DNA of 64,000 nucleotides from Streptomyces sp. NBC_01298. GTDB taxonomy: Bacteria; Actinomycetota; Actinomycetes; Streptomycetales; Streptomycetaceae. The stretch is from assembly GCF_035978755.1 (NCBI RefSeq), contig NZ_CP108414.1:1798001-1862000 (forward strand), in the 5' to 3' direction. A program made the translations under genes and the position numbers. A model generated the notes under the pieces. It had not been told where the DNA came from and did not search any database. It was given only the letters and a program-made list of their open reading frames with translations. Positions 1 to 64,000 of this stretch are shown here, in pieces. How positions within the stretch are numbered: position 1 is the first letter of the stretch; every line of letters starts with the position of its first letter.

Positions 1-435
1 GACCGGGAGGCCTACTTCCTGGCGATTGCCGAGCGGCTCGTCGCGTCCGCGCCCATGCCGCTGATGCTGACGGGGGGCATTGGTCGTCGCGCCTCCGCAG
101 AGCGAGTCCTGACGAGCGGATTCGCAATGGTCGGGCTGGCCACCGCTCTCGCTCTCCACCCCGACCTGCCCACGCGCTGGCAGGAGGGCGAGGACATCGA
201 GGTTACCGCGCTACGCCTCAACTGGCGGGACAAGGACATCGCCAGCGCGGGTGTACTTGCCGTCGTACGGGCGCACATGGGTCGCATCTCCCGCGGCCTC
301 CCGCCTCGCGCCCGGACCTCTGCGTACCTCGCCCTCATCCGCGACACCCTGCGGAATCGAGGAATGACCCGGGCTTACGGGCGGTGGCTTGCCCAGAATC
401 CCGCGCCAGAGGCCACCATGCCGCTCAGCGGCTGA
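1..435 (+). CDS. NADH:flavin oxidoreductase (old yellow enzyme type), C-terminal part
   Basis: The open frame enters from the left edge, so the N-terminus is outside the window; the stop is TGA at 433-435. The visible 144 residues resemble the last third of old-yellow-enzyme TIM-barrel oxidoreductases: the stretch 'MPLMLTGGIGRR' matches the late strand and loop that binds the FMN phosphate, and 'GFAMVGLATALALHPDLP' matches the following turn, where relatives read roughly 'VGLARPLLREPDL'. Such enzymes use NAD(P)H and FMN to reduce activated alkenes. The gene ends about 230 bp before the ImmA-like gene and is probably not part of that operon. The family call rests on the C-terminal pattern alone. 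Confidence 0.65.
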   Translation, partial: DREAYFLAIAERLVASAPMPLMLTGGIGRRASAERVLTSGFAMVGLATALALHPDLPTRWQEGEDIEVTALRLNWRDKDIASAGVLAVVRAHMGRISRGLPPRARTSAYLALIRDTLRNRGMTRAYGRWLAQNPAPEATMPLSG

Positions 436-668
436 CGAGCCGGGGAACACCACAGGATCCTTGGCACAGATGGGGTGGACAGGTCACCTGGAACTGGGGG
501 CCCTCGCCTGCTGGGGTTTTCTCCGAAACCTCGGCAGCGACGCGGCTCACCCTCAGTTTAATCTTGGACGACGGCCGAGTCCGAAGTGAGCGCAGGTCCA
601 CTCTGGACCCACTGAGGGATTCGGATCACCGCCGGAGGGCATGAAGTGCGCGGGTGAGGAGTCAGGGG

Positions 669-1247
669 ATGAGGATCGTGCGGAATCGGCGGCTGGAGCA
701 GGAGATGGTCCGGCTGTGTGATGAGTTGTACGTCGGCCTGGGCGAGCCAGCCCCCCGCGACATCACCGAACTGATCGACCGAATAGCCGCGCATCTCACC
801 GTCTACCGTGGCGATCCCAGACGGCCCGTGCGCGTCGTGCGCCGTGACTTCCCGCAGGGCCTTGGCATCGTTTCCGGGCTCTGGCTCGACCGGGAAACCG
901 AAGACGTCATCGTCGTCGCGAAGAGCACCAGTCCCTTCCATGCGCTGGTCATCCTGGGGCACGAGATCTGGCACATGATCAAAGGCCACTGCGGTACTTA
1001 CGTCCTGGGTACGCAGGTCGCCACGCGTCTGATCGGTGATGACGTCCTGACGCCGGCGGACCTCGACGAAGCAGTACGCCTCGTCGCCGCGCGGACACAC
1101 GCCGCAGGAGGTGACGAGGCCGAGGCCGAGCAGTACGGCCGTATGCTTGGCCGGCGGTTTCGCCACTTGGTCGACGTCGACTCCACGCAGCGGGTCCTCC
1201 AAGGTCCGGCTGCCCGTATCCAAGCCTCTCTCGGCAACGGTAGATGA
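669..1247 (+). CDS. ImmA/IrrE-family metallopeptidase (left cassette)
   Basis: A 192-residue protein with the zinc-metallopeptidase motif HEIWH at residues 98-102, in the sequence 'ILGHEIWHMIKGHC', which is characteristic of ImmA/IrrE proteins. Known family members cleave HTH repressors to switch on mobile-element or stress genes. The ATG at 669 is chosen because GAGGAG lies about 10 bases upstream; a GTG at 654 would place this ribosome binding site inside the gene. The stop overlaps the next start as ATGA (1244-1247), so it is translationally coupled to the membrane protein. A second version of this gene lies at 9191-9757 with the same coupling. No HTH gene is adjacent to this left copy, so its target may be the regulator at 9840-10448; that is inference. 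Confidence 0.8.
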   Translation: MRIVRNRRLEQEMVRLCDELYVGLGEPAPRDITELIDRIAAHLTVYRGDPRRPVRVVRRDFPQGLGIVSGLWLDRETEDVIVVAKSTSPFHALVILGHEIWHMIKGHCGTYVLGTQVATRLIGDDVLTPADLDEAVRLVAARTHAAGGDEAEAEQYGRMLGRRFRHLVDVDSTQRVLQGPAARIQASLGNGR

Positions 1248-2416
1248 ACGGCTCGGACTACTACATCCCGGCGGCTGCCCTTGGCATCGCGTTCCTCTCC
1301 AAGCTCCCCGGACTCATCCGGCAGTGGGGCAACCCCATGGTCCGGTCCGTCGCGGGACTGCTCCTCATGTCCAGCGCAGGATTCGCATTCGCCGCGCCCC
1401 CCACCATCACGGTGATCAACCGAGCAGTGGGGCTGCCGAACGTCTCCGCGCCGCTGGTCTACGCCATCCTCAGCGTGTTCAACACGTGTTCCATCGTGCT
1501 CCTCGCGTACTGGCGTGAGGGGTTCGGCATCGAGGTGCAACGCCGCGTTCGGCGGTGGTTCGCCGTATGCGGCGTGGTAGTCGCCTCGCTCGCCCTGTGC
1601 TTCGTCCTAGGTGATGCCCCGGAGGAGCGACTCCGGGACCTGGACACCCACTACGCGTCCACGCCCTGGATCCGCGAAATGATCGTCATCTATCTCTCCT
1701 GGCACATCATTGTCGGCACGGTCGTACCGGTTATGTGCTGGCGGTGGTCTCGCGTAGTCGACGGGTGGCTCCGGGCGGGCCTGTTGACCCTCGTGGCCGG
1801 CTTCGTATTCAGCACCGGCTTCGGCCTGGCCAAGGCCGCGGCCGTCGTCGCGCGCTGGACGGGCGGAGACTGGGACTTCCTCAGCACGGACGTCGCTCCG
1901 CCGCTGGCCAGTGCCGGAGCCGTCCTGACCACCTCCGGCTTCCTGCTGCCGCAGGGTCGCCGCCTGGCCGGGGCATGGGAGACATGGCAGACCTACCGGT
2001 GGATGGGGCCACTGTGGCGCAGGCTCCGCACCCTCATGGGCCAGCCGGTGTCGACCAGTTGGTGGACACCTCTCGAATCTCGGCTCTTCAATCGCGAAAC
2101 GGACATCTACGACGATCTGCTGGCCTTGGCCCCGTACTGCGACCTACAGGTCATGACGGCATATCACGACCCGGGGCCCGACGACGGAGTCGGGCCCGAT
2201 GAAACATGGGCCGCGGCCGCGGCCATAATGATCGCGTTTGCCATCGAGGCCAAGGAATCCGCCACGGAGAGCGACGAGGAGTGCCCGGAACAACGCACTG
2301 ACGCACTCAGCGCCGTGTTCGGCACCGGCACCAAGGGCATCGCCCGCATCTCTCGCCAATACGGAGCTCTTCGCAGCCACACTGCGGCTGTCCCTCTAGA
2401 AGGACACTCCCTATGA
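1244..2416 (+). CDS. MAB_1171c-type multi-span membrane protein (left cassette)
   Basis: A 390-residue protein with several hydrophobic segments in residues 1-235 and a soluble tail of about 150 residues. Signatures shared with the two minus-strand homologues include 'FAAPPTI' near residue 50, 'DAPEERLRDLDTHYAST' near residue 125 followed by 'IREM', and 'FLSTDVAPPLAS' near residue 210. This matches the actinobacterial family annotated as 'MAB_1171c family putative transporter'; its substrate and function are not established. It overlaps the upstream metallopeptidase gene by ATGA, an arrangement repeated in the right-hand cassette, so the two products probably act together at the membrane. The C-terminal tail is the least conserved part between copies. 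The family call is good; the transporter role is only a database label. Confidence 0.75.
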   Translation: MNGSDYYIPAAALGIAFLSKLPGLIRQWGNPMVRSVAGLLLMSSAGFAFAAPPTITVINRAVGLPNVSAPLVYAILSVFNTCSIVLLAYWREGFGIEVQRRVRRWFAVCGVVVASLALCFVLGDAPEERLRDLDTHYASTPWIREMIVIYLSWHIIVGTVVPVMCWRWSRVVDGWLRAGLLTLVAGFVFSTGFGLAKAAAVVARWTGGDWDFLSTDVAPPLASAGAVLTTSGFLLPQGRRLAGAWETWQTYRWMGPLWRRLRTLMGQPVSTSWWTPLESRLFNRETDIYDDLLALAPYCDLQVMTAYHDPGPDDGVGPDETWAAAAAIMIAFAIEAKESATESDEECPEQRTDALSAVFGTGTKGIARISRQYGALRSHTAAVPLEGHSL

Positions 2417-2550
2417 ACAGCCCCCGTCTCTCCGTACCGCGCTCAATCCTGCCTTCCATGCCGTCGATCTTGTAATCCTTTCCAGCCTCTGTCGATACTC
2501 CTCATCGTCCGAGCCATCCGCGAAGCGGCAGTCCTAGAGAGCAACACACG

Positions 2551-3999
2551 ATGACCCAGCAGCCCAACGGCACTACCGGCACCACCCGCGCCGTCATCCT
2601 CGGTGGCAGCCTGGCCGGTACACTCGCGGCCGCCGCACTCGCACCCCACTTCGTGGAAATACTCGTCCTCGAGCGCGACAAGAAGCTGCCCGATACCGCA
2701 GCACCCCGACCCAGACTTCCCCAGGCCGCCCACGCCCACATGCTGTGGTCGGGTGGTGCGGACGCAATCGAGTCCCTGCTTCCCGGCACAACCGACCGGT
2801 GGCTGACGGCCGGAGCTCACCGCGTACCGATCCCCAACGGCATGGTCTCCTACTCGGCCGCCGGCTGGTTCCGGCGGTGGACCGAGACCCACTACCTCAT
2901 CGGCGCCAGCCGCGACCTCATTGACTGGGGCATACGCACCGCGGTCCTAGCGATACCCAACGTCAGCGTGCGTACAGGCATGACCGTCACATCGTTGGTG
3001 GGCAGCGCATCAAACGTGTGCGGTGTACACGTGCTGAACGAGGGCGGCGAGGAGAGCGTGATCGACGCCGACCTTGTGATCGACGCCACGGGGCGCGGCT
3101 CCAAGGTCCTGGAATGGCTCAAGCAGCTCGGCGCCCCCACGGTGGGGGAAACCGTCGTGGACGCCGGGGTACGGTACGCCAGCCGCCGCTACCGCGCCCC
3201 TCAAGGCACCGAATCCGACTGGCCCGTCATCCACATCCAGGCCGACCCGCGGGAAGGCAAACCTGGACAGGTTGTTTCGATCATCCCCATTGAAGACGGC
3301 CAATGGCACGTCAGCATCTCCGGCACACGCGGCGCCGAACCGAGCGCTGATGAGAACCTCTTCGAGGAGTTCGCCAGAGGAGTCCGCCACCCGCTGGCCG
3401 CCGAATTCCTCGCCCGCGCGGAGCCGATCAGCGACGTCGTCGTCTACGGCCGGACCGCCAACCGGCAGCGGCGCTTCGACAAGGCCGCGATGCCCGCCGG
3501 CTTCGTCGTCCTCGGTGACGCCGCCACCAGCCTCAACCCCGTCTACGGCCACGGAATGTCCTCCGCTGCCCTCGGCGCGCTCGCCCTACGCGAGACTGCG
3601 GAGAAGCTGCCAGTGACCGCGCCCAAATTCGCCGCGCGGGCCCAGAAGGCGATGGCCCGACCCGCTGCCGCTGCCTGGCTGCTCGCCGTCGGCCAGGACC
3701 GCTTCTATCCAGGTGCTGTCGGCGAGACGCCCAACCTGACTGACAGGCTCGCAGCACGCTACGTCCACCGTCTCAGCCACACCGCCATCGGCAATTTCCT
3801 CGTCGTCAAGGCGCTCACGGACGTAATGACAATGCAGAAGCCGGCCTCTGTCCTCGGCGCCCCCGGCGTCCTGATCGCTGCGGCACGCGGCCTGCGCAAG
3901 CCCCTGCTCAACGGCCCCGCCCTCACCGCGAGGGAGCAGAGCATCCTGGACCGCGAGCCTCTTCATCGAGCAGAAAAGATCAAGGCCTCCGACCATTGA
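2551..3999 (+). CDS. FAD-dependent monooxygenase (left cassette)
   Basis: A 482-residue flavoprotein. The N-terminal dinucleotide-binding motif is GGSLAG (residues 18-23), followed by an acidic strand end 'VLERD'. The second FAD motif, 'LGDAATSLNPVYGHGM', lies at about residues 319-334, as in p-hydroxybenzoate-hydroxylase-like and squalene-epoxidase-like monooxygenases. These use NAD(P)H and O2 to hydroxylate or epoxidise small molecules; the substrate is unknown. AGAGAG upstream of ATG 2551 can serve as ribosome binding site. The gene follows the membrane protein by 134 bp in the same direction, and the close homologue at 5365-6750 has the same membrane-protein neighbour, so the association looks functional. 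The two proteins share motifs and layout throughout. Confidence 0.8.
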   Translation: MTQQPNGTTGTTRAVILGGSLAGTLAAAALAPHFVEILVLERDKKLPDTAAPRPRLPQAAHAHMLWSGGADAIESLLPGTTDRWLTAGAHRVPIPNGMVSYSAAGWFRRWTETHYLIGASRDLIDWGIRTAVLAIPNVSVRTGMTVTSLVGSASNVCGVHVLNEGGEESVIDADLVIDATGRGSKVLEWLKQLGAPTVGETVVDAGVRYASRRYRAPQGTESDWPVIHIQADPREGKPGQVVSIIPIEDGQWHVSISGTRGAEPSADENLFEEFARGVRHPLAAEFLARAEPISDVVVYGRTANRQRRFDKAAMPAGFVVLGDAATSLNPVYGHGMSSAALGALALRETAEKLPVTAPKFAARAQKAMARPAAAAWLLAVGQDRFYPGAVGETPNLTDRLAARYVHRLSHTAIGNFLVVKALTDVMTMQKPASVLGAPGVLIAAARGLRKPLLNGPALTAREQSILDREPLHRAEKIKASDH

Positions 4000-4247
4000 G
4001 TCTCCTCCTCGGTCACGGTCGGACGGGGCGGCCCGCCGACGGCCTTCATCTCCGAGCGGGTCGGATGCTGGAACTGGACTAAGACTCCGTACACGGACCG
4101 ATGGCCCATTCAGCCACAGAGCGCGCTCGGTGGCGCATCACGTTCCACAAGGCCGAGTCGGACAGGTTGAATCTGCCGGCATTGAAGGGCTATGGCTGTG
4201 GCCCCCCCCAAGCGCCGTGTCTCACACGGACGCCGGTCGACGGGCAC

Positions 4248-5339
4248 CTAGTGACCTGAGTCAGAGATTCGGTGGCAGTAGGCGGCGACTTTGTCGAGGA
4301 TCTCGTCGGCTGTCTTCGTCCAGAGGAAGGGCTTGGGCTGGTCGTTCCAGTCGGCCAGCCATGAACGGATGTCGCGCTCGAGAGCCTGGACGGAGCGGTG
4401 GACTCCACGCTTGAGCTTCTTCTGGGTGAGCTCGGCGAACCACCGCTCCACCAGGTTCAGCCACGACGCACTCGTCGGTGTGAAGTGCAGGTGGAACCGC
4501 GGGTGTGCCAGCAGCCATTTCTTGATGTCCGGCGTCTTGTGGGTCGCATAGTTGTCGAGGATCAGATGGATCTGAAGATCCGCCGGCACTTCTTTGTCGA
4601 TCTTGGCCAGGAACTTCTTGAACTCGGCGGCCCGGTGGCGGCGGTGGAGAGACCCGATGACCTTGCCGGTGGCGACCTCCAGGGCCGCGAAGAGGGTGGT
4701 TGTGCCGGCGCGGATGTAGTCGTGACTGCGGCGCTCTGGAACGCCAGGCATCATCGGCAGGACCGGCTGGGACCGGTCCAGGGCCTGGATCTGCGACTTC
4801 TCGTCCACGCAGAGGACCAGAGCCTTCTCCGGCGGGTCCAGGTAGAGGCCGACCACGTCGCGGACCTTGTCGATGAACAGCGGGTCCGTCGACAGCTTGA
4901 ACGTCTGCGAACGATGCGGAGCCAGCGCGAACGCCCGCCAGATCCTTGAGACGGTCGACTGCGACATTCCCGTGGCCGCGGCCATCGACCTCGTCGACCA
5001 GTGCGTCGCGTTCTTCGGCGTCTCTTCCAGTGTTTTGACGATCACCCGCTCGACATCAGCGTCGGTGATCTTCCGCGGGACACCCGGCCGCGGCTCGTCG
5101 CCCAGCCCGTCCAGGCCGTGCTCCAGAAACCGCCGCCGCCAGGTGCGGACCGTGTCCGGCGCGATCCCAAGCCGCCGCGAAACTTCCATCACCGAATGCC
5201 CGCCCGCGCACTCCAGCACGATCCGCGACCGCTGAGCCAGAGCCTGAGCTGTCGAACGACGACGTAACCAGCCCTCCAGCACAGCACGCTGGGCATCAGT
5301 CACCGACAACGGCGGAATCTTCGGACCGGGACGACTCAT
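4248..5339 (-). CDS. IS630-family transposase, copy A
   Basis: A 363-residue, apparently intact transposase. The N-terminal third contains paired helix-turn-helix segments (about residues 27-75 and 88-140). The DDE catalytic triad is visible as D179 in 'LCVDEKSQ', D262 in 'LILDNYATHK' and E298 in 'NLVERWFAEL'. The reading frame runs to the last base of the element, and its TAG stop (4250-4248) is completed by the duplicated TA and the next flanking base, not by the element. The same is true of copy B. The protein has no frameshift, so the element could be active. Confidence 0.9.
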   Translation of the reverse strand: MSRPGPKIPPLSVTDAQRAVLEGWLRRRSTAQALAQRSRIVLECAGGHSVMEVSRRLGIAPDTVRTWRRRFLEHGLDGLGDEPRPGVPRKITDADVERVIVKTLEETPKNATHWSTRSMAAATGMSQSTVSRIWRAFALAPHRSQTFKLSTDPLFIDKVRDVVGLYLDPPEKALVLCVDEKSQIQALDRSQPVLPMMPGVPERRSHDYIRAGTTTLFAALEVATGKVIGSLHRRHRAAEFKKFLAKIDKEVPADLQIHLILDNYATHKTPDIKKWLLAHPRFHLHFTPTSASWLNLVERWFAELTQKKLKRGVHRSVQALERDIRSWLADWNDQPKPFLWTKTADEILDKVAAYCHRISDSGH

Positions 5340-5373
5340 GCCGAACTAACGACAAACCTCAGACTCAGGTCAC
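4251..5373. mobile_element. IS630-family insertion sequence, copy A (1123 bp)
   Basis: The element carries one transposase gene on the minus strand. Its ends are inverted repeats of 16 bp with one mismatch: the left end reads GTGACCTGAGTCAGAG (4251-4266) and the right end, reverse-complemented, GTGACCTGAGTCTGAG (5358-5373). A TA dinucleotide flanks each side (4249-4250 and 5374-5375). Removing the element and one TA recreates a CTAG tetranucleotide, the preferred IS630-type target. It lies between the two convergent monooxygenase genes and has fused to the 3' end of the right-hand one. It is a different IS from copy B at 16317-17501, although the ends are related. Confidence 0.9.
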
Positions 5374-6750
5374 TAGCAAGAGTGCTGCGGTCGCCGGGGG
5401 CAAGGGCGGCCCAGGCAGGCTTCGCATTTGGGGGCCACACAGAGCCGCGAGGAGTACACGAGGGTTGGCGAGAGCCAAGGGGCCCTTCTTTAGCGTCATG
5501 AGGTCGGTAAGGGCGGTAGTGACCGTGATATCTCCCGTGGCGGTGTAAATCAGTCGGTTCACATACCAGTTCGCCACGTTGTCCGCGACGGTTACCCTCT
5601 TCCCTTCGGCCCCGGGGAAGCGCGCGTCCTGTGCCGTCGCCAGCATCCATGCACCAGCTGCTGGCCGTGCCATGGCACGGCGCGCAAGCTTGGTGAAGCC
5701 TCGCTCCGCAATTCCTCGCCGCTCAGCGACGCGTTGGAGTGCGAGGGCACTCAGGGCCGCAACTGAAAGCCCGTGGCCGTACACGGGGTTCAGGGCCGTA
5801 GCCGCGTCGCCGATCGCGAGGAAGCCATCGGGGAGACGGCGGGCCTTCTCGTAGCGGTATCGCCGGTTCGCTGTGGTGCGTGTGACCACGACGCTATCGA
5901 TGGGTCCGGCCGCCGCGAGTAGGTCCGCTACCAGGGGACTCCTCGTGTTCCGGGCATACGTCTCAAAGTCCTCAGCCCTGTTGGTAGGTGATGCACCTCG
6001 GGTGCCCGAGAGGCTGACAATCCACTCGTCGTGCTCGATGGGGAGGATGGTGGCCACCTTGCCGGGGCGGCCGAGGCGGGGGTCGGCCTGGATGTTGATC
6101 ACGGGCCAGTGTGCAGTCGGTGTCGGCGCCTTGATGCGGGCAGTCGCATAGGTTACGCCGGCGTCCACGGTCTCTACGGGGATGTGCTGGACTCCCAACG
6201 CAGAAAGCCAGTGAGGTCCGCGGGAGGTCCGGCCGGTTGCATCGATGACGAGCTTGGCCTTGACCTCACGCTCGGCTCCGTCGCGGCCACGGACTCGGGC
6301 TCCACGGATTCGGGAGGCGTCGCCGAGCAATGCGATGGGTTCCGTTCCCCACATGATCTGCACGTTGGGAAGGGTTCCCAGCCGGCCGCGAACTCCCCAG
6401 TCGATGAGGTCGCGGCTGGCTGCTATGAGGTAGTGGGATTCGGGCCAGAGCCGGTACCAGCCGCCGGGGCTGAGCGAGACCATGCCTGTGGGTATCGGGA
6501 CACGGTTTGCGCCGGCGTCCATCCATGCGTTCTGGGTTCCAGGGAGGAGGGCTTCGATGGCGTCAGCTCCGCCGGACCAGAACATGTGAGCATGGGCGGC
6601 CTGTGGCAGGCCTCGTCGGGCTTCCGGGCCTGCGGGGAGTTCATCCCGCTCGATGATTGTGATCGTGCGAGCGTGCGGGGCAAGGGCTGCTGCGGCGGCC
6701 ATTCCAGCGAAACCACCGCCCAGGACCAGGACGTCGTCCATCTTGCTCAT
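5365..6750 (-). CDS. FAD-dependent monooxygenase (right cassette), C-terminus altered by IS630
   Basis: A homologue of the protein at 2551-3999, with GGGFAG at residues 11-16 and 'GDAATALNPVYGHGL' as second FAD motif. The ATG at 6750 overlaps the stop of the upstream membrane-protein gene (ATGA), so that start is preferred over upstream in-frame codons. The last codons and the stop lie inside the inverted repeat of IS630 copy A: the protein now ends '...AALLLVT'. Taking the IS out, the frame would continue from 'ALLL' into 'GARRPASV' and stop at a TGA in the left flank (about 4226). Eight native residues were thus replaced by two, and the enzyme may well still function. Substrate unknown. Confidence 0.8.
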   Translation of the reverse strand: MSKMDDVLVLGGGFAGMAAAAALAPHARTITIIERDELPAGPEARRGLPQAAHAHMFWSGGADAIEALLPGTQNAWMDAGANRVPIPTGMVSLSPGGWYRLWPESHYLIAASRDLIDWGVRGRLGTLPNVQIMWGTEPIALLGDASRIRGARVRGRDGAEREVKAKLVIDATGRTSRGPHWLSALGVQHIPVETVDAGVTYATARIKAPTPTAHWPVINIQADPRLGRPGKVATILPIEHDEWIVSLSGTRGASPTNRAEDFETYARNTRSPLVADLLAAAGPIDSVVVTRTTANRRYRYEKARRLPDGFLAIGDAATALNPVYGHGLSVAALSALALQRVAERRGIAERGFTKLARRAMARPAAGAWMLATAQDARFPGAEGKRVTVADNVANWYVNRLIYTATGDITVTTALTDLMTLKKGPLALANPRVLLAALCGPQMRSLPGPPLPPATAALLLVT

Positions 6751-7943
6751 GATGTTGCACTTTCTGATTGGGTTGCTGACCACCGGATCGTCCTGACGAC
6801 CGGGGATTTGTCCATGACCTTGGACAGTCGGATCAGGTCTCCGTCTTCGATGGATCGGATGGTCCACTGGCTGTGTCCATCTGGCACGTGGAGACCGACG
6901 GGTACGTCCTTTGCGGCGGCGGACGCGAGTACGGCGGCGTCGGCTTCAAGCTGGGCTGCTCGCACATCCGTGCGCCAGGCCATGGCCTGCTCGAAGACAG
7001 CCCGGCCGGTCGAATCGTCCAGATAGGGCCCGAGGCGCAGGATGCAGTCGGCTATCTCCCCCTCGACCTGCACCAGCTTCTGGTCAAGGGGGACGAACCT
7101 GCTCACGGTGTGGGCACTGGATGCGGGAGCCGCTCGGCGGAGGGTGTGCCACAACGGTCGCAGTTGCCGGTAGCGCCGCCACTTCGTCCACGTGCCTCGG
7201 GTCGTGTGGGCGATCGGGGGAATCAGGAAACCGACTCCGATCAGAATTGCCGAGAAGGACGCAACGGAGAAAGCAACGTTGGTACTCAGCCAGTCCAGGT
7301 CGTTGCCCGTCCAGCGGGCAACGATCGCCGTGTACTTCAAGCCGTCGTAAAGAAGGTTGAGCAGGTAACCGACCACCATCGTGGCCAGGCCCATGCGGAG
7401 AGTGCCGGAGACCTCCCGGGACCAGCGCCAGCACAAGATGGTCATGGTGACCGCGGCGACGGTATGGGCGAGGAGGTACAGCAGGATCATCTCCCGCATG
7501 TACGGGGTAGATGCGTAGTAGGTGTCCAGGTCCCTGAGGCGCTCTACCGGGGCGTCCGCCAAAGCGAACAGCACGAGCAGCCCTGCGCACACCGAGCTAT
7601 AGGCGATGACGGTGGCCTTCGCCGCTCGGCGGGTTCGGTTCTCGTCCGGGCCGCCCCTCCAGTGGATTAGCAGGACGAGGCAGCTTCCGCTGAAGCCCGT
7701 GAGGATGCAGTAGACCAGCGGCGCGGCTGCGTTTGAGACACCCGTAAGGTCATTAATGATCTTGAGGACGGGCGGTGCCGCAGTAGCGAATACGGCGGTC
7801 GCAACGAGCAGCAGAGCAGTAACGGCCCGCAGGAGCACATCAGTCGGATCGCGCCGGAGCGCCATCACCTTCACAGCGGAGGCGATGGCCAGGAGTCCCG
7901 CTGGGACGAAGAAGACCAGCCCTGCGGAAGCGGACGAGTTCAC
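6747..7943 (-). CDS. MAB_1171c-type multi-span membrane protein (right cassette, second copy)
   Basis: A 398-residue membrane protein starting at GTG 7943. It shares with its two homologues the 'APPV/TI' segment near residue 55, 'DAPVERLRDLDTYYASTPYMREM' (split here as DAPVERLRDLD and YMREM) and 'WLSTNVAFSVAS'. About seven hydrophobic segments occupy residues 8-245, and the soluble tail is about 150 residues. It overlaps the monooxygenase start by ATGA and lies 84 bp downstream of the other membrane-protein gene. Only this side of the locus has two membrane-protein genes; they are divergent enough to be an old duplication. Function unknown. Confidence 0.72.
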   Translation of the reverse strand: MNSSASAGLVFFVPAGLLAIASAVKVMALRRDPTDVLLRAVTALLLVATAVFATAAPPVLKIINDLTGVSNAAAPLVYCILTGFSGSCLVLLIHWRGGPDENRTRRAAKATVIAYSSVCAGLLVLFALADAPVERLRDLDTYYASTPYMREMILLYLLAHTVAAVTMTILCWRWSREVSGTLRMGLATMVVGYLLNLLYDGLKYTAIVARWTGNDLDWLSTNVAFSVASFSAILIGVGFLIPPIAHTTRGTWTKWRRYRQLRPLWHTLRRAAPASSAHTVSRFVPLDQKLVQVEGEIADCILRLGPYLDDSTGRAVFEQAMAWRTDVRAAQLEADAAVLASAAAKDVPVGLHVPDGHSQWTIRSIEDGDLIRLSKVMDKSPVVRTIRWSATQSESATS

Positions 7944-8027
7944 CGGCCGAACCCCATGCTCTTGTCTGCGGCCCGCCGGCTGGAGCTCCTTCGTACGTCA
8001 GGAACGGGGCATCGGGGTGGGGTGCCG

Positions 8028-9194
8028 CTAGATGTGCGCATGGTGCCGACTTTCTGGTGCATTTTCGATCTTGGTGAAGGCGGTGCTCAGTTCGGCGATC
8101 CGCTGGAAGTCGCCTGGCGCGAAGCGTCTTGCGAGATCGGTGCGGTCGTGGGACTCGGAGGTACTGGGCGAGTCCAGGCCCAGCAGTGCCACGCGGATCA
8201 TGGTCGCCTCACCGACGAGCTGGGCCTCGGCTTGGGTCATACCTGCCTCTTCGGCGCGCTCCTGCGCACAGGAGGACGTCCGGGGGTCGAGATGCGGCCG
8301 GAGCTCCAGCAGCCGGTCCGCGATCCCGACGGCGCGGGCGAGTGTTCGGTCGGAAACTGCCCAGAAGGGCACCTGGAGCGTCGAGGCAAAGCGGGAGGAC
8401 TGATGAAGTGCCCGCCATAGCGGGTACATCCGCCGGTATGTGCGCCAGTCTCCCCAAAGGGATTCTCCCCAGGGGCCGACGAGGGGAAGAAGGAATCCAA
8501 CGGCGATCAGCGAGGCTCCGACGCTGGCGAGTTGGGGCGCGGCATCGGTACTCAGACCGTCCCAATTCCCCCCGGCCCATCGGGCTGCGACGGCCACGAG
8601 CTTGCCAGAGGCGAAGGCCAGGTTTGCCACGAATCCGGCGGCGATCGTGGCCAGCCCGCGCTTCAGCCAGACTTGGGGTACCTGACGGGCCCAGCGGAAG
8701 CAGGTGACGGTGACGACCATTCCGACGACCGCGTGGGCAAGGAGATATACGACGACCATCTCCCGTATGTACGGCGCGGTGGCGTAGTAGGTGTCCATGT
8801 CGCGTTGTCGCTCGATCGGAGCGTCGCCCAGGGCGAAGAGCGCCATCAGCACGGCAATGATGCCGACCGTGGCAGCTATCCACACTCTGGCCTGGGCACG
8901 GATCGAAGCGGCGTCTCCGCCCCTCCAGTGGATCAGCAGCACCAGGCAGGCGCAGTTGAAGGCTGCCAGGAGCGAGTAGACGAACGGTGCGGACACATTG
9001 GCAATGCCGGTCCATGAGTTGACCTGTGCCACCGTGGGTGGGGCGCTGAAGAAGAATGCGCAGGCCCCGAGGGCGATCAGCGTGCACGCGGCCCGGAGCA
9101 TGCCGTCACGCCAGCCATGCCGGAGTGACGGCACCTTGGACAGTAGCGCCACTGCCAGGATTCCAGCCGGCAAGTAGTACGCCGAGTCGGTCAT
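8028..9194 (-). CDS. MAB_1171c-type multi-span membrane protein (right cassette, first copy)
   Basis: A 388-residue membrane protein starting at ATG 9194, which overlaps the metallopeptidase stop by ATGA exactly as in the left cassette (1244-1247). Family signatures are 'FFSAPPTVAQVN' near residue 50, 'DAPIERQRDMDTYYAT' near residue 125, 'IREMVVVYLLAH' and 'LSTDAAPQLASVGAS'. The identity of these positions in all three copies suggests they matter for function. Hydrophobic segments cover residues 5-235, and the C-terminal 150 residues are soluble and probably cytoplasmic. No catalytic motif is visible. The conserved coupling to an ImmA-type peptidase suggests the two form a membrane-associated sensor or transporter unit; this is inference. 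Confidence 0.75.
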   Translation of the reverse strand: MTDSAYYLPAGILAVALLSKVPSLRHGWRDGMLRAACTLIALGACAFFFSAPPTVAQVNSWTGIANVSAPFVYSLLAAFNCACLVLLIHWRGGDAASIRAQARVWIAATVGIIAVLMALFALGDAPIERQRDMDTYYATAPYIREMVVVYLLAHAVVGMVVTVTCFRWARQVPQVWLKRGLATIAAGFVANLAFASGKLVAVAARWAGGNWDGLSTDAAPQLASVGASLIAVGFLLPLVGPWGESLWGDWRTYRRMYPLWRALHQSSRFASTLQVPFWAVSDRTLARAVGIADRLLELRPHLDPRTSSCAQERAEEAGMTQAEAQLVGEATMIRVALLGLDSPSTSESHDRTDLARRFAPGDFQRIAELSTAFTKIENAPESRHHAHI

Positions 9195-9757
9195 CGGTCC
9201 AGTCCCCGACCACGGGGTCCCAGACTCGACTGTAGGCGGCCGGCAAGCCCGTACGCCGGAGAACTGGGCCCCTGCTCGACGTGCTGCTGCAGGGCCGCTG
9301 TAAGCATGACCGCGAACCTCTCAGCATCGTGTTCTTCGCGTCGCCCGAAGTTGGTCCGGGCCGCGAGGACCGCGACGACCTCGGAGGGATCGAAGTCATC
9401 GCCGAGCGCGCGGGCCGCCGCTCGCAGGGCGGGCGTGTCGGCGTCCTTGTGGTCGTGGCAGTGCCCCATGAGGAGGTGACCGAGCTCGTGGGTGAAGATC
9501 AGCAGCTGATGCGTCGGGTTGGTGCTTTCCTCGACCGCAATGATCACTCGATCATCGGTCTCCACCAACAGGCCGCTGACCGTACTCGGCGGGAACCGTC
9601 GATAGACGACCTCGACGGAGCGGCCGTCGGCTCGCTGGCACGCGAAGTCGCGGAGCGCGCCGATGATGGCTGCGAAATCACGCGGGACGGGCCGTGGGAT
9701 CCCCGCCAGGACGTCGTCCCGGAGAGACGACAGGTGCTTCTTGCTGGTCTTGCGCAT
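9191..9757 (-). CDS. ImmA/IrrE-family metallopeptidase (right cassette)
   Basis: A 188-residue protein with HELGH at residues 90-94 within 'IFTHELGHLLMGHC', the zinc-binding glutamate-helix of ImmA/IrrE proteases. It corresponds to the gene at 669-1247: the segment before the motif ('VVYRRFP...GLLVETDDRVIIAVEEST') aligns with 'VVRRDFP...GLWLDRETEDVIVVAKST' there. It lies 82 bp downstream of an HTH regulator gene and overlaps the membrane-protein gene. By analogy to ImmR/ImmA, its likely substrate is that regulator, with cleavage relieving repression of the cassette. The family is clear; the substrate is inferred from position. Confidence 0.8.
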   Translation of the reverse strand: MRKTSKKHLSSLRDDVLAGIPRPVPRDFAAIIGALRDFACQRADGRSVEVVYRRFPPSTVSGLLVETDDRVIIAVEESTNPTHQLLIFTHELGHLLMGHCHDHKDADTPALRAAARALGDDFDPSEVVAVLAARTNFGRREEHDAERFAVMLTAALQQHVEQGPSSPAYGLAGRLQSSLGPRGRGLDR

Positions 9758-9839
9758 TGTGCCTCGTGCTTGTTCGTCACCGCCGGTTCCGGTAGCGCGT
9801 ACAGCCGGTGATCCGACGAAACGACTGCAGCGCGGGAAG

Positions 9840-10448
9840 TCACTGGGTGGGCTCGGTCTTCTTGGTCACCAGCAGGCCCGCGACCATGCGGCGCAGGGCA
9901 TCCTGGTCGGTTGGCGGTAGCTGCGAGAAACCCTCCAGCCGGTCCTCGTCTTCGAATCCGCGGTAACTCATGCGTGCGCCGGAGGCGCGGATCACCTCGT
10001 CGCTCAGTTGCCTGAGCAGGGGCTGCAACGCCCTGTCCAGCGCAGGGAGGCTGGGCGAGAGCAGGTAGCCGGGATCCACCCCGAAGAAGGCCTCCAGGCC
10101 TGCTTGGGCGTGTGCTGCCGGCAGTCCGGTGCCGACCAGGAGCTTGCGAAGGGACTCCTTGCTCTGCCCGTACGACGCGGCAATCACGGCAAGGGAGTAC
10201 GTGGCACCGGTATCCGGCGAGAGTCGAAGCTCCAATGCGGCTTCGAAGCGCCGGACAAATCGCTGCCGAAGGTCGCCTTCGTTCACTTCCTCCCGATTCA
10301 GCATGGCCTGAATCATCTCTTCAGAATCGCCGGTGACCCGGCGGAGCGCGGGCAGATCGAACAGATCCTGCGGCTGGCGATTCAGGTTCTCCGCGTACTG
10401 AGCCAAAGCATCCAGCGTCACGTTGAGTGCAGATCGTGCGTCATGCAC
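9840..10448 (-). CDS. HTH-type regulator upstream of the right cassette
   Basis: A 202-residue soluble protein starting at GTG 10448 with AGGAGA about 8 bases upstream. Residues about 65-125 ('RRFEAALELRLSP...YSLAVIAASYGQSKESLRKLLVGTGLP') read as an XRE-like helix-turn-helix, followed by the 'LEAFFGVDPGYLL' segment typical of actinobacterial XRE regulators. A less clear helical repeat precedes it. It is first in the minus-strand cassette, ahead of the ImmA-type peptidase, which fits a repressor controlled by proteolysis. A 6-bp-arm palindrome lies 96 bp upstream of its start (10544-10559). The left cassette lacks an equivalent gene. Confident about DNA binding, less so about repression. Confidence 0.65.
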   Translation of the reverse strand: MHDARSALNVTLDALAQYAENLNRQPQDLFDLPALRRVTGDSEEMIQAMLNREEVNEGDLRQRFVRRFEAALELRLSPDTGATYSLAVIAASYGQSKESLRKLLVGTGLPAAHAQAGLEAFFGVDPGYLLSPSLPALDRALQPLLRQLSDEVIRASGARMSYRGFEDEDRLEGFSQLPPTDQDALRRMVAGLLVTKKTEPTQ

Positions 10449-11322
10449 GGATGTGTCTCCTACATAGTCGACTCAGGTCCAGCTTCGAAGCATGGGCGTG
10501 CCGGGAGCGTAACCCCTGATGGCATCGACACAACAGAGGGTTGGGCAACTTTTGTTGCCACACCGAAAAGAGTTGTTGACATGCGACACCAAGGAATGAA
10601 GAATCACCCTGCGTGCACAGGGGGCGAGTTCACCGTGCCCTAACCGGCTGGAGGCTCAGCGGGATCGAACCCCTCCGAACAGGCCAATCGGAGGCAATCA
10701 ATATTTACTTTTGGCCAAAACACCGACCATCCCGCAAAGTGGTTTTAGTGCACGGGTGGGCACGAAATGGACATAGGCGTCCGTGTCGCCCGAATATTGC
10801 GCCCATCGCAGCCCTGAGCCCCTACGCGCTTACTCGTCGGCATTTCTGGAGCCACGCCCAGACCTTCACTACAGACTCGGCCGTCGCCCTGCGCATCTAC
10901 GGCAGGACCGGCCAGCAGCCGGGGACCCCACCCCTCGCACCCAAGTCGTGATGGTCGGATTCTCCGCAGGTCAGGCGGGTGCTGCGTGGAGTGCGTCGGT
11001 TCTAGAGCTATGTCTAGATCTTGCGCGGGGGTCTGCGTAGCTTGTTGGCAACCGCCGGACACGGCGGGCAAGGGACACACCAGGGGGAGGGTCCGGTGAG
11101 GACACAGCGCCAGTCACGCACCAGTGGCGGCTAGGCAAACAGAAACGGCGCCGGGGAGGAACTCCCAGACGCCGACTGCGCAGCCTCGGAGAGCGTCAAC
11201 TCTCCTGCGCTGCCCAGCAGATCACCTTGGGCCCCGGCAAGGGCCCGGCAGATCACCTACCTCACTCCGCGCCGGCCCCTTTCCATGGACAGCGGTGCGG
11301 AATCATCACGGGAGAGTGTCGC
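10449..11322. other. Long intergenic region between cassette and replication operon
   Basis: No convincing gene is seen in these 874 bp; the open frames lack good starts and coding bias. The region holds the regulator's promoter side with the palindrome above. It also holds an AT-richer stretch around 10690-10760, and a tRNA T-arm-like sequence (minus strand, about 10650-10680, containing GGGGTTCGATCCC). There are two TCTAGA hexamers 6 bp apart at 11001-11018 and a small GGAGAG/CTCTCC hairpin at 11188-11205. It marks the change from the oxidoreductase cassettes to plasmid-type genes, so an attachment site or replication origin could lie here. No integrase gene accompanies it in the window. 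Confidence 0.4.
10544..10559. promoter_or_regulatory. Palindrome upstream of the HTH regulator (possible operator)
   Basis: GGCAAC-TTTT-GTTGCC is a perfect 6-bp inverted repeat with an AT-rich centre, 96 bp upstream of the regulator's GTG start. Its size and position suit an XRE-type autoregulatory operator. The sequence TTGTTGACATG follows at about 10571 and contains a -35-like TTGACA on the plus strand. Binding is not shown. Confidence 0.35.
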
Positions 11323-11643
11323 ATGTCCACACCCCTGCGCGAAAGACCGCAGACTCCGGCTCACGCCGAGATACCGACTCTGAGGGCCCGCGCGCTTGCC
11401 CAGCAGCTCGCCACGATGCTGCCGCAGGTCACCGACCTGCATATCCGACTGCAGGACGGCCGCACAACCTGGCCCCACCTCGACGTGAGGGCCACCGGCT
11501 CCGACGGCCAAGCGGTGCGGATCAGCCGGACCCAGGCGCACGTCGCCGCCCGCTGGATCATCCGCACCTACCCTGCAGCCAACTGGGCGGCGCGCCGCAC
11601 CTTCGACCTTCGGTCCGGCGCACTCTATGGTGGTGCCGCCTGA
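11323..11643 (+). CDS. Hypothetical protein, first gene of the replication operon
   Basis: A 106-residue protein with no recognised domain. The start ATG 11323 is chosen because GGAGAG lies 7-12 bases upstream and coding bias begins there; a longer frame opens at 11227 but has no ribosome binding site. The middle part ('VTDLHIRLQDGRTTWPHLDV') looks like a beta-sheet-rich domain, followed by an amphipathic helix rich in alanine and arginine. The stop overlaps the next start as TGATG (11641-11645). It is always likely to be made together with the DnaD-like protein. Confidence 0.6.
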   Translation: MSTPLRERPQTPAHAEIPTLRARALAQQLATMLPQVTDLHIRLQDGRTTWPHLDVRATGSDGQAVRISRTQAHVAARWIIRTYPAANWAARRTFDLRSGALYGGAA

Positions 11644-12704
11644 TGGCACGCATCCGCACGATCAAGCCCGAGGCCTTCGAGTCGGAAGACCTGGCCTCGG
11701 TCGACGTCACCGCCATGGTCACCTTCTTCGGACTGCTCACCCAGGCCGACGACCACGGCCGCTTCCGCGACCACCCGGCGATCATCGCCGGACGGCTCTG
11801 GGCTCTCCGCGCCGACCACACCCCGGCAGACGTGGCCAGGGACCTCGACCAGCTCGCCGGCGCAGGTCTCATCTGCCGCTACACCGGATGCGACGGCGGC
11901 CAGTACCTGCACTTCGTGACCTGGGAGAAGCACCAGAAGATCGACCGCGCCTCGGCGTCGCGGCGACCGCGGTGCCCCGCGCACCAGGGCCACAGCAAGT
12001 GCAGCGAGTGCGACGGGGCCTCGTGCCCTGCCTCCTCCGCTCCGGCCACGACGGTGACACCGACCACTCCCGCAGAGCTCTGCGGTGACCGCTCGCAGGA
12101 CTCGATGAATACTCGACGAGCCCTCGATCGCACCATTCCGCCGGATTCAGCGCCCTCGGCTGCCCCGGGGGACCCCGGCGCCGGCAGCAACACCGGTCTG
12201 AAGTCGGCTCCGGCGGCGCCCCACCAGGGCCTCCCCGGGGGTCCTGAGGAATCCGCAGGTCAGACGGTTCTCGATGAGGCCTCGATACAACTGCGCGAGG
12301 GCTCGGCGCCTGGATCTAGGATCCTGGATCTTGGATCTTTCCCTAAGGGGGGCGATGCCCCCGCGCCGGAGTCCGCACGCGCATCGGTCTCGGCAAAGGA
12401 CCTGCTGGCCGAGTACGTGTCGGCTTGCTCGCAACCGGTGCCGCAGACAGTGCGCGGACTGATCGGCCGCCACACCAAGGGGCTGCTGGAAGAAGGCTTC
12501 GACCCGGCGGTCATCCGGGCCGCCCTGGAGCGCCTCCGCGTCAAGGGCCTGCACGCCAGCGTCCTCCCGAGCCTGGTCAATGAGGCACTGAACGCCTCCC
12601 CCTCGGCGTCCGCCTCCGGCGCGGGGCTCTGGGCCAGCGCCCGGCCCGCCCATCAGCCCTGGCAGAACCCCACTGACAGCTCGGTCTACGAGGAGTCGCT
12701 GTGA
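11643..12704 (+). CDS. DnaD-like replication initiation protein
   Basis: A 353-residue protein beginning 'MARIRTIKPEAFESEDL', a hallmark of a Streptomyces phage/plasmid family thought to start replication. The N-terminal 110 residues form a predicted winged helix ('TFFGLLTQADDHGRFRDH', 'LDQLAGAGLICRY', 'YLHFVTWEKHQ'). Next comes a short cysteine-bearing stretch (C-H-C-C between residues 110 and 140), a disordered linker, and a C-terminal helical domain (residues about 245-320, 'LIGRHTKGLLEEGFDPAVIRAALERL') like the DnaD/phage replisome-organiser domain. Translational coupling on both sides (TGATG, then GTGA) to the neighbouring genes, including a DnaC-like ATPase, supports the replication role. 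The initiator function is inferred from family and neighbours. Confidence 0.65.
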   Translation: MARIRTIKPEAFESEDLASVDVTAMVTFFGLLTQADDHGRFRDHPAIIAGRLWALRADHTPADVARDLDQLAGAGLICRYTGCDGGQYLHFVTWEKHQKIDRASASRRPRCPAHQGHSKCSECDGASCPASSAPATTVTPTTPAELCGDRSQDSMNTRRALDRTIPPDSAPSAAPGDPGAGSNTGLKSAPAAPHQGLPGGPEESAGQTVLDEASIQLREGSAPGSRILDLGSFPKGGDAPAPESARASVSAKDLLAEYVSACSQPVPQTVRGLIGRHTKGLLEEGFDPAVIRAALERLRVKGLHASVLPSLVNEALNASPSASASGAGLWASARPAHQPWQNPTDSSVYEESL

Positions 12705-13438
12705 CCCGACGTACCCACACTCCCGAGCCGCTGGCGCTGGGCGAGACCAACTCGGTGAGCCGCATTCGGGCGAAGTTCGCGGCGATGGGGATCGACCCGG
12801 GCCGATCGGTGGCCGACACGCCGGCAGCGATCCCCGCGCTGGAGGCGGCGCACGCGCGGATCCCCTCGCGCTACCAGCAGGCGACGATCTCAGACCCGCG
12901 GGTCAGCCAGTGGGTGGACGAGGTCGTCGAGCGCTCCTCGGCTCCACAGACCGCTGGGCGCCGGGAGGTCGCGACGGGTCCCTCGCTGCTGCTGCTTGGA
13001 GCGACCGGGGTCGGCAAGACGCACGAGGCCTTCGCCGCGATCCGAGCCCTAATCGCCACCGGGATCGTCGTCCGGTGGGAGTCCGTCACGGCCGCCGACC
13101 TGTATGCCGAAATGCGCCCTCGGCAGGGCGTCGACCCCGAATGGATGCTGCGGCGCCTTGTCCGGATCCCGGTCCTGCACCTGGACGACCTGGGCGCGGC
13201 AACGACCACCCGGTGGACCGAGGAGCTGACGTACCGGCTGATCAACCACCGGTACAACCGCGAGCTCCCGACGCTGATCACCAGCAACCTCGCCCCGGCG
13301 CGCACCCCCTCGATGCCTGCCGAGCAGCCCGTGCTACGCGAGCAGATCGGCGACCGAGTCGCCTCTCGCCTCGTCGGAATGTGCCAGCAGATCGCCATGA
13401 CCGGACCGGATCGCCGCCGGACACGAACCTCCGCTTGA
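12701..13438 (+). CDS. DnaC/IstB-like AAA+ ATPase (helicase loader)
   Basis: A 245-residue ATPase starting at GTG 12701, overlapping the previous stop as GTGA. Walker A is 'LLGATGVGKTHEA' (about residues 97-109), Walker B is 'VLHLDDLGA' (about residues 157-165), and sensor 1 is 'TLITSNLAP' (about residues 190-198). This set and the length match DnaC/DnaI-type helicase loaders. The partner DnaD-like gene directly upstream makes a plasmid primosome role likely: the initiator binds DNA and this protein brings the host replicative helicase. All key motifs are intact. Confident. Confidence 0.85.
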   Translation: MTRRTHTPEPLALGETNSVSRIRAKFAAMGIDPGRSVADTPAAIPALEAAHARIPSRYQQATISDPRVSQWVDEVVERSSAPQTAGRREVATGPSLLLLGATGVGKTHEAFAAIRALIATGIVVRWESVTAADLYAEMRPRQGVDPEWMLRRLVRIPVLHLDDLGAATTTRWTEELTYRLINHRYNRELPTLITSNLAPARTPSMPAEQPVLREQIGDRVASRLVGMCQQIAMTGPDRRRTRTSA

Positions 13439-13550
13439 CCAGCCTCCGCTCCCCCTGCCAACCCTCACCGCCTGGACCCGCCACGCCGCGCTGCCCTGCT
13501 GCGGCGCCGTGGTGATCGCGTGCCGGCCGTGAAGCACAACGGAGAACACC

Positions 13551-14171
13551 TTGCGATACATCACCACCCACGAGAACCCCCTTGTCGGCATGCTCGGGAT
13601 CACCGACCGGACCTGGGCCGAGCGGGGCTCCTGCTACGGCATGGACGCAGCCGCAGCCGACGAGATCTTCTTCCCGACGGTCACCAAAACGAAGAGCACC
13701 GAGGAAGCGAAGGCGATCTGCGCAAGCTGCCCGGTCGTGCAGCAGTGCTTCGACGGCGCCATGGACGGCGACGCCCGGAGGGGATTCCGAGCCGGACTCA
13801 CCGAGGCAGAACGGCGGCCCTTCCACAACAAGGTCGCCAAGCGCCTGGACTACAGCCGGGTGCACGCCATCTTCCGGGGACGCGACGTCGCCCTGTCGAT
13901 TCCCGAGCGCAACGCTGTGGTCCGCCAGGCCTACCTGCGGGGGTGGAGCGTCGAACGCCTGGTGATGCTGCTGCAGAGCGAGTTCGACTACACCCGCCGG
14001 TTGATGCGCGAGCAGGCCGAGCTGGTGACGGACCGCGACCGCGAGTGGCTCCGACAGATGTCCCGCGCGCGCGAAGCCGGCGATCCGGCGAGGGCCTCGA
14101 CCGCACCCACCACCGACGCCGCTGCCGCCTGCGGCCCGGAGCTCCGAACGGCCTTTGGGGAGGCCGCGTGA
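13551..14171 (+). CDS. WhiB-like iron-sulfur transcription factor
   Basis: A 206-residue protein. Four cysteines arranged C28, C57-x2-C60, C66 ('GSCYG' and 'ICASCPVVQQC') would hold a [4Fe-4S] cluster as in Wbl proteins, and 'GFRAGLTEAER' takes the place of the usual GVWGG turn. The C-terminal half is a long basic extension with a helix-turn-helix-like segment (residues about 105-150) absent from short Wbl proteins. It starts at TTG 13551, with GGAG 6 bases upstream, and overlaps the next gene by GTGA. Wbl proteins are common on actinobacterial plasmids and phages and often modulate sigma-factor-dependent transcription. The role here, perhaps plasmid copy or transfer control, is inference. 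Confidence 0.82.
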   Translation: MRYITTHENPLVGMLGITDRTWAERGSCYGMDAAAADEIFFPTVTKTKSTEEAKAICASCPVVQQCFDGAMDGDARRGFRAGLTEAERRPFHNKVAKRLDYSRVHAIFRGRDVALSIPERNAVVRQAYLRGWSVERLVMLLQSEFDYTRRLMREQAELVTDRDREWLRQMSRAREAGDPARASTAPTTDAAAACGPELRTAFGEAA

Positions 14172-15334
14172 AGGACTCCCCCGCGCACACCGTCGCCCCC
14201 ATCGGGTTCTGGGACCGCCTCGCGATCATCACCCTCGGCACGGCTGGCTGCGCCCTGTCGTACGACGCACTCCAGCAGATGGCCGTGGCCATCCACGTCC
14301 GGGGATTCCTGACCTACCTGTTCCCGCTGGTGGTCGACGGATTCATCGCCTACGGCGTGCGGGCCCTGCTGGTACTCGCCGAAGCTCCCCTGCGTGCCCG
14401 GCTGTACGTGTGGACGCTCTTCGGCACGGCCACCGCCTCCAGCATCTGGGCGAACGCACTTCACGCGGTGCGTCTCAACCAGCAGGCCCTCAGCCCGAAC
14501 GGCTTGCAGCTGGGCGACACCGTGGTGGCGATCCTGTCCACCCTTGCTCCCCTTGCGCTCGCCGGTGCGGTCCACCTCTACATCCTCATCACCCGGCACC
14601 ACCCTGCGGACCAGACGCGGACCAAACCGACGGACCAACCTACTGCCTCTCTGGTCCGGTCCGGCACATCCCTCATCCGGCCCGGCCCGTCGGAGGCGGA
14701 CGTCAGCGGACCAGACCGCCCGGACACGGTCATCGGTCAGGCGGACCGAGGGGACGCGGACCACACCGCTGGCCTCGATCCGCGAAGTGGGGAAGGCGAC
14801 CAGGCGGCGGTCTCCCCGGCGGACCATCTCCGGCGCGGCGGGGTGGTTAGGGGCGCACCGGCAGCGGCCCGCCTACCCCACCAGGGGAGCGATCTCGCCA
14901 CACGCAAGCCTGAACCCGATCACGGCCGTTCCGGCAAAGCCGCAGGTGACATCGCGGACCAAGCCCTCCCGCACCCCGTCGAGCAAGGTGGACCAGCCCC
15001 TGCGGCGGACCACGCTCCCGACGAAGATCCTGCACCGGAGCCTCCAGGGGCCGGACCAGACCTGCCCCCAGACCAGCGTAGCGGCGGGACCGGAACTGGC
15101 GCGGCGGACCAGACCAACACCCCCTTTCCTGACCCAGTCCCCCTGGAAATACTCGTCCCGATCGCCCGTGACGCGGCTCTGGCCGGCGGCCGAATGACCC
15201 GCCGAGTCATCGGACCGTACCTACGCGAACAGCACCTCACGATCAGCAACGAGCGGTTCCGAGAGCTCCAAGAGGTCCTGTACGAGGACCCCGAGCTCGC
15301 CCACCTGCCTCGGCCAAAGCGTCGAACCCGTTGA
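14168..15334 (+). CDS. DUF2637 membrane protein
   Basis: A 388-residue protein starting at GTG 14168 (GTGA overlap). Residues about 15-140 contain four hydrophobic segments and the DUF2637 signature ('LSYDALQQMAVAIHVRG' then 'LFPLVVDGFIAYG'). The middle 180 residues are hydrophilic and proline/aspartate-rich, probably disordered. The last 65 residues ('PLEILVPIARDAALAGGRMTRRVIGPYLR...') look like a small winged-helix domain similar to those following DUF2637 in plasmid proteins. This family is typical of Streptomyces conjugative elements and resembles Spd spread proteins in layout; its molecular role is unknown. Confidence 0.75.
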   Translation: MKDSPAHTVAPIGFWDRLAIITLGTAGCALSYDALQQMAVAIHVRGFLTYLFPLVVDGFIAYGVRALLVLAEAPLRARLYVWTLFGTATASSIWANALHAVRLNQQALSPNGLQLGDTVVAILSTLAPLALAGAVHLYILITRHHPADQTRTKPTDQPTASLVRSGTSLIRPGPSEADVSGPDRPDTVIGQADRGDADHTAGLDPRSGEGDQAAVSPADHLRRGGVVRGAPAAARLPHQGSDLATRKPEPDHGRSGKAAGDIADQALPHPVEQGGPAPAADHAPDEDPAPEPPGAGPDLPPDQRSGGTGTGAADQTNTPFPDPVPLEILVPIARDAALAGGRMTRRVIGPYLREQHLTISNERFRELQEVLYEDPELAHLPRPKRRTR

Positions 15335-15439
15335 TGCACGGACACCCAGCACATCCCTGACCGGTCGCTCACCCATCGTGACGCGGGGCGGCCCGGAGAC
15401 ATCTCCGGACGCCCCGCTCCTCTTCCTCAAGGAGTCTTC

Positions 15440-15685
15440 GTGTCCTCATCCACCAGCAACCGGCTCCCGAAACCGTCGAACAACGCTGCTGTTGCCGCCG
15501 CTTGGGCTGAAGTCCTCGTGCGCCGAGGTCACTTGCACGCAGCCCTGCCTGCACCGACCGGCCAATGGCTGGTCCAGGAGGGGCCGGAATCGCCCGTGCT
15601 GGTGCTGCCCGGCCCCGAAGAGCTGCTGGACCTCGCGGCCCGGGCCCAGTGCCTCGACCACGGAAGCCGGGGCGTCAACCGATGA
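15440..15685 (+). CDS. Small hypothetical protein upstream of mobC
   Basis: An 81-residue protein starting at GTG 15440 behind AAGGAG at a spacing of 6, a strong ribosome binding site. It contains a helix ('NNAAVAAAWAEVLVRRGHL') and a leucine-rich end ('EELLDLAARAQCL'). The stop overlaps the mobC start as ATGA (15682-15685). No family is recognised. Its position suggests an accessory of mobilisation. Confidence 0.6.
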   Translation: MSSSTSNRLPKPSNNAAVAAAWAEVLVRRGHLHAALPAPTGQWLVQEGPESPVLVLPGPEELLDLAARAQCLDHGSRGVNR

Positions 15686-16317
15686 CGGATCCACTCTCGG
15701 GCCCACCCAAAGAGACCCACTCGACACCCACTAACTCGACCTCAGGGCGAGCAAGTTATCGGCCAAGACACTCTTCCCCGTTGGGGAAGGTGTCTTGGCC
15801 AGAGCCCGCCCCGGGGGTGGCGGGTCCGGACCAGCGCCGGGGGGCACTGGTCCGGGAGGCGGCGACCGAGGGCGGATCGCAGCCGGAGGAGAAGCAACCG
15901 CCCCGACGCCGACAGCGCGTCGCACCGAACAGTTCGCGTAAGCGCTCCCCAAAGCCGCCATCCGACAAGCGAAGTCACGTCTGCAGCGTCCGCCTGAACG
16001 ACGACGAGAGGACCTTGCTGTCGAGCGCCGCAGCAGCAGTCCACACGACCCTGCCCGCCTTCCTCGCCCGCAGCGGCATGGCCGCTGCGCACGACCTCGA
16101 TAACAGCGCCGCCGCCATCGCCGGCCACCGCGAGATGGTCTCGGAGCTGTTCGCCGCCCGCCGGCACCTCGGCCGCGTCGGCACCAATCTCAACCAGATC
16201 ACCCGCGCCATCAACTCCGGCGGCCAGCCCGAAGAACTGGACGCGGTCCTCGCCGCCGTCCGCCGGGCCGTGGACCGCGTCCAGGCCGCCACCGACCACC
16301 TGCTGAACCAGACCTAG
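15682..16317 (+). CDS. mobC: MobC-like relaxosome accessory protein
   Basis: A 211-residue protein. The first 95 residues are basic and low-complexity. The C-terminal 110 carry the MobC pattern: a ribbon-helix-helix-like 'SVRLNDDERTLLSS', then 'FLARSGMAAAHD' and 'GTNLNQITRAINSGG'. MobC binds oriT and assists the relaxase in nicking. ATG 15682 overlaps the previous stop; an in-frame GTG at 15790 is an alternative that would leave the oriT-like hairpin (15761-15800) mostly upstream of the gene. The TAG stop (16315-16317) coincides with the insertion point of IS630 copy B, which kept the stop intact but split mobC from the relaxase gene. Confidence 0.8.
   Translation: MTDPLSGPPKETHSTPTNSTSGRASYRPRHSSPLGKVSWPEPAPGVAGPDQRRGALVREAATEGGSQPEEKQPPRRRQRVAPNSSRKRSPKPPSDKRSHVCSVRLNDDERTLLSSAAAAVHTTLPAFLARSGMAAAHDLDNSAAAIAGHREMVSELFAARRHLGRVGTNLNQITRAINSGGQPEELDAVLAAVRRAVDRVQAATDHLLNQT
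15761..15800. repeat. oriT-like hairpin
   Basis: Near-perfect inverted repeat: GGCCAAGACAC plus CTTCCCC pairs with GGGGAAG plus GTGTCTTGGCC, giving 18 base pairs with one bulged T (15772) and a 3-nt GTT loop. It lies at the 5' end of mobC and close to a relaxase gene, the classic place for an origin of transfer, and it is far too strong to be chance. A terminator function inside mobC is less likely. The nick site would be expected in the AT-richer bases just left of it (15745-15760) or right of it; it cannot be assigned from sequence. Confidence 0.55.
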
Positions 16318-17399
16318 TGACCTGGTTTGGAGATCCTGTCGCAGTAGCGGCAGATGCGGTCGAGGATCTGGTCGGCGGTCTTGGTCCACTTGAACGGCCT
16401 GGCCTGGTCGTTCCAGACCTCGATCCAGCCTTCGAGTGCGGCCTTGAGGTCGTCGAGTGAGCAGAACACTCCGCGTTCGAGGCAGCGTCGTTCCAGCTCG
16501 GCAAACCACCGCTCGACCTGGTTGATCCACGACGAGTACGTGGGAGTGAAGTGGAGCTGGAACCGGGGATGCGCAAGGAGCCACTTGCGCACGACCGGCG
16601 CCTTGTGGGCAGAGAGGTTGTCGCAGATGACGTGGACCGCCAGGCCCGGATCGGTCTGGCGGTCGATGTCGTCGAGGAAGTCCCGGAAGTCCACAGCCCG
16701 GTGCTGCGCGGACAGTTTCGTGATCACCCTGCCAGTCGCGGTGTTCAGGGCGGCGAACAGGTCGACGGTGCCATGCCGGACGTAGTCGAAGCTCCGCCGT
16801 TCGGGGACTCCGGGCAGCATCGGCAGGACCGGTGCGGTCCGCTCCAGGGCCTGGATCTGCGGTTTCTCGTCCACGGCGAACACGGCCGCGTTCGCCGGCG
16901 GGGCGAGGTAGAGGCCGACGACATCGCGGATCTTGTCGATCAGGAACGGGTCCGGGGAGATCTTGAAGGTCTCGGTCCGCCAGGGCTGCAGGCCGAAGGC
17001 ATGCCAGATCCTCAGCACGCTCGCCGGGGAGATCCCCACCACCTTGGCCAGCTCCCGCTTCGACCAGTGTGTCCCGCCCGCAGGTGTCTGTTCGAGGGTG
17101 CGGACCACCACCTCTTCGACCTGGGCGTCGGTAATGGTCCGCGGCACCCCGGGCCGCGGCTCGTCCGACAGGCCGTTCAGGCGGTCCCGCAGGAACCGGG
17201 ACCGCCATCTGGCTACCGTCTTGCGCTCAGTGTCCAACCGCGCGGCGACCACGGTGTTGTTCCACCCTCGTGCGCACGCGAGCACGATCCGCGCTCGCTG
17301 GGCCAGGCCCTGCGCAGTTGAACGCCGCCCGGCCCAGCTCTCCAACGTCAGTCGCTCAGCTTCCGACAGCACCACTGGCGGCAGCCTGTTATCGCCCAT
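16314..17399 (-). CDS. IS630-family transposase, copy B
   Basis: A 361-residue intact transposase. The DDE residues are D177 ('FAVDEKPQ'), D260 ('VICDNLSAHK') and E297 ('NQVERWFAEL'), and the N-terminal half has two HTH segments. As in copy A, the coding frame reaches the last base of the IS and uses a TAG completed by the target duplication (16316-16314). Transcription would oppose the mobilisation genes, which may reduce relaxase expression. Confidence 0.9.
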   Translation of the reverse strand: MGDNRLPPVVLSEAERLTLESWAGRRSTAQGLAQRARIVLACARGWNNTVVAARLDTERKTVARWRSRFLRDRLNGLSDEPRPGVPRTITDAQVEEVVVRTLEQTPAGGTHWSKRELAKVVGISPASVLRIWHAFGLQPWRTETFKISPDPFLIDKIRDVVGLYLAPPANAAVFAVDEKPQIQALERTAPVLPMLPGVPERRSFDYVRHGTVDLFAALNTATGRVITKLSAQHRAVDFRDFLDDIDRQTDPGLAVHVICDNLSAHKAPVVRKWLLAHPRFQLHFTPTYSSWINQVERWFAELERRCLERGVFCSLDDLKAALEGWIEVWNDQARPFKWTKTADQILDRICRYCDRISKPGH

Positions 17400-17501
17400 C
17401 CCGTCAGGACACCGGACCGAAACCCGCCCCGTCAGGCAGAACCCAAGATCTGAAACAGAACACGACTCATGGGGCGAGCCCAGACCTCAAACCCAGATCA
17501 C
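16317..17501. mobile_element. IS630-family insertion sequence, copy B (1185 bp)
   Basis: The left end is GTGACCTGGTTTGGAG (16317-16332); the right end, reverse-complemented, is GTGATCTGGGTTTGAG (17486-17501). They match at 13 of 16 positions. TA flanks both ends (16315-16316 and 17502-17503). Excision with one TA recreates CTAG, so that mobC would end in TAG followed by AAGGA and the relaxase ATG. The insertion is thus placed exactly between the two genes. The transposase is about half identical by eye to that of copy A, so this is a related but separate IS. Confidence 0.9.
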
Positions 17502-17519
17502 TAGAAGGACAACACCGGC

Positions 17520-19238
17520 ATGATCCCCAGGATCCACAACCGCGGGAAACGCACCATCGGCCTGCTCGCCTACCTGTACGGGCCGGGCAAGTACGAGGAG
17601 CACACCGACCCGCACCTGGTGGCTTCCTGGGACGACAACGCCCCCGACCCCGGCCGCGACCCGCAGGCCACCCTGAAGCAGCTCCAGCGCCTCCTCGACC
17701 AGCCGGTACAGAACGTTGACGAGGGCAGCCGCCCAGCCCAGCATGTGTGGCACCTGTCGGTCCGCAACGCCCCCACCGACCGGATCCTGTCCGACGAGGA
17801 GTGGGCGGACGTCGCCCGGCGCATGGTTGCCGCAGCCGGAATCGACGACCCGGACCAAGGAGCGGGATGCCGCTGGGCTGCGGTCCGGCACGCCGACGAC
17901 CACATCCACATCATCGCCACCCTCGTCCGCGAGGACGGCTACAAACCCGACCTCGACAACGACGCCCAGCGCGTCCAGGACGAAGCCCGCCGCCTGGAAG
18001 CCGAACTCGGGCTGCGCCGCCTCAACTCCGGCGACCGCACCGCAGCCCAGCGGCCCACCAGCGCTGAGCGACACAAGGCGGAGCGCACCGGCAGGACCCG
18101 TACCGCGCGCGAGGAGCTCCGCGAGACCGTCCGCCGCGCGGTGGCCGGCGCCGTGAACGACGCGGAGTTCTTCGACCGTCTCGGCGCCGCCGGCCTCCTC
18201 GTCGTACGCCGTGTCGCACCCAGCGGCGATCTCCTCGGTTACAAGGTCGCCCTGCCCTCGGACCGGAACAAGGACGGCGAACCGATCTTCTACGCCGGCG
18301 CCAAGCTGGCTCCCGATCTCTCCCTCCCCCGGATCCGCCAGCGATACGGCGGGCAGGAAGCTCCCGACGAGACCGCGGTCAGCAGCCCGCAGCCGAGGCC
18401 GTCGCAGGCCCGCCGCTCAGCGACCGGTGCGGTGTGGACTGCACTGCTGGTCATCGACCAGGACGAGGACGGCGCGGCAGCCGCCCAGATCGCCGACGTC
18501 GGAGAAGTGCTCGACGCCCTGGCCAAGACCAGCGCCGCCCACACCCGGCGTGAACTCTCCGACGCCGCCTTCGCGTTCGAGCGGGCATCACGCTCTCATA
18601 TCCGTGCCGAACGGCAGCAGGACCGCGTCCTGCGTCAGGCAGCCCGGGACCTCGTCCGAGGCGGTCCCGCCTTGGGGCGCGGTGAGGACGGCGCCGGCAC
18701 GGCGATGGTCATTGACATGCTGTTCTTCCTCGTCATCACCGCTGCGGCCTGGCATGCGAAGAGGGGCCACGCCCAGCAGGCCGCGGCAGCGCAACAGACA
18801 GCCGAGCACCTGCGTGAGGCGTACCGCAACGCCGCCGCGGCGCCGCTGAGCGTCCTGCGCGAACGGGGCCGCAAGCTGACCTTGCCGCTCCAGCGTAGGT
18901 ACGGCTCCGCCATGCGCGAGGCGGTCCCGGATCTCGCGCAGCGGGTGCTCGACGAGGCCGGGTGGCCGGCGCTGGCGGCAACGCTCGCCGAGGCAGAGGC
19001 AGCCGGCCATGACGTGGTCCCGCTCCTGACCGAGGCCGCCTCGCGCCGCGAGTTGGACACTGCGGAGTCGGTGTCCGACGTGCTGGTGTGGCGCCTTCGC
19101 CGGTTGGCAGACCTGCCTGCCGCCGCTGGCACGGACTCTCCCGCAAAGGGCACCAGGGCAAGCACCGTCCGCTCGCGGCAGAGCTTCGTCCCAGGTCAGG
19201 GCAGCCCTCGGCAGGATCGTCCAGCCCCGGGCCGCTGA
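17520..19238 (+). CDS. Relaxase / mobilisation nuclease
   Basis: A 572-residue relaxase. The N-terminal domain has the histidine triad in 'VRHADDHIHIIATL' (H124, H128, H130), which coordinates the metal for nicking at oriT. The catalytic tyrosine is probably Y18 or Y20 in 'LAYLYGPGKY', near the N-terminus as in MOBP enzymes. Residues 72-165 ('AQHVWHLSVRNAPTD', 'EEWADVARRM', 'DEARRLEAELGL') complete the relaxase fold. The C-terminal 350 residues are helical and alanine/arginine-rich, with one hydrophobic stretch at about residues 397-412. AAGGA lies 10 bases before the ATG; it comes from the pre-insertion sequence next to the mobC stop. A degenerate homologue without the triad is encoded at 54228-55094. 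Confidence 0.88.
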   Translation: MIPRIHNRGKRTIGLLAYLYGPGKYEEHTDPHLVASWDDNAPDPGRDPQATLKQLQRLLDQPVQNVDEGSRPAQHVWHLSVRNAPTDRILSDEEWADVARRMVAAAGIDDPDQGAGCRWAAVRHADDHIHIIATLVREDGYKPDLDNDAQRVQDEARRLEAELGLRRLNSGDRTAAQRPTSAERHKAERTGRTRTAREELRETVRRAVAGAVNDAEFFDRLGAAGLLVVRRVAPSGDLLGYKVALPSDRNKDGEPIFYAGAKLAPDLSLPRIRQRYGGQEAPDETAVSSPQPRPSQARRSATGAVWTALLVIDQDEDGAAAAQIADVGEVLDALAKTSAAHTRRELSDAAFAFERASRSHIRAERQQDRVLRQAARDLVRGGPALGRGEDGAGTAMVIDMLFFLVITAAAWHAKRGHAQQAAAAQQTAEHLREAYRNAAAAPLSVLRERGRKLTLPLQRRYGSAMREAVPDLAQRVLDEAGWPALAATLAEAEAAGHDVVPLLTEAASRRELDTAESVSDVLVWRLRRLADLPAAAGTDSPAKGTRASTVRSRQSFVPGQGSPRQDRPAPGR

Positions 19239-19318
19239 TCGTTTCCTTAGTAGAAGTGCGAGCCGCTGCCGGGAGAGGATTCTCCCCTGCCACCACACAC
19301 CAGGCCCGGGAGGCGCCC

Positions 19319-19780
19319 ATGTTCCGCCGGCACGACCGACACCACGACCAGGCGAACGAGTTCCGTGCTGCCGCGGCAGAACTGATCGCGGCGGCTGAGG
19401 AGCCCGCCCGGCCTGTCCCGGCGAGTACCGAGCCCAGCAACGTGGAGCCCGAGGACGTGGAGCTTGAGATACCGGCGGAGCTCCACGTCCCGGCGGCCGG
19501 GGATCTGGCCGGGTCGATGATGCGCTACTGGGCGCCGTTGACCGTGGACGGGGTCGTGGTGTCCTGCGCGGAGTGCGGCGTGTACCGCGACTGGCTCGTA
19601 CTGAGCTCCGGCGGGCGGGTGTGGGTCCGCTGCCGCTCCGGTCACGACACCCCCGTTCCCGGGCTGGACTCGGCCTGGTACGAGCGGACCGCCGGGCCGG
19701 TCGAGGGTCTCTACACCAGCAGGGAGGATGGCGAGGCCTCGTTCGGCTACGACGGGACCTTCGCGGGAGTGATCCTCTGA
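19319..19780 (+). CDS. Hypothetical protein after the relaxase
   Basis: A 153-residue protein starting at ATG 19319 with GGGAGG 6 bases upstream. The N-terminal 65 residues are charged and helical. The C-terminal part ('VDGVVVSCAECGVYRDWLVLSSGGRVWVRCRSGH') contains C-x2-C ... C-x3-H, which could bind zinc. It may belong to the mobilisation operon since it lies 80 bp after the relaxase gene. No family recognised. Confidence 0.6.
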   Translation: MFRRHDRHHDQANEFRAAAAELIAAAEEPARPVPASTEPSNVEPEDVELEIPAELHVPAAGDLAGSMMRYWAPLTVDGVVVSCAECGVYRDWLVLSSGGRVWVRCRSGHDTPVPGLDSAWYERTAGPVEGLYTSREDGEASFGYDGTFAGVIL

Positions 19781-19865
19781 TCGCACACCAGGCGAGATGG
19801 ATCTACCCCACCCGAGGTGATCGGGGTAGCGTACGGCCGCACACGAATTCTGGGGGGAATCACAT

Positions 19866-20558
19866 ATGCGAAACAACGTCAAGAATCTGCTCAGCCTCAC
19901 GGCTCTGGGAGCCCTCGCGCTGACCGGCTGTTCCCAGGCTGCCGCACCTTCCGCGCCGGCCTCATCGGCCCGGGCAGAGGCGAAGAGCAGCGACGGATCC
20001 GGCGTATCCGCGAAGCCTTTGACCAGCGCTGAACTCGGCCCCCGCTTGCTCGACCTGATCGATCTGGGCTCCGACTACCGGGTGAAGCCCGAGACAACGT
20101 CGAAGCACGACGACATGGCCGTCGTCGGGTGCCCTGCCCTGGAGAAGCTCGGCTCCGGACCGGCGGACGGCTCGCTGGACTTCCCCAACCAGGCCAAGGT
20201 GTCCTTCACGTACGCCTCGAAGGATTCCGACCTGAGCGAAGAGGTCTACAGCGACACCGAAGAGAGGATCTCCGCCCGGTCCCGGGAGATCTTCACCGCC
20301 ATGCAGTCGTGCCCGAAATACCAGATGGTCTCCGGAAACGTTCCCATCGACGTGACCGTCCAAAAGGTGACCACGCCCCAGCGCGGCGACGAGCAGTGGG
20401 GGCACGTTCTGACGCTCACGGCCGGCGGACGCCCCAGCGTGATGAAGCAGATCGCCGTCCGCTCCGGCAACGTGCTGATCGTCCTCTCGGGCAGCCCCGC
20501 CCTGGTCGACGCCCACGTCGACGAGGCACTGGCAAAGGCCCTGAAGACCGCAGGCTGA
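19866..20558 (+). CDS. Secreted lipoprotein
   Basis: A 230-residue protein with a lipoprotein signal peptide: basic 'MRNNVK', hydrophobic 'LLSLTALGALA' and lipobox LTGC with the modified cysteine at residue 22. After a disordered linker rich in alanine and serine, the remaining 180 residues form one soluble domain with two cysteines likely to be disulfide-bonded ('VVGCPALE' and 'MQSCPKYQ'). The pattern resembles extracellular PknH-like sensor domains of actinobacterial lipoproteins, though weakly. GGGGGGAA precedes the ATG. A strong terminator follows directly. It could be an entry-exclusion or mating-surface factor, but nothing proves this. Confidence 0.7.
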   Translation: MRNNVKNLLSLTALGALALTGCSQAAAPSAPASSARAEAKSSDGSGVSAKPLTSAELGPRLLDLIDLGSDYRVKPETTSKHDDMAVVGCPALEKLGSGPADGSLDFPNQAKVSFTYASKDSDLSEEVYSDTEERISARSREIFTAMQSCPKYQMVSGNVPIDVTVQKVTTPQRGDEQWGHVLTLTAGGRPSVMKQIAVRSGNVLIVLSGSPALVDAHVDEALAKALKTAG

Positions 20559-20572
20559 CGTGCCCCGAAAAC

Positions 20573-20612
20573 GCACTGGCCCCCAGCGAAGAATCTCGCT
20601 GGGGGCCAGTGC
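20573..20612. terminator. Bidirectional terminator between convergent genes
   Basis: A perfect 17-bp inverted repeat (GCACTGGCCCCCAGCGA and its complement) with a 6-nt loop. It lies 15 bp after the lipoprotein stop and 50 bp before the stop of the convergent DUF317 gene. It has no T-run, as is common for Streptomyces terminators. Confidence 0.85.
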
Positions 20613-20662
20613 TCTGTATGCGAATCACGCGCGCCGCTGATCAACCTCCAGCCGTGCCCTCG

Positions 20663-21430
20663 TCAGAGGGAAGGCCGGATCGTAAGGCGCGCCTGGGAAG
20701 ACGCCGGCAGGACACGGCGCGGAACGGGCGCGTCGCCGACCAGGCCAGTCGCGAAGGACGCGACCAGCTCATGCGGTGTGGACGTGCTGAACGCAGCGAC
20801 CCACAGGTACGGACCCGCGATTTCCGGCTGGGACCAGGCCTGCCAGCCGGGCATATCGGGGCGGGGGTCCTGGTCCTGAATCCCGTCAGGAAGCGGCGCC
20901 CGGGTCATGCAGGCCGTGAAGGACTCGTCCCAGAGCGTGAAGTCCGGGTCGTCCACGTCCCCCTGCCAGCCGCCGGCCACCAGCATCTCGGGGACGGCCT
21001 CGGGGCCGTCGAATCCCCACGCGGGTTCCGTGCGATCCGCAACGGCGAGGGCGAAGGCGGCAACGGCTTCGTAGGGCACGCCGCGGGTGAAGTAAGCCGC
21101 CCAGTTCACGGTGGCGCGTGAAGAGTTCTCGCGTGCGGAGATCTCCCAGGCGACGGGCAGGTCGGCCAGCTCCGTGGTGAGCGGGTCGGCCATGACCCAT
21201 TCGGCACAGCGGAGTTGATCGGGGCTCGCGTAGAAGAGCGTCCGACGCGCAGTTACCCAGTACGACCATCCGGCGCCGACGAGCTCGTCTCCCACACGAT
21301 CCGCCAGCTCTCCGTCGTCGCCGGCCAAGTGTCTCGGGCTGACCCAGAGCACGTCGAGGCTCGGACGCTCTTCGGGCTGTTCGGCGTTCAGGGGCGCCTC
21401 CGGGGCTTCCAGGGGATGGTCACTGGTCAG
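20663..21430 (-). CDS. DUF317 protein (probable CTG start)
   Basis: The protein shows the DUF317 opening 'WVSPRHLAGDDG' and later 'VPYEAVAAFALAVADRTEP', 'WDESFTACMTRAPLP' and 'TPHELVASFATGLV'. DUF317 domains are abundant in Streptomyces and of unknown function; two half-repeats are visible here. The only standard start codon is GTG 21352 in the middle of 'SLDVLWVSPRHLAG', with no ribosome binding site. The frame stays open for 26 more codons to a CTG at 21430 preceded by TAGGAG at a spacing of 4, where 'TSDHPLEAPEAPLN' begins. CTG is therefore preferred, giving 255 residues. It overlaps the upstream gene by about 11 bp. Confidence 0.72.
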   Translation of the reverse strand: MTSDHPLEAPEAPLNAEQPEERPSLDVLWVSPRHLAGDDGELADRVGDELVGAGWSYWVTARRTLFYASPDQLRCAEWVMADPLTTELADLPVAWEISARENSSRATVNWAAYFTRGVPYEAVAAFALAVADRTEPAWGFDGPEAVPEMLVAGGWQGDVDDPDFTLWDESFTACMTRAPLPDGIQDQDPRPDMPGWQAWSQPEIAGPYLWVAAFSTSTPHELVASFATGLVGDAPVPRRVLPASSQARLTIRPSL

Positions 21431-21713
21431 TGGCTCCTACTCCTCGGCGCGTCCTGGCCGGCACGACGGTGCGCGGGTGCCAGCCCAGATCCTGGGCAGT
21501 GAGGGCCGGCAGGAAGCCCACCTGCCCCGCTTCCCCGATGTAGATGACGGGGCGGCCGTCGTGACCCATGCCCAGCACGATGCCTCCCAGCGTGTGGGCG
21601 TAGGGGAATTCGGGGTTGATGGCCATGCGCACCGGGGTGTCGGGGGCGTAGCGCGAAAGGTGCTCGATGATCTCGGCGGCGGTGGCGTCTGCCGTTGCGG
21701 ATGTGGGGCGCAT
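21420..21713 (-). CDS. Small conserved hypothetical protein
   Basis: A 97-residue protein starting at ATG 21713 with GGAGG 6-10 bases upstream. A predicted helix ('AAEIIEHLSRYAPDTPVRM') is followed by a beta-rich part ('HTLGGIVLGMGHDGRPVIYIGE'). It lies between two DUF317-type genes in one transcription unit and overlaps the next gene. Such small proteins often accompany DUF317 genes; function unknown. Confidence 0.62.
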   Translation of the reverse strand: MRPTSATADATAAEIIEHLSRYAPDTPVRMAINPEFPYAHTLGGIVLGMGHDGRPVIYIGEAGQVGFLPALTAQDLGWHPRTVVPARTRRGVGATDQ

Positions 21714-21768
21714 GGAGCCTCCGGAGCTGGATGCTGAAGTGGTGGAGTCGTGCTCGATGATGTGCGTG

Positions 21769-22122
21769 TCACGCCGGACGTGAGGTAGAGATGACGGCGG
21801 TGACCGCCGAGGCGATGACGTGGGCTGGGGTCTCGACGTCGAAGCCAATGCTGTAGCCGGGCACGGTTGCCGTTCCCGTGACGGCCAACCGCCATCCCTC
21901 ATCAAGTCGGCCGGGGCGGCCTTCGGGAAACCATCCGAGGTAGAGGCGTCCGTCCTTGCTGGCGATGTGCATGTCGGCCCTGTCGTCCACCACGAAGTGG
22001 AAGTCCTCGGCGTTGAACTGGTCGATCACCAGGGAGGGCTGGCCCCGTCCTAGCATCCAGGTCCGGATCCGCAGGGCTTCGATGCTCGTGGAGAATCCGT
22101 GGCGACCTACCTCGACGGTCAT
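21769..22122 (-). CDS. Single-repeat DUF317-like protein
   Basis: A 117-residue protein starting at ATG 22122 with GAGAGG 8 bases upstream. It has one DUF317-type unit: 'DRADMHIASKDGRLYLGWFPEG' (split across the fold), then 'GWRLAVTGTATVPGYSIGFDVETPAHVIASAV'-like end with the TPAHVI motif seen in other DUF317 proteins. It is about half the length of its relatives at 25457 and 57620, so it may be a stand-alone half. First gene of the small minus-strand unit ending at the 20573-20612 terminator. Confidence 0.62.
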   Translation of the reverse strand: MTVEVGRHGFSTSIEALRIRTWMLGRGQPSLVIDQFNAEDFHFVVDDRADMHIASKDGRLYLGWFPEGRPGRLDEGWRLAVTGTATVPGYSIGFDVETPAHVIASAVTAVISTSRPA

Positions 22123-22244
22123 GCGCGATTACCTCTCTGACCTGCAGCTTTAGGGAAGGGGTCAACCTTGACATGGGGTCGGCCGGTCTCTCCAGAGGTG
22201 TGCGCGTCTTGCTCGTCTGCCGTGAGCGATGTCCGGACAGCACA

Positions 22245-22284
22245 GAGCGAGGGCGGCACCCCTGATAGGGTGCCGCCCTCGCTC
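22245..22284. terminator. Strong hairpin terminator
   Basis: A perfect 17-bp inverted repeat (GAGCGAGGGCGGCACCC and its complement) with a 6-nt CTGATA loop. It separates the divergent genes at 22122 and 22432, and probably stops minus-strand transcripts arriving from the 23.8-23.0 kb genes before they enter the DUF317 unit. Confidence 0.8.
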
Positions 22285-22431
22285 GGCGTTCTTCGATTGT
22301 GGTTGGGGCTCCGCCACCACCGCACGGTGGTGGCGGTACCTGTCGCCGTCCGGATGCACACGGTGCGCCGGAGATGGCAGCGGTGCGCTGTGCGGCTTCG
22401 GTAAGGTGCTGCTCTTCACGGAGGGAAGCCC

Positions 22432-22716
22432 ATGAACGACGAACCCCTCGACCGTTGGGCCGCACGCCGCCAAGGGCGCCTGCGTGCGCCCGGCGAGCTC
22501 AAGGCCGTCACGCTTGGAAACGGCCCGCATCGCGCGGCCCATATGAACCCCGATGCCCCACGCATGATCTTGGAGTGGGACGGTTTTGCCTGGCAGGCGC
22601 TGATGATCGTGGACAACTTCGCGGAGGCGTGTCGGCTGCTCTACCCGACGCCCCAGCCGCAGCAGCGTGCACAGCCGGCGCAGCCGAAGCAGCCAGGCCG
22701 CCACCGCAAGCCCTGA
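22432..22716 (+). CDS. DUF6087-like small protein
   Basis: A 94-residue protein starting at ATG 22432 behind GGAGGG. The pattern 'EPLDRWAARRQGRLRAPGEL', 'LGNGPHRAAHMNPDAPRMI' and 'EWDGFAWQALMIVDN' matches the small Streptomyces family DUF6087; the C-terminal 20 residues are glutamine/proline-rich. It is the only plus-strand gene within a minus-strand stretch and lies opposite the frameshifted LexA-like gene's downstream side. Function unknown. Confidence 0.7.
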   Translation: MNDEPLDRWAARRQGRLRAPGELKAVTLGNGPHRAAHMNPDAPRMILEWDGFAWQALMIVDNFAEACRLLYPTPQPQQRAQPAQPKQPGRHRKP

Positions 22717-22792
22717 CTAGGCAGCCTGTCCGGAGACCCCACGGGAGACTCGCTGACGCCCGCTGGCAGTTCGCCTCCTGCGTTCGGTCCAG

Positions 22793-23057
22793 CTACACCA
22801 CCCGGCGAGATCCCACCAAGGGCTGGTGGGCGAGCAGCTTCATCGCGGCGCCGGTCAACGTCACCGTCGTCCACTCCCTCCCGCTCCGGGTCAGTAGCCG
22901 CGCCGCCTCCAGCCGGTGAAGCTGGTGCGAGGCTGCTACTGCCGGCCAGCCCAACCCTCTCCCCGAGCTCCCGCACCGTGAGGCCAACCCCGTACTCGGC
23001 CAGATGATCGCGGAGCGCTCCGAGGATCGCCCATTGCCTGGGCGTGATCCGGTTCAC
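22793..23057 (-). pseudogene. LexA-type winged-helix regulator with frameshift
   Basis: Starting at GTG 23057 (overlapping the upstream stop as GTGA), the frame reads 'RITPRQWAILGALRDHLAEYG', 'TVRELGERVGLAGSSS', the LexA N-terminal winged helix. The expected continuation, 'SHQLHRLEAARLLTRSGREW...', is present but in another frame starting near 22965. A single inserted C (or loss of two bases) in the run AGCAGCCTCGCACC explains it. After the joint the protein would end at 22793 with about 88 residues. Read straight, the upstream frame gives a low-complexity tail instead. Either the gene is broken or there is a sequencing error. Confidence 0.6.
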
Positions 23058-23293
23058 GCGGCGCGCGCCCAACGATCCGCACGTGCCTGTCGCAGCAGCT
23101 CCACCCGTGCGGCCGTCGAGCGCCCCGGCATCGCCCAGAAAGGGTGAGCCGCGATGTCGCAGGAGAGCCGGATGAGCTGGCGCCGGTGCAGGCTGGTGCC
23201 CATTCCGGCAGGCGGGACGGCCATAGCCTCGTACGTACGCAACCAGGCTGTTTGCAGCGCCAGGAGATCGTCAGGAAAACGGATGAACTGCAT
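23054..23293 (-). CDS. Small hypothetical protein
   Basis: A 79-residue protein from ATG 23293, preceded by GGAATGGA. It reads as mostly helical ('PDDLLALQTAWLRTYEAMA', 'RRQLIRLSCDIAAHPFW') with a basic C-terminus. It overlaps the start of the LexA-like gene by GTGA, so the two were co-translated. A longer frame from 23347 lacks a good ribosome binding site. Family not recognised. Confidence 0.62.
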   Translation of the reverse strand: MQFIRFPDDLLALQTAWLRTYEAMAVPPAGMGTSLHRRQLIRLSCDIAAHPFWAMPGRSTAARVELLRQARADRWARAA

Positions 23294-23356
23294 CCGTCCA
23301 TTCCAACACGCATTCGAACTTATGTGCGACTTGATCAGTGAGGCCATGGGCCACGG

Positions 23357-23806
23357 TCAGCTGCCACCACGCGTCGGTGGCTGGCGGAAGGTGTCCGGCA
23401 CAACGGGCTTCGCGGCCAGTGCGGCCGTCCTCGGGCTGCCAGGGCTCGCCCCCCGCCCCTGCCCAGGTCCTGCGGAGGGCGGCCTGGTGGGCCCCAAGGC
23501 CGTACGTCGTTCGATTCGTCCGAGCAGTTCGATGGGGAGGGCGGGGTGCGCGGGGGTGGACATGACCGTGTAGCCGGCGTTGGCCAGCTCCGTGTACGAC
23601 GCAAGGTGCAGTTCGGCGCTCAACTGCGTGCTGGTCTCTTCTGGGAGAGCGAAGAGTTCCAGATCGCCGATCATGGTCGGCTGGAAGCCATGCCGTTCCA
23701 GTACGGCAAGGGCATGGGGTAGGTCCTTGAGCACGGCAACCCACAGCGGATGCGAACTGCCTGGAGTCTGTCCGTACAGGACGTCGGGCTCGATGGAGTC
23801 AGTCAT
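23357..23806 (-). CDS. Hypothetical protein
   Basis: A 149-residue protein from ATG 23806 with AGGAG 5-9 bases upstream. Residues 1-95 look like a compact alpha/beta domain ('HPLWVAVLKDLPHALAVLERHG', 'MIGDLELFALPEE', 'SYTELANAGYTVMS'). The rest is glycine/proline-rich and probably disordered. It heads the unit leading to the LexA-like pseudogene. No function assigned. Confidence 0.6.
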   Translation of the reverse strand: MTDSIEPDVLYGQTPGSSHPLWVAVLKDLPHALAVLERHGFQPTMIGDLELFALPEETSTQLSAELHLASYTELANAGYTVMSTPAHPALPIELLGRIERRTALGPTRPPSAGPGQGRGASPGSPRTAALAAKPVVPDTFRQPPTRGGS

Positions 23807-23876
23807 GTAGCTCCTGGAGGAGGGGGCCAGTGAGCTGGCCGTCTGTTCTGCGTGGAGGGTGTCGGCGAAGGAGCGG

Positions 23877-24950
23877 TTAGTGGGTCGTTCGCTCTGTCCG
23901 CCGGCGCAAGGCCCAGACGGCTCCGCCGCCCGCGATGATCAGTGCCCCGGCCAGGATGCCGATCCATCGGGCCGCTCCACCCCCTGTGTTGGCAAGGGAG
24001 CCGGTCGGCGCAGGGGTGGTGGTGCTCGACGCCGTTTCGGCGACCGTGGGCGTGCTTGACGGGGATGCGGAGGCCGTCGCCGAAGGGGTGGCCGAAGTGC
24101 TCGGCTTGGGCGAGGCCGGGGAGGTGGGCGGCGTGCTGGTCGGGGGCTTGGTCGGCGGGATCTTCGAATTGGTGAACTCTGCGGTGACCTGTGCGCCCGG
24201 CTTCGCGGTGACGGTCACCGGCTTGGCCGACAGCTGGTATCCGCCCGGGGCCTTCGTCTCGGTGGCGATGTAGGCGGTGCCTGCTCGTGCGGAGACCGGC
24301 AGCTTGGCCTTGGCGGTTCCGTCGGGTCCCGTGGTCAGGGTGACCGCCTCCCCCTTTGTGCCGGCAAGTGTCACGTTGATCACCGCGCCGGGCAAGGGCT
24401 TGCCGGTTTCCTTGTCGGTCTTCTTGACGATCAGATCGGCCGCCTTGAACGGGTCGATGATCACCAGGGGTGTGACGGCATCCGTGATGATGACGTCCTG
24501 GTCAGCGACGGTGTCGTGGATCGGGCTCCCGCTGGCGGTCTCCTTGAGGCGGTAGGCCCCGGGCATGAGGCCGTCGAGGCGCAGGAGGCCATCGGTGCCG
24601 GTCTTCCCTTCGGCCGCCGGCCTGCCGGAGGCGTCGAGGAGGGCGAAGGAAGCGCCGGCGAGGACGTCGCCTGCCGGGTCCTTCTTCTGGATCTCGATCC
24701 CGCCCGTCGTCGCGGAGCGCTCGGTCGGGGCCGGCGGCGGGGTGGACGGGGCGGGGCTCGCGTTGGCGTGGGCGAAGGGAACGGTGGCGGTGAGCGCGGT
24801 GAGGGTGAGGACGAGGACTTGGGCGGTGTGGCGGCTGGGCAAGTGGTGCTGCTCCTGGTGGTGGGGGTGGCGGCTGCTCGGGAAGAGCGGTCTGCCGTGC
24901 TGGGGACATTGGGTGGAAGTGGGTGACTGTCCTGCTGACGTGCGGTTCAT
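23877..24950 (-). CDS. Sortase-anchored SpaA-type surface protein
   Basis: A 357-residue cell-surface protein. A long N-terminus leads to a signal peptide core 'VLVLTLTALTATVPFA', cleaved near 'AHANA'. Two SpaA/prealbumin-like domains follow at residues about 82-160 ('DPAGDVLAGASFALLD', 'PGAYRLKETA') and 168-258 ('TDKETGKPLPGAVINV', 'YIATETKAPGGYQL'). They contain the lysines and glutamates that form isopeptide bonds in pilin-like proteins. A Thr/Pro/Ser-rich stalk then leads to the sorting signal LANTG (319-323), a hydrophobic segment and 'RRRTERTTH'. LAxTG is the class E sortase type used by Streptomyces. It overlaps the next upstream gene by ATGA. On a conjugative element it could help cell contact; that role is inference. 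Confidence 0.85.
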   Translation of the reverse strand: MNRTSAGQSPTSTQCPQHGRPLFPSSRHPHHQEQHHLPSRHTAQVLVLTLTALTATVPFAHANASPAPSTPPPAPTERSATTGGIEIQKKDPAGDVLAGASFALLDASGRPAAEGKTGTDGLLRLDGLMPGAYRLKETASGSPIHDTVADQDVIITDAVTPLVIIDPFKAADLIVKKTDKETGKPLPGAVINVTLAGTKGEAVTLTTGPDGTAKAKLPVSARAGTAYIATETKAPGGYQLSAKPVTVTAKPGAQVTAEFTNSKIPPTKPPTSTPPTSPASPKPSTSATPSATASASPSSTPTVAETASSTTTPAPTGSLANTGGGAARWIGILAGALIIAGGGAVWALRRRTERTTH

Positions 24951-25432
24951 CGCCTGGGGATGGTCGCGGGCTTCGCTGGTGTGGCCTGGAGGGTCGGGGC
25001 CGCGGCTGACCGAACGGCTCCCCGAGGGCGTTTCGGGGGGAACCAGAGGTCGGCGTAGCGCGTGATGGCCTCCCTCAGTGGTGTCCAGTCGCCTCCTGAC
25101 CAGCCGGGTCCGCCCTTGGCGGTGGTGTAGTCGGTGAAGACGCCGTGCCCGCTGAGGCCCGGGTAGCTGCCGGCGGCCTGGTCGCGACGCTCAAAGGTTC
25201 GGTGGTCGGCGAAGGACAGGATCACGCCGTCGATCGTGCCCTTGTCTTCGTGGAGGATCCGGACGCGCAGTCCCCCGTATTCGCGGTGAACGATGGTCGG
25301 GTGGAAGTCGACTCGCAGGCGCAGTGGGCTCCGGGGGCTGGGCGTTGCGTAGTAGCTCTGTCCGATGACCGTGCCGCCGGGGAGGCCGAGGGCAAGTTCC
25401 TGGTCGAAGAACCAGCGTGGCTGTAGGGACAA
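24947..25432 (-). CDS. Hypothetical protein coupled to the surface protein
   Basis: A 161-residue soluble protein from ATG 25432. Its core is beta-rich ('RLRVDFHPTIVHREYGGLRVRILHED', 'IDGVILSFADHRTFERRD') and ends in a basic, alanine/proline-rich tail. There is no signal peptide. The stop overlaps the surface-protein start by ATGA (24950-24947), so the two are made together. The lack of a known fold prevents a functional call. Confidence 0.62.
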   Translation of the reverse strand: MSLQPRWFFDQELALGLPGGTVIGQSYYATPSPRSPLRLRVDFHPTIVHREYGGLRVRILHEDKGTIDGVILSFADHRTFERRDQAAGSYPGLSGHGVFTDYTTAKGGPGWSGGDWTPLREAITRYADLWFPPKRPRGAVRSAAAPTLQATPAKPATIPRR

Positions 25433-25456
25433 TTCAGCACCTCCAGAGGTTCAGGT

Positions 25457-26332
25457 TCAGCGGCCCGACCGGCGGGCGGGTGCGGGGAGGCGCGCGCTCG
25501 GGGCGGTGCTGGTCGACCAGCGCGGGACGCTGTGTGTGCGGGCGCTGGGCAGTGTTCGGGGGCGGGAACGGGCGACGTCGAGAGGTGTCGGTGCCTTGGG
25601 CGGGGCCGGTCGCACGGGGGTGAGCTCGGCGCGCTCGCGCAGCACCTTTGGCATCTCCTGCTCCCAGCGCAGGATCGGGGCCGGATCCGCAATCGCCGCG
25701 GTGATCGCGGTGACGAGGTTGACGGGGGTCTCGGAGGAGGCCGTCGCGTACCAGCGGTTCCATCCCTGCGGGCCACCCCGCATGAGCCACCGGGCGTCCA
25801 GGGTGGTGAACTCCATCTCGGGGTCGAGGTCACCGGTGGTGAAGGCGACGCCCGCGAGCTTGTCGGGCGACGTCCATTCGAGGGTCCGTTCTTCAGCGCG
25901 GGTTAGCTTCCACCCGTTGTGGATCAGCGGAACGAGCCCGTCGTAGGCGCTCCCCTTCATGTGGGGAAGGTAGGCCTGGGGTCCTTCGGTGTAGCTCTGA
26001 GCGAGGGCTTCGGTGAACGCGGTGACGAACTCGGTGGGCGCTGTGTCGCTGAAGCAGACGCCCCAGACAGGGGCGGCGTGCGGGTCGCGGTAGGCGGAGA
26101 TCCGCCAGAGGCCGTCGTCCTCGCCTTCGGGGAGGTAGCCGAGTCGGACGCGTCGGTCGGGCGCGGTCACGTAGCAGTTGCCGAGGTCATCGTGTTCGAG
26201 TCGCCAGCCCAGGTCGCGCAGGGGCTGAAGCCCTGGGTCTCCGATCGCGGTGGGGCCGGCGAGGTAGCGGGGGGTGACGTAGACATCGCCGTCGAGGTCT
26301 TCGGCTTCGGCGCCGGGGAGACTCTCCCCCAT
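25457..26332 (-). CDS. DUF317 protein
   Basis: A 291-residue protein with two DUF317 units: 'VYVTPRYLAGPTAIGDPGLQ' and 'WGVCFSDTAPTEFVTAFTEAL' in the first half, and 'GLVPLIHNGWKLTRAEERTLEW' and 'SSETPVNLVTAITAAIADP' in the second. The last 60 residues are basic and low-complexity, a tail shared with the DUF317 proteins at 57620 and 58795. ATG 26332 overlaps the ATP-grasp stop by one base, showing co-translation. DUF317 function is unknown; the tail suggests nucleic-acid binding. Confidence 0.8.
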   Translation of the reverse strand: MGESLPGAEAEDLDGDVYVTPRYLAGPTAIGDPGLQPLRDLGWRLEHDDLGNCYVTAPDRRVRLGYLPEGEDDGLWRISAYRDPHAAPVWGVCFSDTAPTEFVTAFTEALAQSYTEGPQAYLPHMKGSAYDGLVPLIHNGWKLTRAEERTLEWTSPDKLAGVAFTTGDLDPEMEFTTLDARWLMRGGPQGWNRWYATASSETPVNLVTAITAAIADPAPILRWEQEMPKVLRERAELTPVRPAPPKAPTPLDVARSRPRTLPSARTHSVPRWSTSTAPSARLPAPARRSGR

Positions 26333-27612
26333 CAGTTCTGTCCCCCCGTGCTGCTGACGGGTTTCCCCAGCGTGGGGCGGACGACGACCGTGATGTGGTC
26401 CTGGGCTTCCTGGATACGGGCGGCGGCCTGGGCCGCGTCCGCTGCGGTCACGACGACGAGGCCGACCCGGGCGACATCGACGTCGCCCTCCGGAGGCAGG
26501 ACGACCTGGTCGCCGACCTCGCTGATCCAGCTGACCTGAGCCAGCCAGTCCGCGTCGAGCAGGCTGGGGTCGATACCGCGCTCGATGACGGTTCCCGAGA
26601 CATCGGGGTAGAGCAGGCGTACGGCAGCAGCCTGCCGGCGGGTGGGGGTGAGGTCGGGTGCGATACCAAGGGCGAGGTCTGCGGCGGCGCGGGGCAGGTC
26701 GATGCCCGTTGCGAGCTGGACCAGGCGGCCGATCAGGTCGCCGCCGATCCGCTGGTTGACCTCGATGATCCGCGGGCCGGTCGCGGTGAGCCTGAGCTCA
26801 ACGTGGGAGATGCCGGTCGTCACCCCGAGGGCGGCCACGGCGGCCGTGGCGATCGGGCCGGCCTCGGCGAGCAGCGGGTCGGCCGCGTCCACGCTGTGGC
26901 CGGTCTCCTCGAAGTAGGGCTCGAAACCCAGCTCCTTGCGCGTGATAGCCACGGCGGTGGTCTGGCCCCGGTGGGTGACGCACTCGACGGAGATCTCCGG
27001 CCCGTCGAGGTACTCCTCGACCAGGACGTCGTTGGAGTGGCCGCCGTGCAGGTTCGCCCCGGCGGTCGCGAACTCGTACGCCTCCGGGAGCTCTTCGGCC
27101 TTGTCCACCCGGATCACGCCGACACTGCCTGCCTGACCAGCTGGCTTGAGCACGACGGGGTAGCCGATGGATTCCGCCGCGAGGGCGCTCTCCAGTAGGG
27201 AGACCACCTTGATGGACTGCGCAGAGGGAACGCAATGGCGGGCGAACTGGGCACGGCTGGTGGCCTTGTCGCGGCAAGCATGGAGGACCTGGGGGTCGTC
27301 GGTGAGGACGCCCAGGTGCTGGGCCAGGTGCGCGGTCGCGACGAGGAGCGTCTCGTTCCAGGTGACGACTGCGGCAACGCGGTTGCGCGCGGCAAGGAGT
27401 TCGCCCGCGCTCAGCAGGGCCTGGCGGTCGTACGGATCGGCCGTCTCGTGGTCGATCACCAGCTCGTGCTCCCAGGTGATGGGGCTCGGGGTGATGACGA
27501 CGGTGTCGTAGGCGGCGGCTACCGCCTGCAGGCAGTAGCCCCGGTAGAGGAAGTCGTTGGGGGCGACCACCAGGACGACGGGGCGGGAGGGGGCGGTGCG
27601 AGTGGAAGACAA
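26332..27612 (-). CDS. ATP-grasp carboxylate-amine ligase
   Basis: A 426-residue enzyme starting at TTG 27612 (no better start is seen). An N-terminal Rossmann-like domain (residues 10-115) precedes the ATP-grasp fold. The ATP-binding lysine strand is 'YPVVLKPAGQAGSVGVI' (about residues 150-166), followed by 'VEEYLDGPEISVECV' and the metal-binding strand 'IIEVNQRIGGDLI' (E and N) at about residues 288-300. The C-terminal domain follows. This layout matches ATP-grasp enzymes such as the L-amino acid ligases BacD/YwfE, which join an acid to an amine through an acyl phosphate. The MFS exporter and two regulators next door suggest a small peptide or amide that is made and exported. Substrates cannot be read from sequence. 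Confidence 0.82.
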   Translation of the reverse strand: MSSTRTAPSRPVVLVVAPNDFLYRGYCLQAVAAAYDTVVITPSPITWEHELVIDHETADPYDRQALLSAGELLAARNRVAAVVTWNETLLVATAHLAQHLGVLTDDPQVLHACRDKATSRAQFARHCVPSAQSIKVVSLLESALAAESIGYPVVLKPAGQAGSVGVIRVDKAEELPEAYEFATAGANLHGGHSNDVLVEEYLDGPEISVECVTHRGQTTAVAITRKELGFEPYFEETGHSVDAADPLLAEAGPIATAAVAALGVTTGISHVELRLTATGPRIIEVNQRIGGDLIGRLVQLATGIDLPRAAADLALGIAPDLTPTRRQAAAVRLLYPDVSGTVIERGIDPSLLDADWLAQVSWISEVGDQVVLPPEGDVDVARVGLVVVTAADAAQAAARIQEAQDHITVVVRPTLGKPVSSTGGQN

Positions 27613-27703
27613 GGGTCGGAAGGGTCCCGTTCTAGAGGTTCGTTGGGGGCGGTGGCCCGCTCGCGGTGCCGGATCAGCGCGGGCCGGGAAAGTGGGCGGG
27701 TGG

Positions 27704-28075
27704 CTACTCCGGCGCGACGGAGGCCATCGGGTGGGTCAGACCTCGGGTGCCCGGAGAGGAAGACCGGTTCGGTGGCCGCCTGACCGGAGCGGGCCTGCCA
27801 CCAGGTCGCTGCTCGACGTCGGCCGGATGCTGTCGGAGCTCGGGCAGTGAAGCTTCGCCAGGGGGTGACCTGATTCCGGCACGGGCAGTCGCGGCTTCGA
27901 CGAGCACGCGTAGGTCGTGCACGAGTCCGGCGGGGACGAGCAGCGACTGGGCGAGGGATTCTGCTTCGGGCCCGGGAAGGCTGTGGAGCCGTGAGGTGAG
28001 GCTTCGTAGAAGGCTTGCGGCGGCCACGGCCTGGTCGGTGCTGAACGACGAGGTGTGGCGGTTCGGGGACGGCAT
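27704..28075 (-). CDS. Small hypothetical protein between ligase and exporter
   Basis: A 123-residue protein from ATG 28075 with GGAG 5-8 bases upstream, 20 bp after the MFS stop. The N-terminal 65 residues form helices ('FSTDQAVAAASLLRSLTSRL', 'EAESLAQSLLVPAGLVHDL'); the rest is proline/arginine-rich. Its pattern recalls the small helical proteins at 31037-32296. It probably belongs to the ligase-exporter operon. Confidence 0.55.
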   Translation of the reverse strand: MPSPNRHTSSFSTDQAVAAASLLRSLTSRLHSLPGPEAESLAQSLLVPAGLVHDLRVLVEAATARAGIRSPPGEASLPELRQHPADVEQRPGGRPAPVRRPPNRSSSPGTRGLTHPMASVAPE

Positions 28076-28095
28076 GGCTCTCCGTGCGTCGGGAC

Positions 28096-29367
28096 TCAAG
28101 CGGCTACCGGTTCGAGTGCTGGTCTGTTCGTGTCGTGCAGGGCGGGATCGCGGCGCAGGCGCCAGAACGCGGTGGCCAGGCCGATGGCCTGGAGAGCTGC
28201 GCAGCCGGTCATGACGTGGCCGAGGGCTGCGGGCGGGGTGATGGCGACGAGTACGCCGGCGATCGGGAAGGGCAGCAGCATGATCAGGATGGTGATGCTG
28301 AGGGTGGCGCCGAAGACGTCGCGCGGGATGAGGCGGGAGCGCAGGGTGCGCAGGACCACGGTCATGGAGCCTTCGCCGGCCATCAGGATGGCGACGAGGA
28401 CCAGGAAGGGCGTGTAGGCGTCGGCCTGGGAGACGGCGATGCCGCCGAGAGAGGCGATCAGGGCTCCCGCTGTGCCGACGGGCCAGAGCCCGAAGCGGTC
28501 GATGGCGAACCGGGACAGGGTCGTTGCGAGGAGGGCGGCCGTCGCGGCGGCGGACCAGATGAGGCCGACGGACGCGGTGCTGAGGCCGAAGTTCTGTACG
28601 ACGATCACGGGGGCCGCGGCCTGGAGGAGGCCGGTGGCGAAGTTGCTGACGGTCAGGCCTGCGATCAACCATCCGAGGGCAGGGAGTGCCCTGAGGGTCG
28701 ACCAGCCCATGCGCAGGCCCTGGCGGACGGTTGTGTTCTCGGGGTTGGGCTGGGTCCGGCGGGAACGGGGAGAGGTGACGGCGGCCAGGAGTGAGAGCGC
28801 GCCGATGGTGACGAGCAGGGTCTGCTGGCCGGCGTACTGGAGGAGGAAGGCGCCGGCGGCGGGTCCGGCGAGGGTGGCGGACTGGTCGATGCTGAGCAGT
28901 ACGGACTGCACGCGGTGCTCGACTCGGCCTGGTTCCCGGCTGGCGGCGCCGCCGGCGGTCTCCGCGGCGACGTAGGAGTATTCGGTGAGGACGCCGATGA
29001 CGGCGGCGAGGGCCATCACCGAGACGGTGGTGATGAGCTTGTCGTCGATGAAGGTCAGGGCCAGGACCGCCGTGGTGACGACGAGAGTCCGGATGGTCGT
29101 CGCCGTACGGAAGACTCGAGCCGCGCCGTGGCGGTCGACGGCTGCGCCTGCACCGACGAATGCTCCGATCCGGGGAATCCATTCCAGGACGAAGGCGAGG
29201 CCGGTCAGCATGGCCGAGGACGTGGTGGCCAGGACGAGCAGCGGGATCCCGTAGGTGCCCAGGTTGAACGCGGCGGCGTCCATGGTCCGCGGCAGGTAGA
29301 TGCGGCGGAAGATGCCGTGGTCGGGCAGGCGGGCGTGGCGGCCACCAGCGGCTCTGTGACGGGTCAT
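28096..29367 (-). CDS. MFS transporter
   Basis: A 423-residue integral membrane protein with about 12 hydrophobic segments and a hydrophilic middle loop ('SPRSRRTQPNPENTTVRQGL', about residue 205). The loop after helix 2 carries 'GAAVDRHGAARVFR', a variant of the MFS motif A (GxxxDRxGxRR); a second version, 'LSRFAIDRFGLWPVG', occurs in the C-terminal half. This is typical of drug/metabolite proton antiporters. ATG 29367 is used; GTG 29373 is equally possible. It lies in the same orientation as the ATP-grasp ligase and regulators, so it probably exports the ligase product, as BacE does for bacilysin. Confidence 0.85.
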   Translation of the reverse strand: MTRHRAAGGRHARLPDHGIFRRIYLPRTMDAAAFNLGTYGIPLLVLATTSSAMLTGLAFVLEWIPRIGAFVGAGAAVDRHGAARVFRTATTIRTLVVTTAVLALTFIDDKLITTVSVMALAAVIGVLTEYSYVAAETAGGAASREPGRVEHRVQSVLLSIDQSATLAGPAAGAFLLQYAGQQTLLVTIGALSLLAAVTSPRSRRTQPNPENTTVRQGLRMGWSTLRALPALGWLIAGLTVSNFATGLLQAAAPVIVVQNFGLSTASVGLIWSAAATAALLATTLSRFAIDRFGLWPVGTAGALIASLGGIAVSQADAYTPFLVLVAILMAGEGSMTVVLRTLRSRLIPRDVFGATLSITILIMLLPFPIAGVLVAITPPAALGHVMTGCAALQAIGLATAFWRLRRDPALHDTNRPALEPVAA

Positions 29368-29473
29368 GATCACTTTCAGTCGGGGTGTGGCCGATGGGTG
29401 GTGGCCGGGAGTCTTCAGCCCTCGTGGCCCGGCGCTGGTGCGCCGGGAGCGTGCCGCGTGGAGGGGACCGTTG

Positions 29474-30151
29474 CTAGGCGGAGCGCCGGGGGGCCGCTCC
29501 GGGCAGGGCTGCTCCCTTCGCTACGCCGGGGATAGCGGCCTGCACCTTGGCCACAGGCGGGGCAGGCCGTGTGTGACGCACGCGCTGGACGAGTGCGGTG
29601 TTCGCGGTGGCCCAGGCCTGCAGTTCGGCCAGCGGTCCTCGCAGTTCGCGTCCGGTGTCGGTCAAGATCCACGGGACGCGTGCGCCTTGGCGGACCAAGC
29701 CCGCGTCGACAGCTCGGGCGACCCGGCTGGCTTCGTACGGTGCATGGGGGTTGAGCAGCACGGTGACGGTGTTGGGGTCGCGCAGCAGGCCGAGGGTGGC
29801 TTCGACTCGGTTGACGAAGTCGCTTTGACCGCCGGGGTAGTCGTGTTGGCGCGCCCATCGGCCGAGCTGGTCGTACACGTCCGCAAGGCCAGCGCCCGCC
29901 TGCGTGAGCCTGAGCTGGCGCTCGCCGGTGCTGAGGGTCTCGCGGCGCAGGAGCCCACGGCGGCGCAGTCCGGCCACGGCCGTCTTCAGGACGTCGACCG
30001 GGATATCGGGGAACGTGGCCGGCAGGCTGCCTCGACGCCGGGCGACGGGCCCGTTGTCGTCGAGTTCGGTGATGATCCTCGTGGTCCACCGGTAGCTGAG
30101 AAGGGTCGCCGCGCGCACGAGGGGTTCGGTCTCGGGGCTGGGCTGCGTCAT
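29474..30151 (-). CDS. Double winged-helix (HxlR-like) regulator
   Basis: A 225-residue protein. Residues 10-90 ('AATLLSYRWTTRIITELDD', 'VDVLKTAVAGLRRRGLLRRET', 'RQLRLTQAGAGLADVYDQLGRW') form a MarR/HxlR-type winged helix. A second, weaker one spans residues 110-185 ('TLGLLRDPNTVTVLLNPHAP', 'GLVRQGARVPWILTDTGRELR'). ATG 30151 overlaps the preceding stop by ATGA, coupling it to the next regulator. The pair likely senses a small molecule and controls the ligase-exporter genes; inference from position. Confidence 0.72.
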   Translation of the reverse strand: MTQPSPETEPLVRAATLLSYRWTTRIITELDDNGPVARRRGSLPATFPDIPVDVLKTAVAGLRRRGLLRRETLSTGERQLRLTQAGAGLADVYDQLGRWARQHDYPGGQSDFVNRVEATLGLLRDPNTVTVLLNPHAPYEASRVARAVDAGLVRQGARVPWILTDTGRELRGPLAELQAWATANTALVQRVRHTRPAPPVAKVQAAIPGVAKGAALPGAAPRRSA

Positions 30152-31011
30152 CGGACGCGCCCTCCCATGGAGGACCCGGATCGGGGCCGGTCGGGGATCC
30201 CGTGGGAGAACAGGCCGAGGCGCTGCTGCACCGTGCTCTCCGGCGTGGCCACCGTCGATGCGGGCCGCTGGGAGGGCGAGCTGTTCGCGGCCCACATGGC
30301 CGGGTGGCTGGGAGCGGAGGCGGGTACCCACAGCGGGTGCGGGGTGGCCTTGGCGCGGCCGGCGGCCCAGGTGGACAGGGCCTGGAAGGTGTTGGTGAGG
30401 GCTTCGCCCTGGCGGGAGAGCCGGTAGCTGCTGTGGCCGAGCCGGTCGACGAGGCCGTCCTCGACGAGCTGGCGCAGCGGCTGGTAGATCGGAGCTGTCG
30501 TGGTGGCGTGGTCGAGGACGACGTCGGCGAGCTCGCGGCCCGAGGCGCTCGGCTGGGAGCGCAGGGCCCACAGCAGGGAGGTGGCGTACTTCGGCGTGAT
30601 CAGCTTGAGGGTGTCCTCGGCGTTCTGGGCCGCGGGTATCCGCTCGGGCTCCAGTTCACCTGTGATGCGGTTGGGCTTCTTGATCTTGTCGAGGTGGGTG
30701 TCCCCGTAGGTGGCGAGGGCGGCGATGACCGTTCCCAGACTGCGTCCGCGTCCGGAAAGCTGGTAGGTGACGTGGCGGGCCGACTCCTCGTGCCGGTCGA
30801 CGAGCCCGTCAGCGGTGAGCGTGGTCAGCCGGCCGGAGAGCTGGGCGTCGAAGAGCATCGGCAGCCGCGTCTTGATGTCGGTGTAGCGCAGGGGCTGTTC
30901 CCCGAGGGTCATCAGGGTCCACACGCTCCAGCGGGGGCTGAGCATGTCGAGGGCCTCGGTGACGCGGGAGAGGTCTTTCGCGATGGGGCGGGGCAGGCCG
31001 GGGGTAGCCAC
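30148..31011 (-). CDS. Double winged-helix (HxlR-like) regulator
   Basis: A 287-residue protein. The first winged helix (residues about 10-110: 'LDMLSPRWSVWTLMTLGEQPLRY', split here, and 'LTTLTADGLVDRHEES', 'VTYQLSGRGRSLGTVIAAL') is a good HxlR match. The second (residues about 140-215: 'ITPKYATSLLWALRSQPSAS', 'LVEDGLVDRLGHSSYRLSRQG') repeats it. GTG 31011 is chosen as start because AGGAG lies 8 bases upstream; the frame opens further upstream but without coding features. The C-terminal 70 residues are low-complexity. It is translationally coupled to the next regulator. Confidence 0.75.
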   Translation of the reverse strand: MATPGLPRPIAKDLSRVTEALDMLSPRWSVWTLMTLGEQPLRYTDIKTRLPMLFDAQLSGRLTTLTADGLVDRHEESARHVTYQLSGRGRSLGTVIAALATYGDTHLDKIKKPNRITGELEPERIPAAQNAEDTLKLITPKYATSLLWALRSQPSASGRELADVVLDHATTTAPIYQPLRQLVEDGLVDRLGHSSYRLSRQGEALTNTFQALSTWAAGRAKATPHPLWVPASAPSHPAMWAANSSPSQRPASTVATPESTVQQRLGLFSHGIPDRPRSGSSMGGRVR

Positions 31012-31036
31012 GGGAGGATCTCCTGAGCGTTTCGGG

Positions 31037-31438
31037 TCAGTGGGTGCGTGAGGAAGTGCTGGACACGGCGCGGGCGGCCTTCGCGACGGGCGGGTGCACG
31101 GGCGGCTCGGTGCGGCGCAGTCCCTGCAGCACGGCGGCGAGGGTCTTGGTGTGCACCTCGTGCGCGGTGACTGCGCGGTGCAGCCTCTCGGCGCTGTCGC
31201 GGATGTGGCCGGCCTCGAAGGAGCCGATGTCGCGGTCCTCGCCCGTGTACGTGCGCAGGCGGTCCAGCTGAAAGTCGATGCTGCGTTCGGCGAAGACCAG
31301 GTCACCGTGGATGGTGAGGATGGCGCCGAGGAGGGTGGAGTCGGGACTCTGGGCGGCCGCTTGCTTGAGTTCGGTGAGCGGCTGGCCGAAGAGGGCTTCG
31401 ATACGGTTGCGGAGTTCGGACGAGGTCTGGTCGGACAG
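31037..31438 (-). CDS. Small helical protein, paralogue 3 (CTG start)
   Basis: A 133-residue protein seen only if CTG 31438 is accepted as start. AAGGA lies 6 bases before this CTG and directly follows the TGA of the previous gene. The product begins 'SDQTSSELRNRIEALFGQPL', matching its two upstream neighbours ('AIEAAFNGPVAELHRTA' and 'RIEAAFQQPLDDLRRVA'). It is helical throughout ('HIRDSAERLHRAVTAHEVHT'). There is no in-frame ATG, GTG or TTG that keeps this conserved part, so the gene is easily missed. Function unknown. Confidence 0.68.
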   Translation of the reverse strand: MSDQTSSELRNRIEALFGQPLTELKQAAAQSPDSTLLGAILTIHGDLVFAERSIDFQLDRLRTYTGEDRDIGSFEAGHIRDSAERLHRAVTAHEVHTKTLAAVLQGLRRTEPPVHPPVAKAARAVSSTSSRTH

Positions 31439-31448
31439 GTGGGTTCCT

Positions 31449-31874
31449 TCAGGGGTGTCGGGACCGGGCCGCGGGTGGGGCGGTGTTCGCCTTGGGGCTG
31501 GCCGTGGGGAGGGCCTGGTGTCGGCGGGGGCCCGCGGCTTCTCGGCCGGGCATGCTGCGGAGCAGCCGGGTGAGGGCGGTCACGATCTCGGTGCGGGAGG
31601 TGAGTGCCGCCTTCATCCACTCGACGTCCGTGCGCAAGTCGCCGGCGTCGAGTTCACTCTGGTCGCGGTCGGGCGCGGTGGCCTGGTGCAATCGGTCCCG
31701 CACGCGGTCCACGTGGAACTCGGCGACGGCGAGGAAGGAGCGCAGTTCCATCGCCCTAAACAGCGCGGGCCCTGCCTGGCCGGCGGTCGCCGTGCGGTGG
31801 AGCTCAGCAACCGGCCCGTTGAACGCGGCTTCGATCGCCTCGTCCTGACTGCTGGGCCGCAAAGGCGTGTTCAT
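31449..31874 (-). CDS. Small helical protein, paralogue 2
   Basis: A 141-residue protein from ATG 31874, overlapping the upstream paralogue's stop by ATGA. Helices: 'DEAIEAAFNGPVAELHRTAT', 'FLAVAEFHVDRVRDRLHQAT', 'DVEWMKAALTSRTEIVTALT'. The tail is basic and proline-rich. It is the middle of three tandem relatives. An internal regular pattern of charged and hydrophobic residues suggests a helical bundle or coiled coil, perhaps a structural or DNA-coating protein; no family is recognised. Confidence 0.65.
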   Translation of the reverse strand: MNTPLRPSSQDEAIEAAFNGPVAELHRTATAGQAGPALFRAMELRSFLAVAEFHVDRVRDRLHQATAPDRDQSELDAGDLRTDVEWMKAALTSRTEIVTALTRLLRSMPGREAAGPRRHQALPTASPKANTAPPAARSRHP

Positions 31875-32296
31875 CGTCCGGTGGCCCGGCCTACGTTCGC
31901 CGGCGGGCGGGGTGGCAGCGCCGTGGGCACCTGCGAGGCGATCCGGGTCTGGGGGCGCTCCCCGCGCCAGACGTGGCGCGTGTTGGGTTCGAGGAGGTGG
32001 CGCAGGACCATGGCTCGGCCGTCTCTCGCGGCGACTGCGGTGTTGACCTGGTGGGCGACGGCCATCTGGGACGGGGTGAGTTCGCCGGGAGCGCGGCCTA
32101 TGGCCGCGAGCAGGGTGTTCTCGGCCCGGTCCACCACGGTCTGGGCTTCGGCGGTCAGGCTGTACCAGTGGAGCACTTCGGTGGCGGGATGCGCGCGGCC
32201 GGTAGCGGTCGCTACTCGACGGAGGTCATCAAGGGGCTGCTGAAATGCCGCCTCTATGCGCTGGGTGAGGACACTCATGACGTCGTCGGATGACAC
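31871..32296 (-). CDS. Small helical protein, paralogue 1
   Basis: A 141-residue protein starting at GTG 32296 with AAAGGAG 8 bases upstream, the first gene of the minus-strand operon that runs through the regulators. It contains 'LTQRIEAAFQQPLDDLRRVA', shared with the two genes that follow, then a helix with 'VVDRAENTLLAAIGRAPGEL' and a third ending 'GRAMVLRHLLEPNTRHVWRG'. The AT-richer motif at 32367-32388 lies about 70 bp upstream and may belong to its promoter. Function unknown. Confidence 0.65.
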   Translation of the reverse strand: MSSDDVMSVLTQRIEAAFQQPLDDLRRVATATGRAHPATEVLHWYSLTAEAQTVVDRAENTLLAAIGRAPGELTPSQMAVAHQVNTAVAARDGRAMVLRHLLEPNTRHVWRGERPQTRIASQVPTALPPRPPANVGRATGR

Positions 32297-32366
32297 GTCT
32301 TCTCCTTTCGCAAATGCAGTAGCCGACCAGCAGACGTGTTCCGCTTGCGGCCTTCTCTAAGCATCC

Positions 32367-32388
32367 GGAGAATCCGGGAATTCGATAA
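32367..32388. promoter_or_regulatory. AT-rich repeated motif A (GAATTCGATAA)
   Basis: GGAGAATCC followed by GGGAATTCGATAA. The unit GAATTCGATAA recurs with a GGATTCTCC partner at 53718-53741, and a partial form (GGGAATCC ... GGAATTC) lies at 35684-35706. Each sits in a short gap just upstream of an operon's first gene, which suggests a promoter or operator element. Confidence 0.4.
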
Positions 32389-32435
32389 GCACGAAGAACC
32401 TGATATAGGGCCGATGGCGGTACGCCGGATTACTG

Positions 32436-33146
32436 TCAGCGCCGACGAGCGAGGCCGGGCAGCGTGGGCTGAACCAGCGCCGGGCGCAAGGCCGTTCGGG
32501 AGGCGAGGGGCGCCGGGCGCAGGGGTGCGTCCGGGCTGTCGATCCAGTCCATCGCGGCCTCGTAAGTGGGGAAGACGCCCTCGCGGAGGGTGTGGGTGAA
32601 GGCTTCCATGTCGGCGACTTCGCGCAGGACCCGGTAGGGGTGGGGGTCCTTCTCGTCGAGGGCGCGCAGGACGACGACCACGACCGGCGCCGGCAGCGAG
32701 TCGTCGGTGTTGCTGTGCAGGAGGGCGAAGTGGTCTCCGTCCCCCATCAGCCGCTCCTGCAGCGCAGCCGTGCGCTTGTCAGCGGGCGCGGTCCCCATGC
32801 CTTTCGGGAGCCGGATTTCGTCACGCGGGCATCCCCGGGAAATCAGCCAAGACTGCACCATCACCGGGAGCGGAAGGCTGGCGTATTCGAAGGTGAACGT
32901 CTTGGCTTGCAGGTTGCGGTCGATGTGGAGGGCGAGGAGCTGGGGAAGTCCGGGGATCCCCCAGGTGACGGATTCGTCGAACATCACGTGGTAGCTGTGG
33001 CGGCCGTCGGGCGTGTGATGCTCGGCCATCCGGCCCAGGTGGTCGAGGTTGGAGTCGATCGCGTCGTAGAAATCGTCGTCGACTGAGTCGTCGGCGGGCT
33101 CGAAGCCGTCGATTCTCAGGACGGGTTGGTGTTCGGGGTTCGGCAC
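32436..33146 (-). CDS. Hypothetical protein
   Basis: A 236-residue soluble protein. GTG 33146 is used because coding character begins there; upstream frames are low-complexity. Visible parts are an acidic stretch ('PADDSVDDDFYDAIDSNLDH'), a central alpha/beta region ('YHVMFDESVTWGIPGL', 'LLALHIDRNLQAKTFTFEYA', 'GMGTAPADKRTAALQERL') and a short C-terminal domain ending in 'AMDWIDSPDAPLRPA'. No signal peptide or membrane segment. Ribosome binding site weak. No family recognised. Confidence 0.6.
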   Translation of the reverse strand: MPNPEHQPVLRIDGFEPADDSVDDDFYDAIDSNLDHLGRMAEHHTPDGRHSYHVMFDESVTWGIPGLPQLLALHIDRNLQAKTFTFEYASLPLPVMVQSWLISRGCPRDEIRLPKGMGTAPADKRTAALQERLMGDGDHFALLHSNTDDSLPAPVVVVVLRALDEKDPHPYRVLREVADMEAFTHTLREGVFPTYEAAMDWIDSPDAPLRPAPLASRTALRPALVQPTLPGLARRR

Positions 33147-33171
33147 GTGCGTGCTTTCGGCAGTGGCTGGG

Positions 33172-33843
33172 TCAGGCCAGCGGGGAACGGGAAGGGGTTC
33201 GGGAGCCCGGCTGTGGGGGCAGATGCGTGCCAATGGCTGGGCGGCTGCCTGCGAGGACTGAGCGGCCGAGGTCGGTGACGGACACGGGCTGGCCGACGTG
33301 CAAGGGGCGTGAGGTGTCGCGGGTGACGAGGCCGGCGTCCTCAAGGCGCTCGAAGTCGTACTGGGTGATCTTGGCTCCGGCTGCCGTCGCGACGGAGATG
33401 CGCCGGGTCATGAGGTTCTCGTGGAGCTTTGCGCCACGGGCGATGGCGAGCAGCGCCGCGAAGTCCGGTGGCGAGATGTCGGGGCCCAGGGACCGGGAAG
33501 GACGGGGAGCGTGCTGTTCCAGCGGTACGAGCAGGGTGAGGGCTTCACCGAGGAGCTGGTCGCGGGTCTCGACGGCTTCCTTCAGTTGGCCCAGACCCCG
33601 GTCGATCCGGCCGAGTACGGCGCTGTCGATCTCGAACTGTCCGCTGGTCAGCCGCTGGAGCAGGACCCGGTTGAAGGTCAAGGTGGCCTGCGCATGGGCC
33701 AGGGCGCGGTGCGCGCGGACCAGCTGCGCGACGGGCTCAGTCAGCAGGTTGCTGTCGTCGAGGCGCCAGAGGGCTTCGATGGATTTCCCGGTGACGTTTT
33801 CAATGCGGTCATCGATGCCGGTCTGATCCTTGGGGATGGGCAT
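33172..33843 (-). CDS. Helical protein with C-terminal winged-helix domain
   Basis: A 223-residue protein from ATG 33843 with AGGA 7-10 bases upstream. Residues 20-110 are helical and coiled-coil-like ('LVRAHRALAHAQATLTFNRV', 'LGQLKEAVETRDQLLGEALT'), similar in style to the small helical paralogues nearby. Residues 125-200 ('DFAALLAIARGAKLHENLMT', 'ITQYDFERLEDAGLVTRDT', 'SVTDLGRSVLAG') form a winged helix. It may be a regulator built on the same helical module. It lies 11 bp after the acetyltransferase gene. Confidence 0.6.
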   Translation of the reverse strand: MPIPKDQTGIDDRIENVTGKSIEALWRLDDSNLLTEPVAQLVRAHRALAHAQATLTFNRVLLQRLTSGQFEIDSAVLGRIDRGLGQLKEAVETRDQLLGEALTLLVPLEQHAPRPSRSLGPDISPPDFAALLAIARGAKLHENLMTRRISVATAAGAKITQYDFERLEDAGLVTRDTSRPLHVGQPVSVTDLGRSVLAGSRPAIGTHLPPQPGSRTPSRSPLA

Positions 33844-33853
33844 GAGGGTCCTG

Positions 33854-34546
33854 TCAGACGGGGCGGGGTGCGGCCGGCACAGCAAGGAGTGAGAGCCGAA
33901 GCCGTACTTCGAGGTGGGCGCCGACGGGGTGCTCCGCGGTAGGACCGAGCTGCCGCAGGAGCGCCAGCATCGGCCGGTTGGACCGCTCGACGTACACGTG
34001 CAGCGTGAGGGCTCCTGCTGCCCGTGCACGGTCGGCGGCGGTCTGGATCAGGCGGGTCCCGATGCCGCGGCGGTGGTGCGGGTCGGCGACCTGAAGACCC
34101 AGGTCAACGGTGCCGGGTTCGCTCAGGACTGGCCCGGCGGATACGAGCCCGACAACTGCGCCGGCCTCGGTTGCCACCCAGCATTCCGAGAGCGCCGACA
34201 ACCGCTCCCAGTCGCGCTGCCGAACCTGGGTGTGACCCCAGCGGCTGTGCAGGGACTTCTCACTGCACGCGCGGTGGAACGCTTCGATCAGTGGCCAGTC
34301 GTCTACCCCGGTCCGGCGGATCTGGAGCGGTTCGGCGTGCTGGGTGCTCAGTGCGCGCCGCTCCTCCGCGAGCACGCGGAAGCCTTCGCCTCGCAGGTGC
34401 AGCAGCAGGTCACGCGGGTGCTCAAGGCCGCCAGAAGCGCGGTCAGGAGGGAGCAGACGCAGGTTGCGCTGGTCGTGCTCGCGATGTCGGCGCTGGCGGC
34501 CGACCGCGGGCAGGACGTGGAGGTACAGGGGGCTGCGGCGGGACAG
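33854..34546 (-). CDS. GNAT N-acetyltransferase (probable CTG start)
   Basis: The GNAT fold spans the C-terminal 160 residues: 'LQIRRTGVDDWPLIEAFHRA', then the acetyl-CoA-binding motif A 'VADPHHRRGIGTRLIQTAA' (Q/RxxGxG/A as RRGIGT) and the last strand 'TLHVYVERSNRPMLALLRQL'. A standard start exists at GTG 34375, but the same frame is open and codon-biased for 57 codons more ('QRNLRLLPPDRASGGLEHP', 'DLLLHLRGEGFRVLAEERR') up to a CTG at 34546. That CTG lies 10 bases after the previous gene's TGA, so re-initiation there is likely (230 residues). GNAT enzymes acetylate amines on proteins, antibiotics or metabolites; substrate unknown. Confidence 0.72.
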   Translation of the reverse strand: MSRRSPLYLHVLPAVGRQRRHREHDQRNLRLLPPDRASGGLEHPRDLLLHLRGEGFRVLAEERRALSTQHAEPLQIRRTGVDDWPLIEAFHRACSEKSLHSRWGHTQVRQRDWERLSALSECWVATEAGAVVGLVSAGPVLSEPGTVDLGLQVADPHHRRGIGTRLIQTAADRARAAGALTLHVYVERSNRPMLALLRQLGPTAEHPVGAHLEVRLRLSLLAVPAAPRPV

Positions 34547-34556
34547 GCTCGGCTAC

Positions 34557-35033
34557 TCAAAGAGAGGGACCTCTCGGGTGGAGGGAGACGGGAGACGTGG
34601 TGGCGGGCCGGCCGGTGGGCAGGCCTGCCGTGATGGGGTAGGGGTGGGCTGCGGTCTGCGGGGACCGCGCCCGGGCGGCGTGGGCCAGCGCGCCCAGGGG
34701 TCGGTGTTCGATGCCCAGGCGCTCGGCGACGACCTTGTAGATCTCGTACTGGGCGCGCGGCCTGAGGGCGACGACGAACACCTCGCTCCGGTGAGCCGAC
34801 GCTTCCGGTGCGGGGCGCAGTCCGTAGACCATGCGCCACCGGGCCGAGTCGATGCAGATCTTCCGAAACCCGGCCAGAGCCCCGGTCAGTTCCGGTCCGT
34901 GACGCTGACCGGTGACGGCGTCCTGGAGGCGGGAGAGCGCCACATCGCGGACGTCGGCGGGCGCGGCGAGGAGGTCGTTCAGGGCCCGGGGGCCAAAGGA
35001 CAGGCTGTACACGGGCTCGGCCGGGCCGGTCAC
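34557..35033 (-). CDS. RelE/ParE-like toxin-fold protein
   Basis: A 158-residue protein from GTG 35033, overlapping the DUF4913 stop by GTGA. Residues 8-105 follow the RelE/ParE layout: 'YSLSFGPRALNDLLAAP', helix 'DVALSRLQDAVTGQ', then the strands 'KICIDSARWRMVYGL', 'SEVFVVALRPRAQYEIYKVV' and a final helix. The R-W-R-x-V-Y core and the arginine/tyrosine near the end resemble RelE active-site positions. A 50-residue proline-rich tail is unusual. Classic RelE toxins have a small antitoxin gene just upstream; here the coupled upstream gene is a DUF4913 protein. The domain call is moderately sure; toxicity is untested. Confidence 0.65.
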   Translation of the reverse strand: MTGPAEPVYSLSFGPRALNDLLAAPADVRDVALSRLQDAVTGQRHGPELTGALAGFRKICIDSARWRMVYGLRPAPEASAHRSEVFVVALRPRAQYEIYKVVAERLGIEHRPLGALAHAARARSPQTAAHPYPITAGLPTGRPATTSPVSLHPRGPSL

Positions 35034-35626
35034 GATGCCTCGGTCGGCACGGGCGCCTTCGGTCCGGGCAGCAGCCGGTGGGAGGGCCGGCTCGGATCGG
35101 TCATGCAAGCGGAGAGCGGGCCGCCTGGGGCACGCACCGCAGCCATGGTGTGGGTGAGGAAGTCGCGGTGCCACACGGCCGGACCTGACAGGCCCGCTTC
35201 GGGTTCCATGTGCTGCTGGTAGGCCATCCACAGGGCGTGGAGCCAGCCCACGACGTCGAGGTGTTCCTGCCACTGCTGGCACCAGGGCGTCGAGGTGGTG
35301 ACCTCGGCGCCGTAGACGTCGAGGAGGACGTCCTGGACCCAGTCGGTGAGGGCGTCGAGCTCGGCCTCGTACTCCTCGCCGTCGAGGGCGAGGATGAAGC
35401 GCGGCTCGGGGGGCGGTTCCGGCATCGAGCGCGAGCCCGGCATCGGCATGCCGGCGAACGGGGACATCCCCGGCAGTGGTTCGGCGGAGAGCGTGTCCAG
35501 GAGACGGGCCTGCTCGACCGACTGGTCCATCAGCCGACGAACAGAGGCTTCTAGGTTGTCCAGCTCTGCGTCTGGCAGCCTGATCGGCTCCAACCGTCCC
35601 TGGTCGGGATCGTTGGATTCAGACAT
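35030..35626 (-). CDS. DUF4913 protein
   Basis: A 198-residue protein from ATG 35626 with a full AAGGAGG ribosome binding site. The DUF4913 signature occupies residues 85-180: 'LTDWVQDVLLDVYGAEV', 'WCQQWQEHLDVVGWLHALWMAYQ', 'VWHRDFLTHTM' and 'GPLSACM'. The N-terminal part has a helical stretch ('DNLEASVRRLMDQSVEQARL') and a proline/methionine-rich linker. The family occurs mainly on Streptomyces plasmids and integrative elements and has no known activity. It is co-translated with the RelE-like protein. Confidence 0.78.
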   Translation of the reverse strand: MSESNDPDQGRLEPIRLPDAELDNLEASVRRLMDQSVEQARLLDTLSAEPLPGMSPFAGMPMPGSRSMPEPPPEPRFILALDGEEYEAELDALTDWVQDVLLDVYGAEVTTSTPWCQQWQEHLDVVGWLHALWMAYQQHMEPEAGLSGPAVWHRDFLTHTMAAVRAPGGPLSACMTDPSRPSHRLLPGPKAPVPTEAS

Positions 35627-35683
35627 GGGGGTCCTCCTTGACGCCGCACAATGCGGGAAATGTGGTGCCGCTTCCAGCAGCCC

Positions 35684-35706
35684 GGGAATCCGCGGATTCG
35701 GAATTC
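35684..35706. promoter_or_regulatory. Repeated motif C (partial form)
   Basis: GGGAATCC-GC-GGATTC-GGAATTC lies about 60 bp upstream of the DUF4913 operon. GGGAATCC and GGATTC form an imperfect palindrome, and the GAATTC half is shared with the motifs at 32367 and 53718. A candidate operator or promoter element; evidence is similarity and placement only. Confidence 0.3.
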
Positions 35707-35761
35707 ACGGACCAGGTGCTATGTCCGACCGGGGCAGGGAGACCCCTGCCCCGGGATCCGG

Positions 35762-36517
35762 TCATGCGGCGAGGATGAAGTCCTCGCGGGTGAGGGTCTG
35801 GTTGAGGGTTTCGGTAAGCCGGTCGGCCGCGATCCGGCTGTACTCGGCGGTCTTCTCCACGCCGATAAAGCTGCGGCCCTCCAGCAGAGCGGCGACTCCG
35901 GTGGAACCGCTGCCGGCGCAGAAGTCGAGGACAGTGCCCTTCTCGGGGCAGATCTTCACGAGCTCGCGCATGACCGAGACCGGCTTCTGCGTGATGTGCT
36001 GACGCTCCTTACCCGAGGGCTGCGAGGCACTGTAGAGACCAGGCAGGTAGACCTCGTTCTGGGAGCCGTCCATGGCGCCCTTGCTTCCCCAGATGACGAA
36101 TTCCAGGTTCTGGGTGAAGCGGCCCTTCTGGGGCCTGGCCTGCGGCTTGTGCCAGCCCAGGATGCCGCGCCACAGCCAGCCGGCGGCCTGCAGGGCGTCG
36201 GTCGTGGTCGGCAGCTGCCGCCAGTCGGTGAACAGGAGCGCGGTGCCGCCCGGCTTCGTCAGGCGGTGGGCCTCGGTCATGATCTGCGTCAGCCAGAACG
36301 AATAGGACCTCTGGTCCATGTTCTCGCCGGTGAAGTCCGGCAGAGCGTGCTTGGCGTCGTTGGAGGTGTACTTCTGCCGCGCCGTACGGGAGGTCCTCTC
36401 CTTCGCCGTCCGGCCGCCGCTGTTGTACGGCGGGTCGGTGATGACGGAGTCGACGCAGGCGTCGGGCAGGGTGGCGAGCACGCTGAGCGCATCGCCCTGG
36501 TGAAGGGAAAAGGGCAA
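35762..36517 (-). CDS. Site-specific DNA methyltransferase (adenine-N6 or cytosine-N4)
   Basis: A 251-residue methyltransferase. Catalytic motif IV is 'VITDPPYNSGG' (DPPY at about residues 28-31) near the N-terminus, and the S-adenosylmethionine motif I is 'VLDFCAGSGSTGVAAL' (about residues 196-211) near the C-terminus. This order (IV before I) marks the beta class of amino-methyltransferases. 'QHITQKPVSVMRELV' precedes motif I, as in related enzymes. TTG 36517 gives the shortest complete protein; no strong ribosome binding site is seen. No restriction endonuclease gene is adjacent, so it is solitary and could protect transferred DNA from host restriction. Located beside the hairpin-rich region upstream of the transfer operon. 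Confidence 0.88.
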   Translation of the reverse strand: MPFSLHQGDALSVLATLPDACVDSVITDPPYNSGGRTAKERTSRTARQKYTSNDAKHALPDFTGENMDQRSYSFWLTQIMTEAHRLTKPGGTALLFTDWRQLPTTTDALQAAGWLWRGILGWHKPQARPQKGRFTQNLEFVIWGSKGAMDGSQNEVYLPGLYSASQPSGKERQHITQKPVSVMRELVKICPEKGTVLDFCAGSGSTGVAALLEGRSFIGVEKTAEYSRIAADRLTETLNQTLTREDFILAA

Positions 36518-36919
36518 GGGTGTACCGCGATTCTGGTTGGTGAAGGGGGAATCCCCAGCGCGACGGCGGCGTCACCTGGACGTCGTGGAGAGTGACGTCC
36601 GGGGGGAGCGGTGGCGGGGATATCGAAAAGGCTAGGGCACGATCCGGGAATGGCGATGGCCGCTCACGGCCATTTCGGTAAGTCCGGATCGGCGCCTAGA
36701 GTTTTGGATGTCCCGACCGGCACGGCCCGGTGGGACATCCCCTTCCCCGACTTCCGTGCCGGAGGCATGCCTTGATCCGAATCACCTAGCAGTGCGCCGG
36801 ACCCGGTCGAGCGGCAACTCGACCGGATACGCCGGCCTCCCCGATCACCTACCGCCGGCCGTAGCGTCTTTCCGCTCCTCATCGCGCCACGGCCTGGCCC
36901 TCATCCAAGGACAACTCCC
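36518..36919. promoter_or_regulatory. Divergent control region with a series of hairpins
   Basis: No gene is seen in these 402 bp between the methyltransferase (minus) and the transfer operon (plus). Several perfect or near-perfect inverted repeats follow one another: GGACGTC/GACGTCC (36578-36600), ATGGCCG-CTCA-CGGCCAT (36656-36673), a 14-bp bulged stem (36706-36740) and CCGGTCGAG/CTCGACCGG (36803-36826). An AT-richer stretch (36620-36632, GATATCGAAAAG) lies between. The density suggests transcription attenuation of the transfer operon, a protein-binding control region or a second transfer/replication origin. Confidence 0.5.
36706..36740. repeat. Strong bulged hairpin upstream of the transfer operon
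   Basis: GGATGTCCC + G bulge + ACCGG pairs with CCGGT + GGGACATCC across a 6-nt CACGGC loop: 14 base pairs with one bulged base. Its design, a long stem with one bulge, is like the oriT-like hairpin at 15761-15800, though the sequence differs. Possible terminator, attenuator or nicking-accessory site. Confidence 0.5.
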
Positions 36920-36994
36920 ATGGCACACCCATGCCCTGAGGCAGCTGATGCCGCCGTCGACCAGCCCGTCCCCGCCCTGAGGCGGCCCGATTGA
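36920..36994 (+). CDS. 24-residue leader peptide candidate
   Basis: ATG 36920 is preceded by AAGGA at a spacing of 8, a better ribosome binding site than that of the next gene. The short frame encodes 'MAHPCPEAADAAVDQPVP' and six further residues, and its TGA overlaps the TTG start of the wall hydrolase (TTGA, 36991-36994). This suggests translational coupling that lets the weak TTG be used. It could be chance, so confidence is low. Confidence 0.35.
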   Translation: MAHPCPEAADAAVDQPVPALRRPD

Positions 36995-38115
36995 AGGCGC
37001 TGGCCGCCGTAATAGGCCTCGTCTGTCTCTCCCCGCTCCTCCTCGCAGCCACCGCAGCCGTAGCGGCGGCGGGCTCCGCCGGGCGCTCGACCACGTGCAA
37101 CACAGGGTCGGGTACCGACGCGGCGGCCGTGGCCAAGGCCGTCGAGGCGATCCTCGGCAGCAACGGCTCTTCCAGCCAGGACGTACGCGTCGAAGGCCTG
37201 GAGCTTCCCGCCGAACAGATCCCCCACGCGAAGACGATCGTGGCGACCGGCATCTCCCTGCACGTCCCCGAGCGCGGCCAGGTCGTGGCGCTGGCCACCG
37301 CCATCCAGGAATCCCGCCTGCGGAATCTGGACTATGGCGACCGCGACAGCCTGGGCCTGTTCCAGCAGCGCCCCAGCCAGGGGTGGGGAACGCCCGAGCA
37401 GATCCGCGACCCCGTCAACGCGAGCACCAAGTTCTACAACGCGCTGCTCAAGGTGCCTGGTTGGGAGAGCCTGACCATCACCCAGGCCGCACAGAAGGTG
37501 CAGCTCAGCGGATTCCCCAACGCGTACGCCCAGTGGGAGCCGCTCGCCCGGGCCCTGCAGCAAGCCATCGTGAAAGTTCTGCCCGGCGGCGGAACCCCCG
37601 CCCCGGGGGGACAGCCCCCAGCTGGAGCCGGATGCAATGGCGGCGGAGACTTCGGGCAGATCCCCGAGGGCACGGTGCCCGAAGGGTACGAGATCCCCAA
37701 GGACGCGCCGGCCAAGGTCCAGACCGCGATCCGCTGGTCGATGGGTCAGCTCGGAACCATGTACCAGTGGGGCGGCACCTGCCTCGCCTCCCACGGCCCG
37801 GACCCGATGGGCCGGTGCGACTGCTCCAGCCTGACCCAGCAGTCCTACAACGCGGCCGGCATCACCCTCACCCGCACCACGTACACCCAGGTCAACGAAG
37901 GTTCCAGCGTGCCGGTTTCCGGCATCAAGCCGGGCGACCTGCTGTTCACCCGCCCCGGTCCGAACGGTCCCGAGCACGTGGCCATGGCCATCGGCTCCGC
38001 GAAGGGCACGGTCCTCGCGATCGAGGCCCCGCGGACAGGGAAGCCGGTCCGGATCGTCACCCAGGCCAGTCTCGGCGACATCATCGCCGTCCGGCGGATG
38101 GTCCCCGCTCCCTGA
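36991..38115 (+). CDS. Two-domain cell-wall hydrolase of the transfer system (VirB1-like plus NlpC/P60)
   Basis: A 374-residue exported protein starting at TTG 36991. A signal peptide or anchor ('VIGLVCLSPLLLAATAAVA') is followed by a lytic-transglycosylase-like domain (residues about 45-190) with 'VVALATAIQESRLRNLDYGD' (catalytic glutamate in IQES) and 'SLGLFQQRPSQGWG'. A proline/glycine linker leads to an NlpC/P60 peptidase (residues about 240-370) with the nucleophile in 'CDCSSLTQQSYNAAG' and the histidine in 'GPEHVAMAIG'. Such proteins open the peptidoglycan for type IV secretion channels in Gram-positive bacteria. As first gene of the transfer operon it fits this role. All expected catalytic residues are present. 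Confidence 0.85.
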   Translation: MKALAAVIGLVCLSPLLLAATAAVAAAGSAGRSTTCNTGSGTDAAAVAKAVEAILGSNGSSSQDVRVEGLELPAEQIPHAKTIVATGISLHVPERGQVVALATAIQESRLRNLDYGDRDSLGLFQQRPSQGWGTPEQIRDPVNASTKFYNALLKVPGWESLTITQAAQKVQLSGFPNAYAQWEPLARALQQAIVKVLPGGGTPAPGGQPPAGAGCNGGGDFGQIPEGTVPEGYEIPKDAPAKVQTAIRWSMGQLGTMYQWGGTCLASHGPDPMGRCDCSSLTQQSYNAAGITLTRTTYTQVNEGSSVPVSGIKPGDLLFTRPGPNGPEHVAMAIGSAKGTVLAIEAPRTGKPVRIVTQASLGDIIAVRRMVPAP

Positions 38116-38267
38116 CCGCCTGACGGCCGTCCTTCCCATCCGGCTTCCTCACCGGATTTCCCAGCGACCGTGCGCAGCCCGCACCGCGCGCCGCCCTCGC
38201 TTCCCCTCAGATCAAGCCCCCCGCACGAGGCCGAACTGCCCGTGCGTGCAAGGAGTTCAGCGCAGCC

Positions 38268-38576
38268 ATGCCTTCGACCGACCGCATCATCTACCTCGCG
38301 TACGACCCGGGCGTCGCCCCCAAGGAAGGCGGCCTGCCGGGCCTGTCGGTCCTCAAGGACGTCGTCTCCTCCATCAACCTCTACGGCATCATCGCCGTCG
38401 TCGGCGCTCTCTCGGTCAGCCTCGCCGTCTGGGCCTGGGGCCACTTCACCGGCGGCCACAACAGCGAGGCCAACGGGAAGAAGGGCGCGCTGGTCAGCGC
38501 AGGCGCGGCCCTCGGCCTCGGTGCCGCCAACGGCGCCGTCGCCTTCTTCTCCACGCTCGGCACCCAGGTCAAGTAG
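38268..38576 (+). CDS. Small membrane protein of the transfer operon (VirB2-like / DUF6112)
   Basis: A 102-residue protein from ATG 38268 with AAGGAG upstream. Two hydrophobic segments (about residues 38-58, 'LYGIIAVVGALSVSLAVWAW', and 76-95, 'LVSAGAALGLGAANGAVAFF') flank a basic loop ('NSEANGKKG'). This small two-helix layout resembles VirB2-type pilin subunits and the actinobacterial DUF6112 proteins found between hydrolase and TrbL-like genes. No signal peptidase site is obvious. Overlap with the next gene is TAGTG. Pilin function is inferred from size, topology and position. Confidence 0.65.
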   Translation: MPSTDRIIYLAYDPGVAPKEGGLPGLSVLKDVVSSINLYGIIAVVGALSVSLAVWAWGHFTGGHNSEANGKKGALVSAGAALGLGAANGAVAFFSTLGTQVK

Positions 38577-39268
38577 TGGCGAAACGATCACGCAAACGCG
38601 CGCGCCCCCCTATGTACAGCCACGCAGGCCACTGGCCGGCCAACAAGCGCATCACCCTCCTCGCCATCGGCCTGGCCGTCCTCCTCGCGCTGGCCGGACT
38701 CGCCGCCTGGTGGACCGGACGCTCCGAAACCAACCGACCCGCCTCCCCCAGCCCTGCCGTCGCACCGCCGACCACGGCCCCGGCGCAGTCTCCGGCCGGC
38801 GGGACCGGCACGGTGGCCCCGCCTGCGAAGATCTCCGACCCGCTCGCGTACGGGAAGGCAGCGGCGCAGGTGCTGTGGACCTACGACACCCGCACCACCA
38901 GCCACCCCCAGCACCTCGCCGGTCTTCGCGGCTGGGTCACCCAGGAGACGAAGTACGCGGACTGGCCCGGAATCCAGGCCCAGATCCCCGACCCGGTCCT
39001 GTGGACCCGGATGCACGACAACGCCCAGCACGCCGAGGCCAACGTCACCGAGTCCCGGTTCCCCAGCAGCTTCAAGCAGGCGCTGGCCGAGGATCCCACC
39101 GCGCTGACCACCGCGTACATCTACTTCGTCACCGTCACCGGCAAGCAGCAGATCAGCTGGAACGGCGGCGGCGCCGGGGCCGAGGACCGCTCGGTCACCC
39201 TCGCCGTCCAGTGCCGGCCGGGAGCCGACTGCTCCCTCGTCGCGATCTCGCCCCGGGTCCTGCCGTGA
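38576..39268 (+). CDS. Single-span transfer protein (VirB8/TcpC-like)
   Basis: A 230-residue protein from GTG 38576, which overlaps the previous stop (TAGTG). A short basic cytoplasmic N-terminus precedes one membrane segment ('TLLAIGLAVLLALAGLAAWW', about residues 25-44). A Pro/Thr linker then leads to an outside domain of about 150 residues with 'YGKAAAQVLWTYDTRTT' at its start and 'TTAYIYFVTVTG' and 'RSVTLAVQCRPG' as strands. This topology and the NTF2-like pattern fit VirB8/TcpC scaffold proteins of type IV secretion. The similarity is structural rather than by clear motif. Confidence 0.6.
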   Translation: MAKRSRKRARPPMYSHAGHWPANKRITLLAIGLAVLLALAGLAAWWTGRSETNRPASPSPAVAPPTTAPAQSPAGGTGTVAPPAKISDPLAYGKAAAQVLWTYDTRTTSHPQHLAGLRGWVTQETKYADWPGIQAQIPDPVLWTRMHDNAQHAEANVTESRFPSSFKQALAEDPTALTTAYIYFVTVTGKQQISWNGGGAGAEDRSVTLAVQCRPGADCSLVAISPRVLP

Positions 39269-39301
39269 TCCGCCCCGCTCCCTGAAAGGAGGCATCCCCC
39301 T

Positions 39302-40669
39302 ATGGGGTTCTGTGACCTGCCCATGGCGAACAAGCTGTGTTCCGCTGCCGACCTGATCGACTTCGCCAACGACCCCGGCAAGGCGATCACCGAAGGCATC
39401 GGGAACTGGATCGCGAAATCGGTCGGGGAACTGGCGATGGCCTCAGCTGACCTCGCCGTCGATGGCATCACCGCCACCACCAAGATCGACCTCAACGCCA
39501 CATGGTTCAGGGACAACTACGAAACGCTGCTGCCCATCGGTCTGGTCATGCTCGTGGCGACCATGTGCGCTCAGCTGGTGCGTGCCGCGATCAAGCGGGA
39601 CGGCCAGGCCCTGACCCAGGCGTTCACCGGCACCTTCGTGGGCGTGCTCTTCTCGTTCAGCGCCATCGCCCTGACCACGGTCGCGATCGAAGTCGTCGAC
39701 GCCCTCTCGGACGGGCTCTTCGCGGCGGCCGGTACCTCCATGGAGGAGGCCGTCCGGCGCAGCATCAAGGCCTCCGTCATCGGTGGCGTGGCCGGGCTCG
39801 GCTGGATGGTGCCCGCGTTCGTCGGGATCGGCACCGCCATCGGCGCATTCATGTTCTGGTGCGTGATGCTGATGCGCAAGGTCGGCATCCTGGTCATGGT
39901 CACGCTGGCGGTCTTCGCCGGTGCCGGCGGCGGCTGGGAAGTCGCACGCCGTTGGCGGCGCGGCTGGATCGAGGCCACCGCAACCCTCGTCGTCTCCAAG
40001 CTCCTGATGACCGTCATCTTCATCCTCGGCATCTCCGCCCTCGGCGACACCGAGGGCAAGGACGGCACCCAGGCCCTGGCCGACGTCATGGCCGGCATCG
40101 TCATCATGTGCCTGGTCCTCCTCGCCCCGTACGCGACGTTCAAGTTCGTGCACTGGGCCGCCGAAGGCACCGACGGCGAATCGATTCACCGCGCCGGTGG
40201 AGCCGGTGCACAGGTTGCCCGTCAGCACACGGAGCAGGCGGCCCGCAAGGTCGCGACCATGGCCGCGACAGGCGGTGCCGGTGGAGCAGCGGCAGGATCA
40301 GCCGCTCCGCAGGGTCCCGACTCGCTCGCCAGCGGCGGGTTCCCCGGCGATGTCGCCTCCCAGTCCAGTGGTGGCGGCGGGCAGAAGCAGGGATCCCAGG
40401 AGGGCGGCGGCATGTCGCCCGCGATGGGCGCGCTGACCAAGGCGGTGCAGCCTCCGCCGACGAGCCCGCAGCAGGACACCAGCGGACAGCCCGGCGGCCC
40501 CTCCGGCCAACCGTCCGGCGACGGTTCCCCCAGCAGCCCGGACTCGGGCGGCGCGCAGTGGTCGAGCCGCGGCACCGGTTCCCCGCCGCCGCAGGGAGCC
40601 TCCCCGTCGGCCGACGCAGGCCAGGCAACCGGACCGGCGGCCCCGACGCCGCCTCCCGCCGGCAACTGA
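39302..40669 (+). CDS. TrbL/VirB6-like integral membrane transfer protein
   Basis: A 455-residue protein from ATG 39302 with AAAGGAGG 9 bases upstream. Six to seven membrane segments lie between residues 75 and 285 ('LLPIGLVMLVATMCAQLV', 'FTGTFVGVLFSFSAIALTTV', 'IGAFMFWCVMLMRKVGILVM', 'LLMTVIFILGISALG', 'VMAGIVIMCLVLLAPY'). The last 160 residues are a Gly/Ser/Gln/Pro-rich cytoplasmic tail. The 'MFWCVMLMRKVGILVMV' helix is typical of actinobacterial TrbL-like proteins; VirB6/TrbL forms the inner-membrane pore of type IV systems. It is followed by a strong hairpin. Confidence 0.82.
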   Translation: MGFCDLPMANKLCSAADLIDFANDPGKAITEGIGNWIAKSVGELAMASADLAVDGITATTKIDLNATWFRDNYETLLPIGLVMLVATMCAQLVRAAIKRDGQALTQAFTGTFVGVLFSFSAIALTTVAIEVVDALSDGLFAAAGTSMEEAVRRSIKASVIGGVAGLGWMVPAFVGIGTAIGAFMFWCVMLMRKVGILVMVTLAVFAGAGGGWEVARRWRRGWIEATATLVVSKLLMTVIFILGISALGDTEGKDGTQALADVMAGIVIMCLVLLAPYATFKFVHWAAEGTDGESIHRAGGAGAQVARQHTEQAARKVATMAATGGAGGAAAGSAAPQGPDSLASGGFPGDVASQSSGGGGQKQGSQEGGGMSPAMGALTKAVQPPPTSPQQDTSGQPGGPSGQPSGDGSPSSPDSGGAQWSSRGTGSPPPQGASPSADAGQATGPAAPTPPPAGN

Positions 40670-40695
40670 TCCCCATCCGCTGACGGCAGGAAGCC

Positions 40696-40734
40696 CCGTG
40701 GGACGCGCCGCGCCCGCTCCGGCGCGTCCCACGG
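40696..40734. terminator. Hairpin inside the transfer operon
   Basis: CCGTGGGACGCGCCG pairs perfectly with its complement (15 bp) around a 9-nt loop, 27 bp after the VirB6-like stop and 40 bp before the SCO6880-type gene. It probably reduces downstream expression or protects the upstream message. Confidence 0.7.
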
Positions 40735-40774
40735 ACCCACCCCAGCTCCCGCCCGTACCTGAACGGCCCTTCCC

Positions 40775-42241
40775 TTGTCAGACCTGCCCCTCTCCCCCAT
40801 GACGGTGAAGTTCCCCATCCGCTCCCGTCGCGGCATCCTCCTCGGCCTCACCCTCCCCCAACTGGTCCTCGTCTCGATCACCCTCGCGCTGCTCCTCGCG
40901 ACCGTCGTGACCTCCGGCCTGCTCGGCGCCCTCACCCTGACCCCGCTCTGGGCGGCCATCGCCACCCTCACCTTCGTACGCCGCGAAGGCCGGTCCCTGA
41001 TCGACTGGGCGCCGATCATCGTCCGCTACGCACAGCGCCGCCGGACCGGGCAGACCATGTGGCTGGCCCGCGCGGTCTCCCGGCCCCGGGTCGACGGACT
41101 GCTCCACCTCCCCGGCACCACCGCGTCGCTGCGCGTCGTCACACCGGACGGCTCCCAGGCCGCCGCCGTCCACGACCCCCAGCAGCAGACCCTGACCGCG
41201 GTCGCCCGCGTCAGCTCCAGGGCGTTCGCACTCCTCGACCCGGGCACCCAGAACGCGAACGTCGCCAACTGGGGCCGGGCACTGGCGAGCATCGCCCGCA
41301 CCGGGCACGTCGCCACCGTCCAGGTCCTGGAGCGCACAGTGCCCGACTCCGGAGACGGGCTGGCCCGTCACTGGGCCCAGCACGGCAACACCCAGACCCC
41401 CGTCGCCGGCCAGGTGTATTCGGAACTGCTGGCCTCCGCCGGACCGGCCGCCGCCCCGCACGAGGCGTACATCGCGATCTCCCTGGACCTCAAGGCCGCC
41501 AAGCGCCTCATCTCCCAGGCCGGCGGCGGACTCGCCGGAGCCTTCACCGTCATGGCCACGACCACCAGCTCGGTCTCCCAGGCCGCCCGCTCCTCCGACC
41601 TGACCGTCACCGGCTGGCTGACCGCCCGCGAAATCTCCGCCGTGATCCGCACCGCGTACGACCCCAAGGCCATGTCCGCGCTGCAGCAGTGGTCTCCCAA
41701 CGGCCGCGCCGAGGCGGACCCGGCCGCCGCCGGACCCGTGGTCCAGATCGAGGAGAGCGACCGGCTCGCCACCGACTCCGCACGCCACGCCACCTACTGG
41801 GTGGAGTCCTGGCCGCGGACCGAGACGGGCGCCGGCTTCCTCCACGGCCTCCTCTTCAGCGCCGGTGTCCGGCGCAGCTTCTCCCTCATATACGCGCCGA
41901 AGGCCCTGACGGCCGCCCTGCGCGATGTCCAGCGCCGGAAGGCGACGATCATCGCCGACGTCGCCGAGCGACGGCGCAAGGGCATGGTCGACAGCGAAGA
42001 GGACAACGTCGAGTACACCGACGTCAAAACCCGTGAGCGCCAGCTGATCGCCGGCCACGCCGACGTCGCCCTCACCGGCCTGATCACCGTCAGCGCCGAG
42101 ACCGACGCCCTCCTCGACGCGGCCTGCGCACAGATCGAGACCGCCGCTGTGACCGCCCAAGTCGACCTGCGCCGACTCCTGTTCCAGCAGCCCGACGCCT
42201 TCGCCCTCGCCGCGCTGCCCCTGGCCCGCGCCGCCCTCTAG
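40775..42241 (+). CDS. SCO6880-type transfer protein
   Basis: A 488-residue protein. Two hydrophobic segments near the N-terminus ('LPQLVLVSITLALLLATVV', 'LGALTLTPLWAAIATLTFV') resemble VirB3/PrgI-type membrane anchors. They are followed by the conserved 'GRSLIDWAPIIVRYAQRRRTGQ' region (split in two motifs) and a 350-residue cytoplasmic part like the N-terminal domain of VirB4 ('LLHLPGT', 'ISAVIRTAYDP', 'ATYWVESWPR'). This is the actinobacterial SCO6880 family found before VirB4 ATPases, so VirB3 and the VirB4 N-domain appear joined in one protein. Start is TTG 40775; ATG 40799 is an alternative. No ATP-binding motif is present. Confidence 0.82.
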   Translation: MSDLPLSPMTVKFPIRSRRGILLGLTLPQLVLVSITLALLLATVVTSGLLGALTLTPLWAAIATLTFVRREGRSLIDWAPIIVRYAQRRRTGQTMWLARAVSRPRVDGLLHLPGTTASLRVVTPDGSQAAAVHDPQQQTLTAVARVSSRAFALLDPGTQNANVANWGRALASIARTGHVATVQVLERTVPDSGDGLARHWAQHGNTQTPVAGQVYSELLASAGPAAAPHEAYIAISLDLKAAKRLISQAGGGLAGAFTVMATTTSSVSQAARSSDLTVTGWLTAREISAVIRTAYDPKAMSALQQWSPNGRAEADPAAAGPVVQIEESDRLATDSARHATYWVESWPRTETGAGFLHGLLFSAGVRRSFSLIYAPKALTAALRDVQRRKATIIADVAERRRKGMVDSEEDNVEYTDVKTRERQLIAGHADVALTGLITVSAETDALLDAACAQIETAAVTAQVDLRRLLFQQPDAFALAALPLARAAL

Positions 42242-42278
42242 CCGCGCCGCACCATCCCTGCCCCGCAGGAAGGACTCC

Positions 42279-42734
42279 GTGACACCCCCCACCCCGCTCC
42301 CCGACTCACACCCCTACCTGCGCGCTGCCACCGCTGGCATCCGCCACCACACCCGCAGCCTCAACCCCGGTGCACCGACGCCCACCGACCGGGTCCATCT
42401 CGACACCGTGCACGCCCACCTAACCGCGCTCCACCACCTCCTCGACCAGCTCACCGACACCACCCGCACCACCTGGCCGACCGCCGGCCGTCACCTCGCC
42501 GGCGCCCACACCCGCCTGTGGCAGGCCGCAGCCGAAGTCCACGACGCCTTCCACACCCTCCCGGCAACAACCACCACAGCACCCGGAGCTGCTGAGGAGT
42601 GCGATCCGAACCGGCTTCCCGAAGGCCCACCCGTGCTGACCATCTGCCAGCGCCACCTCACCGCCGGCCACGCCATCCGGCGCAAGACCACCCCCGCCGA
42701 CCTGCGCGGCCACGTCACCCACTGCGGGCGATGA
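42279..42734 (+). CDS. Hypothetical protein in the transfer operon
   Basis: A 151-residue protein from GTG 42279 with GGAAGGA upstream. Residues 10-100 are helical and histidine-rich ('YLRAATAGIRHHTRSLNP', 'DTVHAHLTALHHLLDQLTDT'). The C-terminal part has a C-x-n-C-x-n-C arrangement ending 'GHVTHCGR', possibly metal-binding. It lies between the SCO6880-type and VirB4 genes; its role is unknown. Confidence 0.62.
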   Translation: MTPPTPLPDSHPYLRAATAGIRHHTRSLNPGAPTPTDRVHLDTVHAHLTALHHLLDQLTDTTRTTWPTAGRHLAGAHTRLWQAAAEVHDAFHTLPATTTTAPGAAEECDPNRLPEGPPVLTICQRHLTAGHAIRRKTTPADLRGHVTHCGR

Positions 42735-42768
42735 ACACCCCCGCCCTCACGAGATCAGGCCGCCACCG

Positions 42769-44283
42769 ATGACCCACCGGCCCGCACGCCGCGCCCGACG
42801 CGCCAGCGCATCCCCCCTGTTCACCCCCCACGGCACCGACCGCGCCACCCGCCGGGCCGCACGGCGTCAGCTCGCCGAAGCCCAGGCCAAGGCCCGCGAG
42901 ACGGCCGCCTCACTCCCCGGCGGACACCTGCCGACCGAAGCCGAGATGCCGCTGCCGCTGTACCCGCCTTCGGGCCGGCCCGGCCCCGCCTCCGCCCGCG
43001 GCAACAAGCTGCGGCTGCCCGCACACCGCATGACCACCGCCACCGCAAGCGGCGCGTACCCCTTCCTCGCCGAGGGCGGTCTCGGCGCGGACGGGGTCTA
43101 CATCGGCCGCGACGTGCATGCTGAGGCGTCCTTCACGTTCGACCCCTTTTCCCTGTACGGGAAGATCGAAGGCTTCACCAACCCGAACGTGCTGCTCGCC
43201 GGGGTCATCGGCCAGGGCAAGAGCGCCCTCGCGAAGTCCTTCGCGCTCCGCAGCGTCGCCTTCGGGTACAAGGTGTACGTCCCCTGCGACCCGAAGGGCG
43301 AGTGGACCCCGGTCGCCACCGCCCTCGGCGGGACCTCCATAGCCCTCGGCCCGGGCCTGCCCGGCAAGCTGAACCCGCTCGACGCCGCGCCCCGCCCGAA
43401 CAGCGTCACGGAAGCGGATTGGGCGGGCGAGATCCGCAAGCGGCGACTCCTGCTCCTCGGGTCGCTGGCCCGCACCGTCCTCGGGCGAGATCTCCAGCCG
43501 ATGGAGCACACCGCGCTGGACGTCGCCCTCGACGCCGTCGTCCAGGCCGCCACCGCGGCCGGGCGCACCCCTCTGCTCGGCGACATCGCCCACACCCTGA
43601 ACCAGCCCAACCTCCTCGACCAGGCCGCCGGCACCATGTCCGGCCACCTCGGCGACGCCGCCCGCGACCTCGCGCACGCACTGCGACGCATGGTGCACGG
43701 AGACCTGAGCGGCATGTTCGACGCCCAGTCGACCATCCGCTTCGACCCCAACAGCCCGATGCTCACCATCGACCTCTCACGGCTGGGTGGATCGGGCGAC
43801 GACACCGCCCTCGTGCTGGCGATGACCTGCGCATCGGCCTGGATGGAGTCCGCGCTCACCGACCCGGGCGGAGGCCGCCGCTGGGTCGTCTACGACGAGG
43901 CCTGGAGACTGATGCGCCACGCCGGCCTCCTGGAGCGCATGCAGGCACAGTGGAAGCTGAGCCGTGGCCTTGGTATCGCCAACTTGATGGTCATCCACCG
44001 GCTGTCGGACCTGCTCACCGCAGGCGACGTCGGCTCCCGAGGCCGTGCCCTCGCCGAGGGTCTCCTCGCCGACTGCTCCACCCGCATCATCTACCGCCAG
44101 GAGAACGACCAGCTCGCCGCAGCCGCTGGACTCCTCGGCCTCACCAGCGTCGAGACGCAGGCCATCTCCCACCTGAACCGGGGCCGCGGCCTGTGGCGGG
44201 TCGCCGGACGGTCCTTCATCGTCCAGCACCTCCTCCATCCCCACGAAGCCGCCCTCTTCGATACCGACGCCAGGATGCATTAA
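42769..44283 (+). CDS. VirB4-like transfer ATPase
   Basis: A 504-residue ATPase from ATG 42769. Walker A is 'AGVIGQGKSALAKS' (about residues 144-157) and Walker B is 'RWVVYDEAWRLM' (about residues 368-379). 'LLADCSTRIIYRQEND' and 'LNRGRGLWRVAGRSFIVQ' match the end of VirB4/TraC/TrbE proteins. The N-terminal 140 residues are basic, then 'TTATASGAYPFLAEGGLG' precedes the ATPase core as in actinobacterial VirB4 proteins. VirB4 powers assembly of the channel and pilus. It is the last clear channel gene here; the coupling ATPase VirD4 lies 16 kb downstream. Confidence 0.9.
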   Translation: MTHRPARRARRASASPLFTPHGTDRATRRAARRQLAEAQAKARETAASLPGGHLPTEAEMPLPLYPPSGRPGPASARGNKLRLPAHRMTTATASGAYPFLAEGGLGADGVYIGRDVHAEASFTFDPFSLYGKIEGFTNPNVLLAGVIGQGKSALAKSFALRSVAFGYKVYVPCDPKGEWTPVATALGGTSIALGPGLPGKLNPLDAAPRPNSVTEADWAGEIRKRRLLLLGSLARTVLGRDLQPMEHTALDVALDAVVQAATAAGRTPLLGDIAHTLNQPNLLDQAAGTMSGHLGDAARDLAHALRRMVHGDLSGMFDAQSTIRFDPNSPMLTIDLSRLGGSGDDTALVLAMTCASAWMESALTDPGGGRRWVVYDEAWRLMRHAGLLERMQAQWKLSRGLGIANLMVIHRLSDLLTAGDVGSRGRALAEGLLADCSTRIIYRQENDQLAAAAGLLGLTSVETQAISHLNRGRGLWRVAGRSFIVQHLLHPHEAALFDTDARMH

Positions 44284-44332
44284 TCCCAGTATTTCCACCC
44301 AATTACCAGCGAACCACCTCTAGGAGAACACC

Positions 44333-45172
44333 ATCGAATTCCATCCAGTCGCCAGCCTCTTCCCCATGGTCGACGAGGAGGAGCTGCTCGCACTCGCCGA
44401 AGACATCTCCACCATCGGCCTCCAGCACCCGATCGTCCTCGACGACCGCGGACGGGTCCTCGATGGCCGCAACCGCCTCAAGGCCTGCGAGATCGCCGGC
44501 GTCGAACCGCGCTTCACTACCTACGAGGGCAGCAACCCGAACGCCCACGCCTTCTCCGTCAACGCGCGGCGACGCAACATCACCAAGGGACAGCTCGCCC
44601 TGATCGCGGCCCAGGCGAGCGTTTACGGAGTAAATCCTCACGGCCTTACCGAGGAAAGCCTGCCCGGATTTACCGAGGAAAACTCCGGACGCACCCTGAG
44701 CGAAAAGGCCGGCGTCTCGGGAAGTCGGATCAGCCAGGCCTTCACCGTGCTGCGGCATGCCCCGGAACTCGCCGACTCCGTCATCAGCGGAGCCATGGGG
44801 CTTAACGAGGCGTACAAGACGGCACGGGAGGCCAAGAATCAGGCCGACTCGGCAGAATCGCAGCTCACGCGCCTTCGCGCCGAGGACCCGGAACTGGCAG
44901 ACCGGGTAGTCGAAGGTGAACTGACGCTGACCGGTGCCTGGGCCGAGCGGAAGGCACGCAAGGAAGAAGAGATACGCCAGCGCAAGGTGGCCACTCAGTT
45001 CCTGTGCGAGGTCGTACCGCCCCTCGCGCAGGCGCGCGGCACCAACACCGCGGGCAAGTTCGATCCCGAGTTTGTGCTGCCAGGCCGACCCATCAACCAG
45101 GAAGTGATCGAGAACGCCATGAAGGCCCTGACGGAGATGGCCGCGACGCTGCGGGAGCGTGATCTCGCATGA
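44333..45172 (+). CDS. ParB-like N-terminal-domain protein (probable ATC start)
   Basis: The first 80 residues match the ParB/Srx fold: 'EEELLALAEDISTIGLQHPI', 'DDRGRVLDGRNRLKACEIAG' and 'NARRRNITKGQLALIAAQA'. A helix-turn-helix follows ('TLSEKAGVSGSRISQAFTVL'), then a coiled-coil-like region. The standard ATG (44366) would cut off 'EFHPVASLFP', which is conserved in this family. The frame extends to ATC 44333, preceded by TAGGAG at a spacing of 6, and an in-frame TAG lies directly upstream. ATC initiation is therefore proposed (279 residues). No ParA gene is present, so it may be a regulator rather than a partition protein. Overlaps the next gene by ATGA. Confidence 0.75.
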   Translation: MEFHPVASLFPMVDEEELLALAEDISTIGLQHPIVLDDRGRVLDGRNRLKACEIAGVEPRFTTYEGSNPNAHAFSVNARRRNITKGQLALIAAQASVYGVNPHGLTEESLPGFTEENSGRTLSEKAGVSGSRISQAFTVLRHAPELADSVISGAMGLNEAYKTAREAKNQADSAESQLTRLRAEDPELADRVVEGELTLTGAWAERKARKEEEIRQRKVATQFLCEVVPPLAQARGTNTAGKFDPEFVLPGRPINQEVIENAMKALTEMAATLRERDLA

Positions 45173-45732
45173 GTGCCCAGACCGACGCCCGCCTGTGGCA
45201 GATCGTCGAGGAGGCAGCCGCCGCCGTCACCGACGAGACCGGCCGATTCCGCAAGAGCGACCTCGAAGACGAACTCCGCACGCGGTTCGCCCACGAAGAC
45301 CTCGAAGTACACGTCCGCGCAGCGGCAGCCGACAAACTCGTCCAAGGCCTCGTGCGCGGGTTCGGTGAACGGCGAAGCCCCAAGCCGCGCCGGCAGTCGG
45401 GAATGTTCCACCCCGAAGGCATCCTGAAGCTCGGCAACGGCATCTGGGTCTGGATGGACCGCGCCACTCGTACGGATCTCCTGGAGTGGGGTCGCTTGTC
45501 CACCCGGAACCTGGCACGGGTCGCAACAGCCGAGATCGACCGCCAGCGCTACGTCGCCGAGCGTCTCGACGCCTTCCGCCAGCACACCGGCTTCGATCTC
45601 CTAGGAGAGCTGGAAAAGACCGTCTTCGGGTACGTCCCGTCAGAGGCGGAGGACCCCTTCGGCGATGACGATCCGCTGCCGGACCCCGAAGTCGAAGCTC
45701 CTTTCAATGAAGACCAAAAGCAAGAGGGATGA
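45169..45732 (+). CDS. Hypothetical protein coupled to the ParB-like gene
   Basis: A 187-residue soluble protein from ATG 45169 (ATGA overlap). The N-terminal half is helical ('LWQIVEEAAAAVTDETGRFR', 'VHVRAAAADKLVQGLVRGFG'); the middle ('GMFHPEGILKLGNGIWVWMD') is beta-rich. The acidic end ('DPFGDDDPLPDPEVEAPFNE') is probably disordered. The coupling suggests it works with the ParB-like protein, possibly as a DNA-binding partner. It overlaps the next gene by ATGA as well. Confidence 0.62.
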   Translation: MSAQTDARLWQIVEEAAAAVTDETGRFRKSDLEDELRTRFAHEDLEVHVRAAAADKLVQGLVRGFGERRSPKPRRQSGMFHPEGILKLGNGIWVWMDRATRTDLLEWGRLSTRNLARVATAEIDRQRYVAERLDAFRQHTGFDLLGELEKTVFGYVPSEAEDPFGDDDPLPDPEVEAPFNEDQKQEG

Positions 45733-46193
45733 CCTCCACCAACCACCTGCGCTCAATGGCCCCGCTGCCGGATCACAGCAATACCGAAAACCCCGAGTGG
45801 CAGCAGGCATGGGCGAACATGGTGTTCCTGACGACCCCCCTCCGCGAACGCGGCATGGTGTGCGACGTCCAGCAAGGTCTCCAGTACGGGCTCGTCTACG
45901 CCTATCCGCCCGGCCACGACTCGGTGTTCATCATCGGCCCCGAGGACAGCGGCTGGCTGGTGACCCACCAGGCCCCCGCAGAGGACTGGACCGACTTCTC
46001 CGTCGTCTACGACTCCCGCGCTGGGAGCACACCGCCCGCAAGCCCTGATGCAGCGCACGGCCACCAGCTCACTCCCCTGCTTGCCGCCGTCGACGCTCAT
46101 GTCGCCCGCCGTCTTCGCCCGCCAGCGGCCCCCATCTCGGCCGTGCCCCGGCAAGTAGGGCCGCCCGCAAGCCGGCCAACGCACACCCGCTGA
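45729..46193 (+). CDS. Hypothetical protein
   Basis: A 154-residue protein from ATG 45729, overlapping the previous stop by ATGA. The core 'WQQAWANMVFLTTPLRERGM', 'LQYGLVYAYPPGHDSVFIIG' and 'DSGWLVTHQAPAEDWTDFSV' looks like one small alpha/beta domain, followed by a proline-rich tail. No family recognised; conserved hydrophobic pattern supports a real gene. Confidence 0.6.
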   Translation: MTSTNHLRSMAPLPDHSNTENPEWQQAWANMVFLTTPLRERGMVCDVQQGLQYGLVYAYPPGHDSVFIIGPEDSGWLVTHQAPAEDWTDFSVVYDSRAGSTPPASPDAAHGHQLTPLLAAVDAHVARRLRPPAAPISAVPRQVGPPASRPTHTR

Positions 46194-46207
46194 CCAAATC
46201 CGATCGG

Positions 46208-46888
46208 ATGACCATGAACCGACCATCCGGACTAAGCGACGCCGACTGGGCGGACTACCGCGCAGCCGCCCGTGATGACGCACTCGTCCAAAGCGAACTC
46301 GCCGATCGCGAAGCCCAGATCGAGAACGGACTCCTCACCCCCCACGAGGAGTACGACTTCACCTGGGAGCAGGCAACCGACCACACCTGGCCCCGTGGCC
46401 TCGACGATCTCGCATACGGGTTCGAGCAGGCCACGCAGAGCATCGTCCTGCTGGACGCGTCCGGCCAGGTACCCAGCACTTCCCTGCAGCCCTTGCTCTA
46501 CCAGCAGGTGCGCCGGGCGCAAGAACTCGCGCACGCCACCAACGCAGTGCTCGACGAGGCAACGAGGCCCAACCAGCTCCCGACGGCCCGCGGTATCACC
46601 GCGCTCGCTCACCTCGCTTCCGCCGCCGCCCTGAGTGCCGCTGCTGTGCGCAGCCTGACCGAGGCCCTCAGGAGCGAGGTTGAACCTTCCAGCAATGCCC
46701 GGCACCACGAGGAATGGCATCTGGTGCTCGCCCATGCCGACGCTCGCCAAGACCTACGTCGGGCCGGCGAGGCCATCCGCTCCGCCAAGACCCTGATCAC
46801 CCCGACTCCGCCTGCCAGCGGCCTCAATCGGACAACCGCAGTCGCGCAACTCCCCACCCCTGGGCCGCCTCCTCGTATCCGGCGCTGA
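46208..46888 (+). CDS. Helical hypothetical protein
   Basis: A 226-residue protein starting at ATG 46208 or 46214. It is nearly all helix: 'LVQSELADREAQIENGLLTP', 'LDDLAYGFEQATQSIVLLDA', 'LLYQQVRRAQELAHATNAVL' and 'LAHADARQDLRRAGEAIRSA'. The pattern is like other helical proteins of this element (48595, 59714, 62199, 62869, 63579), which appear to be distant relatives. No membrane segment or signal peptide. Function unknown. Confidence 0.6.
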   Translation: MTMNRPSGLSDADWADYRAAARDDALVQSELADREAQIENGLLTPHEEYDFTWEQATDHTWPRGLDDLAYGFEQATQSIVLLDASGQVPSTSLQPLLYQQVRRAQELAHATNAVLDEATRPNQLPTARGITALAHLASAAALSAAAVRSLTEALRSEVEPSSNARHHEEWHLVLAHADARQDLRRAGEAIRSAKTLITPTPPASGLNRTTAVAQLPTPGPPPRIRR

Positions 46889-46920
46889 CCCAGGACAACC
46901 AGATAGAGAGACCCCCTTCC

Positions 46921-47169
46921 GTGCACCACCCCGCCAGCATCCGCATCGGCCTGCACACACCAGGCCCGCTGGACCGAACCTCCAAGACGTCGCTCCAACG
47001 GCTGCTGTGGGGGCGCGGGTTCACCTACTCGCCGCGCTACAACGGCTACGTGGCACCGGGGGTACTGGCCGCCGAGCAGCAGGTCCTCCTTGTCCATGAA
47101 GCCGTACACGCCGTGGCCGCCCTCGGCTATCCGGTAGCGCACTTCCACCATCCAGTGGCCGACGGATGA
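46921..47169 (+). CDS. Small stand-alone domain protein
   Basis: An 82-residue protein from GTG 46921. The sequence 'IRIGLHTPGPLDRT', 'LLWGRGFTYSPRYNGYVAPG', 'LLVHEAVHAVAALGYPVAHF' forms one compact domain. It matches the C-terminal domain of the protein at 55811-56563 ('VLYGSGFQFHPYDRMFVLP', 'HLASQRLERLGIGVVV') and resembles that at 49096. It overlaps the next gene by ATGA, whose product matches the N-terminal domain of the same 55811 protein: what is fused there is split here. Function unknown. Confidence 0.62.
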   Translation: MHHPASIRIGLHTPGPLDRTSKTSLQRLLWGRGFTYSPRYNGYVAPGVLAAEQQVLLVHEAVHAVAALGYPVAHFHHPVADG

Positions 47170-47963
47170 CAAATCCGGGCAAGGAACACCCTCTGGACGC
47201 CTCGACCACGTACGGCCCCCTGTCCCAGTTCTCCCAGCAGATGGCCTCCCGCCTGGGTGCCGGATGGAGCGCAACGGCCCGTCGAAGCCCCTACGCCACA
47301 GGGACAAGGGGCTGGGATCCCGCCGAGAAGCGCTCCTGGGACAGAGCGGAAGGCGTCCTGTGGAGGGCCCTGCGCCGCGCTGAGGATGGCGAGCGGGCCG
47401 TGCTCACCCATCCCCACGGCTATCAGCTTTACCTGATGGAAAGGCCCGGGCGGCCGCGGCAGGTTCTCGTGGGCGGAGTGCTCCCCGCCGGCATCAACTC
47501 CTACGGCGTGACCGAGGGCCCGGCCGCGATATCCGTACCGAGGGACTCGGTACGGGCCGCTGCCCTCATGCGCCACCGCAGGTTCCTGTGGCACTACCGG
47601 GTTGCCGCTGCGCGAGTGTCGCGGGAGACGCGGTTCGGAGAAGTGAACAGCGTCGTGTTCGGCCGGGACCTCGACGGCACCCCCCTGATCAACGTGCTGT
47701 CGCAGCACGCGGCGCGCCTCCTACTGCAGCACGGCTCACCCTGGCTGCTGGATCCGGAGTCCGGCCTGTGCCGCCCACGGGGCCCCGCCGGCGACAGCGA
47801 GAACCTCGTCCGCTCCGCCGCGACTCTCCTGCACGCCTACGGCTACGCGATCACGCTCACCTCGACACATCCCTGGGAGTACGCCTTCCGGCCTCCCACC
47901 AAGCCCGTCCCGCCGCCCACACCAGTCCTGCCACCCGGTAGGACCGCCGGTCCGACCCGCTGA
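47166..47963 (+). CDS. Hypothetical protein, paralogue of the 55811 protein's N-domain
   Basis: A 265-residue protein from ATG 47166 (ATGA overlap). The segment 'GERAVLTHPHGYQLYLMERP', 'RPRQVLVGGVLPAG' and 'AISVPRDSVRAAALMRHRRF' aligns with 'HQAVLSRADGARLLVFDRPM', 'RPRQFMIGALEPDA' and 'GITVPAEPARAASQVSRRLV' in the protein at 55811. The remaining C-terminal part ('LINVLSQHAARLLLQHGSPW') is different. The tail is proline-rich. No catalytic motif is seen. Confidence 0.65.
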   Translation: MTNPGKEHPLDASTTYGPLSQFSQQMASRLGAGWSATARRSPYATGTRGWDPAEKRSWDRAEGVLWRALRRAEDGERAVLTHPHGYQLYLMERPGRPRQVLVGGVLPAGINSYGVTEGPAAISVPRDSVRAAALMRHRRFLWHYRVAAARVSRETRFGEVNSVVFGRDLDGTPLINVLSQHAARLLLQHGSPWLLDPESGLCRPRGPAGDSENLVRSAATLLHAYGYAITLTSTHPWEYAFRPPTKPVPPPTPVLPPGRTAGPTR

Positions 47964-48031
47964 CCAGACGGCGCCCTTCCCCTCTCGATCCATGCCGCGC
48001 CACGAGCGAGCCACCTTCACCTGGAGTCACC

Positions 48032-48598
48032 CTGGCAACCCGATCCACCATCGCCCGCCCCACGGAGACCGGCTTTACCGGGATCTACGTTCACTGGGAT
48101 GGATATCCCAGCAACCACCTCCCCCTCCTGCTCGCGGCTCATCAGCACCGTTTCGCCGGTGACACCGAGGCCCTCGCCGCTCACCTCATCGACTCGCCCG
48201 CCGTCGGGTGGAACTCGCTCGGGGAGGACCTCCTCGACGGCGCACCCGAAGAAGTCCGCCAGCACGTCGTCGGCCCGCACGGCGGCCCCGGGCCGAGCTC
48301 GACCATCGACAACATGTTCACGTCCGACGGCAGCCCCGCAGAGCGGATGACGTGCAACGAGGCCGCGGCCGGACAGGGGTGGCTGCAGTGGGCCTACGTC
48401 CTGCACCCGCACGGCATCGAGGTCCTCCCACTCTCGGAAGCCGTCACGGGATCGGTCGTGGCCTGGGATCAGGACCCTATGACCGTCTTCCCCGATGACG
48501 TCCGTGCCTGGCTCCCAGGACGGCGCACACCGCCGACGACCACCGTCCGCAAGCCGGCTCCCGTCAATACCGCTCCCGTCAAATCCGTACGACGGTGA
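48032..48598 (+). CDS. Conserved hypothetical protein (probable CTG start)
   Basis: A 188-residue protein. The only standard start, ATG 48314, would remove half of it. Upstream the frame is open and coding-like: 'STIARPTETGFTGIYVHWDG', 'LPLLLAAHQHRFAGDTEALA', 'HLIDSPAVGWNSLGEDLLDG'. This pattern is shared by a common Streptomyces family that begins shortly before 'GxYVHxDGYP'. CTG 48032 is preceded by GGAG at a spacing of 5. The stop overlaps the next gene as GTGA. Function unknown. Confidence 0.7.
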   Translation: MATRSTIARPTETGFTGIYVHWDGYPSNHLPLLLAAHQHRFAGDTEALAAHLIDSPAVGWNSLGEDLLDGAPEEVRQHVVGPHGGPGPSSTIDNMFTSDGSPAERMTCNEAAAGQGWLQWAYVLHPHGIEVLPLSEAVTGSVVAWDQDPMTVFPDDVRAWLPGRRTPPTTTVRKPAPVNTAPVKSVRR

Positions 48599-49026
48599 CA
48601 CGCGATAGCGGCAGCGGCTCCTCCCAAGCCACCGCCAGGGACGAAGCACAACCGGAGGCCAATCCGCCACCGGGGCCTGCAGACCTTCGCCGACAGGCCC
48701 GCCTGGAAGCCGGACCGTACCTCGCCGGCCTGGAGCTCCCAGATCCGGGCCGCGCGGTCCGGGCCTGGGCTGAGCAGGTCGCGCACGCCCCCTCCGCGGA
48801 GGCACTCCACCTCCTTGTGGAAGGCACCACCGGAGCGGACGGTGCGCTGCTCGGCCTGCGCGACCTTCTTCGAGGCGCCGCTACGTGGTGCCAGAAACAC
48901 GAAGAGCCGGCCCTCGCCCGGCGCTACGCGCACACCAGCGATCTCTTCGATGTCGCAGACCGGCTGCTCTACCAGCTGGGCGTCGACCTGCTCGCTGCCG
49001 CACGCGAGGCCCGCACCACCTTCTAG
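48595..49026 (+). CDS. Helical hypothetical protein
   Basis: A 143-residue protein from GTG 48595 (GTGA overlap). After a disordered 30-residue start it is helical: 'RRQARLEAGPYLAGLELPD', 'AVRAWAEQVAHAPSAEALHL', 'TSDLFDVADRLLYQLGVDLL'. The end 'VADRLLYQLGVDLLAAAREA' recalls 'DDGLLYQVSNVLGAVSRMAK' of the 57234 protein, so they may be related. Function unknown. Confidence 0.6.
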   Translation: MTRDSGSGSSQATARDEAQPEANPPPGPADLRRQARLEAGPYLAGLELPDPGRAVRAWAEQVAHAPSAEALHLLVEGTTGADGALLGLRDLLRGAATWCQKHEEPALARRYAHTSDLFDVADRLLYQLGVDLLAAAREARTTF

Positions 49027-49095
49027 CCGTCCCACGCAGCGCCATCGGTCCGCGAGCAGGCGTCGGCTCCCCACGATGAAAGGCCTCTTGAGCCA

Positions 49096-49536
49096 TTGGA
49101 ATCTCCGCACCTGCACCTCGGCTGGCATCCCGAGTACGGCTTCGTCGCCGCGTCCACCCCACGTCTGACCGACCATCTACGCGACTGGGCCCTCGAACGT
49201 GTCCAGTTTGAACCCGTCCCGGGCACCAATCTGCACCGTCTCACCGAGCCTGGTCAGGACGGCCAGCGCCGGGCGCGTCAGGCCGTGACCGCGATCCGCA
49301 GCCTGGGCCTCGTTGTCCAGGCGGACTTCACCCTTGATCCGGAGCTCAGCGCCGACCCGCCGCGGCCCACCCTGCGACACGGGCTCGCCGAGCGCCAGGC
49401 CCGCATCGCCGGCGCAGCCGCGGCGCGGTCGCCTCAGCGCGCAGCATCCCTCACCAGCACCGTGGTCCCGACTCCCAGGCCGGCACCCGTGGCCGCACCG
49501 ACAGGCACCGTCACCGGCACAGCACGAAGTCGATAG
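49096..49536 (+). CDS. Small domain protein related to 46921 family
   Basis: A 146-residue protein starting at TTG 49096. The first 90 residues ('HLHLGWHPEYGFVAASTPRL', 'LRDWALERVQFEPVPGTNLH', 'ARQAVTAIRSLGLVVQADFT') follow the same order of elements as the 46921 protein and the C-domain of the 55811 protein. The remaining 55 residues are alanine/proline-rich. GAAAGG lies 12 bases upstream, so the start is not certain. Confidence 0.58.
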   Translation: MESPHLHLGWHPEYGFVAASTPRLTDHLRDWALERVQFEPVPGTNLHRLTEPGQDGQRRARQAVTAIRSLGLVVQADFTLDPELSADPPRPTLRHGLAERQARIAGAAAARSPQRAASLTSTVVPTPRPAPVAAPTGTVTGTARSR

Positions 49537-49613
49537 CGCTGGAAGCTTCGGGCCCGCCTCGCTTTCGCCCAACACCCCAGCGCTTTCCTGCCATCACCGA
49601 TAGGAGATCCGCC

Positions 49614-49981
49614 TTGCCCGAGACCCCAGCAGAGCCGTTCATGGCGATCCGGCACACCATCACCGGCGAGATCACCACCACCGGCTACAACGCCGCCGCC
49701 CGGCGGATCCTGCTCCAGGACGGCTTCGAGGAGGCGCCCGGCTGCGCCTGCCGAGCAACGGAGTCCGGTACGGAGCGGGCGCACGGGCCCGCTGGGCAGC
49801 CGGCGAGCTGCTCGTCGCCGGGCATCCCCTGCACCTGGACCGAGCCCCCGGTCGACCGGTGAGTTCCGCAGGTACGCCCCGGTTGGCCCGGGCGCCGAGG
49901 TCGACACAGTCCGTGATCCGCTCCCAGAGCGGCCGACCTCTCCAGCACATCACCAACTCCGCTCGCATGCCCCCCTGTTGA
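49614..49981 (+). pseudogene. Frameshifted small hypothetical gene
   Basis: Starting at TTG 49614 behind TAGGAG, the frame encodes 'RHTITGEITTTGYNAAARRI' and 'LLQDGFEEAPG', then turns into a cysteine- and serine-rich low-complexity tail ending at 49862. From about 49738 the neighbouring frame has good coding character: 'RLRLPSNGVRYGAGARARWA', 'AGELLVAGHPLHLDRAPG'. That frame continues to a TGA at 49979-49981, just before the ribosome binding site of the next gene. A one-base change near 49738 joins both parts into one plausible protein. It is either a broken gene, a programmed shift or a sequencing error. Confidence 0.5.
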
Positions 49982-49993
49982 AAGGAGGCAGCT

Positions 49994-51199
49994 TTGACCA
50001 CGCCCGGAACGCCTACGAGTCCAGCGCGCACCAAGGGCGGCGAACTACGGGCCAAGGTGGCCCGACTGCTGGCCGACCGGCCTGCGGATAGGCTCACCAT
50101 CGGGGACATGGCCCGGCAGCTGGGCCATTCCCACGGCGCCGTCCGCAACGCCGCCCTCACCCTGGTACGACGCGGTGAGGCCGACCAAAGTGGAACCGGG
50201 CAACCGGAGTTCCGCGCGAACGCGAAGACCGTCGCAGCCGCGCAAGCCGCTGTGATCAGCCCACCGGGCACCCACTCTCCCCGCGCCCAGGCGGCCACGG
50301 CCCGCACGACCACTCCCGCGGCGGCCACGCCCAGGCAGACCGGGCCGATCCGCCGCGCGGGGGGCCAGCTCTACCACCCCCGGGAACTGGCCGATCTGCC
50401 CGACGTCGAGGCGCTGAATCGCCTGCGCGACGCCGACGTGCCGGTGCTGCTCTACGGCCCTCCGGGCACCGGCAAGACGAGTCTGGTCGAGGCGGCGTTC
50501 CCGGACCTGCTGACCGTCGCCGGCGACGGCGACACCACGGTCGGAGACCTGATCGGCGAGTACACGCAAGCCGACGCGGGGGGCTACGTCTTCCAGTACG
50601 GTCCGCTGGTCACCGCGATGACCGAGGGCCGCGCCCTGCTGATCGACGATGCCACCTTGATCTCGCCGAAGGTCCTGGCGGCGCTGTATCCCGCGATGGA
50701 CGGGCGCCGACAGATCCAGGTCAAGGCCCACAAGGGCGAGACCATCAAGGCCGAGCCCGGCTTCTACGTGGTGGCGGGCCACAACCCCGGCGTTCACGGG
50801 GCGGTGTTGACGGAGGCGCTGTCGTCCCGGTTCAGCGTGCAGATCCAGATCGGCACGGACTACGACCTCGCCCGGGCGCTGAAGATCGACGCCCGGGTGG
50901 TCCGGGTCGCCCGACACCTCGCCCGCCAAGTCGAACTCGGCGAGCTGGGCTGGGCTCCTCAACTGCGGGAGCTGCTCAGCTACCAGAAGACCGAGGCCGT
51001 CCTCGGCACCAACGCCGCGCTCGCGAACCTGGTCGGCATCGCTCCACTGGAGGATCGCGACGCCGTCGCCGACGCCGTCATCAAGGCTGTCGGCGTCAAG
51101 AAGATTGCGCCCCTCACCCTCGGCAAGCAGCTCCCCGCCTCGGCCCTCCGGCAGCCTCCGGGCAGCACCGTCCCCGCGCACCGGGGCCGCTCGCGATGA
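49994..51199 (+). CDS. MoxR-type AAA+ ATPase with N-terminal winged helix
   Basis: A 401-residue protein from TTG 49994 with GAAAGGAGG upstream. Residues 16-77 form a winged helix ('LTIGDMARQLGHSHGAVRNA', 'LTLVRRGEADQ'). A linker leads to an AAA+ domain with Walker A GPPGTGKT (155-162), Walker B 'ALLIDDATLI' (about 213-222) and 'VVAGHNPGVHGAVLTEALSS' containing sensor 1 and the arginine finger ('ALSSRF'). This matches the MoxR/CbbQ/NorQ group, which remodels or inserts cofactors into partner proteins together with a VWA protein. The VWA gene overlaps directly downstream (ATGA). Confidence 0.85.
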   Translation: MTTPGTPTSPARTKGGELRAKVARLLADRPADRLTIGDMARQLGHSHGAVRNAALTLVRRGEADQSGTGQPEFRANAKTVAAAQAAVISPPGTHSPRAQAATARTTTPAAATPRQTGPIRRAGGQLYHPRELADLPDVEALNRLRDADVPVLLYGPPGTGKTSLVEAAFPDLLTVAGDGDTTVGDLIGEYTQADAGGYVFQYGPLVTAMTEGRALLIDDATLISPKVLAALYPAMDGRRQIQVKAHKGETIKAEPGFYVVAGHNPGVHGAVLTEALSSRFSVQIQIGTDYDLARALKIDARVVRVARHLARQVELGELGWAPQLRELLSYQKTEAVLGTNAALANLVGIAPLEDRDAVADAVIKAVGVKKIAPLTLGKQLPASALRQPPGSTVPAHRGRSR

Positions 51200-52995
51200 G
51201 CGCCCACCACCACGTCCAGTACCCCGCCACCATGGCGGACGACGACGCCGACCTCGCGCGATGGGACGACGACGGCGCCCCGCCCGCGCAACCCCGTTCC
51301 TCCCCGGACGCGTGGCTGCGCGTGGGAGCCGAACTCGGCGACCGGCTGGTCGCCCTCTCTGGCCGCCAGGACCTCCTCGTCACCTGCCGCCCCGGCACGC
51401 GCAGCGGCGCACCCGCCGCGTTCTTCCCCGCGCTGGGCGAGGTCGAGTTCGACTCCGGCTTGTTCGCCCCGCTCCAGCCCCACGAGATCCATCCGCGGAT
51501 CGTGGGCGACGAGGAGCGGTATCCCGCCGCCTGGGGAGTGTTCGTCCACGAGGCCGCGCACGCGGCCCACTCCGTCTGGACACCACCTGCCGGAGCGGAC
51601 CCCCGTGTCGTGGAGGCCGCGTTCCTGCTGGAGGAGAGCCGCGCCGAAGGCGCACACCTGACCAGGCGGCCCACGGACCGCACGTACCTGCGCACCAGTG
51701 CCCGAACCCTGGTCATGCCCGACATCGCCCACCCCACCCTCCAGGGCATCGAGCACGCCGCCTCCATAGCGGCCCTGATCCTCGGCCGCCGCGACGTCGG
51801 CATCCTGGACGCCGGCGAGACCCGGGCCGTCGCCGACCTGTGCGAGAAGGTGCTGGGCGCAGACCTGCTGGCCACCCTCACCCGCATCTGGACCGCGGCC
51901 CACCAGTGCGCCGACCACGACGCCACGACCATGCTCGCGCACGCCCAGGAATGGTGCGACGCTCTGGACACCGCGGCCCCCGCACTGCCCATGCCGGAGA
52001 ACCTCACCGATCTGCTGTCCGGCGCCGTGGGAGTCGTCATGGACAGCACGGCCGCCACCGACACCGCCGACCTCGCGGAACAGGCAGCAGCGAACAACGC
52101 CATGGCCGCGAAGTCCCAGGCCCAAGCCCAGGACCGCGCCCAGCGGGCCGGCCAGCGACGCAAAGCCGCCGCCACCGCCAAGTCGGTCTTCAACACCCGC
52201 GGCACCACCGTCACCCCCGACGGCACACCGGCCCCCCACAGCAACCCGGTCACCGGCACCCGCAGGCCCACCGCCGCCGAGCAGGGTGCCGCCTCGCGTC
52301 TGAGCCGCGCCCTGCGCGCCGCCGCCTACCGCGAGCGGACCGAGGAGCGGACCACCAGCCCCACTCCGCCCGGCCGCCTCAACATGCGCGCGGCCCTCGC
52401 CCGTGATGCTCAGCGCGCGGCCGGGTCGGTCCCCACTGCGGAACCGTTCACCCACACTCGCCGCCGGAACTCCCCCACACCACCGCTGCGTGTGGGTATC
52501 GCGGTGGACGTCTCCGGCTCCATGAGTGCCGCCTGCGCGCCCGTCGCGTCCGCCGCCTGGATCGTGGCACGCGCAGCAGCCCTGACCGACCCCGACTCCC
52601 TTACCGCCACCATCGCCTACGACAGGTACCTGACCGCGTTGACCCGGCCCACCCACCGGGCACCGGAGCGCGTGACGACGTTCAATGCCAACGGTGGCGC
52701 CCACAACCTCGGCGACGCCATCGACGCACTCGACCACGGCCTCGCACTCAGCCTCCCCGGCGCCGGCCGCCTCCTCGTGATCGTCACCGACGCCCAGTAC
52801 GGCAGCGACGAAACCACTCATGCCGTCACCCGCGTCAGACAGCTCACGACCGCCGGCTGCGCCGTACTCCAGCTCACCCTCACCGCGAAGTCTCAGCACC
52901 TGCCGGGGACCACCTTGCTGCACCTGCCCAAGCCCTCCAGCGCTCCCGCCGCCATCGCTGCGGCGGCCACAGACGCCATCCGCAGGACACGCTGA
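51196..52995 (+). CDS. VWA-domain protein with N-terminal HExxH motif (MoxR partner)
   Basis: A 599-residue protein coupled to the MoxR ATPase by ATGA. The N-terminal domain carries HEAAH (118-122) in 'WGVFVHEAAHAAHSVW', followed 24 residues later by 'LLEESRAEG', which could supply the third zinc ligand, so a metallopeptidase is plausible. A helical middle (residues 190-400) precedes a C-terminal VWA domain with the complete MIDAS motif 'DVSGSMS' (about 437-444), a conserved threonine region ('TIAYDRYL') and 'LVIVTDAQYGSDE'. In CbbO/NorD-type pairs the VWA protein recruits the target for the ATPase. A peptidase-like domain in the VWA partner is unusual and may make this a targeted protein-processing module. 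Confidence 0.8.
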   Translation: MSAHHHVQYPATMADDDADLARWDDDGAPPAQPRSSPDAWLRVGAELGDRLVALSGRQDLLVTCRPGTRSGAPAAFFPALGEVEFDSGLFAPLQPHEIHPRIVGDEERYPAAWGVFVHEAAHAAHSVWTPPAGADPRVVEAAFLLEESRAEGAHLTRRPTDRTYLRTSARTLVMPDIAHPTLQGIEHAASIAALILGRRDVGILDAGETRAVADLCEKVLGADLLATLTRIWTAAHQCADHDATTMLAHAQEWCDALDTAAPALPMPENLTDLLSGAVGVVMDSTAATDTADLAEQAAANNAMAAKSQAQAQDRAQRAGQRRKAAATAKSVFNTRGTTVTPDGTPAPHSNPVTGTRRPTAAEQGAASRLSRALRAAAYRERTEERTTSPTPPGRLNMRAALARDAQRAAGSVPTAEPFTHTRRRNSPTPPLRVGIAVDVSGSMSAACAPVASAAWIVARAAALTDPDSLTATIAYDRYLTALTRPTHRAPERVTTFNANGGAHNLGDAIDALDHGLALSLPGAGRLLVIVTDAQYGSDETTHAVTRVRQLTTAGCAVLQLTLTAKSQHLPGTTLLHLPKPSSAPAAIAAAATDAIRRTR

Positions 52996-53140
52996 GACGA
53001 CGCAGAAGGCGGAAGCGTCCCCACGACCACCGCCAAGCATTCGAGACCGCCTCCGTCCGCCGCATGAATCGTGCACCTGCTGCTCGACCCTCCGCAGCGA
53101 CGCATGCCACCACCTCAACCGCCAACGAAAGGCACTCGAT

Positions 53141-53695
53141 TTGAAGCCCCAGACCAGCAGCCCGACCTCGAACATAACGCCCATCAAACGGAATTCCCCG
53201 GGGGTTGCGACCCGTTGGAATATCGATCACCCCTGCGGCCACCAGGTCGAGCACGATCTCTCAAACCGCCCTGCCGACAAACGCGCCAGTCTCGCCCGAT
53301 GGCTCGGCACGAAGGACTGCACAGCCTGCTGGAAGGCCGCTCGCGACGGCGACACCGAGAGCCGGGAAGCCTGGCTCGCCGGGAAGCGCGCTGAGGAGCA
53401 AGCAGCCGCCGACGAGTGGGCGGCCAAGTTCTCAATGCCCCCGCTGGAAGGGCCCGAGCGGGCTCTGGCGTGGGGTGAGCGCAGCCGACATCAGCTGGTC
53501 ACCGCCGCGTACGAGGATCTGGTGGTCGAAGGGTCCTGGGACGAATCCGAGTGGGCCACGCTGGAGGAAGCCGTCCGCGGCATCCGCCGGGCAGGCTGGT
53601 GGATCGACCAGCGCGACGCCGAGGGGAGCGACCTCCCCGAGCTGGTCGAAGCCGCCTCCGACACCGACCGCGGCAACGAGAACCCCCACCTGTAG
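53141..53695 (+). CDS. Hypothetical protein with zinc-ribbon-like motif
   Basis: A 184-residue protein starting at TTG 53141, with AAAGG 8 bases upstream. Near the N-terminus 'WNIDHPCGHQVEHDL' and 'GTKDCTACWKAARDG' give C-x-H ... C-x2-C, likely zinc-binding. The middle is helical and charged ('AWLAGKRAEEQAAADEWAAK'), and the C-terminal half contains 'RHQLVTAAYEDLVVEGSWDE' and 'AVRGIRRAGWWIDQRDAEGS'. Similar proteins are common on Streptomyces elements, without known role. Confidence 0.65.
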   Translation: MKPQTSSPTSNITPIKRNSPGVATRWNIDHPCGHQVEHDLSNRPADKRASLARWLGTKDCTACWKAARDGDTESREAWLAGKRAEEQAAADEWAAKFSMPPLEGPERALAWGERSRHQLVTAAYEDLVVEGSWDESEWATLEEAVRGIRRAGWWIDQRDAEGSDLPELVEAASDTDRGNENPHL

Positions 53696-53717
53696 CCGCT
53701 TCTATCGCACATTCCGC

Positions 53718-53741
53718 GAATTCGATAATCCGGGATTCTCC
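53718..53741. promoter_or_regulatory. AT-rich repeated motif B (GAATTCGATAA)
   Basis: GAATTCGATAA followed by TCCGGGATTCTCC. The reverse complement of the second part, GGAGAATCC, heads motif A at 32367, so the same two half-motifs occur here in the opposite order and orientation. It lies 60-80 bp upstream of the gene at 53800, in the only longer gap of this stretch, and is probably a promoter or operator element. Confidence 0.4.
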
Positions 53742-53799
53742 GCACCATTGAAGTAATCCCCACCGCCGCCCCGGCACCCATTCGCGGAAGGACCCGTCC

Positions 53800-54231
53800 A
53801 TGCCCGAAGCTGTTCCCCGCCCGCCCTACGCCACGCCCCAGGACGCGCTCACTCCCAACCGGGACATCACCCACGGCCACTTCGCCCCCGGAGACCGAGT
53901 CGTCATCATCCACGGCGTGGCGGGGGACAGCCTCTACGGCGATGCCGTCACCGTCGTAGCCCCGTCCTGGCACACCCCCACCGACGAGGACGGCTGGCGG
54001 CTGCGCAACCCGCTCGGCGGCCAGCACACCTTCGTCACCGGCCACCCGCGCTACCTCATCCACCTGGACCGGCACTGCCCGGACTGCCTGATCCACATGC
54101 GGGCCCTGGAGGAACTCCTCCTGCCACGCCTCTCCTCAGCAGACGAGAACACCGAGGTCGACTGCGGGTGGTACAGCCTGACCGCACTCGACCAGCTCGT
54201 CCACGTCGCCGACGCCAAGCAGGGCCTATGA
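53800..54231 (+). CDS. Hypothetical protein
   Basis: A 143-residue protein from ATG 53800 behind GGAAGGA. A beta-rich core ('FAPGDRVVIIHGVAGDSLYG', 'DAVTVVAPSWHTP', 'GWRLRNPLGGQHTFVTGHPR') is followed by 'RHCPDCLIHMRALEELLLP', with a C-x2-C pair. The core resembles small barrel-type domains. It overlaps the relaxase-like gene by ATGA, so both are made together; first gene after motif B. Confidence 0.6.
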   Translation: MPEAVPRPPYATPQDALTPNRDITHGHFAPGDRVVIIHGVAGDSLYGDAVTVVAPSWHTPTDEDGWRLRNPLGGQHTFVTGHPRYLIHLDRHCPDCLIHMRALEELLLPRLSSADENTEVDCGWYSLTALDQLVHVADAKQGL

Positions 54232-55094
54232 TCCCCCGCGTACGGCCCCGGCTCTTTCACGTCGAGGACGTCTTCGAGGATGCCCTCGGCCGGCCGGTAC
54301 TCCACGTCGACGAGCTCACCGACTTCACCGTCGTGGCCCACGGGCCGGCCTTCACCCAGCGGCCGGTGCAGGAGGAGAACGCCCGCATGTGGAGTGCCGA
54401 GGACTGGGTCGAGCACCTCGAAGAACCCTTCCACGAGCACCCCTTCATCACCAGCCCGGGGGGTGACCGGCACGCCGTCCTGCATCTGGAGGTCCGGCTC
54501 CACCCGCTTGATCACCCACAGCATCCAGCTGCGTGGGAGCAGATCGCCGAGCGGCTGGCCCAGGCCTCGGGAATCACCGCTCCCGCAGACGCCCCAGGAT
54601 GCCGCTGGGTGGCCTTCCTCGGAGAATCGGGAACCCTGCACATCGTCGCCAACCTCATCCGCGCCGACGGATCGTGGACCGATGTGCCGCACACCCTCGC
54701 ACGGACCCTCCTCGCCGAGGCACGACGTCTGGAACGCGACTTCGGCCTCCACTCACCTGCGACTGACGGCGCACCTCACGAGCCACACGTCCACCTCGGA
54801 GGGGACACCGACCAGCTGCTCGCAGAGCTGGCCGATCCCGACCGGGGGCTGCTGGCCAGAGCCACCCGAGTCAGCGCCCGCACCTCCGAGGCCCTGTCCT
54901 ATCGCTACGGGCACACCAACGACATCAGCACCCGGATCGCGGCCGTCGTCACCCACCTGCGAGCACTGAACGCCGAGGTCACCACCATCGCCACCCTGGC
55001 CGGCCCTTCCTGGACCCGGCAGACCCAACCGCACATGCCCCGCGTACCGCCAGCTCCCACCCAGTCGAGCATTCCCGGCCCGCGGGGACGCTGA
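54228..55094 (+). CDS. Relaxase-like protein lacking the catalytic histidines
   Basis: A 288-residue protein from ATG 54228. Residues 81-175 align well with residues 73-165 of the relaxase at 17520: 'RHAVLHLEVRLHPLDH' with 'AQHVWHLSVRNAPTDR', 'AAWEQIAERLAQASGI' with 'EEWADVARRMVAAAGI', 'GCRWVAFLGESGTLHIVANL' with 'GCRWAAVRHADDHIHIIATL', and 'EARRLERDFGL' with 'EARRLEAELGL'. Of the histidine triad H124/H128/H130 only the last is kept (H138). The N-terminal region with the catalytic tyrosine is also different. It should not nick DNA, but may bind oriT or the relaxosome and regulate transfer. The alignment was made by eye but is convincing. Confidence 0.72.
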   Translation: MIPRVRPRLFHVEDVFEDALGRPVLHVDELTDFTVVAHGPAFTQRPVQEENARMWSAEDWVEHLEEPFHEHPFITSPGGDRHAVLHLEVRLHPLDHPQHPAAWEQIAERLAQASGITAPADAPGCRWVAFLGESGTLHIVANLIRADGSWTDVPHTLARTLLAEARRLERDFGLHSPATDGAPHEPHVHLGGDTDQLLAELADPDRGLLARATRVSARTSEALSYRYGHTNDISTRIAAVVTHLRALNAEVTTIATLAGPSWTRQTQPHMPRVPPAPTQSSIPGPRGR

Positions 55095-55117
55095 CCCAAC
55101 TGGAGCTACCCATAGCC

Positions 55118-55783
55118 CTGTCCGACCGCGTCGTACACATATCCCGCGATCCGCACTCCGCCGAAGTCATCGCCCGCGGCGGGGACGAGGAAGCCGAAGC
55201 AATTCTGCAGCGCGCGAAGTTCATCAATGTGGTCCGCGCCCATGACCGCTATCACCGCCTGCCATACGGCCTCGACGACGAAGAGCAGCTGCACCTCTCC
55301 CAAGGAGCGGTCGCACTGCTGAAGGCCGCCGGGTACGCCGTACAGCACGATCCCGATTTCGCCTCACACCAAGTGGCGTTCCACGACCTGACGCTCGGCG
55401 GGCAGGTCGCGAACCTCGCTCAGAGCATCCGGGACGCCGAGCACAGCGAGGACGCCACGGCAGCTCTGACCGAGCTTGTGGCTCCCGCAGACGGTGTCCT
55501 GCCAGCCACGGTCGAGGTCCTCGAAGCAGCGGCCGAGTTCCTCGCCGGCCTCGGCGCAGACGCCGACCCCCATCACGCCGCACGAATCCGCAGCCTCGCG
55601 GAGAAGATCGCGGTGGTCACCACCGAGATCTCCGCGTATCGCAACGCTCTCGCTGACCGGCACACCGCGCACCCGCTCCGTCCGGCCTGCATCGGAGTCG
55701 AGAGCACCGAGCGTGAAGCCTCCGTCGTCTGCTCCTGTCCACCACCACCTCCCCCGGCTCCCGCAGTACGACGCGGACGCTGA
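55118..55783 (+). CDS. Hypothetical protein (probable CTG start)
   Basis: A 221-residue protein. The standard start GTG 55229 lies inside a coding-like stretch; upstream the frame gives 'SDRVVHISRDPHSAEVIARG' and 'EAEAILQRAKFINVVRAHDR'. CTG 55118 is proposed, 12 bases after GGAG; CTG 55100 and 55091 are alternatives. Features: 'LSQGAVALLKAAGYAVQHDP', then a helical C-terminal half ('VLEAAAEFLAGLGADADPH', 'RIRSLAEKIAVVTTEISAYR') and a proline-rich end. Follows the relaxase-like gene. Function unknown. Confidence 0.62.
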   Translation: MSDRVVHISRDPHSAEVIARGGDEEAEAILQRAKFINVVRAHDRYHRLPYGLDDEEQLHLSQGAVALLKAAGYAVQHDPDFASHQVAFHDLTLGGQVANLAQSIRDAEHSEDATAALTELVAPADGVLPATVEVLEAAAEFLAGLGADADPHHAARIRSLAEKIAVVTTEISAYRNALADRHTAHPLRPACIGVESTEREASVVCSCPPPPPPAPAVRRGR

Positions 55784-55810
55784 CCTCCCCCACCACGCAC
55801 AAGGTTCCCC

Positions 55811-56563
55811 ATGCCCTCATCCCGCCGGCGCGATGACCTCGCCGCCTTCGCCGTCTCCCTCGCCGCCCGCCTGCCAGGCCCGACCTGGACCAGCACGTAC
55901 ACCCGCCACGCCACGTATCCCGATCAGATCCCGACGACCAACTCGCTGTGGGACATCGGTGCCATCAGATACGCGGCCTCCAACTTCGTCCTTGGCCACC
56001 AGGCGGTCCTCAGCCGTGCCGACGGAGCCCGCCTGCTGGTCTTCGACCGGCCCATGCGGCCCCGCCAGTTCATGATCGGCGCCTTGGAACCGGATGCCGC
56101 GCCGGACGCCTTCCCCAAGGTGAAGGAGCCCAACGGCATCACCGTCCCTGCAGAACCGGCCCGCGCGGCCTCACAGGTCAGCCGCCGACTCGTGCCCCGG
56201 TTCGAGGCCGCCCTGCAGCAGGTCAGGCAAAACACGGAGCACCCCGTCCCCCGCCGTCCGGCGCCGCCCCTGCTCACTGGGCGGGTCAGCATGGCTTGGT
56301 ATCCCGACGGAGCCGTGGGCGCGGTATCAGGAGCGGAGGGCGCCGCCGACGTGCTGTACGGGTCCGGCTTCCAGTTCCATCCGTACGACCGGATGTTCGT
56401 GCTACCGGCCGCGTACGGCGACCGCGAGCAGATCGCCCGCATCCACCTCGCCTCGCAGCGCCTGGAGCGTCTGGGCATCGGTGTCGTTGTCCGTCCCCTG
56501 CTCACCTCCAACCCGGCACGGCCAGCCGCCCTCGGCCCTGGCGTCCCAGTCCGGAGCCGTTGA
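55811..56563 (+). CDS. Two-domain hypothetical protein
   Basis: A 250-residue protein from ATG 55811. The N-domain (residues 1-135) is related to the protein at 47166; the C-domain (residues 155-235, 'GRVSMAWYPDGAVGAVSGAE', 'VLYGSGFQFHPYDRMFVLPA') to the 82-residue protein at 46921. In the 47-kb locus these two domains are separate, overlapping genes in the reverse order, so a fusion or fission took place. The function of either domain is unknown. Confidence 0.65.
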   Translation: MPSSRRRDDLAAFAVSLAARLPGPTWTSTYTRHATYPDQIPTTNSLWDIGAIRYAASNFVLGHQAVLSRADGARLLVFDRPMRPRQFMIGALEPDAAPDAFPKVKEPNGITVPAEPARAASQVSRRLVPRFEAALQQVRQNTEHPVPRRPAPPLLTGRVSMAWYPDGAVGAVSGAEGAADVLYGSGFQFHPYDRMFVLPAAYGDREQIARIHLASQRLERLGIGVVVRPLLTSNPARPAALGPGVPVRSR

Positions 56564-56603
56564 CCTCAACCCCACAGACCCATCCTGAGAGAGGACAGCC
56601 CTT

Positions 56604-56981
56604 CTGAACCACGCTGACGAATTCGGCACCGACCTTGAGATCTACCGGCACTACTCCGATAAGGCCGTCTACGCCGACACCCGCACGGGAGCCCCCGAGC
56701 GCCTGCTGAAGCTGCTGGATGCCCAGGGCTTCGAGCGGAACATCCTGCCGCCCCTCTACGTGTGGCACCGACTCCCCGACATCATCAGCCCTGACGAGGA
56801 ACGGCAGCACGCGACCCGCGCCATGGCCGCCGGGACGAAGGCCGGCTACCGGGTCAACATCGCCCCCGAACTCTTCGACGAGGCGACCTACTCCGAGGCC
56901 ATGACCGCCCGGAATAGCCCAGTGCCGCATCCGCCACGAGGCCTCCCTGCGCCGGGCGCCGCCCCACGCCGGCGTTCCTGA
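56604..56981 (+). CDS. Small hypothetical protein (probable CTG start)
   Basis: A 125-residue protein. The first standard start, GTG 56760, would leave 73 residues, but the frame upstream is clearly coding: 'NHADEFGTDLEIYRHYSDKA', 'APERLLKLLDAQGFERNILP'. CTG 56604 is the best start, with AGAGGA 10 bases upstream. The rest reads 'WHRLPDIISPDEERQHATRA' and 'GTKAGYRVNIAPELFDEATY'. The tail is proline-rich. No family recognised. Confidence 0.65.
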   Translation: MNHADEFGTDLEIYRHYSDKAVYADTRTGAPERLLKLLDAQGFERNILPPLYVWHRLPDIISPDEERQHATRAMAAGTKAGYRVNIAPELFDEATYSEAMTARNSPVPHPPRGLPAPGAAPRRRS

Positions 56982-56997
56982 CGTCGCTGGAGACCCG

Positions 56998-57222
56998 ATC
57001 ACCTCAACACCCAGCCCCGTCCTGCCTCCTCCGATCTCCGTCCGGCGCAGACCCCGGCTCGCCTTCCTCCTCATCCGCCGCTACCTGAAGGACTGCGCCT
57101 TCGGCAGCGACCACCGCCCCACCCCGAGACAGGCGAAGTCCCCCTTCGGCGCAGGCGGCGGGAGCAGCCGCCGCGCCCCGCGATGCGGTCCCGGGCAGCA
57201 CCCCGTACACCCCGATGCCTGA
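56998..57222 (+). CDS. Possible small basic protein (ATC start)
   Basis: A 74-codon frame from ATC 56998, which follows GGAG at a spacing of 5, to a TGA directly before the ribosome binding site of the next gene. It encodes 'RRRPRLAFLLIRRYLKDCAF' and a glycine/arginine-rich end. It would fill an otherwise empty gap and resembles the ATC starts at 44333 and 62869, but lacks any recognised homologue, so it is tentative. Confidence 0.3.
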   Translation: MTSTPSPVLPPPISVRRRPRLAFLLIRRYLKDCAFGSDHRPTPRQAKSPFGAGGGSSRRAPRCGPGQHPVHPDA

Positions 57223-57233
57223 AAGGAGGCCGC

Positions 57234-57623
57234 TTGTTCAACGTCACCGCGCAGGACCTCAACGACGTCCGTACCACCCTCGCCGCCCTGGCTGCACAAC
57301 TGGACGAAGGACTACCCGCCGAGGACGCCGCAGCACTGCTGGCACCCGTCTTCGAGATTGACGACGGGCTGCTCTACCAGGTCAGCAACGTCTTGGGAGC
57401 GGTCAGCCGGATGGCCAAGCGATCCCACGACGCCGGCGTCGAAGACGCTGACATCTGGCGAGACCTCGCCAACTCCCGCGACGCAGTGTTCCGCCAAGCG
57501 GAGAAGCTCCTCGGCACCGAAGCCGAGATCGCCCAGTGGCTGGCCTGCGAACCCGCTCCGGCCAAGACCGCCACCGCCTTGCCGCCGCCCCCGCCGGCCC
57601 CGCTGACTGGGCGTGGCCGATGA
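57234..57623 (+). CDS. Helical partner of a DUF317 protein, copy 1
   Basis: A 129-residue protein from TTG 57234 with GAAAGGAGG upstream. It is helical: 'TAQDLNDVRTTLAALAAQLD', 'EIDDGLLYQVSNVLGAVSRM', 'LANSRDAVFRQAEKLLGTEA'. It matches the 58451 protein ('TPEQIQEAANTLLRLTAQLR', 'DEDHGVLVRLSEALRATSRY'). Both genes overlap a DUF317 gene directly downstream, so the gene pair has been duplicated. The conserved coupling suggests the two products bind each other. Confidence 0.68.
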   Translation: MFNVTAQDLNDVRTTLAALAAQLDEGLPAEDAAALLAPVFEIDDGLLYQVSNVLGAVSRMAKRSHDAGVEDADIWRDLANSRDAVFRQAEKLLGTEAEIAQWLACEPAPAKTATALPPPPPAPLTGRGR

Positions 57624-58429
57624 GCCGGCAGTGGAAGGGGTGGGGACCCGGGGCCGAGCTCCCGGAGCAGCACTACCTCATCGAGCCCCGCCACCTGGCC
57701 GGCGGAGGCGACATCCGTCACGTCACCGAATACCTCCGTGCCAGCGGATGGGCCGACAGGACGCCCCGCGCCGGTACTCCGGTCGTCTTCGACAGCCCGG
57801 ACCAGTCCGTCCGGATCGGGTACAACGTCGCCGCCACACCCCCGGGCTGGACGGTCTCCGGTCGAGCCACCCCGGAACAGGACGCCTGGCACGTGACCCT
57901 CACCGCGCACGTTCCCGTCGAGATCATCGCGGGGTTCACCGATGCACTGACGCAGCCCCGCCCGGCGCACGCCCCGAACGTGTGGGCGCCGTTGGAGGAG
58001 CAGAACTGGGCGACCGCCCGCGGGAAGCACTTCACCGCGACCAGCCCGGACGGCGACGCCTGGATCCAGTTCCACCAGAACGGGCCGGGCAAGGCGCACT
58101 GGTGGGCCGGCGCCCGAACCGAACACGGACGGGCCTGGGACGCGGTGTTCTCCCAGACCACCCCCATGCATCTAGTCCAGGAGTTCGCCACCGCCCTCGC
58201 CGACCCCCAGCCCGTCATGCGGCCACGAGGCCACGTACCGGCCACCGACAGGATCCGCACCACCTCGGTGTCCGTCCTGCCCTCCCATCTCGCCGCCTGG
58301 AAGCAGGCGCGCGTCACCGCCGCCCGTTCCGCGACCTGGGCCAGGAACGCGTGGGCCGCCCGTCAGCCTCGCAAGGCCGCACCCCGCGCGCCCACCTCCC
58401 GGAGCGGTGCCGCAGCCGGCCACCGTTAA
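57620..58429 (+). CDS. DUF317 protein, copy 1
   Basis: A 269-residue protein from ATG 57620 (ATGA overlap). Two DUF317 units are visible: 'YLIEPRHLAGGGDIRHVTEY' with 'VPVEIIAGFTDALTQPRP', and 'WAPLEEQNWATARGKHFTA' with 'TPMHLVQEFATALADPQPVM'. The basic tail ('WKQARVTAARSATWARNAWA') ends in low complexity. It is closely paired with the helical protein upstream and is the first of two such pairs. Confidence 0.8.
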   Translation: MSRQWKGWGPGAELPEQHYLIEPRHLAGGGDIRHVTEYLRASGWADRTPRAGTPVVFDSPDQSVRIGYNVAATPPGWTVSGRATPEQDAWHVTLTAHVPVEIIAGFTDALTQPRPAHAPNVWAPLEEQNWATARGKHFTATSPDGDAWIQFHQNGPGKAHWWAGARTEHGRAWDAVFSQTTPMHLVQEFATALADPQPVMRPRGHVPATDRIRTTSVSVLPSHLAAWKQARVTAARSATWARNAWAARQPRKAAPRAPTSRSGAAAGHR

Positions 58430-58450
58430 CCACCTCACCACAGGACGCCC

Positions 58451-58798
58451 ATGCCCGACAGCACCACCGACATCACGCCCGAGCAGATCCAGGAGGCCGC
58501 GAACACGCTCCTGAGGCTCACCGCCCAGCTGCGATCGGGCCCCGCACCCGAACAGGCCCTGGACCTGGCGGCCGTTCTCCTCGACGAGGATCACGGAGTC
58601 CTCGTCCGCCTCTCCGAAGCCCTTCGCGCGACCTCCCGCTACCTGGTCCAGCAGGCGCCCGTCCCGTGGAGCCCGCAGGTCGAACACACCGTCCAGTGGC
58701 TGACGCTCGCGGCCAATGACATCCAGGACTGGACGATCCTTCACTTCGACGTCAGCCGGCTTCGCAAGACTCCCTTCCGGGGCCAGAGCAGCCCGTGA
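58451..58798 (+). CDS. Helical partner of a DUF317 protein, copy 2
   Basis: A 115-residue protein from ATG 58451. It shares pattern and length with the 57234 protein, including the 'LLxLxAQLxxGxxxExALxLxA' helix and a second 'Dxxhxxxxxhsxxhxxxsr' segment. The C-terminus differs ('WTILHFDVSRLRKTPFRG'). The GTG of the next DUF317 gene overlaps its TGA (58795-58798). Confidence 0.66.
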   Translation: MPDSTTDITPEQIQEAANTLLRLTAQLRSGPAPEQALDLAAVLLDEDHGVLVRLSEALRATSRYLVQQAPVPWSPQVEHTVQWLTLAANDIQDWTILHFDVSRLRKTPFRGQSSP

Positions 58799-59631
58799 AC
58801 GAGGACCTGCGAGCCTTCGCCGAAGACAAGAAGGGCACGTTCCACTGCGAGGTCAGCCCCCGCCACCTGGCCGGCACGGGAGACCCCCGGCACATCACGC
58901 ACAGCCTGCGCGCGGCGGGCTGGAAGCATGACGGTGACCGCGGTCTCCCGCAGGTTTCCCTGACGAGCCCCGACCGCTCGCTGGGTCTCGTCCTCGACCC
59001 CTTCTCACCGCACCAGGCATGGTCGGTGGGCAGCGCCCTGATGTTCGTGCCCGGCTACTGGCACGCCGGGTTCACCCGCAACGCCCCGGTCGAGATCATC
59101 GCGGGACTGACCGACTCCCTCATCCGACCAGCCCCCAAGCACGCTCCACCAGACCTATGGGAGACGCTGGCTGCCGCCGGGTGGAATGCCAGCGACGGAC
59201 CTCACGGGCGCGAGGCCTCAGCACCCGGCCAGGGACTGAAGATCCAACAGTTCGGGTCGAACAGCCGGGACCACGACCGCTTCTGGTGGAGGATCCAGGC
59301 CGTCGAGGAGACCTACGGCGGCGGGGTCGAAACGGTCTGGTCTGCCGCCCTCGACCAAACCACCCCTACGCACGTCATGGCCGGCCTGATCGACGAGCTC
59401 GCCAACCCGGCTGCCCTGCTCCGAGGTTCACACGACCAAGGCGCCCACTACCGAGCGACTGAGGGCGCCGTCTTCGCCGCCGGGCCCCAGATCGTGGAAG
59501 CCCACAGCGCACGCCTGGACGCGGCGCGCGCCGGGGCCCGAGCGCTCGCCCGAGCAGCCAAGCTGCCATCCGCCCGTCCACACTCGCCCGCTCCGGCCGC
59601 ACCTGCCGCGGCGACGGGCCGCAGCCGGTAG
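58795..59631 (+). CDS. DUF317 protein, copy 2
   Basis: A 278-residue protein from GTG 58795. DUF317 hallmarks: 'CEVSPRHLAGTGDPRHITHS', 'APVEIIAGLTDSLIRPAPKH' and 'TPTHVMAGLIDELANPAALL'. The tail is basic and alanine-rich. It is the second half of a duplicated gene pair and shares about the same domain order as copy 1 ('PVEIIAG' and 'H-AP' in both). Function unknown. Confidence 0.8.
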   Translation: MNEDLRAFAEDKKGTFHCEVSPRHLAGTGDPRHITHSLRAAGWKHDGDRGLPQVSLTSPDRSLGLVLDPFSPHQAWSVGSALMFVPGYWHAGFTRNAPVEIIAGLTDSLIRPAPKHAPPDLWETLAAAGWNASDGPHGREASAPGQGLKIQQFGSNSRDHDRFWWRIQAVEETYGGGVETVWSAALDQTTPTHVMAGLIDELANPAALLRGSHDQGAHYRATEGAVFAAGPQIVEAHSARLDAARAGARALARAAKLPSARPHSPAPAAPAAATGRSR

Positions 59632-59713
59632 CTGATCCCGGAGGGTGGCTCGGCACCCCGAGCCCGCCCTCCGGGAACCCCACTCCCCTGCCGTTCGAAG
59701 GACACCCCTCCCC

Positions 59714-60268
59714 TTGGCCTTGTCACCCACCGATCTCCACCGGCTACGCCTCCAGCAACTGGCCGTGTACGTACGCGACAGTCGCGCCCACCTCGAACCA
59801 GCACGGGACAACCCCCGCGACGGAACCGAAGAACCGCCGATCGCGAGTACCGCAGCGCACGCGGCCACGTGGCGGGCGTTCCGGAAGATCTCCTACAGCA
59901 CCGGGCAGCTGGTCACCGTCGCCGAGATCCAGGCCACGCGGCTGCCAGCGGATGTCCTGCCTGCTTCCTGGACCGCCGTCTGCGCGGGCTTGCGCGACGC
60001 AGCCCGCCGCCTGGAGGAACTCCAGGCCCAGTGGCTGGTGGACCGCGAGGAGATCCTCGCCCGCGACAGCGATACGCGGGCCGAGTACGAGGCGGTCCTG
60101 CAACGCCGCAACCATGCCGCCTGGCCGTACCTGTCTCTCTGGGCCCGCTCCGCAGAAACGATCCTTCAGCTCGACGTTCTAGCGCGCGGTCTCACCGCTC
60201 CCGTGGCCCGCATTCCCGGGCTGCCGCCACTTCCCCGCCGCCGTGCCGCGCCTCCGAACCGTCCCTGA
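59714..60268 (+). CDS. Helical hypothetical protein before virD4
   Basis: A 184-residue protein starting at TTG 59714. It is helical almost throughout ('LHRLRLQQLAVYVRDSRAHL', 'LRDAARRLEELQAQWLVDRE', 'YEAVLQRRNHAAWPYLSLWA'), like others of the element's helical proteins, with a proline/arginine-rich end. GAAGGA lies 12 bases upstream. It sits directly before the coupling protein gene and could be a transfer accessory factor. Confidence 0.6.
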   Translation: MALSPTDLHRLRLQQLAVYVRDSRAHLEPARDNPRDGTEEPPIASTAAHAATWRAFRKISYSTGQLVTVAEIQATRLPADVLPASWTAVCAGLRDAARRLEELQAQWLVDREEILARDSDTRAEYEAVLQRRNHAAWPYLSLWARSAETILQLDVLARGLTAPVARIPGLPPLPRRRAAPPNRP

Positions 60269-60291
60269 ACCAACGCTCCTAGGACCTCCGC

Positions 60292-62082
60292 TTGCCGCCC
60301 AACCGACCCGACTCCTCCAACGACTTCACCGACCTGGCCTTCAAGGTGCTGCTCGGCGCCCTGGCCGTGGCCATCCCCTGGGCCAACCTCGCCTGGCTGG
60401 GCGCCAACAGCACCACCTGGCTGACCGGTGCCGGCGCTTGGGCCCCGTACGACCCGGCCAACGCTCTCCTCCACCCGGAACGGCTGTGGCCCACCACCGG
60501 CAGCACCGCCCTGGTGATCGGCCGCCTCATCGTCCCCGGGGTCCTCCTGGCCACGATCGCACTCGTCGCACTCAGCCTGTGGAAAAAGCGCACCGGAGGG
60601 GGGACGAAGAAGAAGGTCGTGGGGATGGCCAAGGCCCGCGACATCGAACCACTGCTGGCCAAGTCCCTCAACGGCAAGGCCCGATCACTGCGCCCCAGCC
60701 TGAAGGAGGTCAAGAACCTCGCGCCCAAGGACACCGGGATCCTCCTCGGCAACATCGCCGGGAGCCGTACCGAGGTCCGGATGAACTTCGAGGACGTGGC
60801 CGTCGCGATCATGGCACCCCGATCGGGCAAGACGACCACGCTGGCCATCCCCATGATCCTGTCCGCCCCCGGCCCGGTCCTCCTGACCTCGAACAAGGCC
60901 GCCGGTGACGCCTACACCTGTTGCCTCGACGCCCGCGGCGCGGTGGGCCGGACCTGGTCGATGGACCCGCAGCAGATCGCCCACGCGGAGCGGTCCATGT
61001 GGTGGAATCCGCTCGCCGACGCCGACAGCCTCGAAGGGGCCGGCCGCCTCGCCGGCCACTTCCTGACCGCCGCCGTCGATGCCAGCCAGCAGGGCGACTT
61101 CTGGTCCAAGGCCGCCAGCAACGTCCTCTCGCAGCTCTTCCTCGCGGCCGCACTCGACGAGCGCCCCATCACCGACGTCATGAGCTGGCTCGCGTTCCCG
61201 GCCGACCGCACCCCGCTCGACCTCCTGCGCGATCACGGCTTCACCGCCGTCGCCTCCCAGCTCAAGGGCACCGTGGAAGGGCCGCCGGAGACACGGGACG
61301 GCATCTTCGAAACCAGCAGGCAGTACGCCGCCTGCCTCCTCAACGCGGACATCGCGAAGTGGGTCACCCCGCAGAAGGACGCGGACGAGTTCAAGCCCCG
61401 CGACTTCGTGACCAGCACCGACACCTTGTTCCTCCTGAGCAAGGACGGCGGCGGCGGCGCCTCTGCCCTCATCGCGGCCTGCGCGGACTCCGTCATGCGC
61501 ACCGCGACGGCCCAGGCCGAGCGCGCCGGCGGGCGCCTCGACCCGCCCATGATCTGCGTCCTCGACGAGGCCGCGAACGTGTGCAAAATTTCGGACCTGC
61601 CCGACCTGTACTCCCACCTCGGCAGCCGCGGCATCATCCCGATCACGATCCTGCAGTCCTACCGGCAGGGCCAGCGCGTCTGGGGTGACGCCGGCATGGA
61701 CGCCATGTGGAGCGCCTCCACCATCAAGGTCATCGGCAGCGGCATCGACGACCCCGACTTCGCCGACAAGCTCAGCAGGATGATCGGCGATCACGACGTC
61801 GAGACCACCTCCACCTCGACCTCCGACTCCGGGAAGTCCACCTCCGTCTCCATGCGGCAGGAACGGATCCTGCCGGCCGATGCCATCCGTGCCCTCCCCA
61901 AGGGGTCCGGACTCCTCTTCGCCACCGGTATGCGCCCCGCGATGCTCGACATGCGTCCCTGGTACCTGGAGCCCGGCGCCGGCGAGCTGTCCGCCGCCTC
62001 CGCCCGAGCTTCGAAGGCCATCACCGCCCGAGCCATCGCCAAGCACGCGCTCCAGCAAAGCGACTACGGCCCCGCCGCGTAA
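60292..62082 (+). CDS. VirD4/TraG-type coupling protein
   Basis: A 596-residue ATPase from TTG 60292 with TAGGA 9 bases upstream. Two N-terminal membrane segments (about residues 17-38 and 71-96) anchor it. Walker A is 'IMAPRSGKTTTLA' (about 172-184) and Walker B is 'MICVLDEAANV' (about 420-430). 'GIIPITILQSYRQGQRVWG' and 'FADKLSRMIGDHDVETTS' match the C-terminal part of VirD4/TraG proteins. Coupling proteins bring the relaxase-DNA complex to the secretion channel and pump DNA. It completes the set of MobC, relaxase, VirB4, VirB6 and VirD4, and is therefore strong evidence for self-transmission by a type IV system. Confidence 0.92.
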   Translation: MPPNRPDSSNDFTDLAFKVLLGALAVAIPWANLAWLGANSTTWLTGAGAWAPYDPANALLHPERLWPTTGSTALVIGRLIVPGVLLATIALVALSLWKKRTGGGTKKKVVGMAKARDIEPLLAKSLNGKARSLRPSLKEVKNLAPKDTGILLGNIAGSRTEVRMNFEDVAVAIMAPRSGKTTTLAIPMILSAPGPVLLTSNKAAGDAYTCCLDARGAVGRTWSMDPQQIAHAERSMWWNPLADADSLEGAGRLAGHFLTAAVDASQQGDFWSKAASNVLSQLFLAAALDERPITDVMSWLAFPADRTPLDLLRDHGFTAVASQLKGTVEGPPETRDGIFETSRQYAACLLNADIAKWVTPQKDADEFKPRDFVTSTDTLFLLSKDGGGGASALIAACADSVMRTATAQAERAGGRLDPPMICVLDEAANVCKISDLPDLYSHLGSRGIIPITILQSYRQGQRVWGDAGMDAMWSASTIKVIGSGIDDPDFADKLSRMIGDHDVETTSTSTSDSGKSTSVSMRQERILPADAIRALPKGSGLLFATGMRPAMLDMRPWYLEPGAGELSAASARASKAITARAIAKHALQQSDYGPAA

Positions 62083-62198
62083 TCACTGCCCCCAAAGAGC
62101 TCTCTTGGCCTCATCGAGCACCAGTCAGCCCTCGCGGCAAGATCCGCACCCTTCAGCGCACCCACCCGCTGACCCTCATCGCCGAAGGACCTCGCCCT

Positions 62199-62801
62199 AT
62201 GCGGAACATCTCCGTTCCGATCCACGTCGAGCACTCTCACGCCGCCGACCACCAGAAGTCCCTCCTAGCCGATACGCCCTCGGCCGTCGACATCGCGAAG
62301 GCTCTCGCGAGCCGGATCTCCACAACCCCACCGCCCCCGCCCCACCTCGTGACCGTCAGCTTCGGACTCGTGCGCGGTGCCGAATCGCGCTACCAATACC
62401 GGTCCTGCGGCGGATCCGCACTCGGCGTCGCCAACGCACTGCACGCCGAGCTGTACGGGCTCCCGGTCGAACAAAACGCGCTTCCCACCGCGTTGGACGA
62501 GCTGCTCCAGGCAACTGGGCACGACGACGACCAAGCGACCGTGCTCTCCCAGGTAGCCGCACAGATGGAGATCGCCGCCGTACTCATCGAGCGAGCCCGG
62601 CATGCCGCGCATTGGAGGCAGCTACCGGAGGCCCTGTCGGTCCAACTAGCCGCCAGTCAGGCCCTCGCCACCAAGCTGGCCACCGGTCTGGCTGGCCTGG
62701 CTCCCGGCTTTGCCCAGGCCGGCACGCAGTCCGCTGCCACCCCAATTTCTGCCGTCCCCGTACCCGCGGCCACCGCGCCCGGAGCAGTCCAACGCCGCTG
62801 A
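62199..62801 (+). CDS. Hypothetical protein after virD4
   Basis: A 200-residue protein from ATG 62199 with GAAGGA 11 bases upstream. An N-terminal beta-rich part ('HLVTVSFGLVRGAESRYQYR') is followed by helices ('LGVANALHAELYGLPVEQNA', 'VLSQVAAQMEIAAVLIERAR', 'LSVQLAASQALATKLATGLA') and an alanine/proline-rich end. It belongs to the helical accessory proteins of this operon. No function is assigned. Confidence 0.62.
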   Translation: MRNISVPIHVEHSHAADHQKSLLADTPSAVDIAKALASRISTTPPPPPHLVTVSFGLVRGAESRYQYRSCGGSALGVANALHAELYGLPVEQNALPTALDELLQATGHDDDQATVLSQVAAQMEIAAVLIERARHAAHWRQLPEALSVQLAASQALATKLATGLAGLAPGFAQAGTQSAATPISAVPVPAATAPGAVQRR

Positions 62802-62868
62802 GCCCCGCAAACCGTCCGTCTCGTCCGCCACTGCGTACACACGAACCCGTTCTCCCGAAGGAGCAGTC

Positions 62869-63489
62869 ATCACCGACCTCATACCCGCGAAGGCCTTTTC
62901 GGACCTCACCGTGAGCGAGTACCTCCAGCTCTGTGACGACGTCAACGATCCCCTATACGACCTGGATCAGTTCAGCCACCGATTCTCTGCCCTGCGCGAT
63001 GGTGCGCGTCAGCTGACCTACCGACTGGGCGATGAGGCACGGGCGACGACCGTTGCCTTCGCCGGCGCGGCCGAGCTCCTTGCGGAGGAAACCGGCGCCG
63101 TTCTTGCGGCACTCGGCGAGCATGCGTCCCTGCCCAACCGCGACGGCCAGGGCGGATTCCTCGACCGTGCCGCTCCGCTCCGCTACACCTGCCGCGCAGC
63201 ACACCACGCCTTCGCTGAAGCGTCCCATGTCAGTCACACCACGGGCCCCGAGACCGCCCGGACGGAGGCGGAGGACCTGGTCGCATGGCACATCGCAACG
63301 GGCTCCAACCTCCTCGATCGCGCCGCCACCGACAGCACGAATCTCGCCGAGGACATCTCCTGGCGCCTGGACGTGGCCGATCAGAAGCTCGCCCTGCGAG
63401 ATGCCGCTCGCGCCGGAAGAGACCGCGGAGCCAGCGTCGGAACGACCGTCCCAAAGGCACCCGGCAAGCCCACGCCGCGCACCCGCTAG
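62869..63489 (+). CDS. Helical hypothetical protein (probable ATC start)
   Basis: A 206-residue protein. AAGGAG is followed after 5 bases by ATC 62869, and the frame has no ATG, GTG or TTG between the previous gene and well into the protein ('TDLIPAKAFSDLTVSEYLQL'). An in-frame ATG at 62710 lies inside the preceding gene and is unlikely. The product is helical: 'FSHRFSALRDGARQLTYRLG', 'AGAAELLAEETGAVLAALGE', 'ATDSTNLAEDISWRLDVADQ'. Function unknown; similar in style to the 62199 and 63579 proteins. Confidence 0.65.
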   Translation: MTDLIPAKAFSDLTVSEYLQLCDDVNDPLYDLDQFSHRFSALRDGARQLTYRLGDEARATTVAFAGAAELLAEETGAVLAALGEHASLPNRDGQGGFLDRAAPLRYTCRAAHHAFAEASHVSHTTGPETARTEAEDLVAWHIATGSNLLDRAATDSTNLAEDISWRLDVADQKLALRDAARAGRDRGASVGTTVPKAPGKPTPRTR

Positions 63490-63578
63490 CGCCCGCCCAG
63501 CATCCCCGATCCGCACCCTGTCCCCGGCCCCGCACCGCTCGGACTCCGGTGCCCGCCTCTCCTCTAGGACCCTTCTTC

Positions 63579-64000
63579 TTGGACAACACCTCATCCGAGG
63601 CATCGCGCACGATCACGCGTCTTCACTCGCTGTCCGCCGACTTCGGTGCCCTCGGTGGACTCCTCTCTGGAGAACGCCCCGTCGCCGGGTCCAGCTCCCT
63701 GCCCAAGCTCACCTCCTGGTACGCCACGGCCCAAGGTCAGTCCGCCGCCGCCCTCACGCTGCTCCTGACATCCGCCGAGCAGGCGTACGCACACACCACG
63801 GTCTCCGGTCACCACGCGATGGGGTCCCTCGGGCAGCTCGTCAAGATCTCCTCCGACATCACCGCTCACGTCATGGCCGCGGTCGCGATGGCGGCCGAGT
63901 ACCACCGTGTCGACGGCCTGCCGGACCCTCCCACCGGTCGCATGACCAGCCGGCCGTCCGTCCGCCGCCACGACCTCGACGACCACCTGGACCGTGCCGT
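63579..64000 (+). CDS. Helical hypothetical protein, cut by the right edge
   Basis: The frame starts at TTG 63579, 9 bases after TAGGA, and is open to the end of the window (140 codons). Sequence: 'DNTSSEASRTITRLHSLSAD', 'LTSWYATAQGQSAAALTLLL', 'GSLGQLVKISSDITAHVMAA'. Its layout follows the upstream helical proteins and suggests the operon continues beyond the window. Confidence 0.6.
   Translation, partial: MDNTSSEASRTITRLHSLSADFGALGGLLSGERPVAGSSSLPKLTSWYATAQGQSAAALTLLLTSAEQAYAHTTVSGHHAMGSLGQLVKISSDITAHVMAAVAMAAEYHRVDGLPDPPTGRMTSRPSVRRHDLDDHLDRA

Follow-up and report, generated by a model that had tools for sequence, protein, structure and literature searches.

What does a Streptomyces strain gain from repeated copies of a small gene set that joins an ImmA/IrrE-type peptidase, a membrane protein and a flavin enzyme? 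Such sets face each other in the window analysed here, a stretch of 64,000 nucleotides from Streptomyces sp. NBC_01298 (contig NZ_CP108414.1), and we asked how many there are, where they come from, whether their genes belong together and what they might do.

The cassettes of the window

The left cassette lies on the forward strand and runs from an ImmA/IrrE-type peptidase through a membrane protein of the MAB_1171c family (MAB) to an FAD monooxygenase; the right cassette lies on the reverse strand, converges with the left one and reads HTH, ImmA, MAB, MAB, FAD. The original prediction had described two convergent cassettes. Their convergence, open reading frames and families were borne out and their number was not: a third, complete cassette with an old-yellow-enzyme gene lies just 5' of the left one, in the same direction (in locus L013; the cassette ends at window position 435), and an IS630 element stands between the convergent pair. 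The old-yellow-enzyme gene (NADH:flavin oxidoreductase type; PF00724, E 2.9e-49 on L013:16945-18435) lies mostly 5' of the window, which holds its 3' end (1..435, forward strand). A gene of this family also follows FAD1 in loci L023, L028 and L038.

On the left, ImmA_L (669..1247; frame open from a GTG at 654) is followed by MAB_L (1244..2416; NF042915, 116.7 bits), predicted to have seven helices and a DUF6545 tail (PF20182), and by FAD_L (2551..3999; phmmer against the Lsd18/LasC structures, E about 1e-104). On the right, HTH_R (9840..10448) precedes ImmA_R (9191..9757), MAB1 (8028..9194; 123.9 bits), MAB2 (6747..7943; 136.2 bits) and FAD_R (5365..6750; E 1e-105, the alignment reaching residue 497 in an open reading frame of 500 aa). 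As predicted, the stop of the peptidase gene overlaps the start of the membrane-protein gene (ATGA) on both sides; the same overlap joins MAB2 to FAD_R, which the prediction had not mentioned. The IS630 element (4248..5376, reverse strand) carries a transposase gene (4248-5339, reverse strand; NF033545, E 1.9e-81) and 22-nt terminal inverted repeats (4248-4269 and 5355-5376, 91% complementary), and the last codons and stop of FAD_R fall inside its repeat. Relaxase and coupling-protein genes are also present in the window; Rfam (gathering threshold) and tRNA scans of the window gave no match.

The left and right genes had been proposed to be homologous pairs, and each pair is. The FAD monooxygenases are 53% identical over 423 aa, MAB_L and MAB1 40%, and the peptidases 33-34%; all three MAB genes score above the NF042915 cut-off of 100 bits. 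The HExxH motifs predicted for both peptidases are there (HEIWH in ImmA_L, HELGH in ImmA_R), with support from Pfam on the right side only (PF06114, 28.3 bits, cut-off 22): ImmA_L matched nothing in Pfam or NCBIfam and was placed by its alignment with ImmA_R. Residues E142, A145 and E146 are invariant in 9/9 aligned rows, including both window copies, and the acidic residues of this downstream E-x-x-A-E motif are presumably the third zinc ligand. Of the extra genes described on the right side, the second MAB was confirmed, and HTH_R had no HTH match in Pfam and was placed by profile, the EspR structures aligning with the C-terminal part of the protein (E 1.5e-4), and by its model (pLDDT 80.8). 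The peptidase gene adjoins an Xre-like HTH gene in the right and upstream cassettes and not in the left one.

The two cassettes had also been read as diverged versions of one unit kept face to face, a view that has to be given up. The left cassette is 75-84% identical to those of loci L083, L088 and L120 (82-83% for ImmA_L), and the upstream cassette is 68-86% identical to those of L023, L028, L038 and L042. The left one has neither the HTH gene nor the second MAB gene of its relatives. Both resemble cassettes of other Streptomyces more closely than they resemble one another or the right cassette, which led us to reject a local duplication as their origin; judged by these identities, the three are separate lineages gathered in a region rich in mobile elements.

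Conservation of the module and exchange of its enzyme

An ImmA gene stands directly 5' of MAB in 75 of the 80 regions sampled in the genus (33 genomes; drawn from 128 places after removal of this genome, G185, G186 and rows that were weak or fragmentary, and with tandem matches merged) and in 20/20 regions from other genera of the class (20 fetched of 24 MAB places). Seen from the peptidase, MAB is directly 3' at 76 of 95 ImmA places (rows of this genome and two second fragments left out). Among 15 loci fetched from the 19 ImmA places without MAB directly 3', we found 11 HTH-ImmA pairs, one ImmA gene alone and three loci with MAB at another place in the same locus, and thus the HTH-ImmA pair can exist without the putative receptor. 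The order HTH-ImmA-MAB is found in other genera too, and within the genus an EspR-like HTH gene is directly 5' of ImmA in only 39 of the 80 modules.

The enzyme is the exchangeable part. FAD follows MAB in 28/80 regions of the genus and in 0/20 outside it, and elsewhere this output position is taken by an SDR, a P450, an amidohydrolase, an aldo-keto reductase or an amidase. The MAB stop and FAD start overlap in 6/28 and 24/43 pairs. Divergence is correlated between ImmA and MAB within one genome (rho 0.72, 92 pairs) and between MAB and FAD (rho 0.66, 26 modules), less so between ImmA and FAD (rho 0.42 in 26 modules, and 0.18 for 7 pairs taken within genomes) and not between HTH and FAD (rho 0.10, 16 modules).

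FAD_L and FAD_R are close and nearly full-length homologues of Lsd18/LasC and MonCI (E 1e-86 to 1e-105). Of the FAD places that score at least 500 bits across 41 genomes of the genus, 31 of 37 lie within 1.5 kb of MAB on the same strand, compared to 3 of the 38 genes below 500 bits among the matches listed (9 of 84 rows, those of this genome, left out). Because the profile drew mainly on cassette FADs, its score bands tell how closely a gene resembles the FADs linked to MAB; the 500-bit line was set once the list had been inspected, and the lower bands may be incomplete because scoring covered 41 of the up to 169 first-look candidates per genome. The accompanying tree was of a 'quick' type, with FADs taken from the 80 regions, from this genome, from 17 loci chosen among the best 80 of 337 and from 20 further regions, and has one very long branch (L066). 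By sequence likeness, the cassette FADs belong to the Lsd18/MonCI family of polyether epoxidases, as a branch tied to ImmA-MAB.

The claim that the genes form a functional unit is well supported by their co-occurrence, gene order, start-stop overlaps and the correlated divergence of neighbours in one genome. Peptidase, MAB and FAD families frequently adjoin in other genomes, and chance adjacency is ruled out by the FAD-MAB proximity counts and the conservation of the module.

The membrane protein and the putative protease switch

The AlphaFold2 model of MAB (pLDDT 90.2 for MAB1) has seven helices, arranged much as in a GPCR, and a helical tail predicted to lie in the cytosol (about residues 244-388 in MAB1). 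Its structural neighbours are receptors, none of them significant in Foldseek (best E 0.077); note that seven-helix bundles resemble one another, and that a fold missing from the match lists was not counted as excluded. Searching solved structures with the ImmA and MAB sequences gave nothing up to E 1. Outer-loop conservation was considered as proof of a receptor and was not seen across the MAB family: conservation of the outer loops (1.90, 1.85 and 1.58 bits) does not exceed that of the helices (1.53-1.98 bits), and the cytosolic part is overall among the least conserved (1.53 bits). MAB matches occur in 37/197 genomes of the class (26 above the curated cut-off), with 12 in this genome, and in 33 plasmid records; phages gave no match at 1e-5.

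NCBI names the family (NF042915, DUF6545) a 'putative transporter', whereas the model suggests a receptor-like seven-helix fold. If the name is right, MAB would be an exporter: on sensing stress or product, HTH-ImmA would switch on the flavoenzyme and, with it, the carrier that exports what the enzyme makes. In M. abscessus a MAB_1171c mutant formed about 50% less biofilm and transport was inferred from there, but the available part of that report gives the phenotype with no transport shown (PMC8707978). The seven helices and the cytosolic tail of the prediction, the receptors among the structural neighbours and the wider spread of MAB than of FAD all speak against an exporter, which we consider rather unlikely.

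The mechanism that we prefer, and to which we give about an even chance, is that a membrane receptor gates an ImmA protease, which inactivates the HTH repressor of the operon and turns on an interchangeable enzyme. Each cassette would be a one-input signalling switch. MAB would be a seven-helix receptor and not a transporter, oriented so that its outer face could sense a ligand, and its cytosolic helical tail would activate or release the co-translated ImmA metallopeptidase. Active ImmA would then cleave its putative substrate, the EspR-like HTH regulator of the operon, as ImmA acts on ImmR and IrrE on DdrO, and cleavage would relieve repression of the operon and of the enzyme that is its output, in the window an FAD epoxidase of the Lsd18/MonCI type. 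The original idea of a membrane-linked protease controlling a regulator, although putative, fits.

Several observations count against the receptor switch: HTH-ImmA pairs without MAB elsewhere, the absence of HTH from the left cassette and from much of the genus sample, the non-significant fold match, the conservation values of the outer loops and of the cytosolic part, and an FAD divergence weakly or not correlated with that of ImmA and HTH. A candidate operator lies 5' of the HTH gene, where an inverted repeat, GGCAAC-N4-GTTGCC, is accompanied by TGTCAAC (10544..10581, no strand assigned); it may be an operator or mere promoter sequence. TGNCAAC half-sites are in excess 5' of HTH genes (87 seen, 13.9 expected under a Markov model; 79/120 loci), but were not used as evidence because many of these loci are orthologous and TTGACA is also the -35 consensus. 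A single operator type serving both the promoter of HTH and the gap between MAB and FAD was discarded, as shared words were not above expectation (9-mers, 35 seen and 31.9 expected), which also counts against the switch.

The plasmid records that match MAB, and the relaxase and coupling-protein genes of the window, would also suit a type II toxin-antitoxin or addiction module, with ImmA as toxin, HTH as antitoxin, and MAB and FAD as passengers aiding persistence on mobile elements. In one plasmid record the ImmA gene carries the label 'toxin-antitoxin system, toxin component' (annotation only), and COG2856/Xre has been listed as a predicted toxin-antitoxin system; however, the same source, in the part available, states that none of the type II systems detected until then had a membrane component, and for COG2856 favours cleavage of a repressor by a protease (PMC2701414). 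HTH-ImmA pairs, seen in 11 genomes, and the HTH-ImmA-MAB order of other genera look like regulation, and FAD and other metabolic enzymes are unexpected in such loci. We thus find an addiction module very unlikely.

The flavoenzyme and comparison with known systems

The Lsd18/LasC and MonCI epoxidases belong to polyketide pathways, whereas the cassette FADs have no ketosynthase motif nearby (0/28 MAB-FAD regions, and none in the window or L013); this check is weak, because the motif was found in only 1/20 control regions around FADs away from MAB. A branch of polyether-type epoxidases around which no polyketide machinery was seen hints at undescribed small molecules.

The FAD product could be a signal. 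By extension of the receptor switch, the FAD epoxidase, with the old yellow enzyme in some cassettes, would make a diffusible epoxide that MAB senses, in a quorum-type autoinduction. The FAD branch tied to MAB cassettes, the MAB-FAD co-divergence and the start-stop overlaps are consistent with such a loop, as is a regulator cluster whose single scanned member has an MmyB-like ligand-binding domain and which is present in 60 of the 80 best loci of 337, a count biased by the cassette-type query. Yet MAB has no following FAD in 52/80 regions while the other genes stay, and the missing ketosynthase motif leaves no backbone maker in sight. We think the loop unlikely; the earlier claim that the flavoenzyme makes a signal may hold but is less well supported, because FAD is optional and replaceable by other enzymes.

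To our knowledge, ImmA/IrrE proteases switch repressors, and the trigger of their activity is known for few. A partner shaped like a receptor, conserved and co-translated, would supply such a trigger from within the cassette, and if MAB is a receptor, a family named 'transporter' becomes a large set of unexplored bacterial sensors. Taken furthest, the receptor switch would stand for a class of signalling systems in actinobacteria: a GPCR-like seven-helix receptor would gate its co-translated ImmA directly, ImmA would destroy a repressor, the cassette epoxidase would make the ligand of that receptor, and Streptomyces would gather several receptor-ligand lineages of this kind as private channels; we hold this full version to be improbable. 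Our searches of a set of papers found no description of the cassette.

Parts of it resemble known systems. CapH/CapP of CBASS is an HTH and metallopeptidase switch, and ImmA_R matches the PADLOC capP model (E 9.6e-6); PADLOC, run on the cassette proteins only, gave no defence-model match for the other 7 of 8. The Streptomyces conservons (cvnA-D with a P450) likewise combine signalling genes and an oxidative enzyme in a multigene cassette that is repeated, although their proteins (kinase, GTPase) are unrelated. HTH_R differs from EspR of Mycobacterium by an extra N-terminal helical part, and no ESX-1 role is implied. Closest in design are ImmA/ImmR of ICEBs1 (PMC2701414) and IrrE/DdrO of Deinococcus (PMC7907104), in which, according to the portions available, a protease inactivates a repressor. 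Both share with the cassette an M78-type HExxH peptidase beside an Xre-like HTH protein; the cassette, in which cleavage is putative, differs from them in encoding a predicted seven-helix membrane protein directly behind the peptidase, and an optional output enzyme.

Three cassettes next to an element-like region

Gene calls and family searches both returned the layout proposed in the original prediction. In the window, an ImmA/IrrE-type peptidase (ImmA_L), a MAB_1171c-family membrane protein with seven predicted helices (MAB_L) and an Lsd18/MonCI-family FAD monooxygenase (FAD_L), on the forward strand, oppose FAD_R, MAB2, MAB1, ImmA_R and the EspR-like regulator HTH_R, on the reverse strand. 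The claimed ATGA overlap of ImmA with MAB is present in ImmA_L/MAB_L and ImmA_R/MAB1, and MAB2/FAD_R likewise share one. The two cassettes are separated by an IS630 element, whose 22-nt inverted repeats lie at 4248-4269 and 5355-5376. The 3' end of FAD_R extends a few codons into this element, and its alignment to Lsd18 reaches residue 497 of the 500-residue ORF. A second IS630-like transposase (16314-17399) is related to the transposase at 4248-5339 (E 4e-143). Upstream of HTH_R, an inverted repeat and a TGTCAAC element were observed (10544-10581). TGNCAAC is over-represented upstream of HTH genes (87 seen versus 13.9 expected), an enrichment that may reflect promoter sequence instead of an operator.

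Adjoining the cassettes, at roughly positions 11000-62000, is a conjugative-element-like region. It contains genes for an IstB-like ATPase (12701-13438), WhiB (13551-14171), a MobA/VirD2-type relaxase (17520-19238), a DNA methylase (35762-36517), an NlpC/P60 protein (36991-38115), a DUF317 protein (58795-59631) and a TraG/VirD4 coupling protein (60292-62082). MAB genes are also found on large linear Streptomyces plasmids (regions L181-L183), and 33 plasmid records match MAB.

The window start falls inside an old-yellow-enzyme (OYE) gene, whose 3' part it holds. There are three cassettes here, not the two originally described: the locus just upstream of the window (L013) carries an Xre gene, an HTH gene, ImmA, two MAB genes, a FAD gene and this OYE gene. 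Since it shares the strand of the left cassette, the combined run reads HTH>ImmA>MAB>MAB>FAD>OYE>ImmA>MAB>FAD, then IS630 and the inverted cassette. Across the genome, MAB_1171c matches number 12, of which 11 exceed the curated NF042915 cut-off. Note that the MAB of another cassette in this genome (locus L018, 7243-9128) seems chimeric when the alignment is judged by eye, its first half resembling MAB1 of the upstream cassette and its second half MAB2.

Identity comparison with other loci also replaced the idea of two diverged versions kept face to face, placing the cassettes in separate lineages. HTH, ImmA and both MABs of the upstream cassette are 68-86% identical to one operon type (loci L023, L028, L038 and L042), which additionally carries OYE and a second FAD. 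The left cassette is 75-84% identical to HTH>ImmA>MAB>MAB>FAD cassettes (L083, L088 and L120), and is without the HTH and second MAB found in these relatives. The right cassette is the most diverged of the three; FAD_R comes closest (56-60%) to the L023-type operon's second FAD. FAD_L and FAD_R share 53% identity, below that of FAD_L with its own relatives. Among the best 80 of 337 loci from a cassette-type query, 79 are named Streptomyces, three (L032, L041 and L061) again have convergent cassette pairs, some partial, and others, such as L028 and L029, have two cassettes in tandem.

Conservation of the core

As predicted, the families are neighbours elsewhere. Of 80 regions around MAB_1171c matches, from 33 Streptomyces genomes, 75 have ImmA directly 5' of MAB; among the other five, three are at contig ends, one has ImmA farther away and one has none. 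Outside the genus, the same arrangement occurs in 20/20 fetched regions (18 genomes). Conservation of the overlap held in part: start and stop overlap in 31 of 80 ImmA-MAB pairs, and another 37 have an in-frame start within 15 nt. An HTH gene lies directly 5' of 39/80 ImmA-MAB modules, and FAD directly behind the MAB run in 26/80 (by region, directly after a MAB in 28/80). Outside the genus, HTH is upstream on the same strand in 15 of the 20 regions, and FAD was found in none of these 20 (18 genomes). The MAB family is present in 36/41 Streptomyces genomes; a match occurs in 37/197 of a class-wide draw (26 above the cut-off) and in 13/149 of a phylum-wide draw (four above it). From these occurrence counts, inside and outside the genus, we regard HTH-ImmA-MAB as the older core, joined later by FAD, which was seen here only in Streptomyces.

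Searching from ImmA, MAB was directly downstream at 76/95 places. Fifteen places without it were fetched. Eleven of them, in eleven genomes, hold an HTH-ImmA pair that neither MAB nor FAD follows (L184-L194); one has a solitary ImmA, and in three FAD intervenes or the order differs. In the loci inspected, the flanks of the MAB-less pairs match those of core loci with MAB, so the downstream part can be missing while HTH-ImmA remains. These flanks suggest presence/absence at one core site.

The FAD branch and other output enzymes

A profile of the cassette FADs found 84 places in 37/41 genomes. With the nine places of this genome excluded, a same-strand MAB lies within 1.5 kb of 31/37 places scoring at least 500 bits versus 3/38 below. 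Because the score bands gauge likeness to the cassette FADs and the 500-bit line was set afterwards, this says that one FAD branch is linked to the cassette, rather than FAD enzymes in general. A tree of 74 FADs places every one of the 48 MAB-linked sequences in one group of 57 (SH-aLRT 86), with 5 changes between MAB-linked and free labels versus 21.7 in shuffles; of the nine free FADs in this group, four are the second FAD of OYE operons. Among solved structures, FAD_L and FAD_R come closest to Lsd18/LasC and MonCI.

In FAD-less loci, the gene lying -3 to 170 nt behind MAB can encode an amidohydrolase, SDR, P450, aldo-keto reductase, amidase, esterase-like, NUDIX or HipA-like protein; nine genes of this kind were scanned, and one gave no match. 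One regulator cluster is represented in 60 of the best 80 of 337 loci, and its single scanned member has an MmyB-like ligand-binding domain.

A possible protease switch and described systems

From the observed parts, their order and linkage and the predicted folds, we infer, step by step, a receptor-gated protease switch, to which we give an even chance: MAB would sense, ImmA would cleave HTH and the output enzyme would be derepressed. Counting most strongly against it are the 11 loci where HTH-ImmA stands without MAB, a search of the HTH promoter and the MAB-FAD gap that gave no shared operator motif, a Foldseek search with the MAB model that gave no significant match, and a left cassette without its own HTH. 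The HTH encoded by the upstream cassette may serve the left one, as both are in line.

A search of the open PubMed Central literature found no mention of DUF6545, the MAB tail, and, in the text accessible there, no description of this gene combination; since only that collection was searched, it may be described elsewhere. In that collection, one paper was found to name MAB_1171c: its M. abscessus mutant has reduced biofilm, and transport was assumed (PMC8707978). Another paper discusses COG2856-Xre pairs as forming a putative system of TA or protease-repressor type, with Xre-membrane pairs set aside (PMC2701414).
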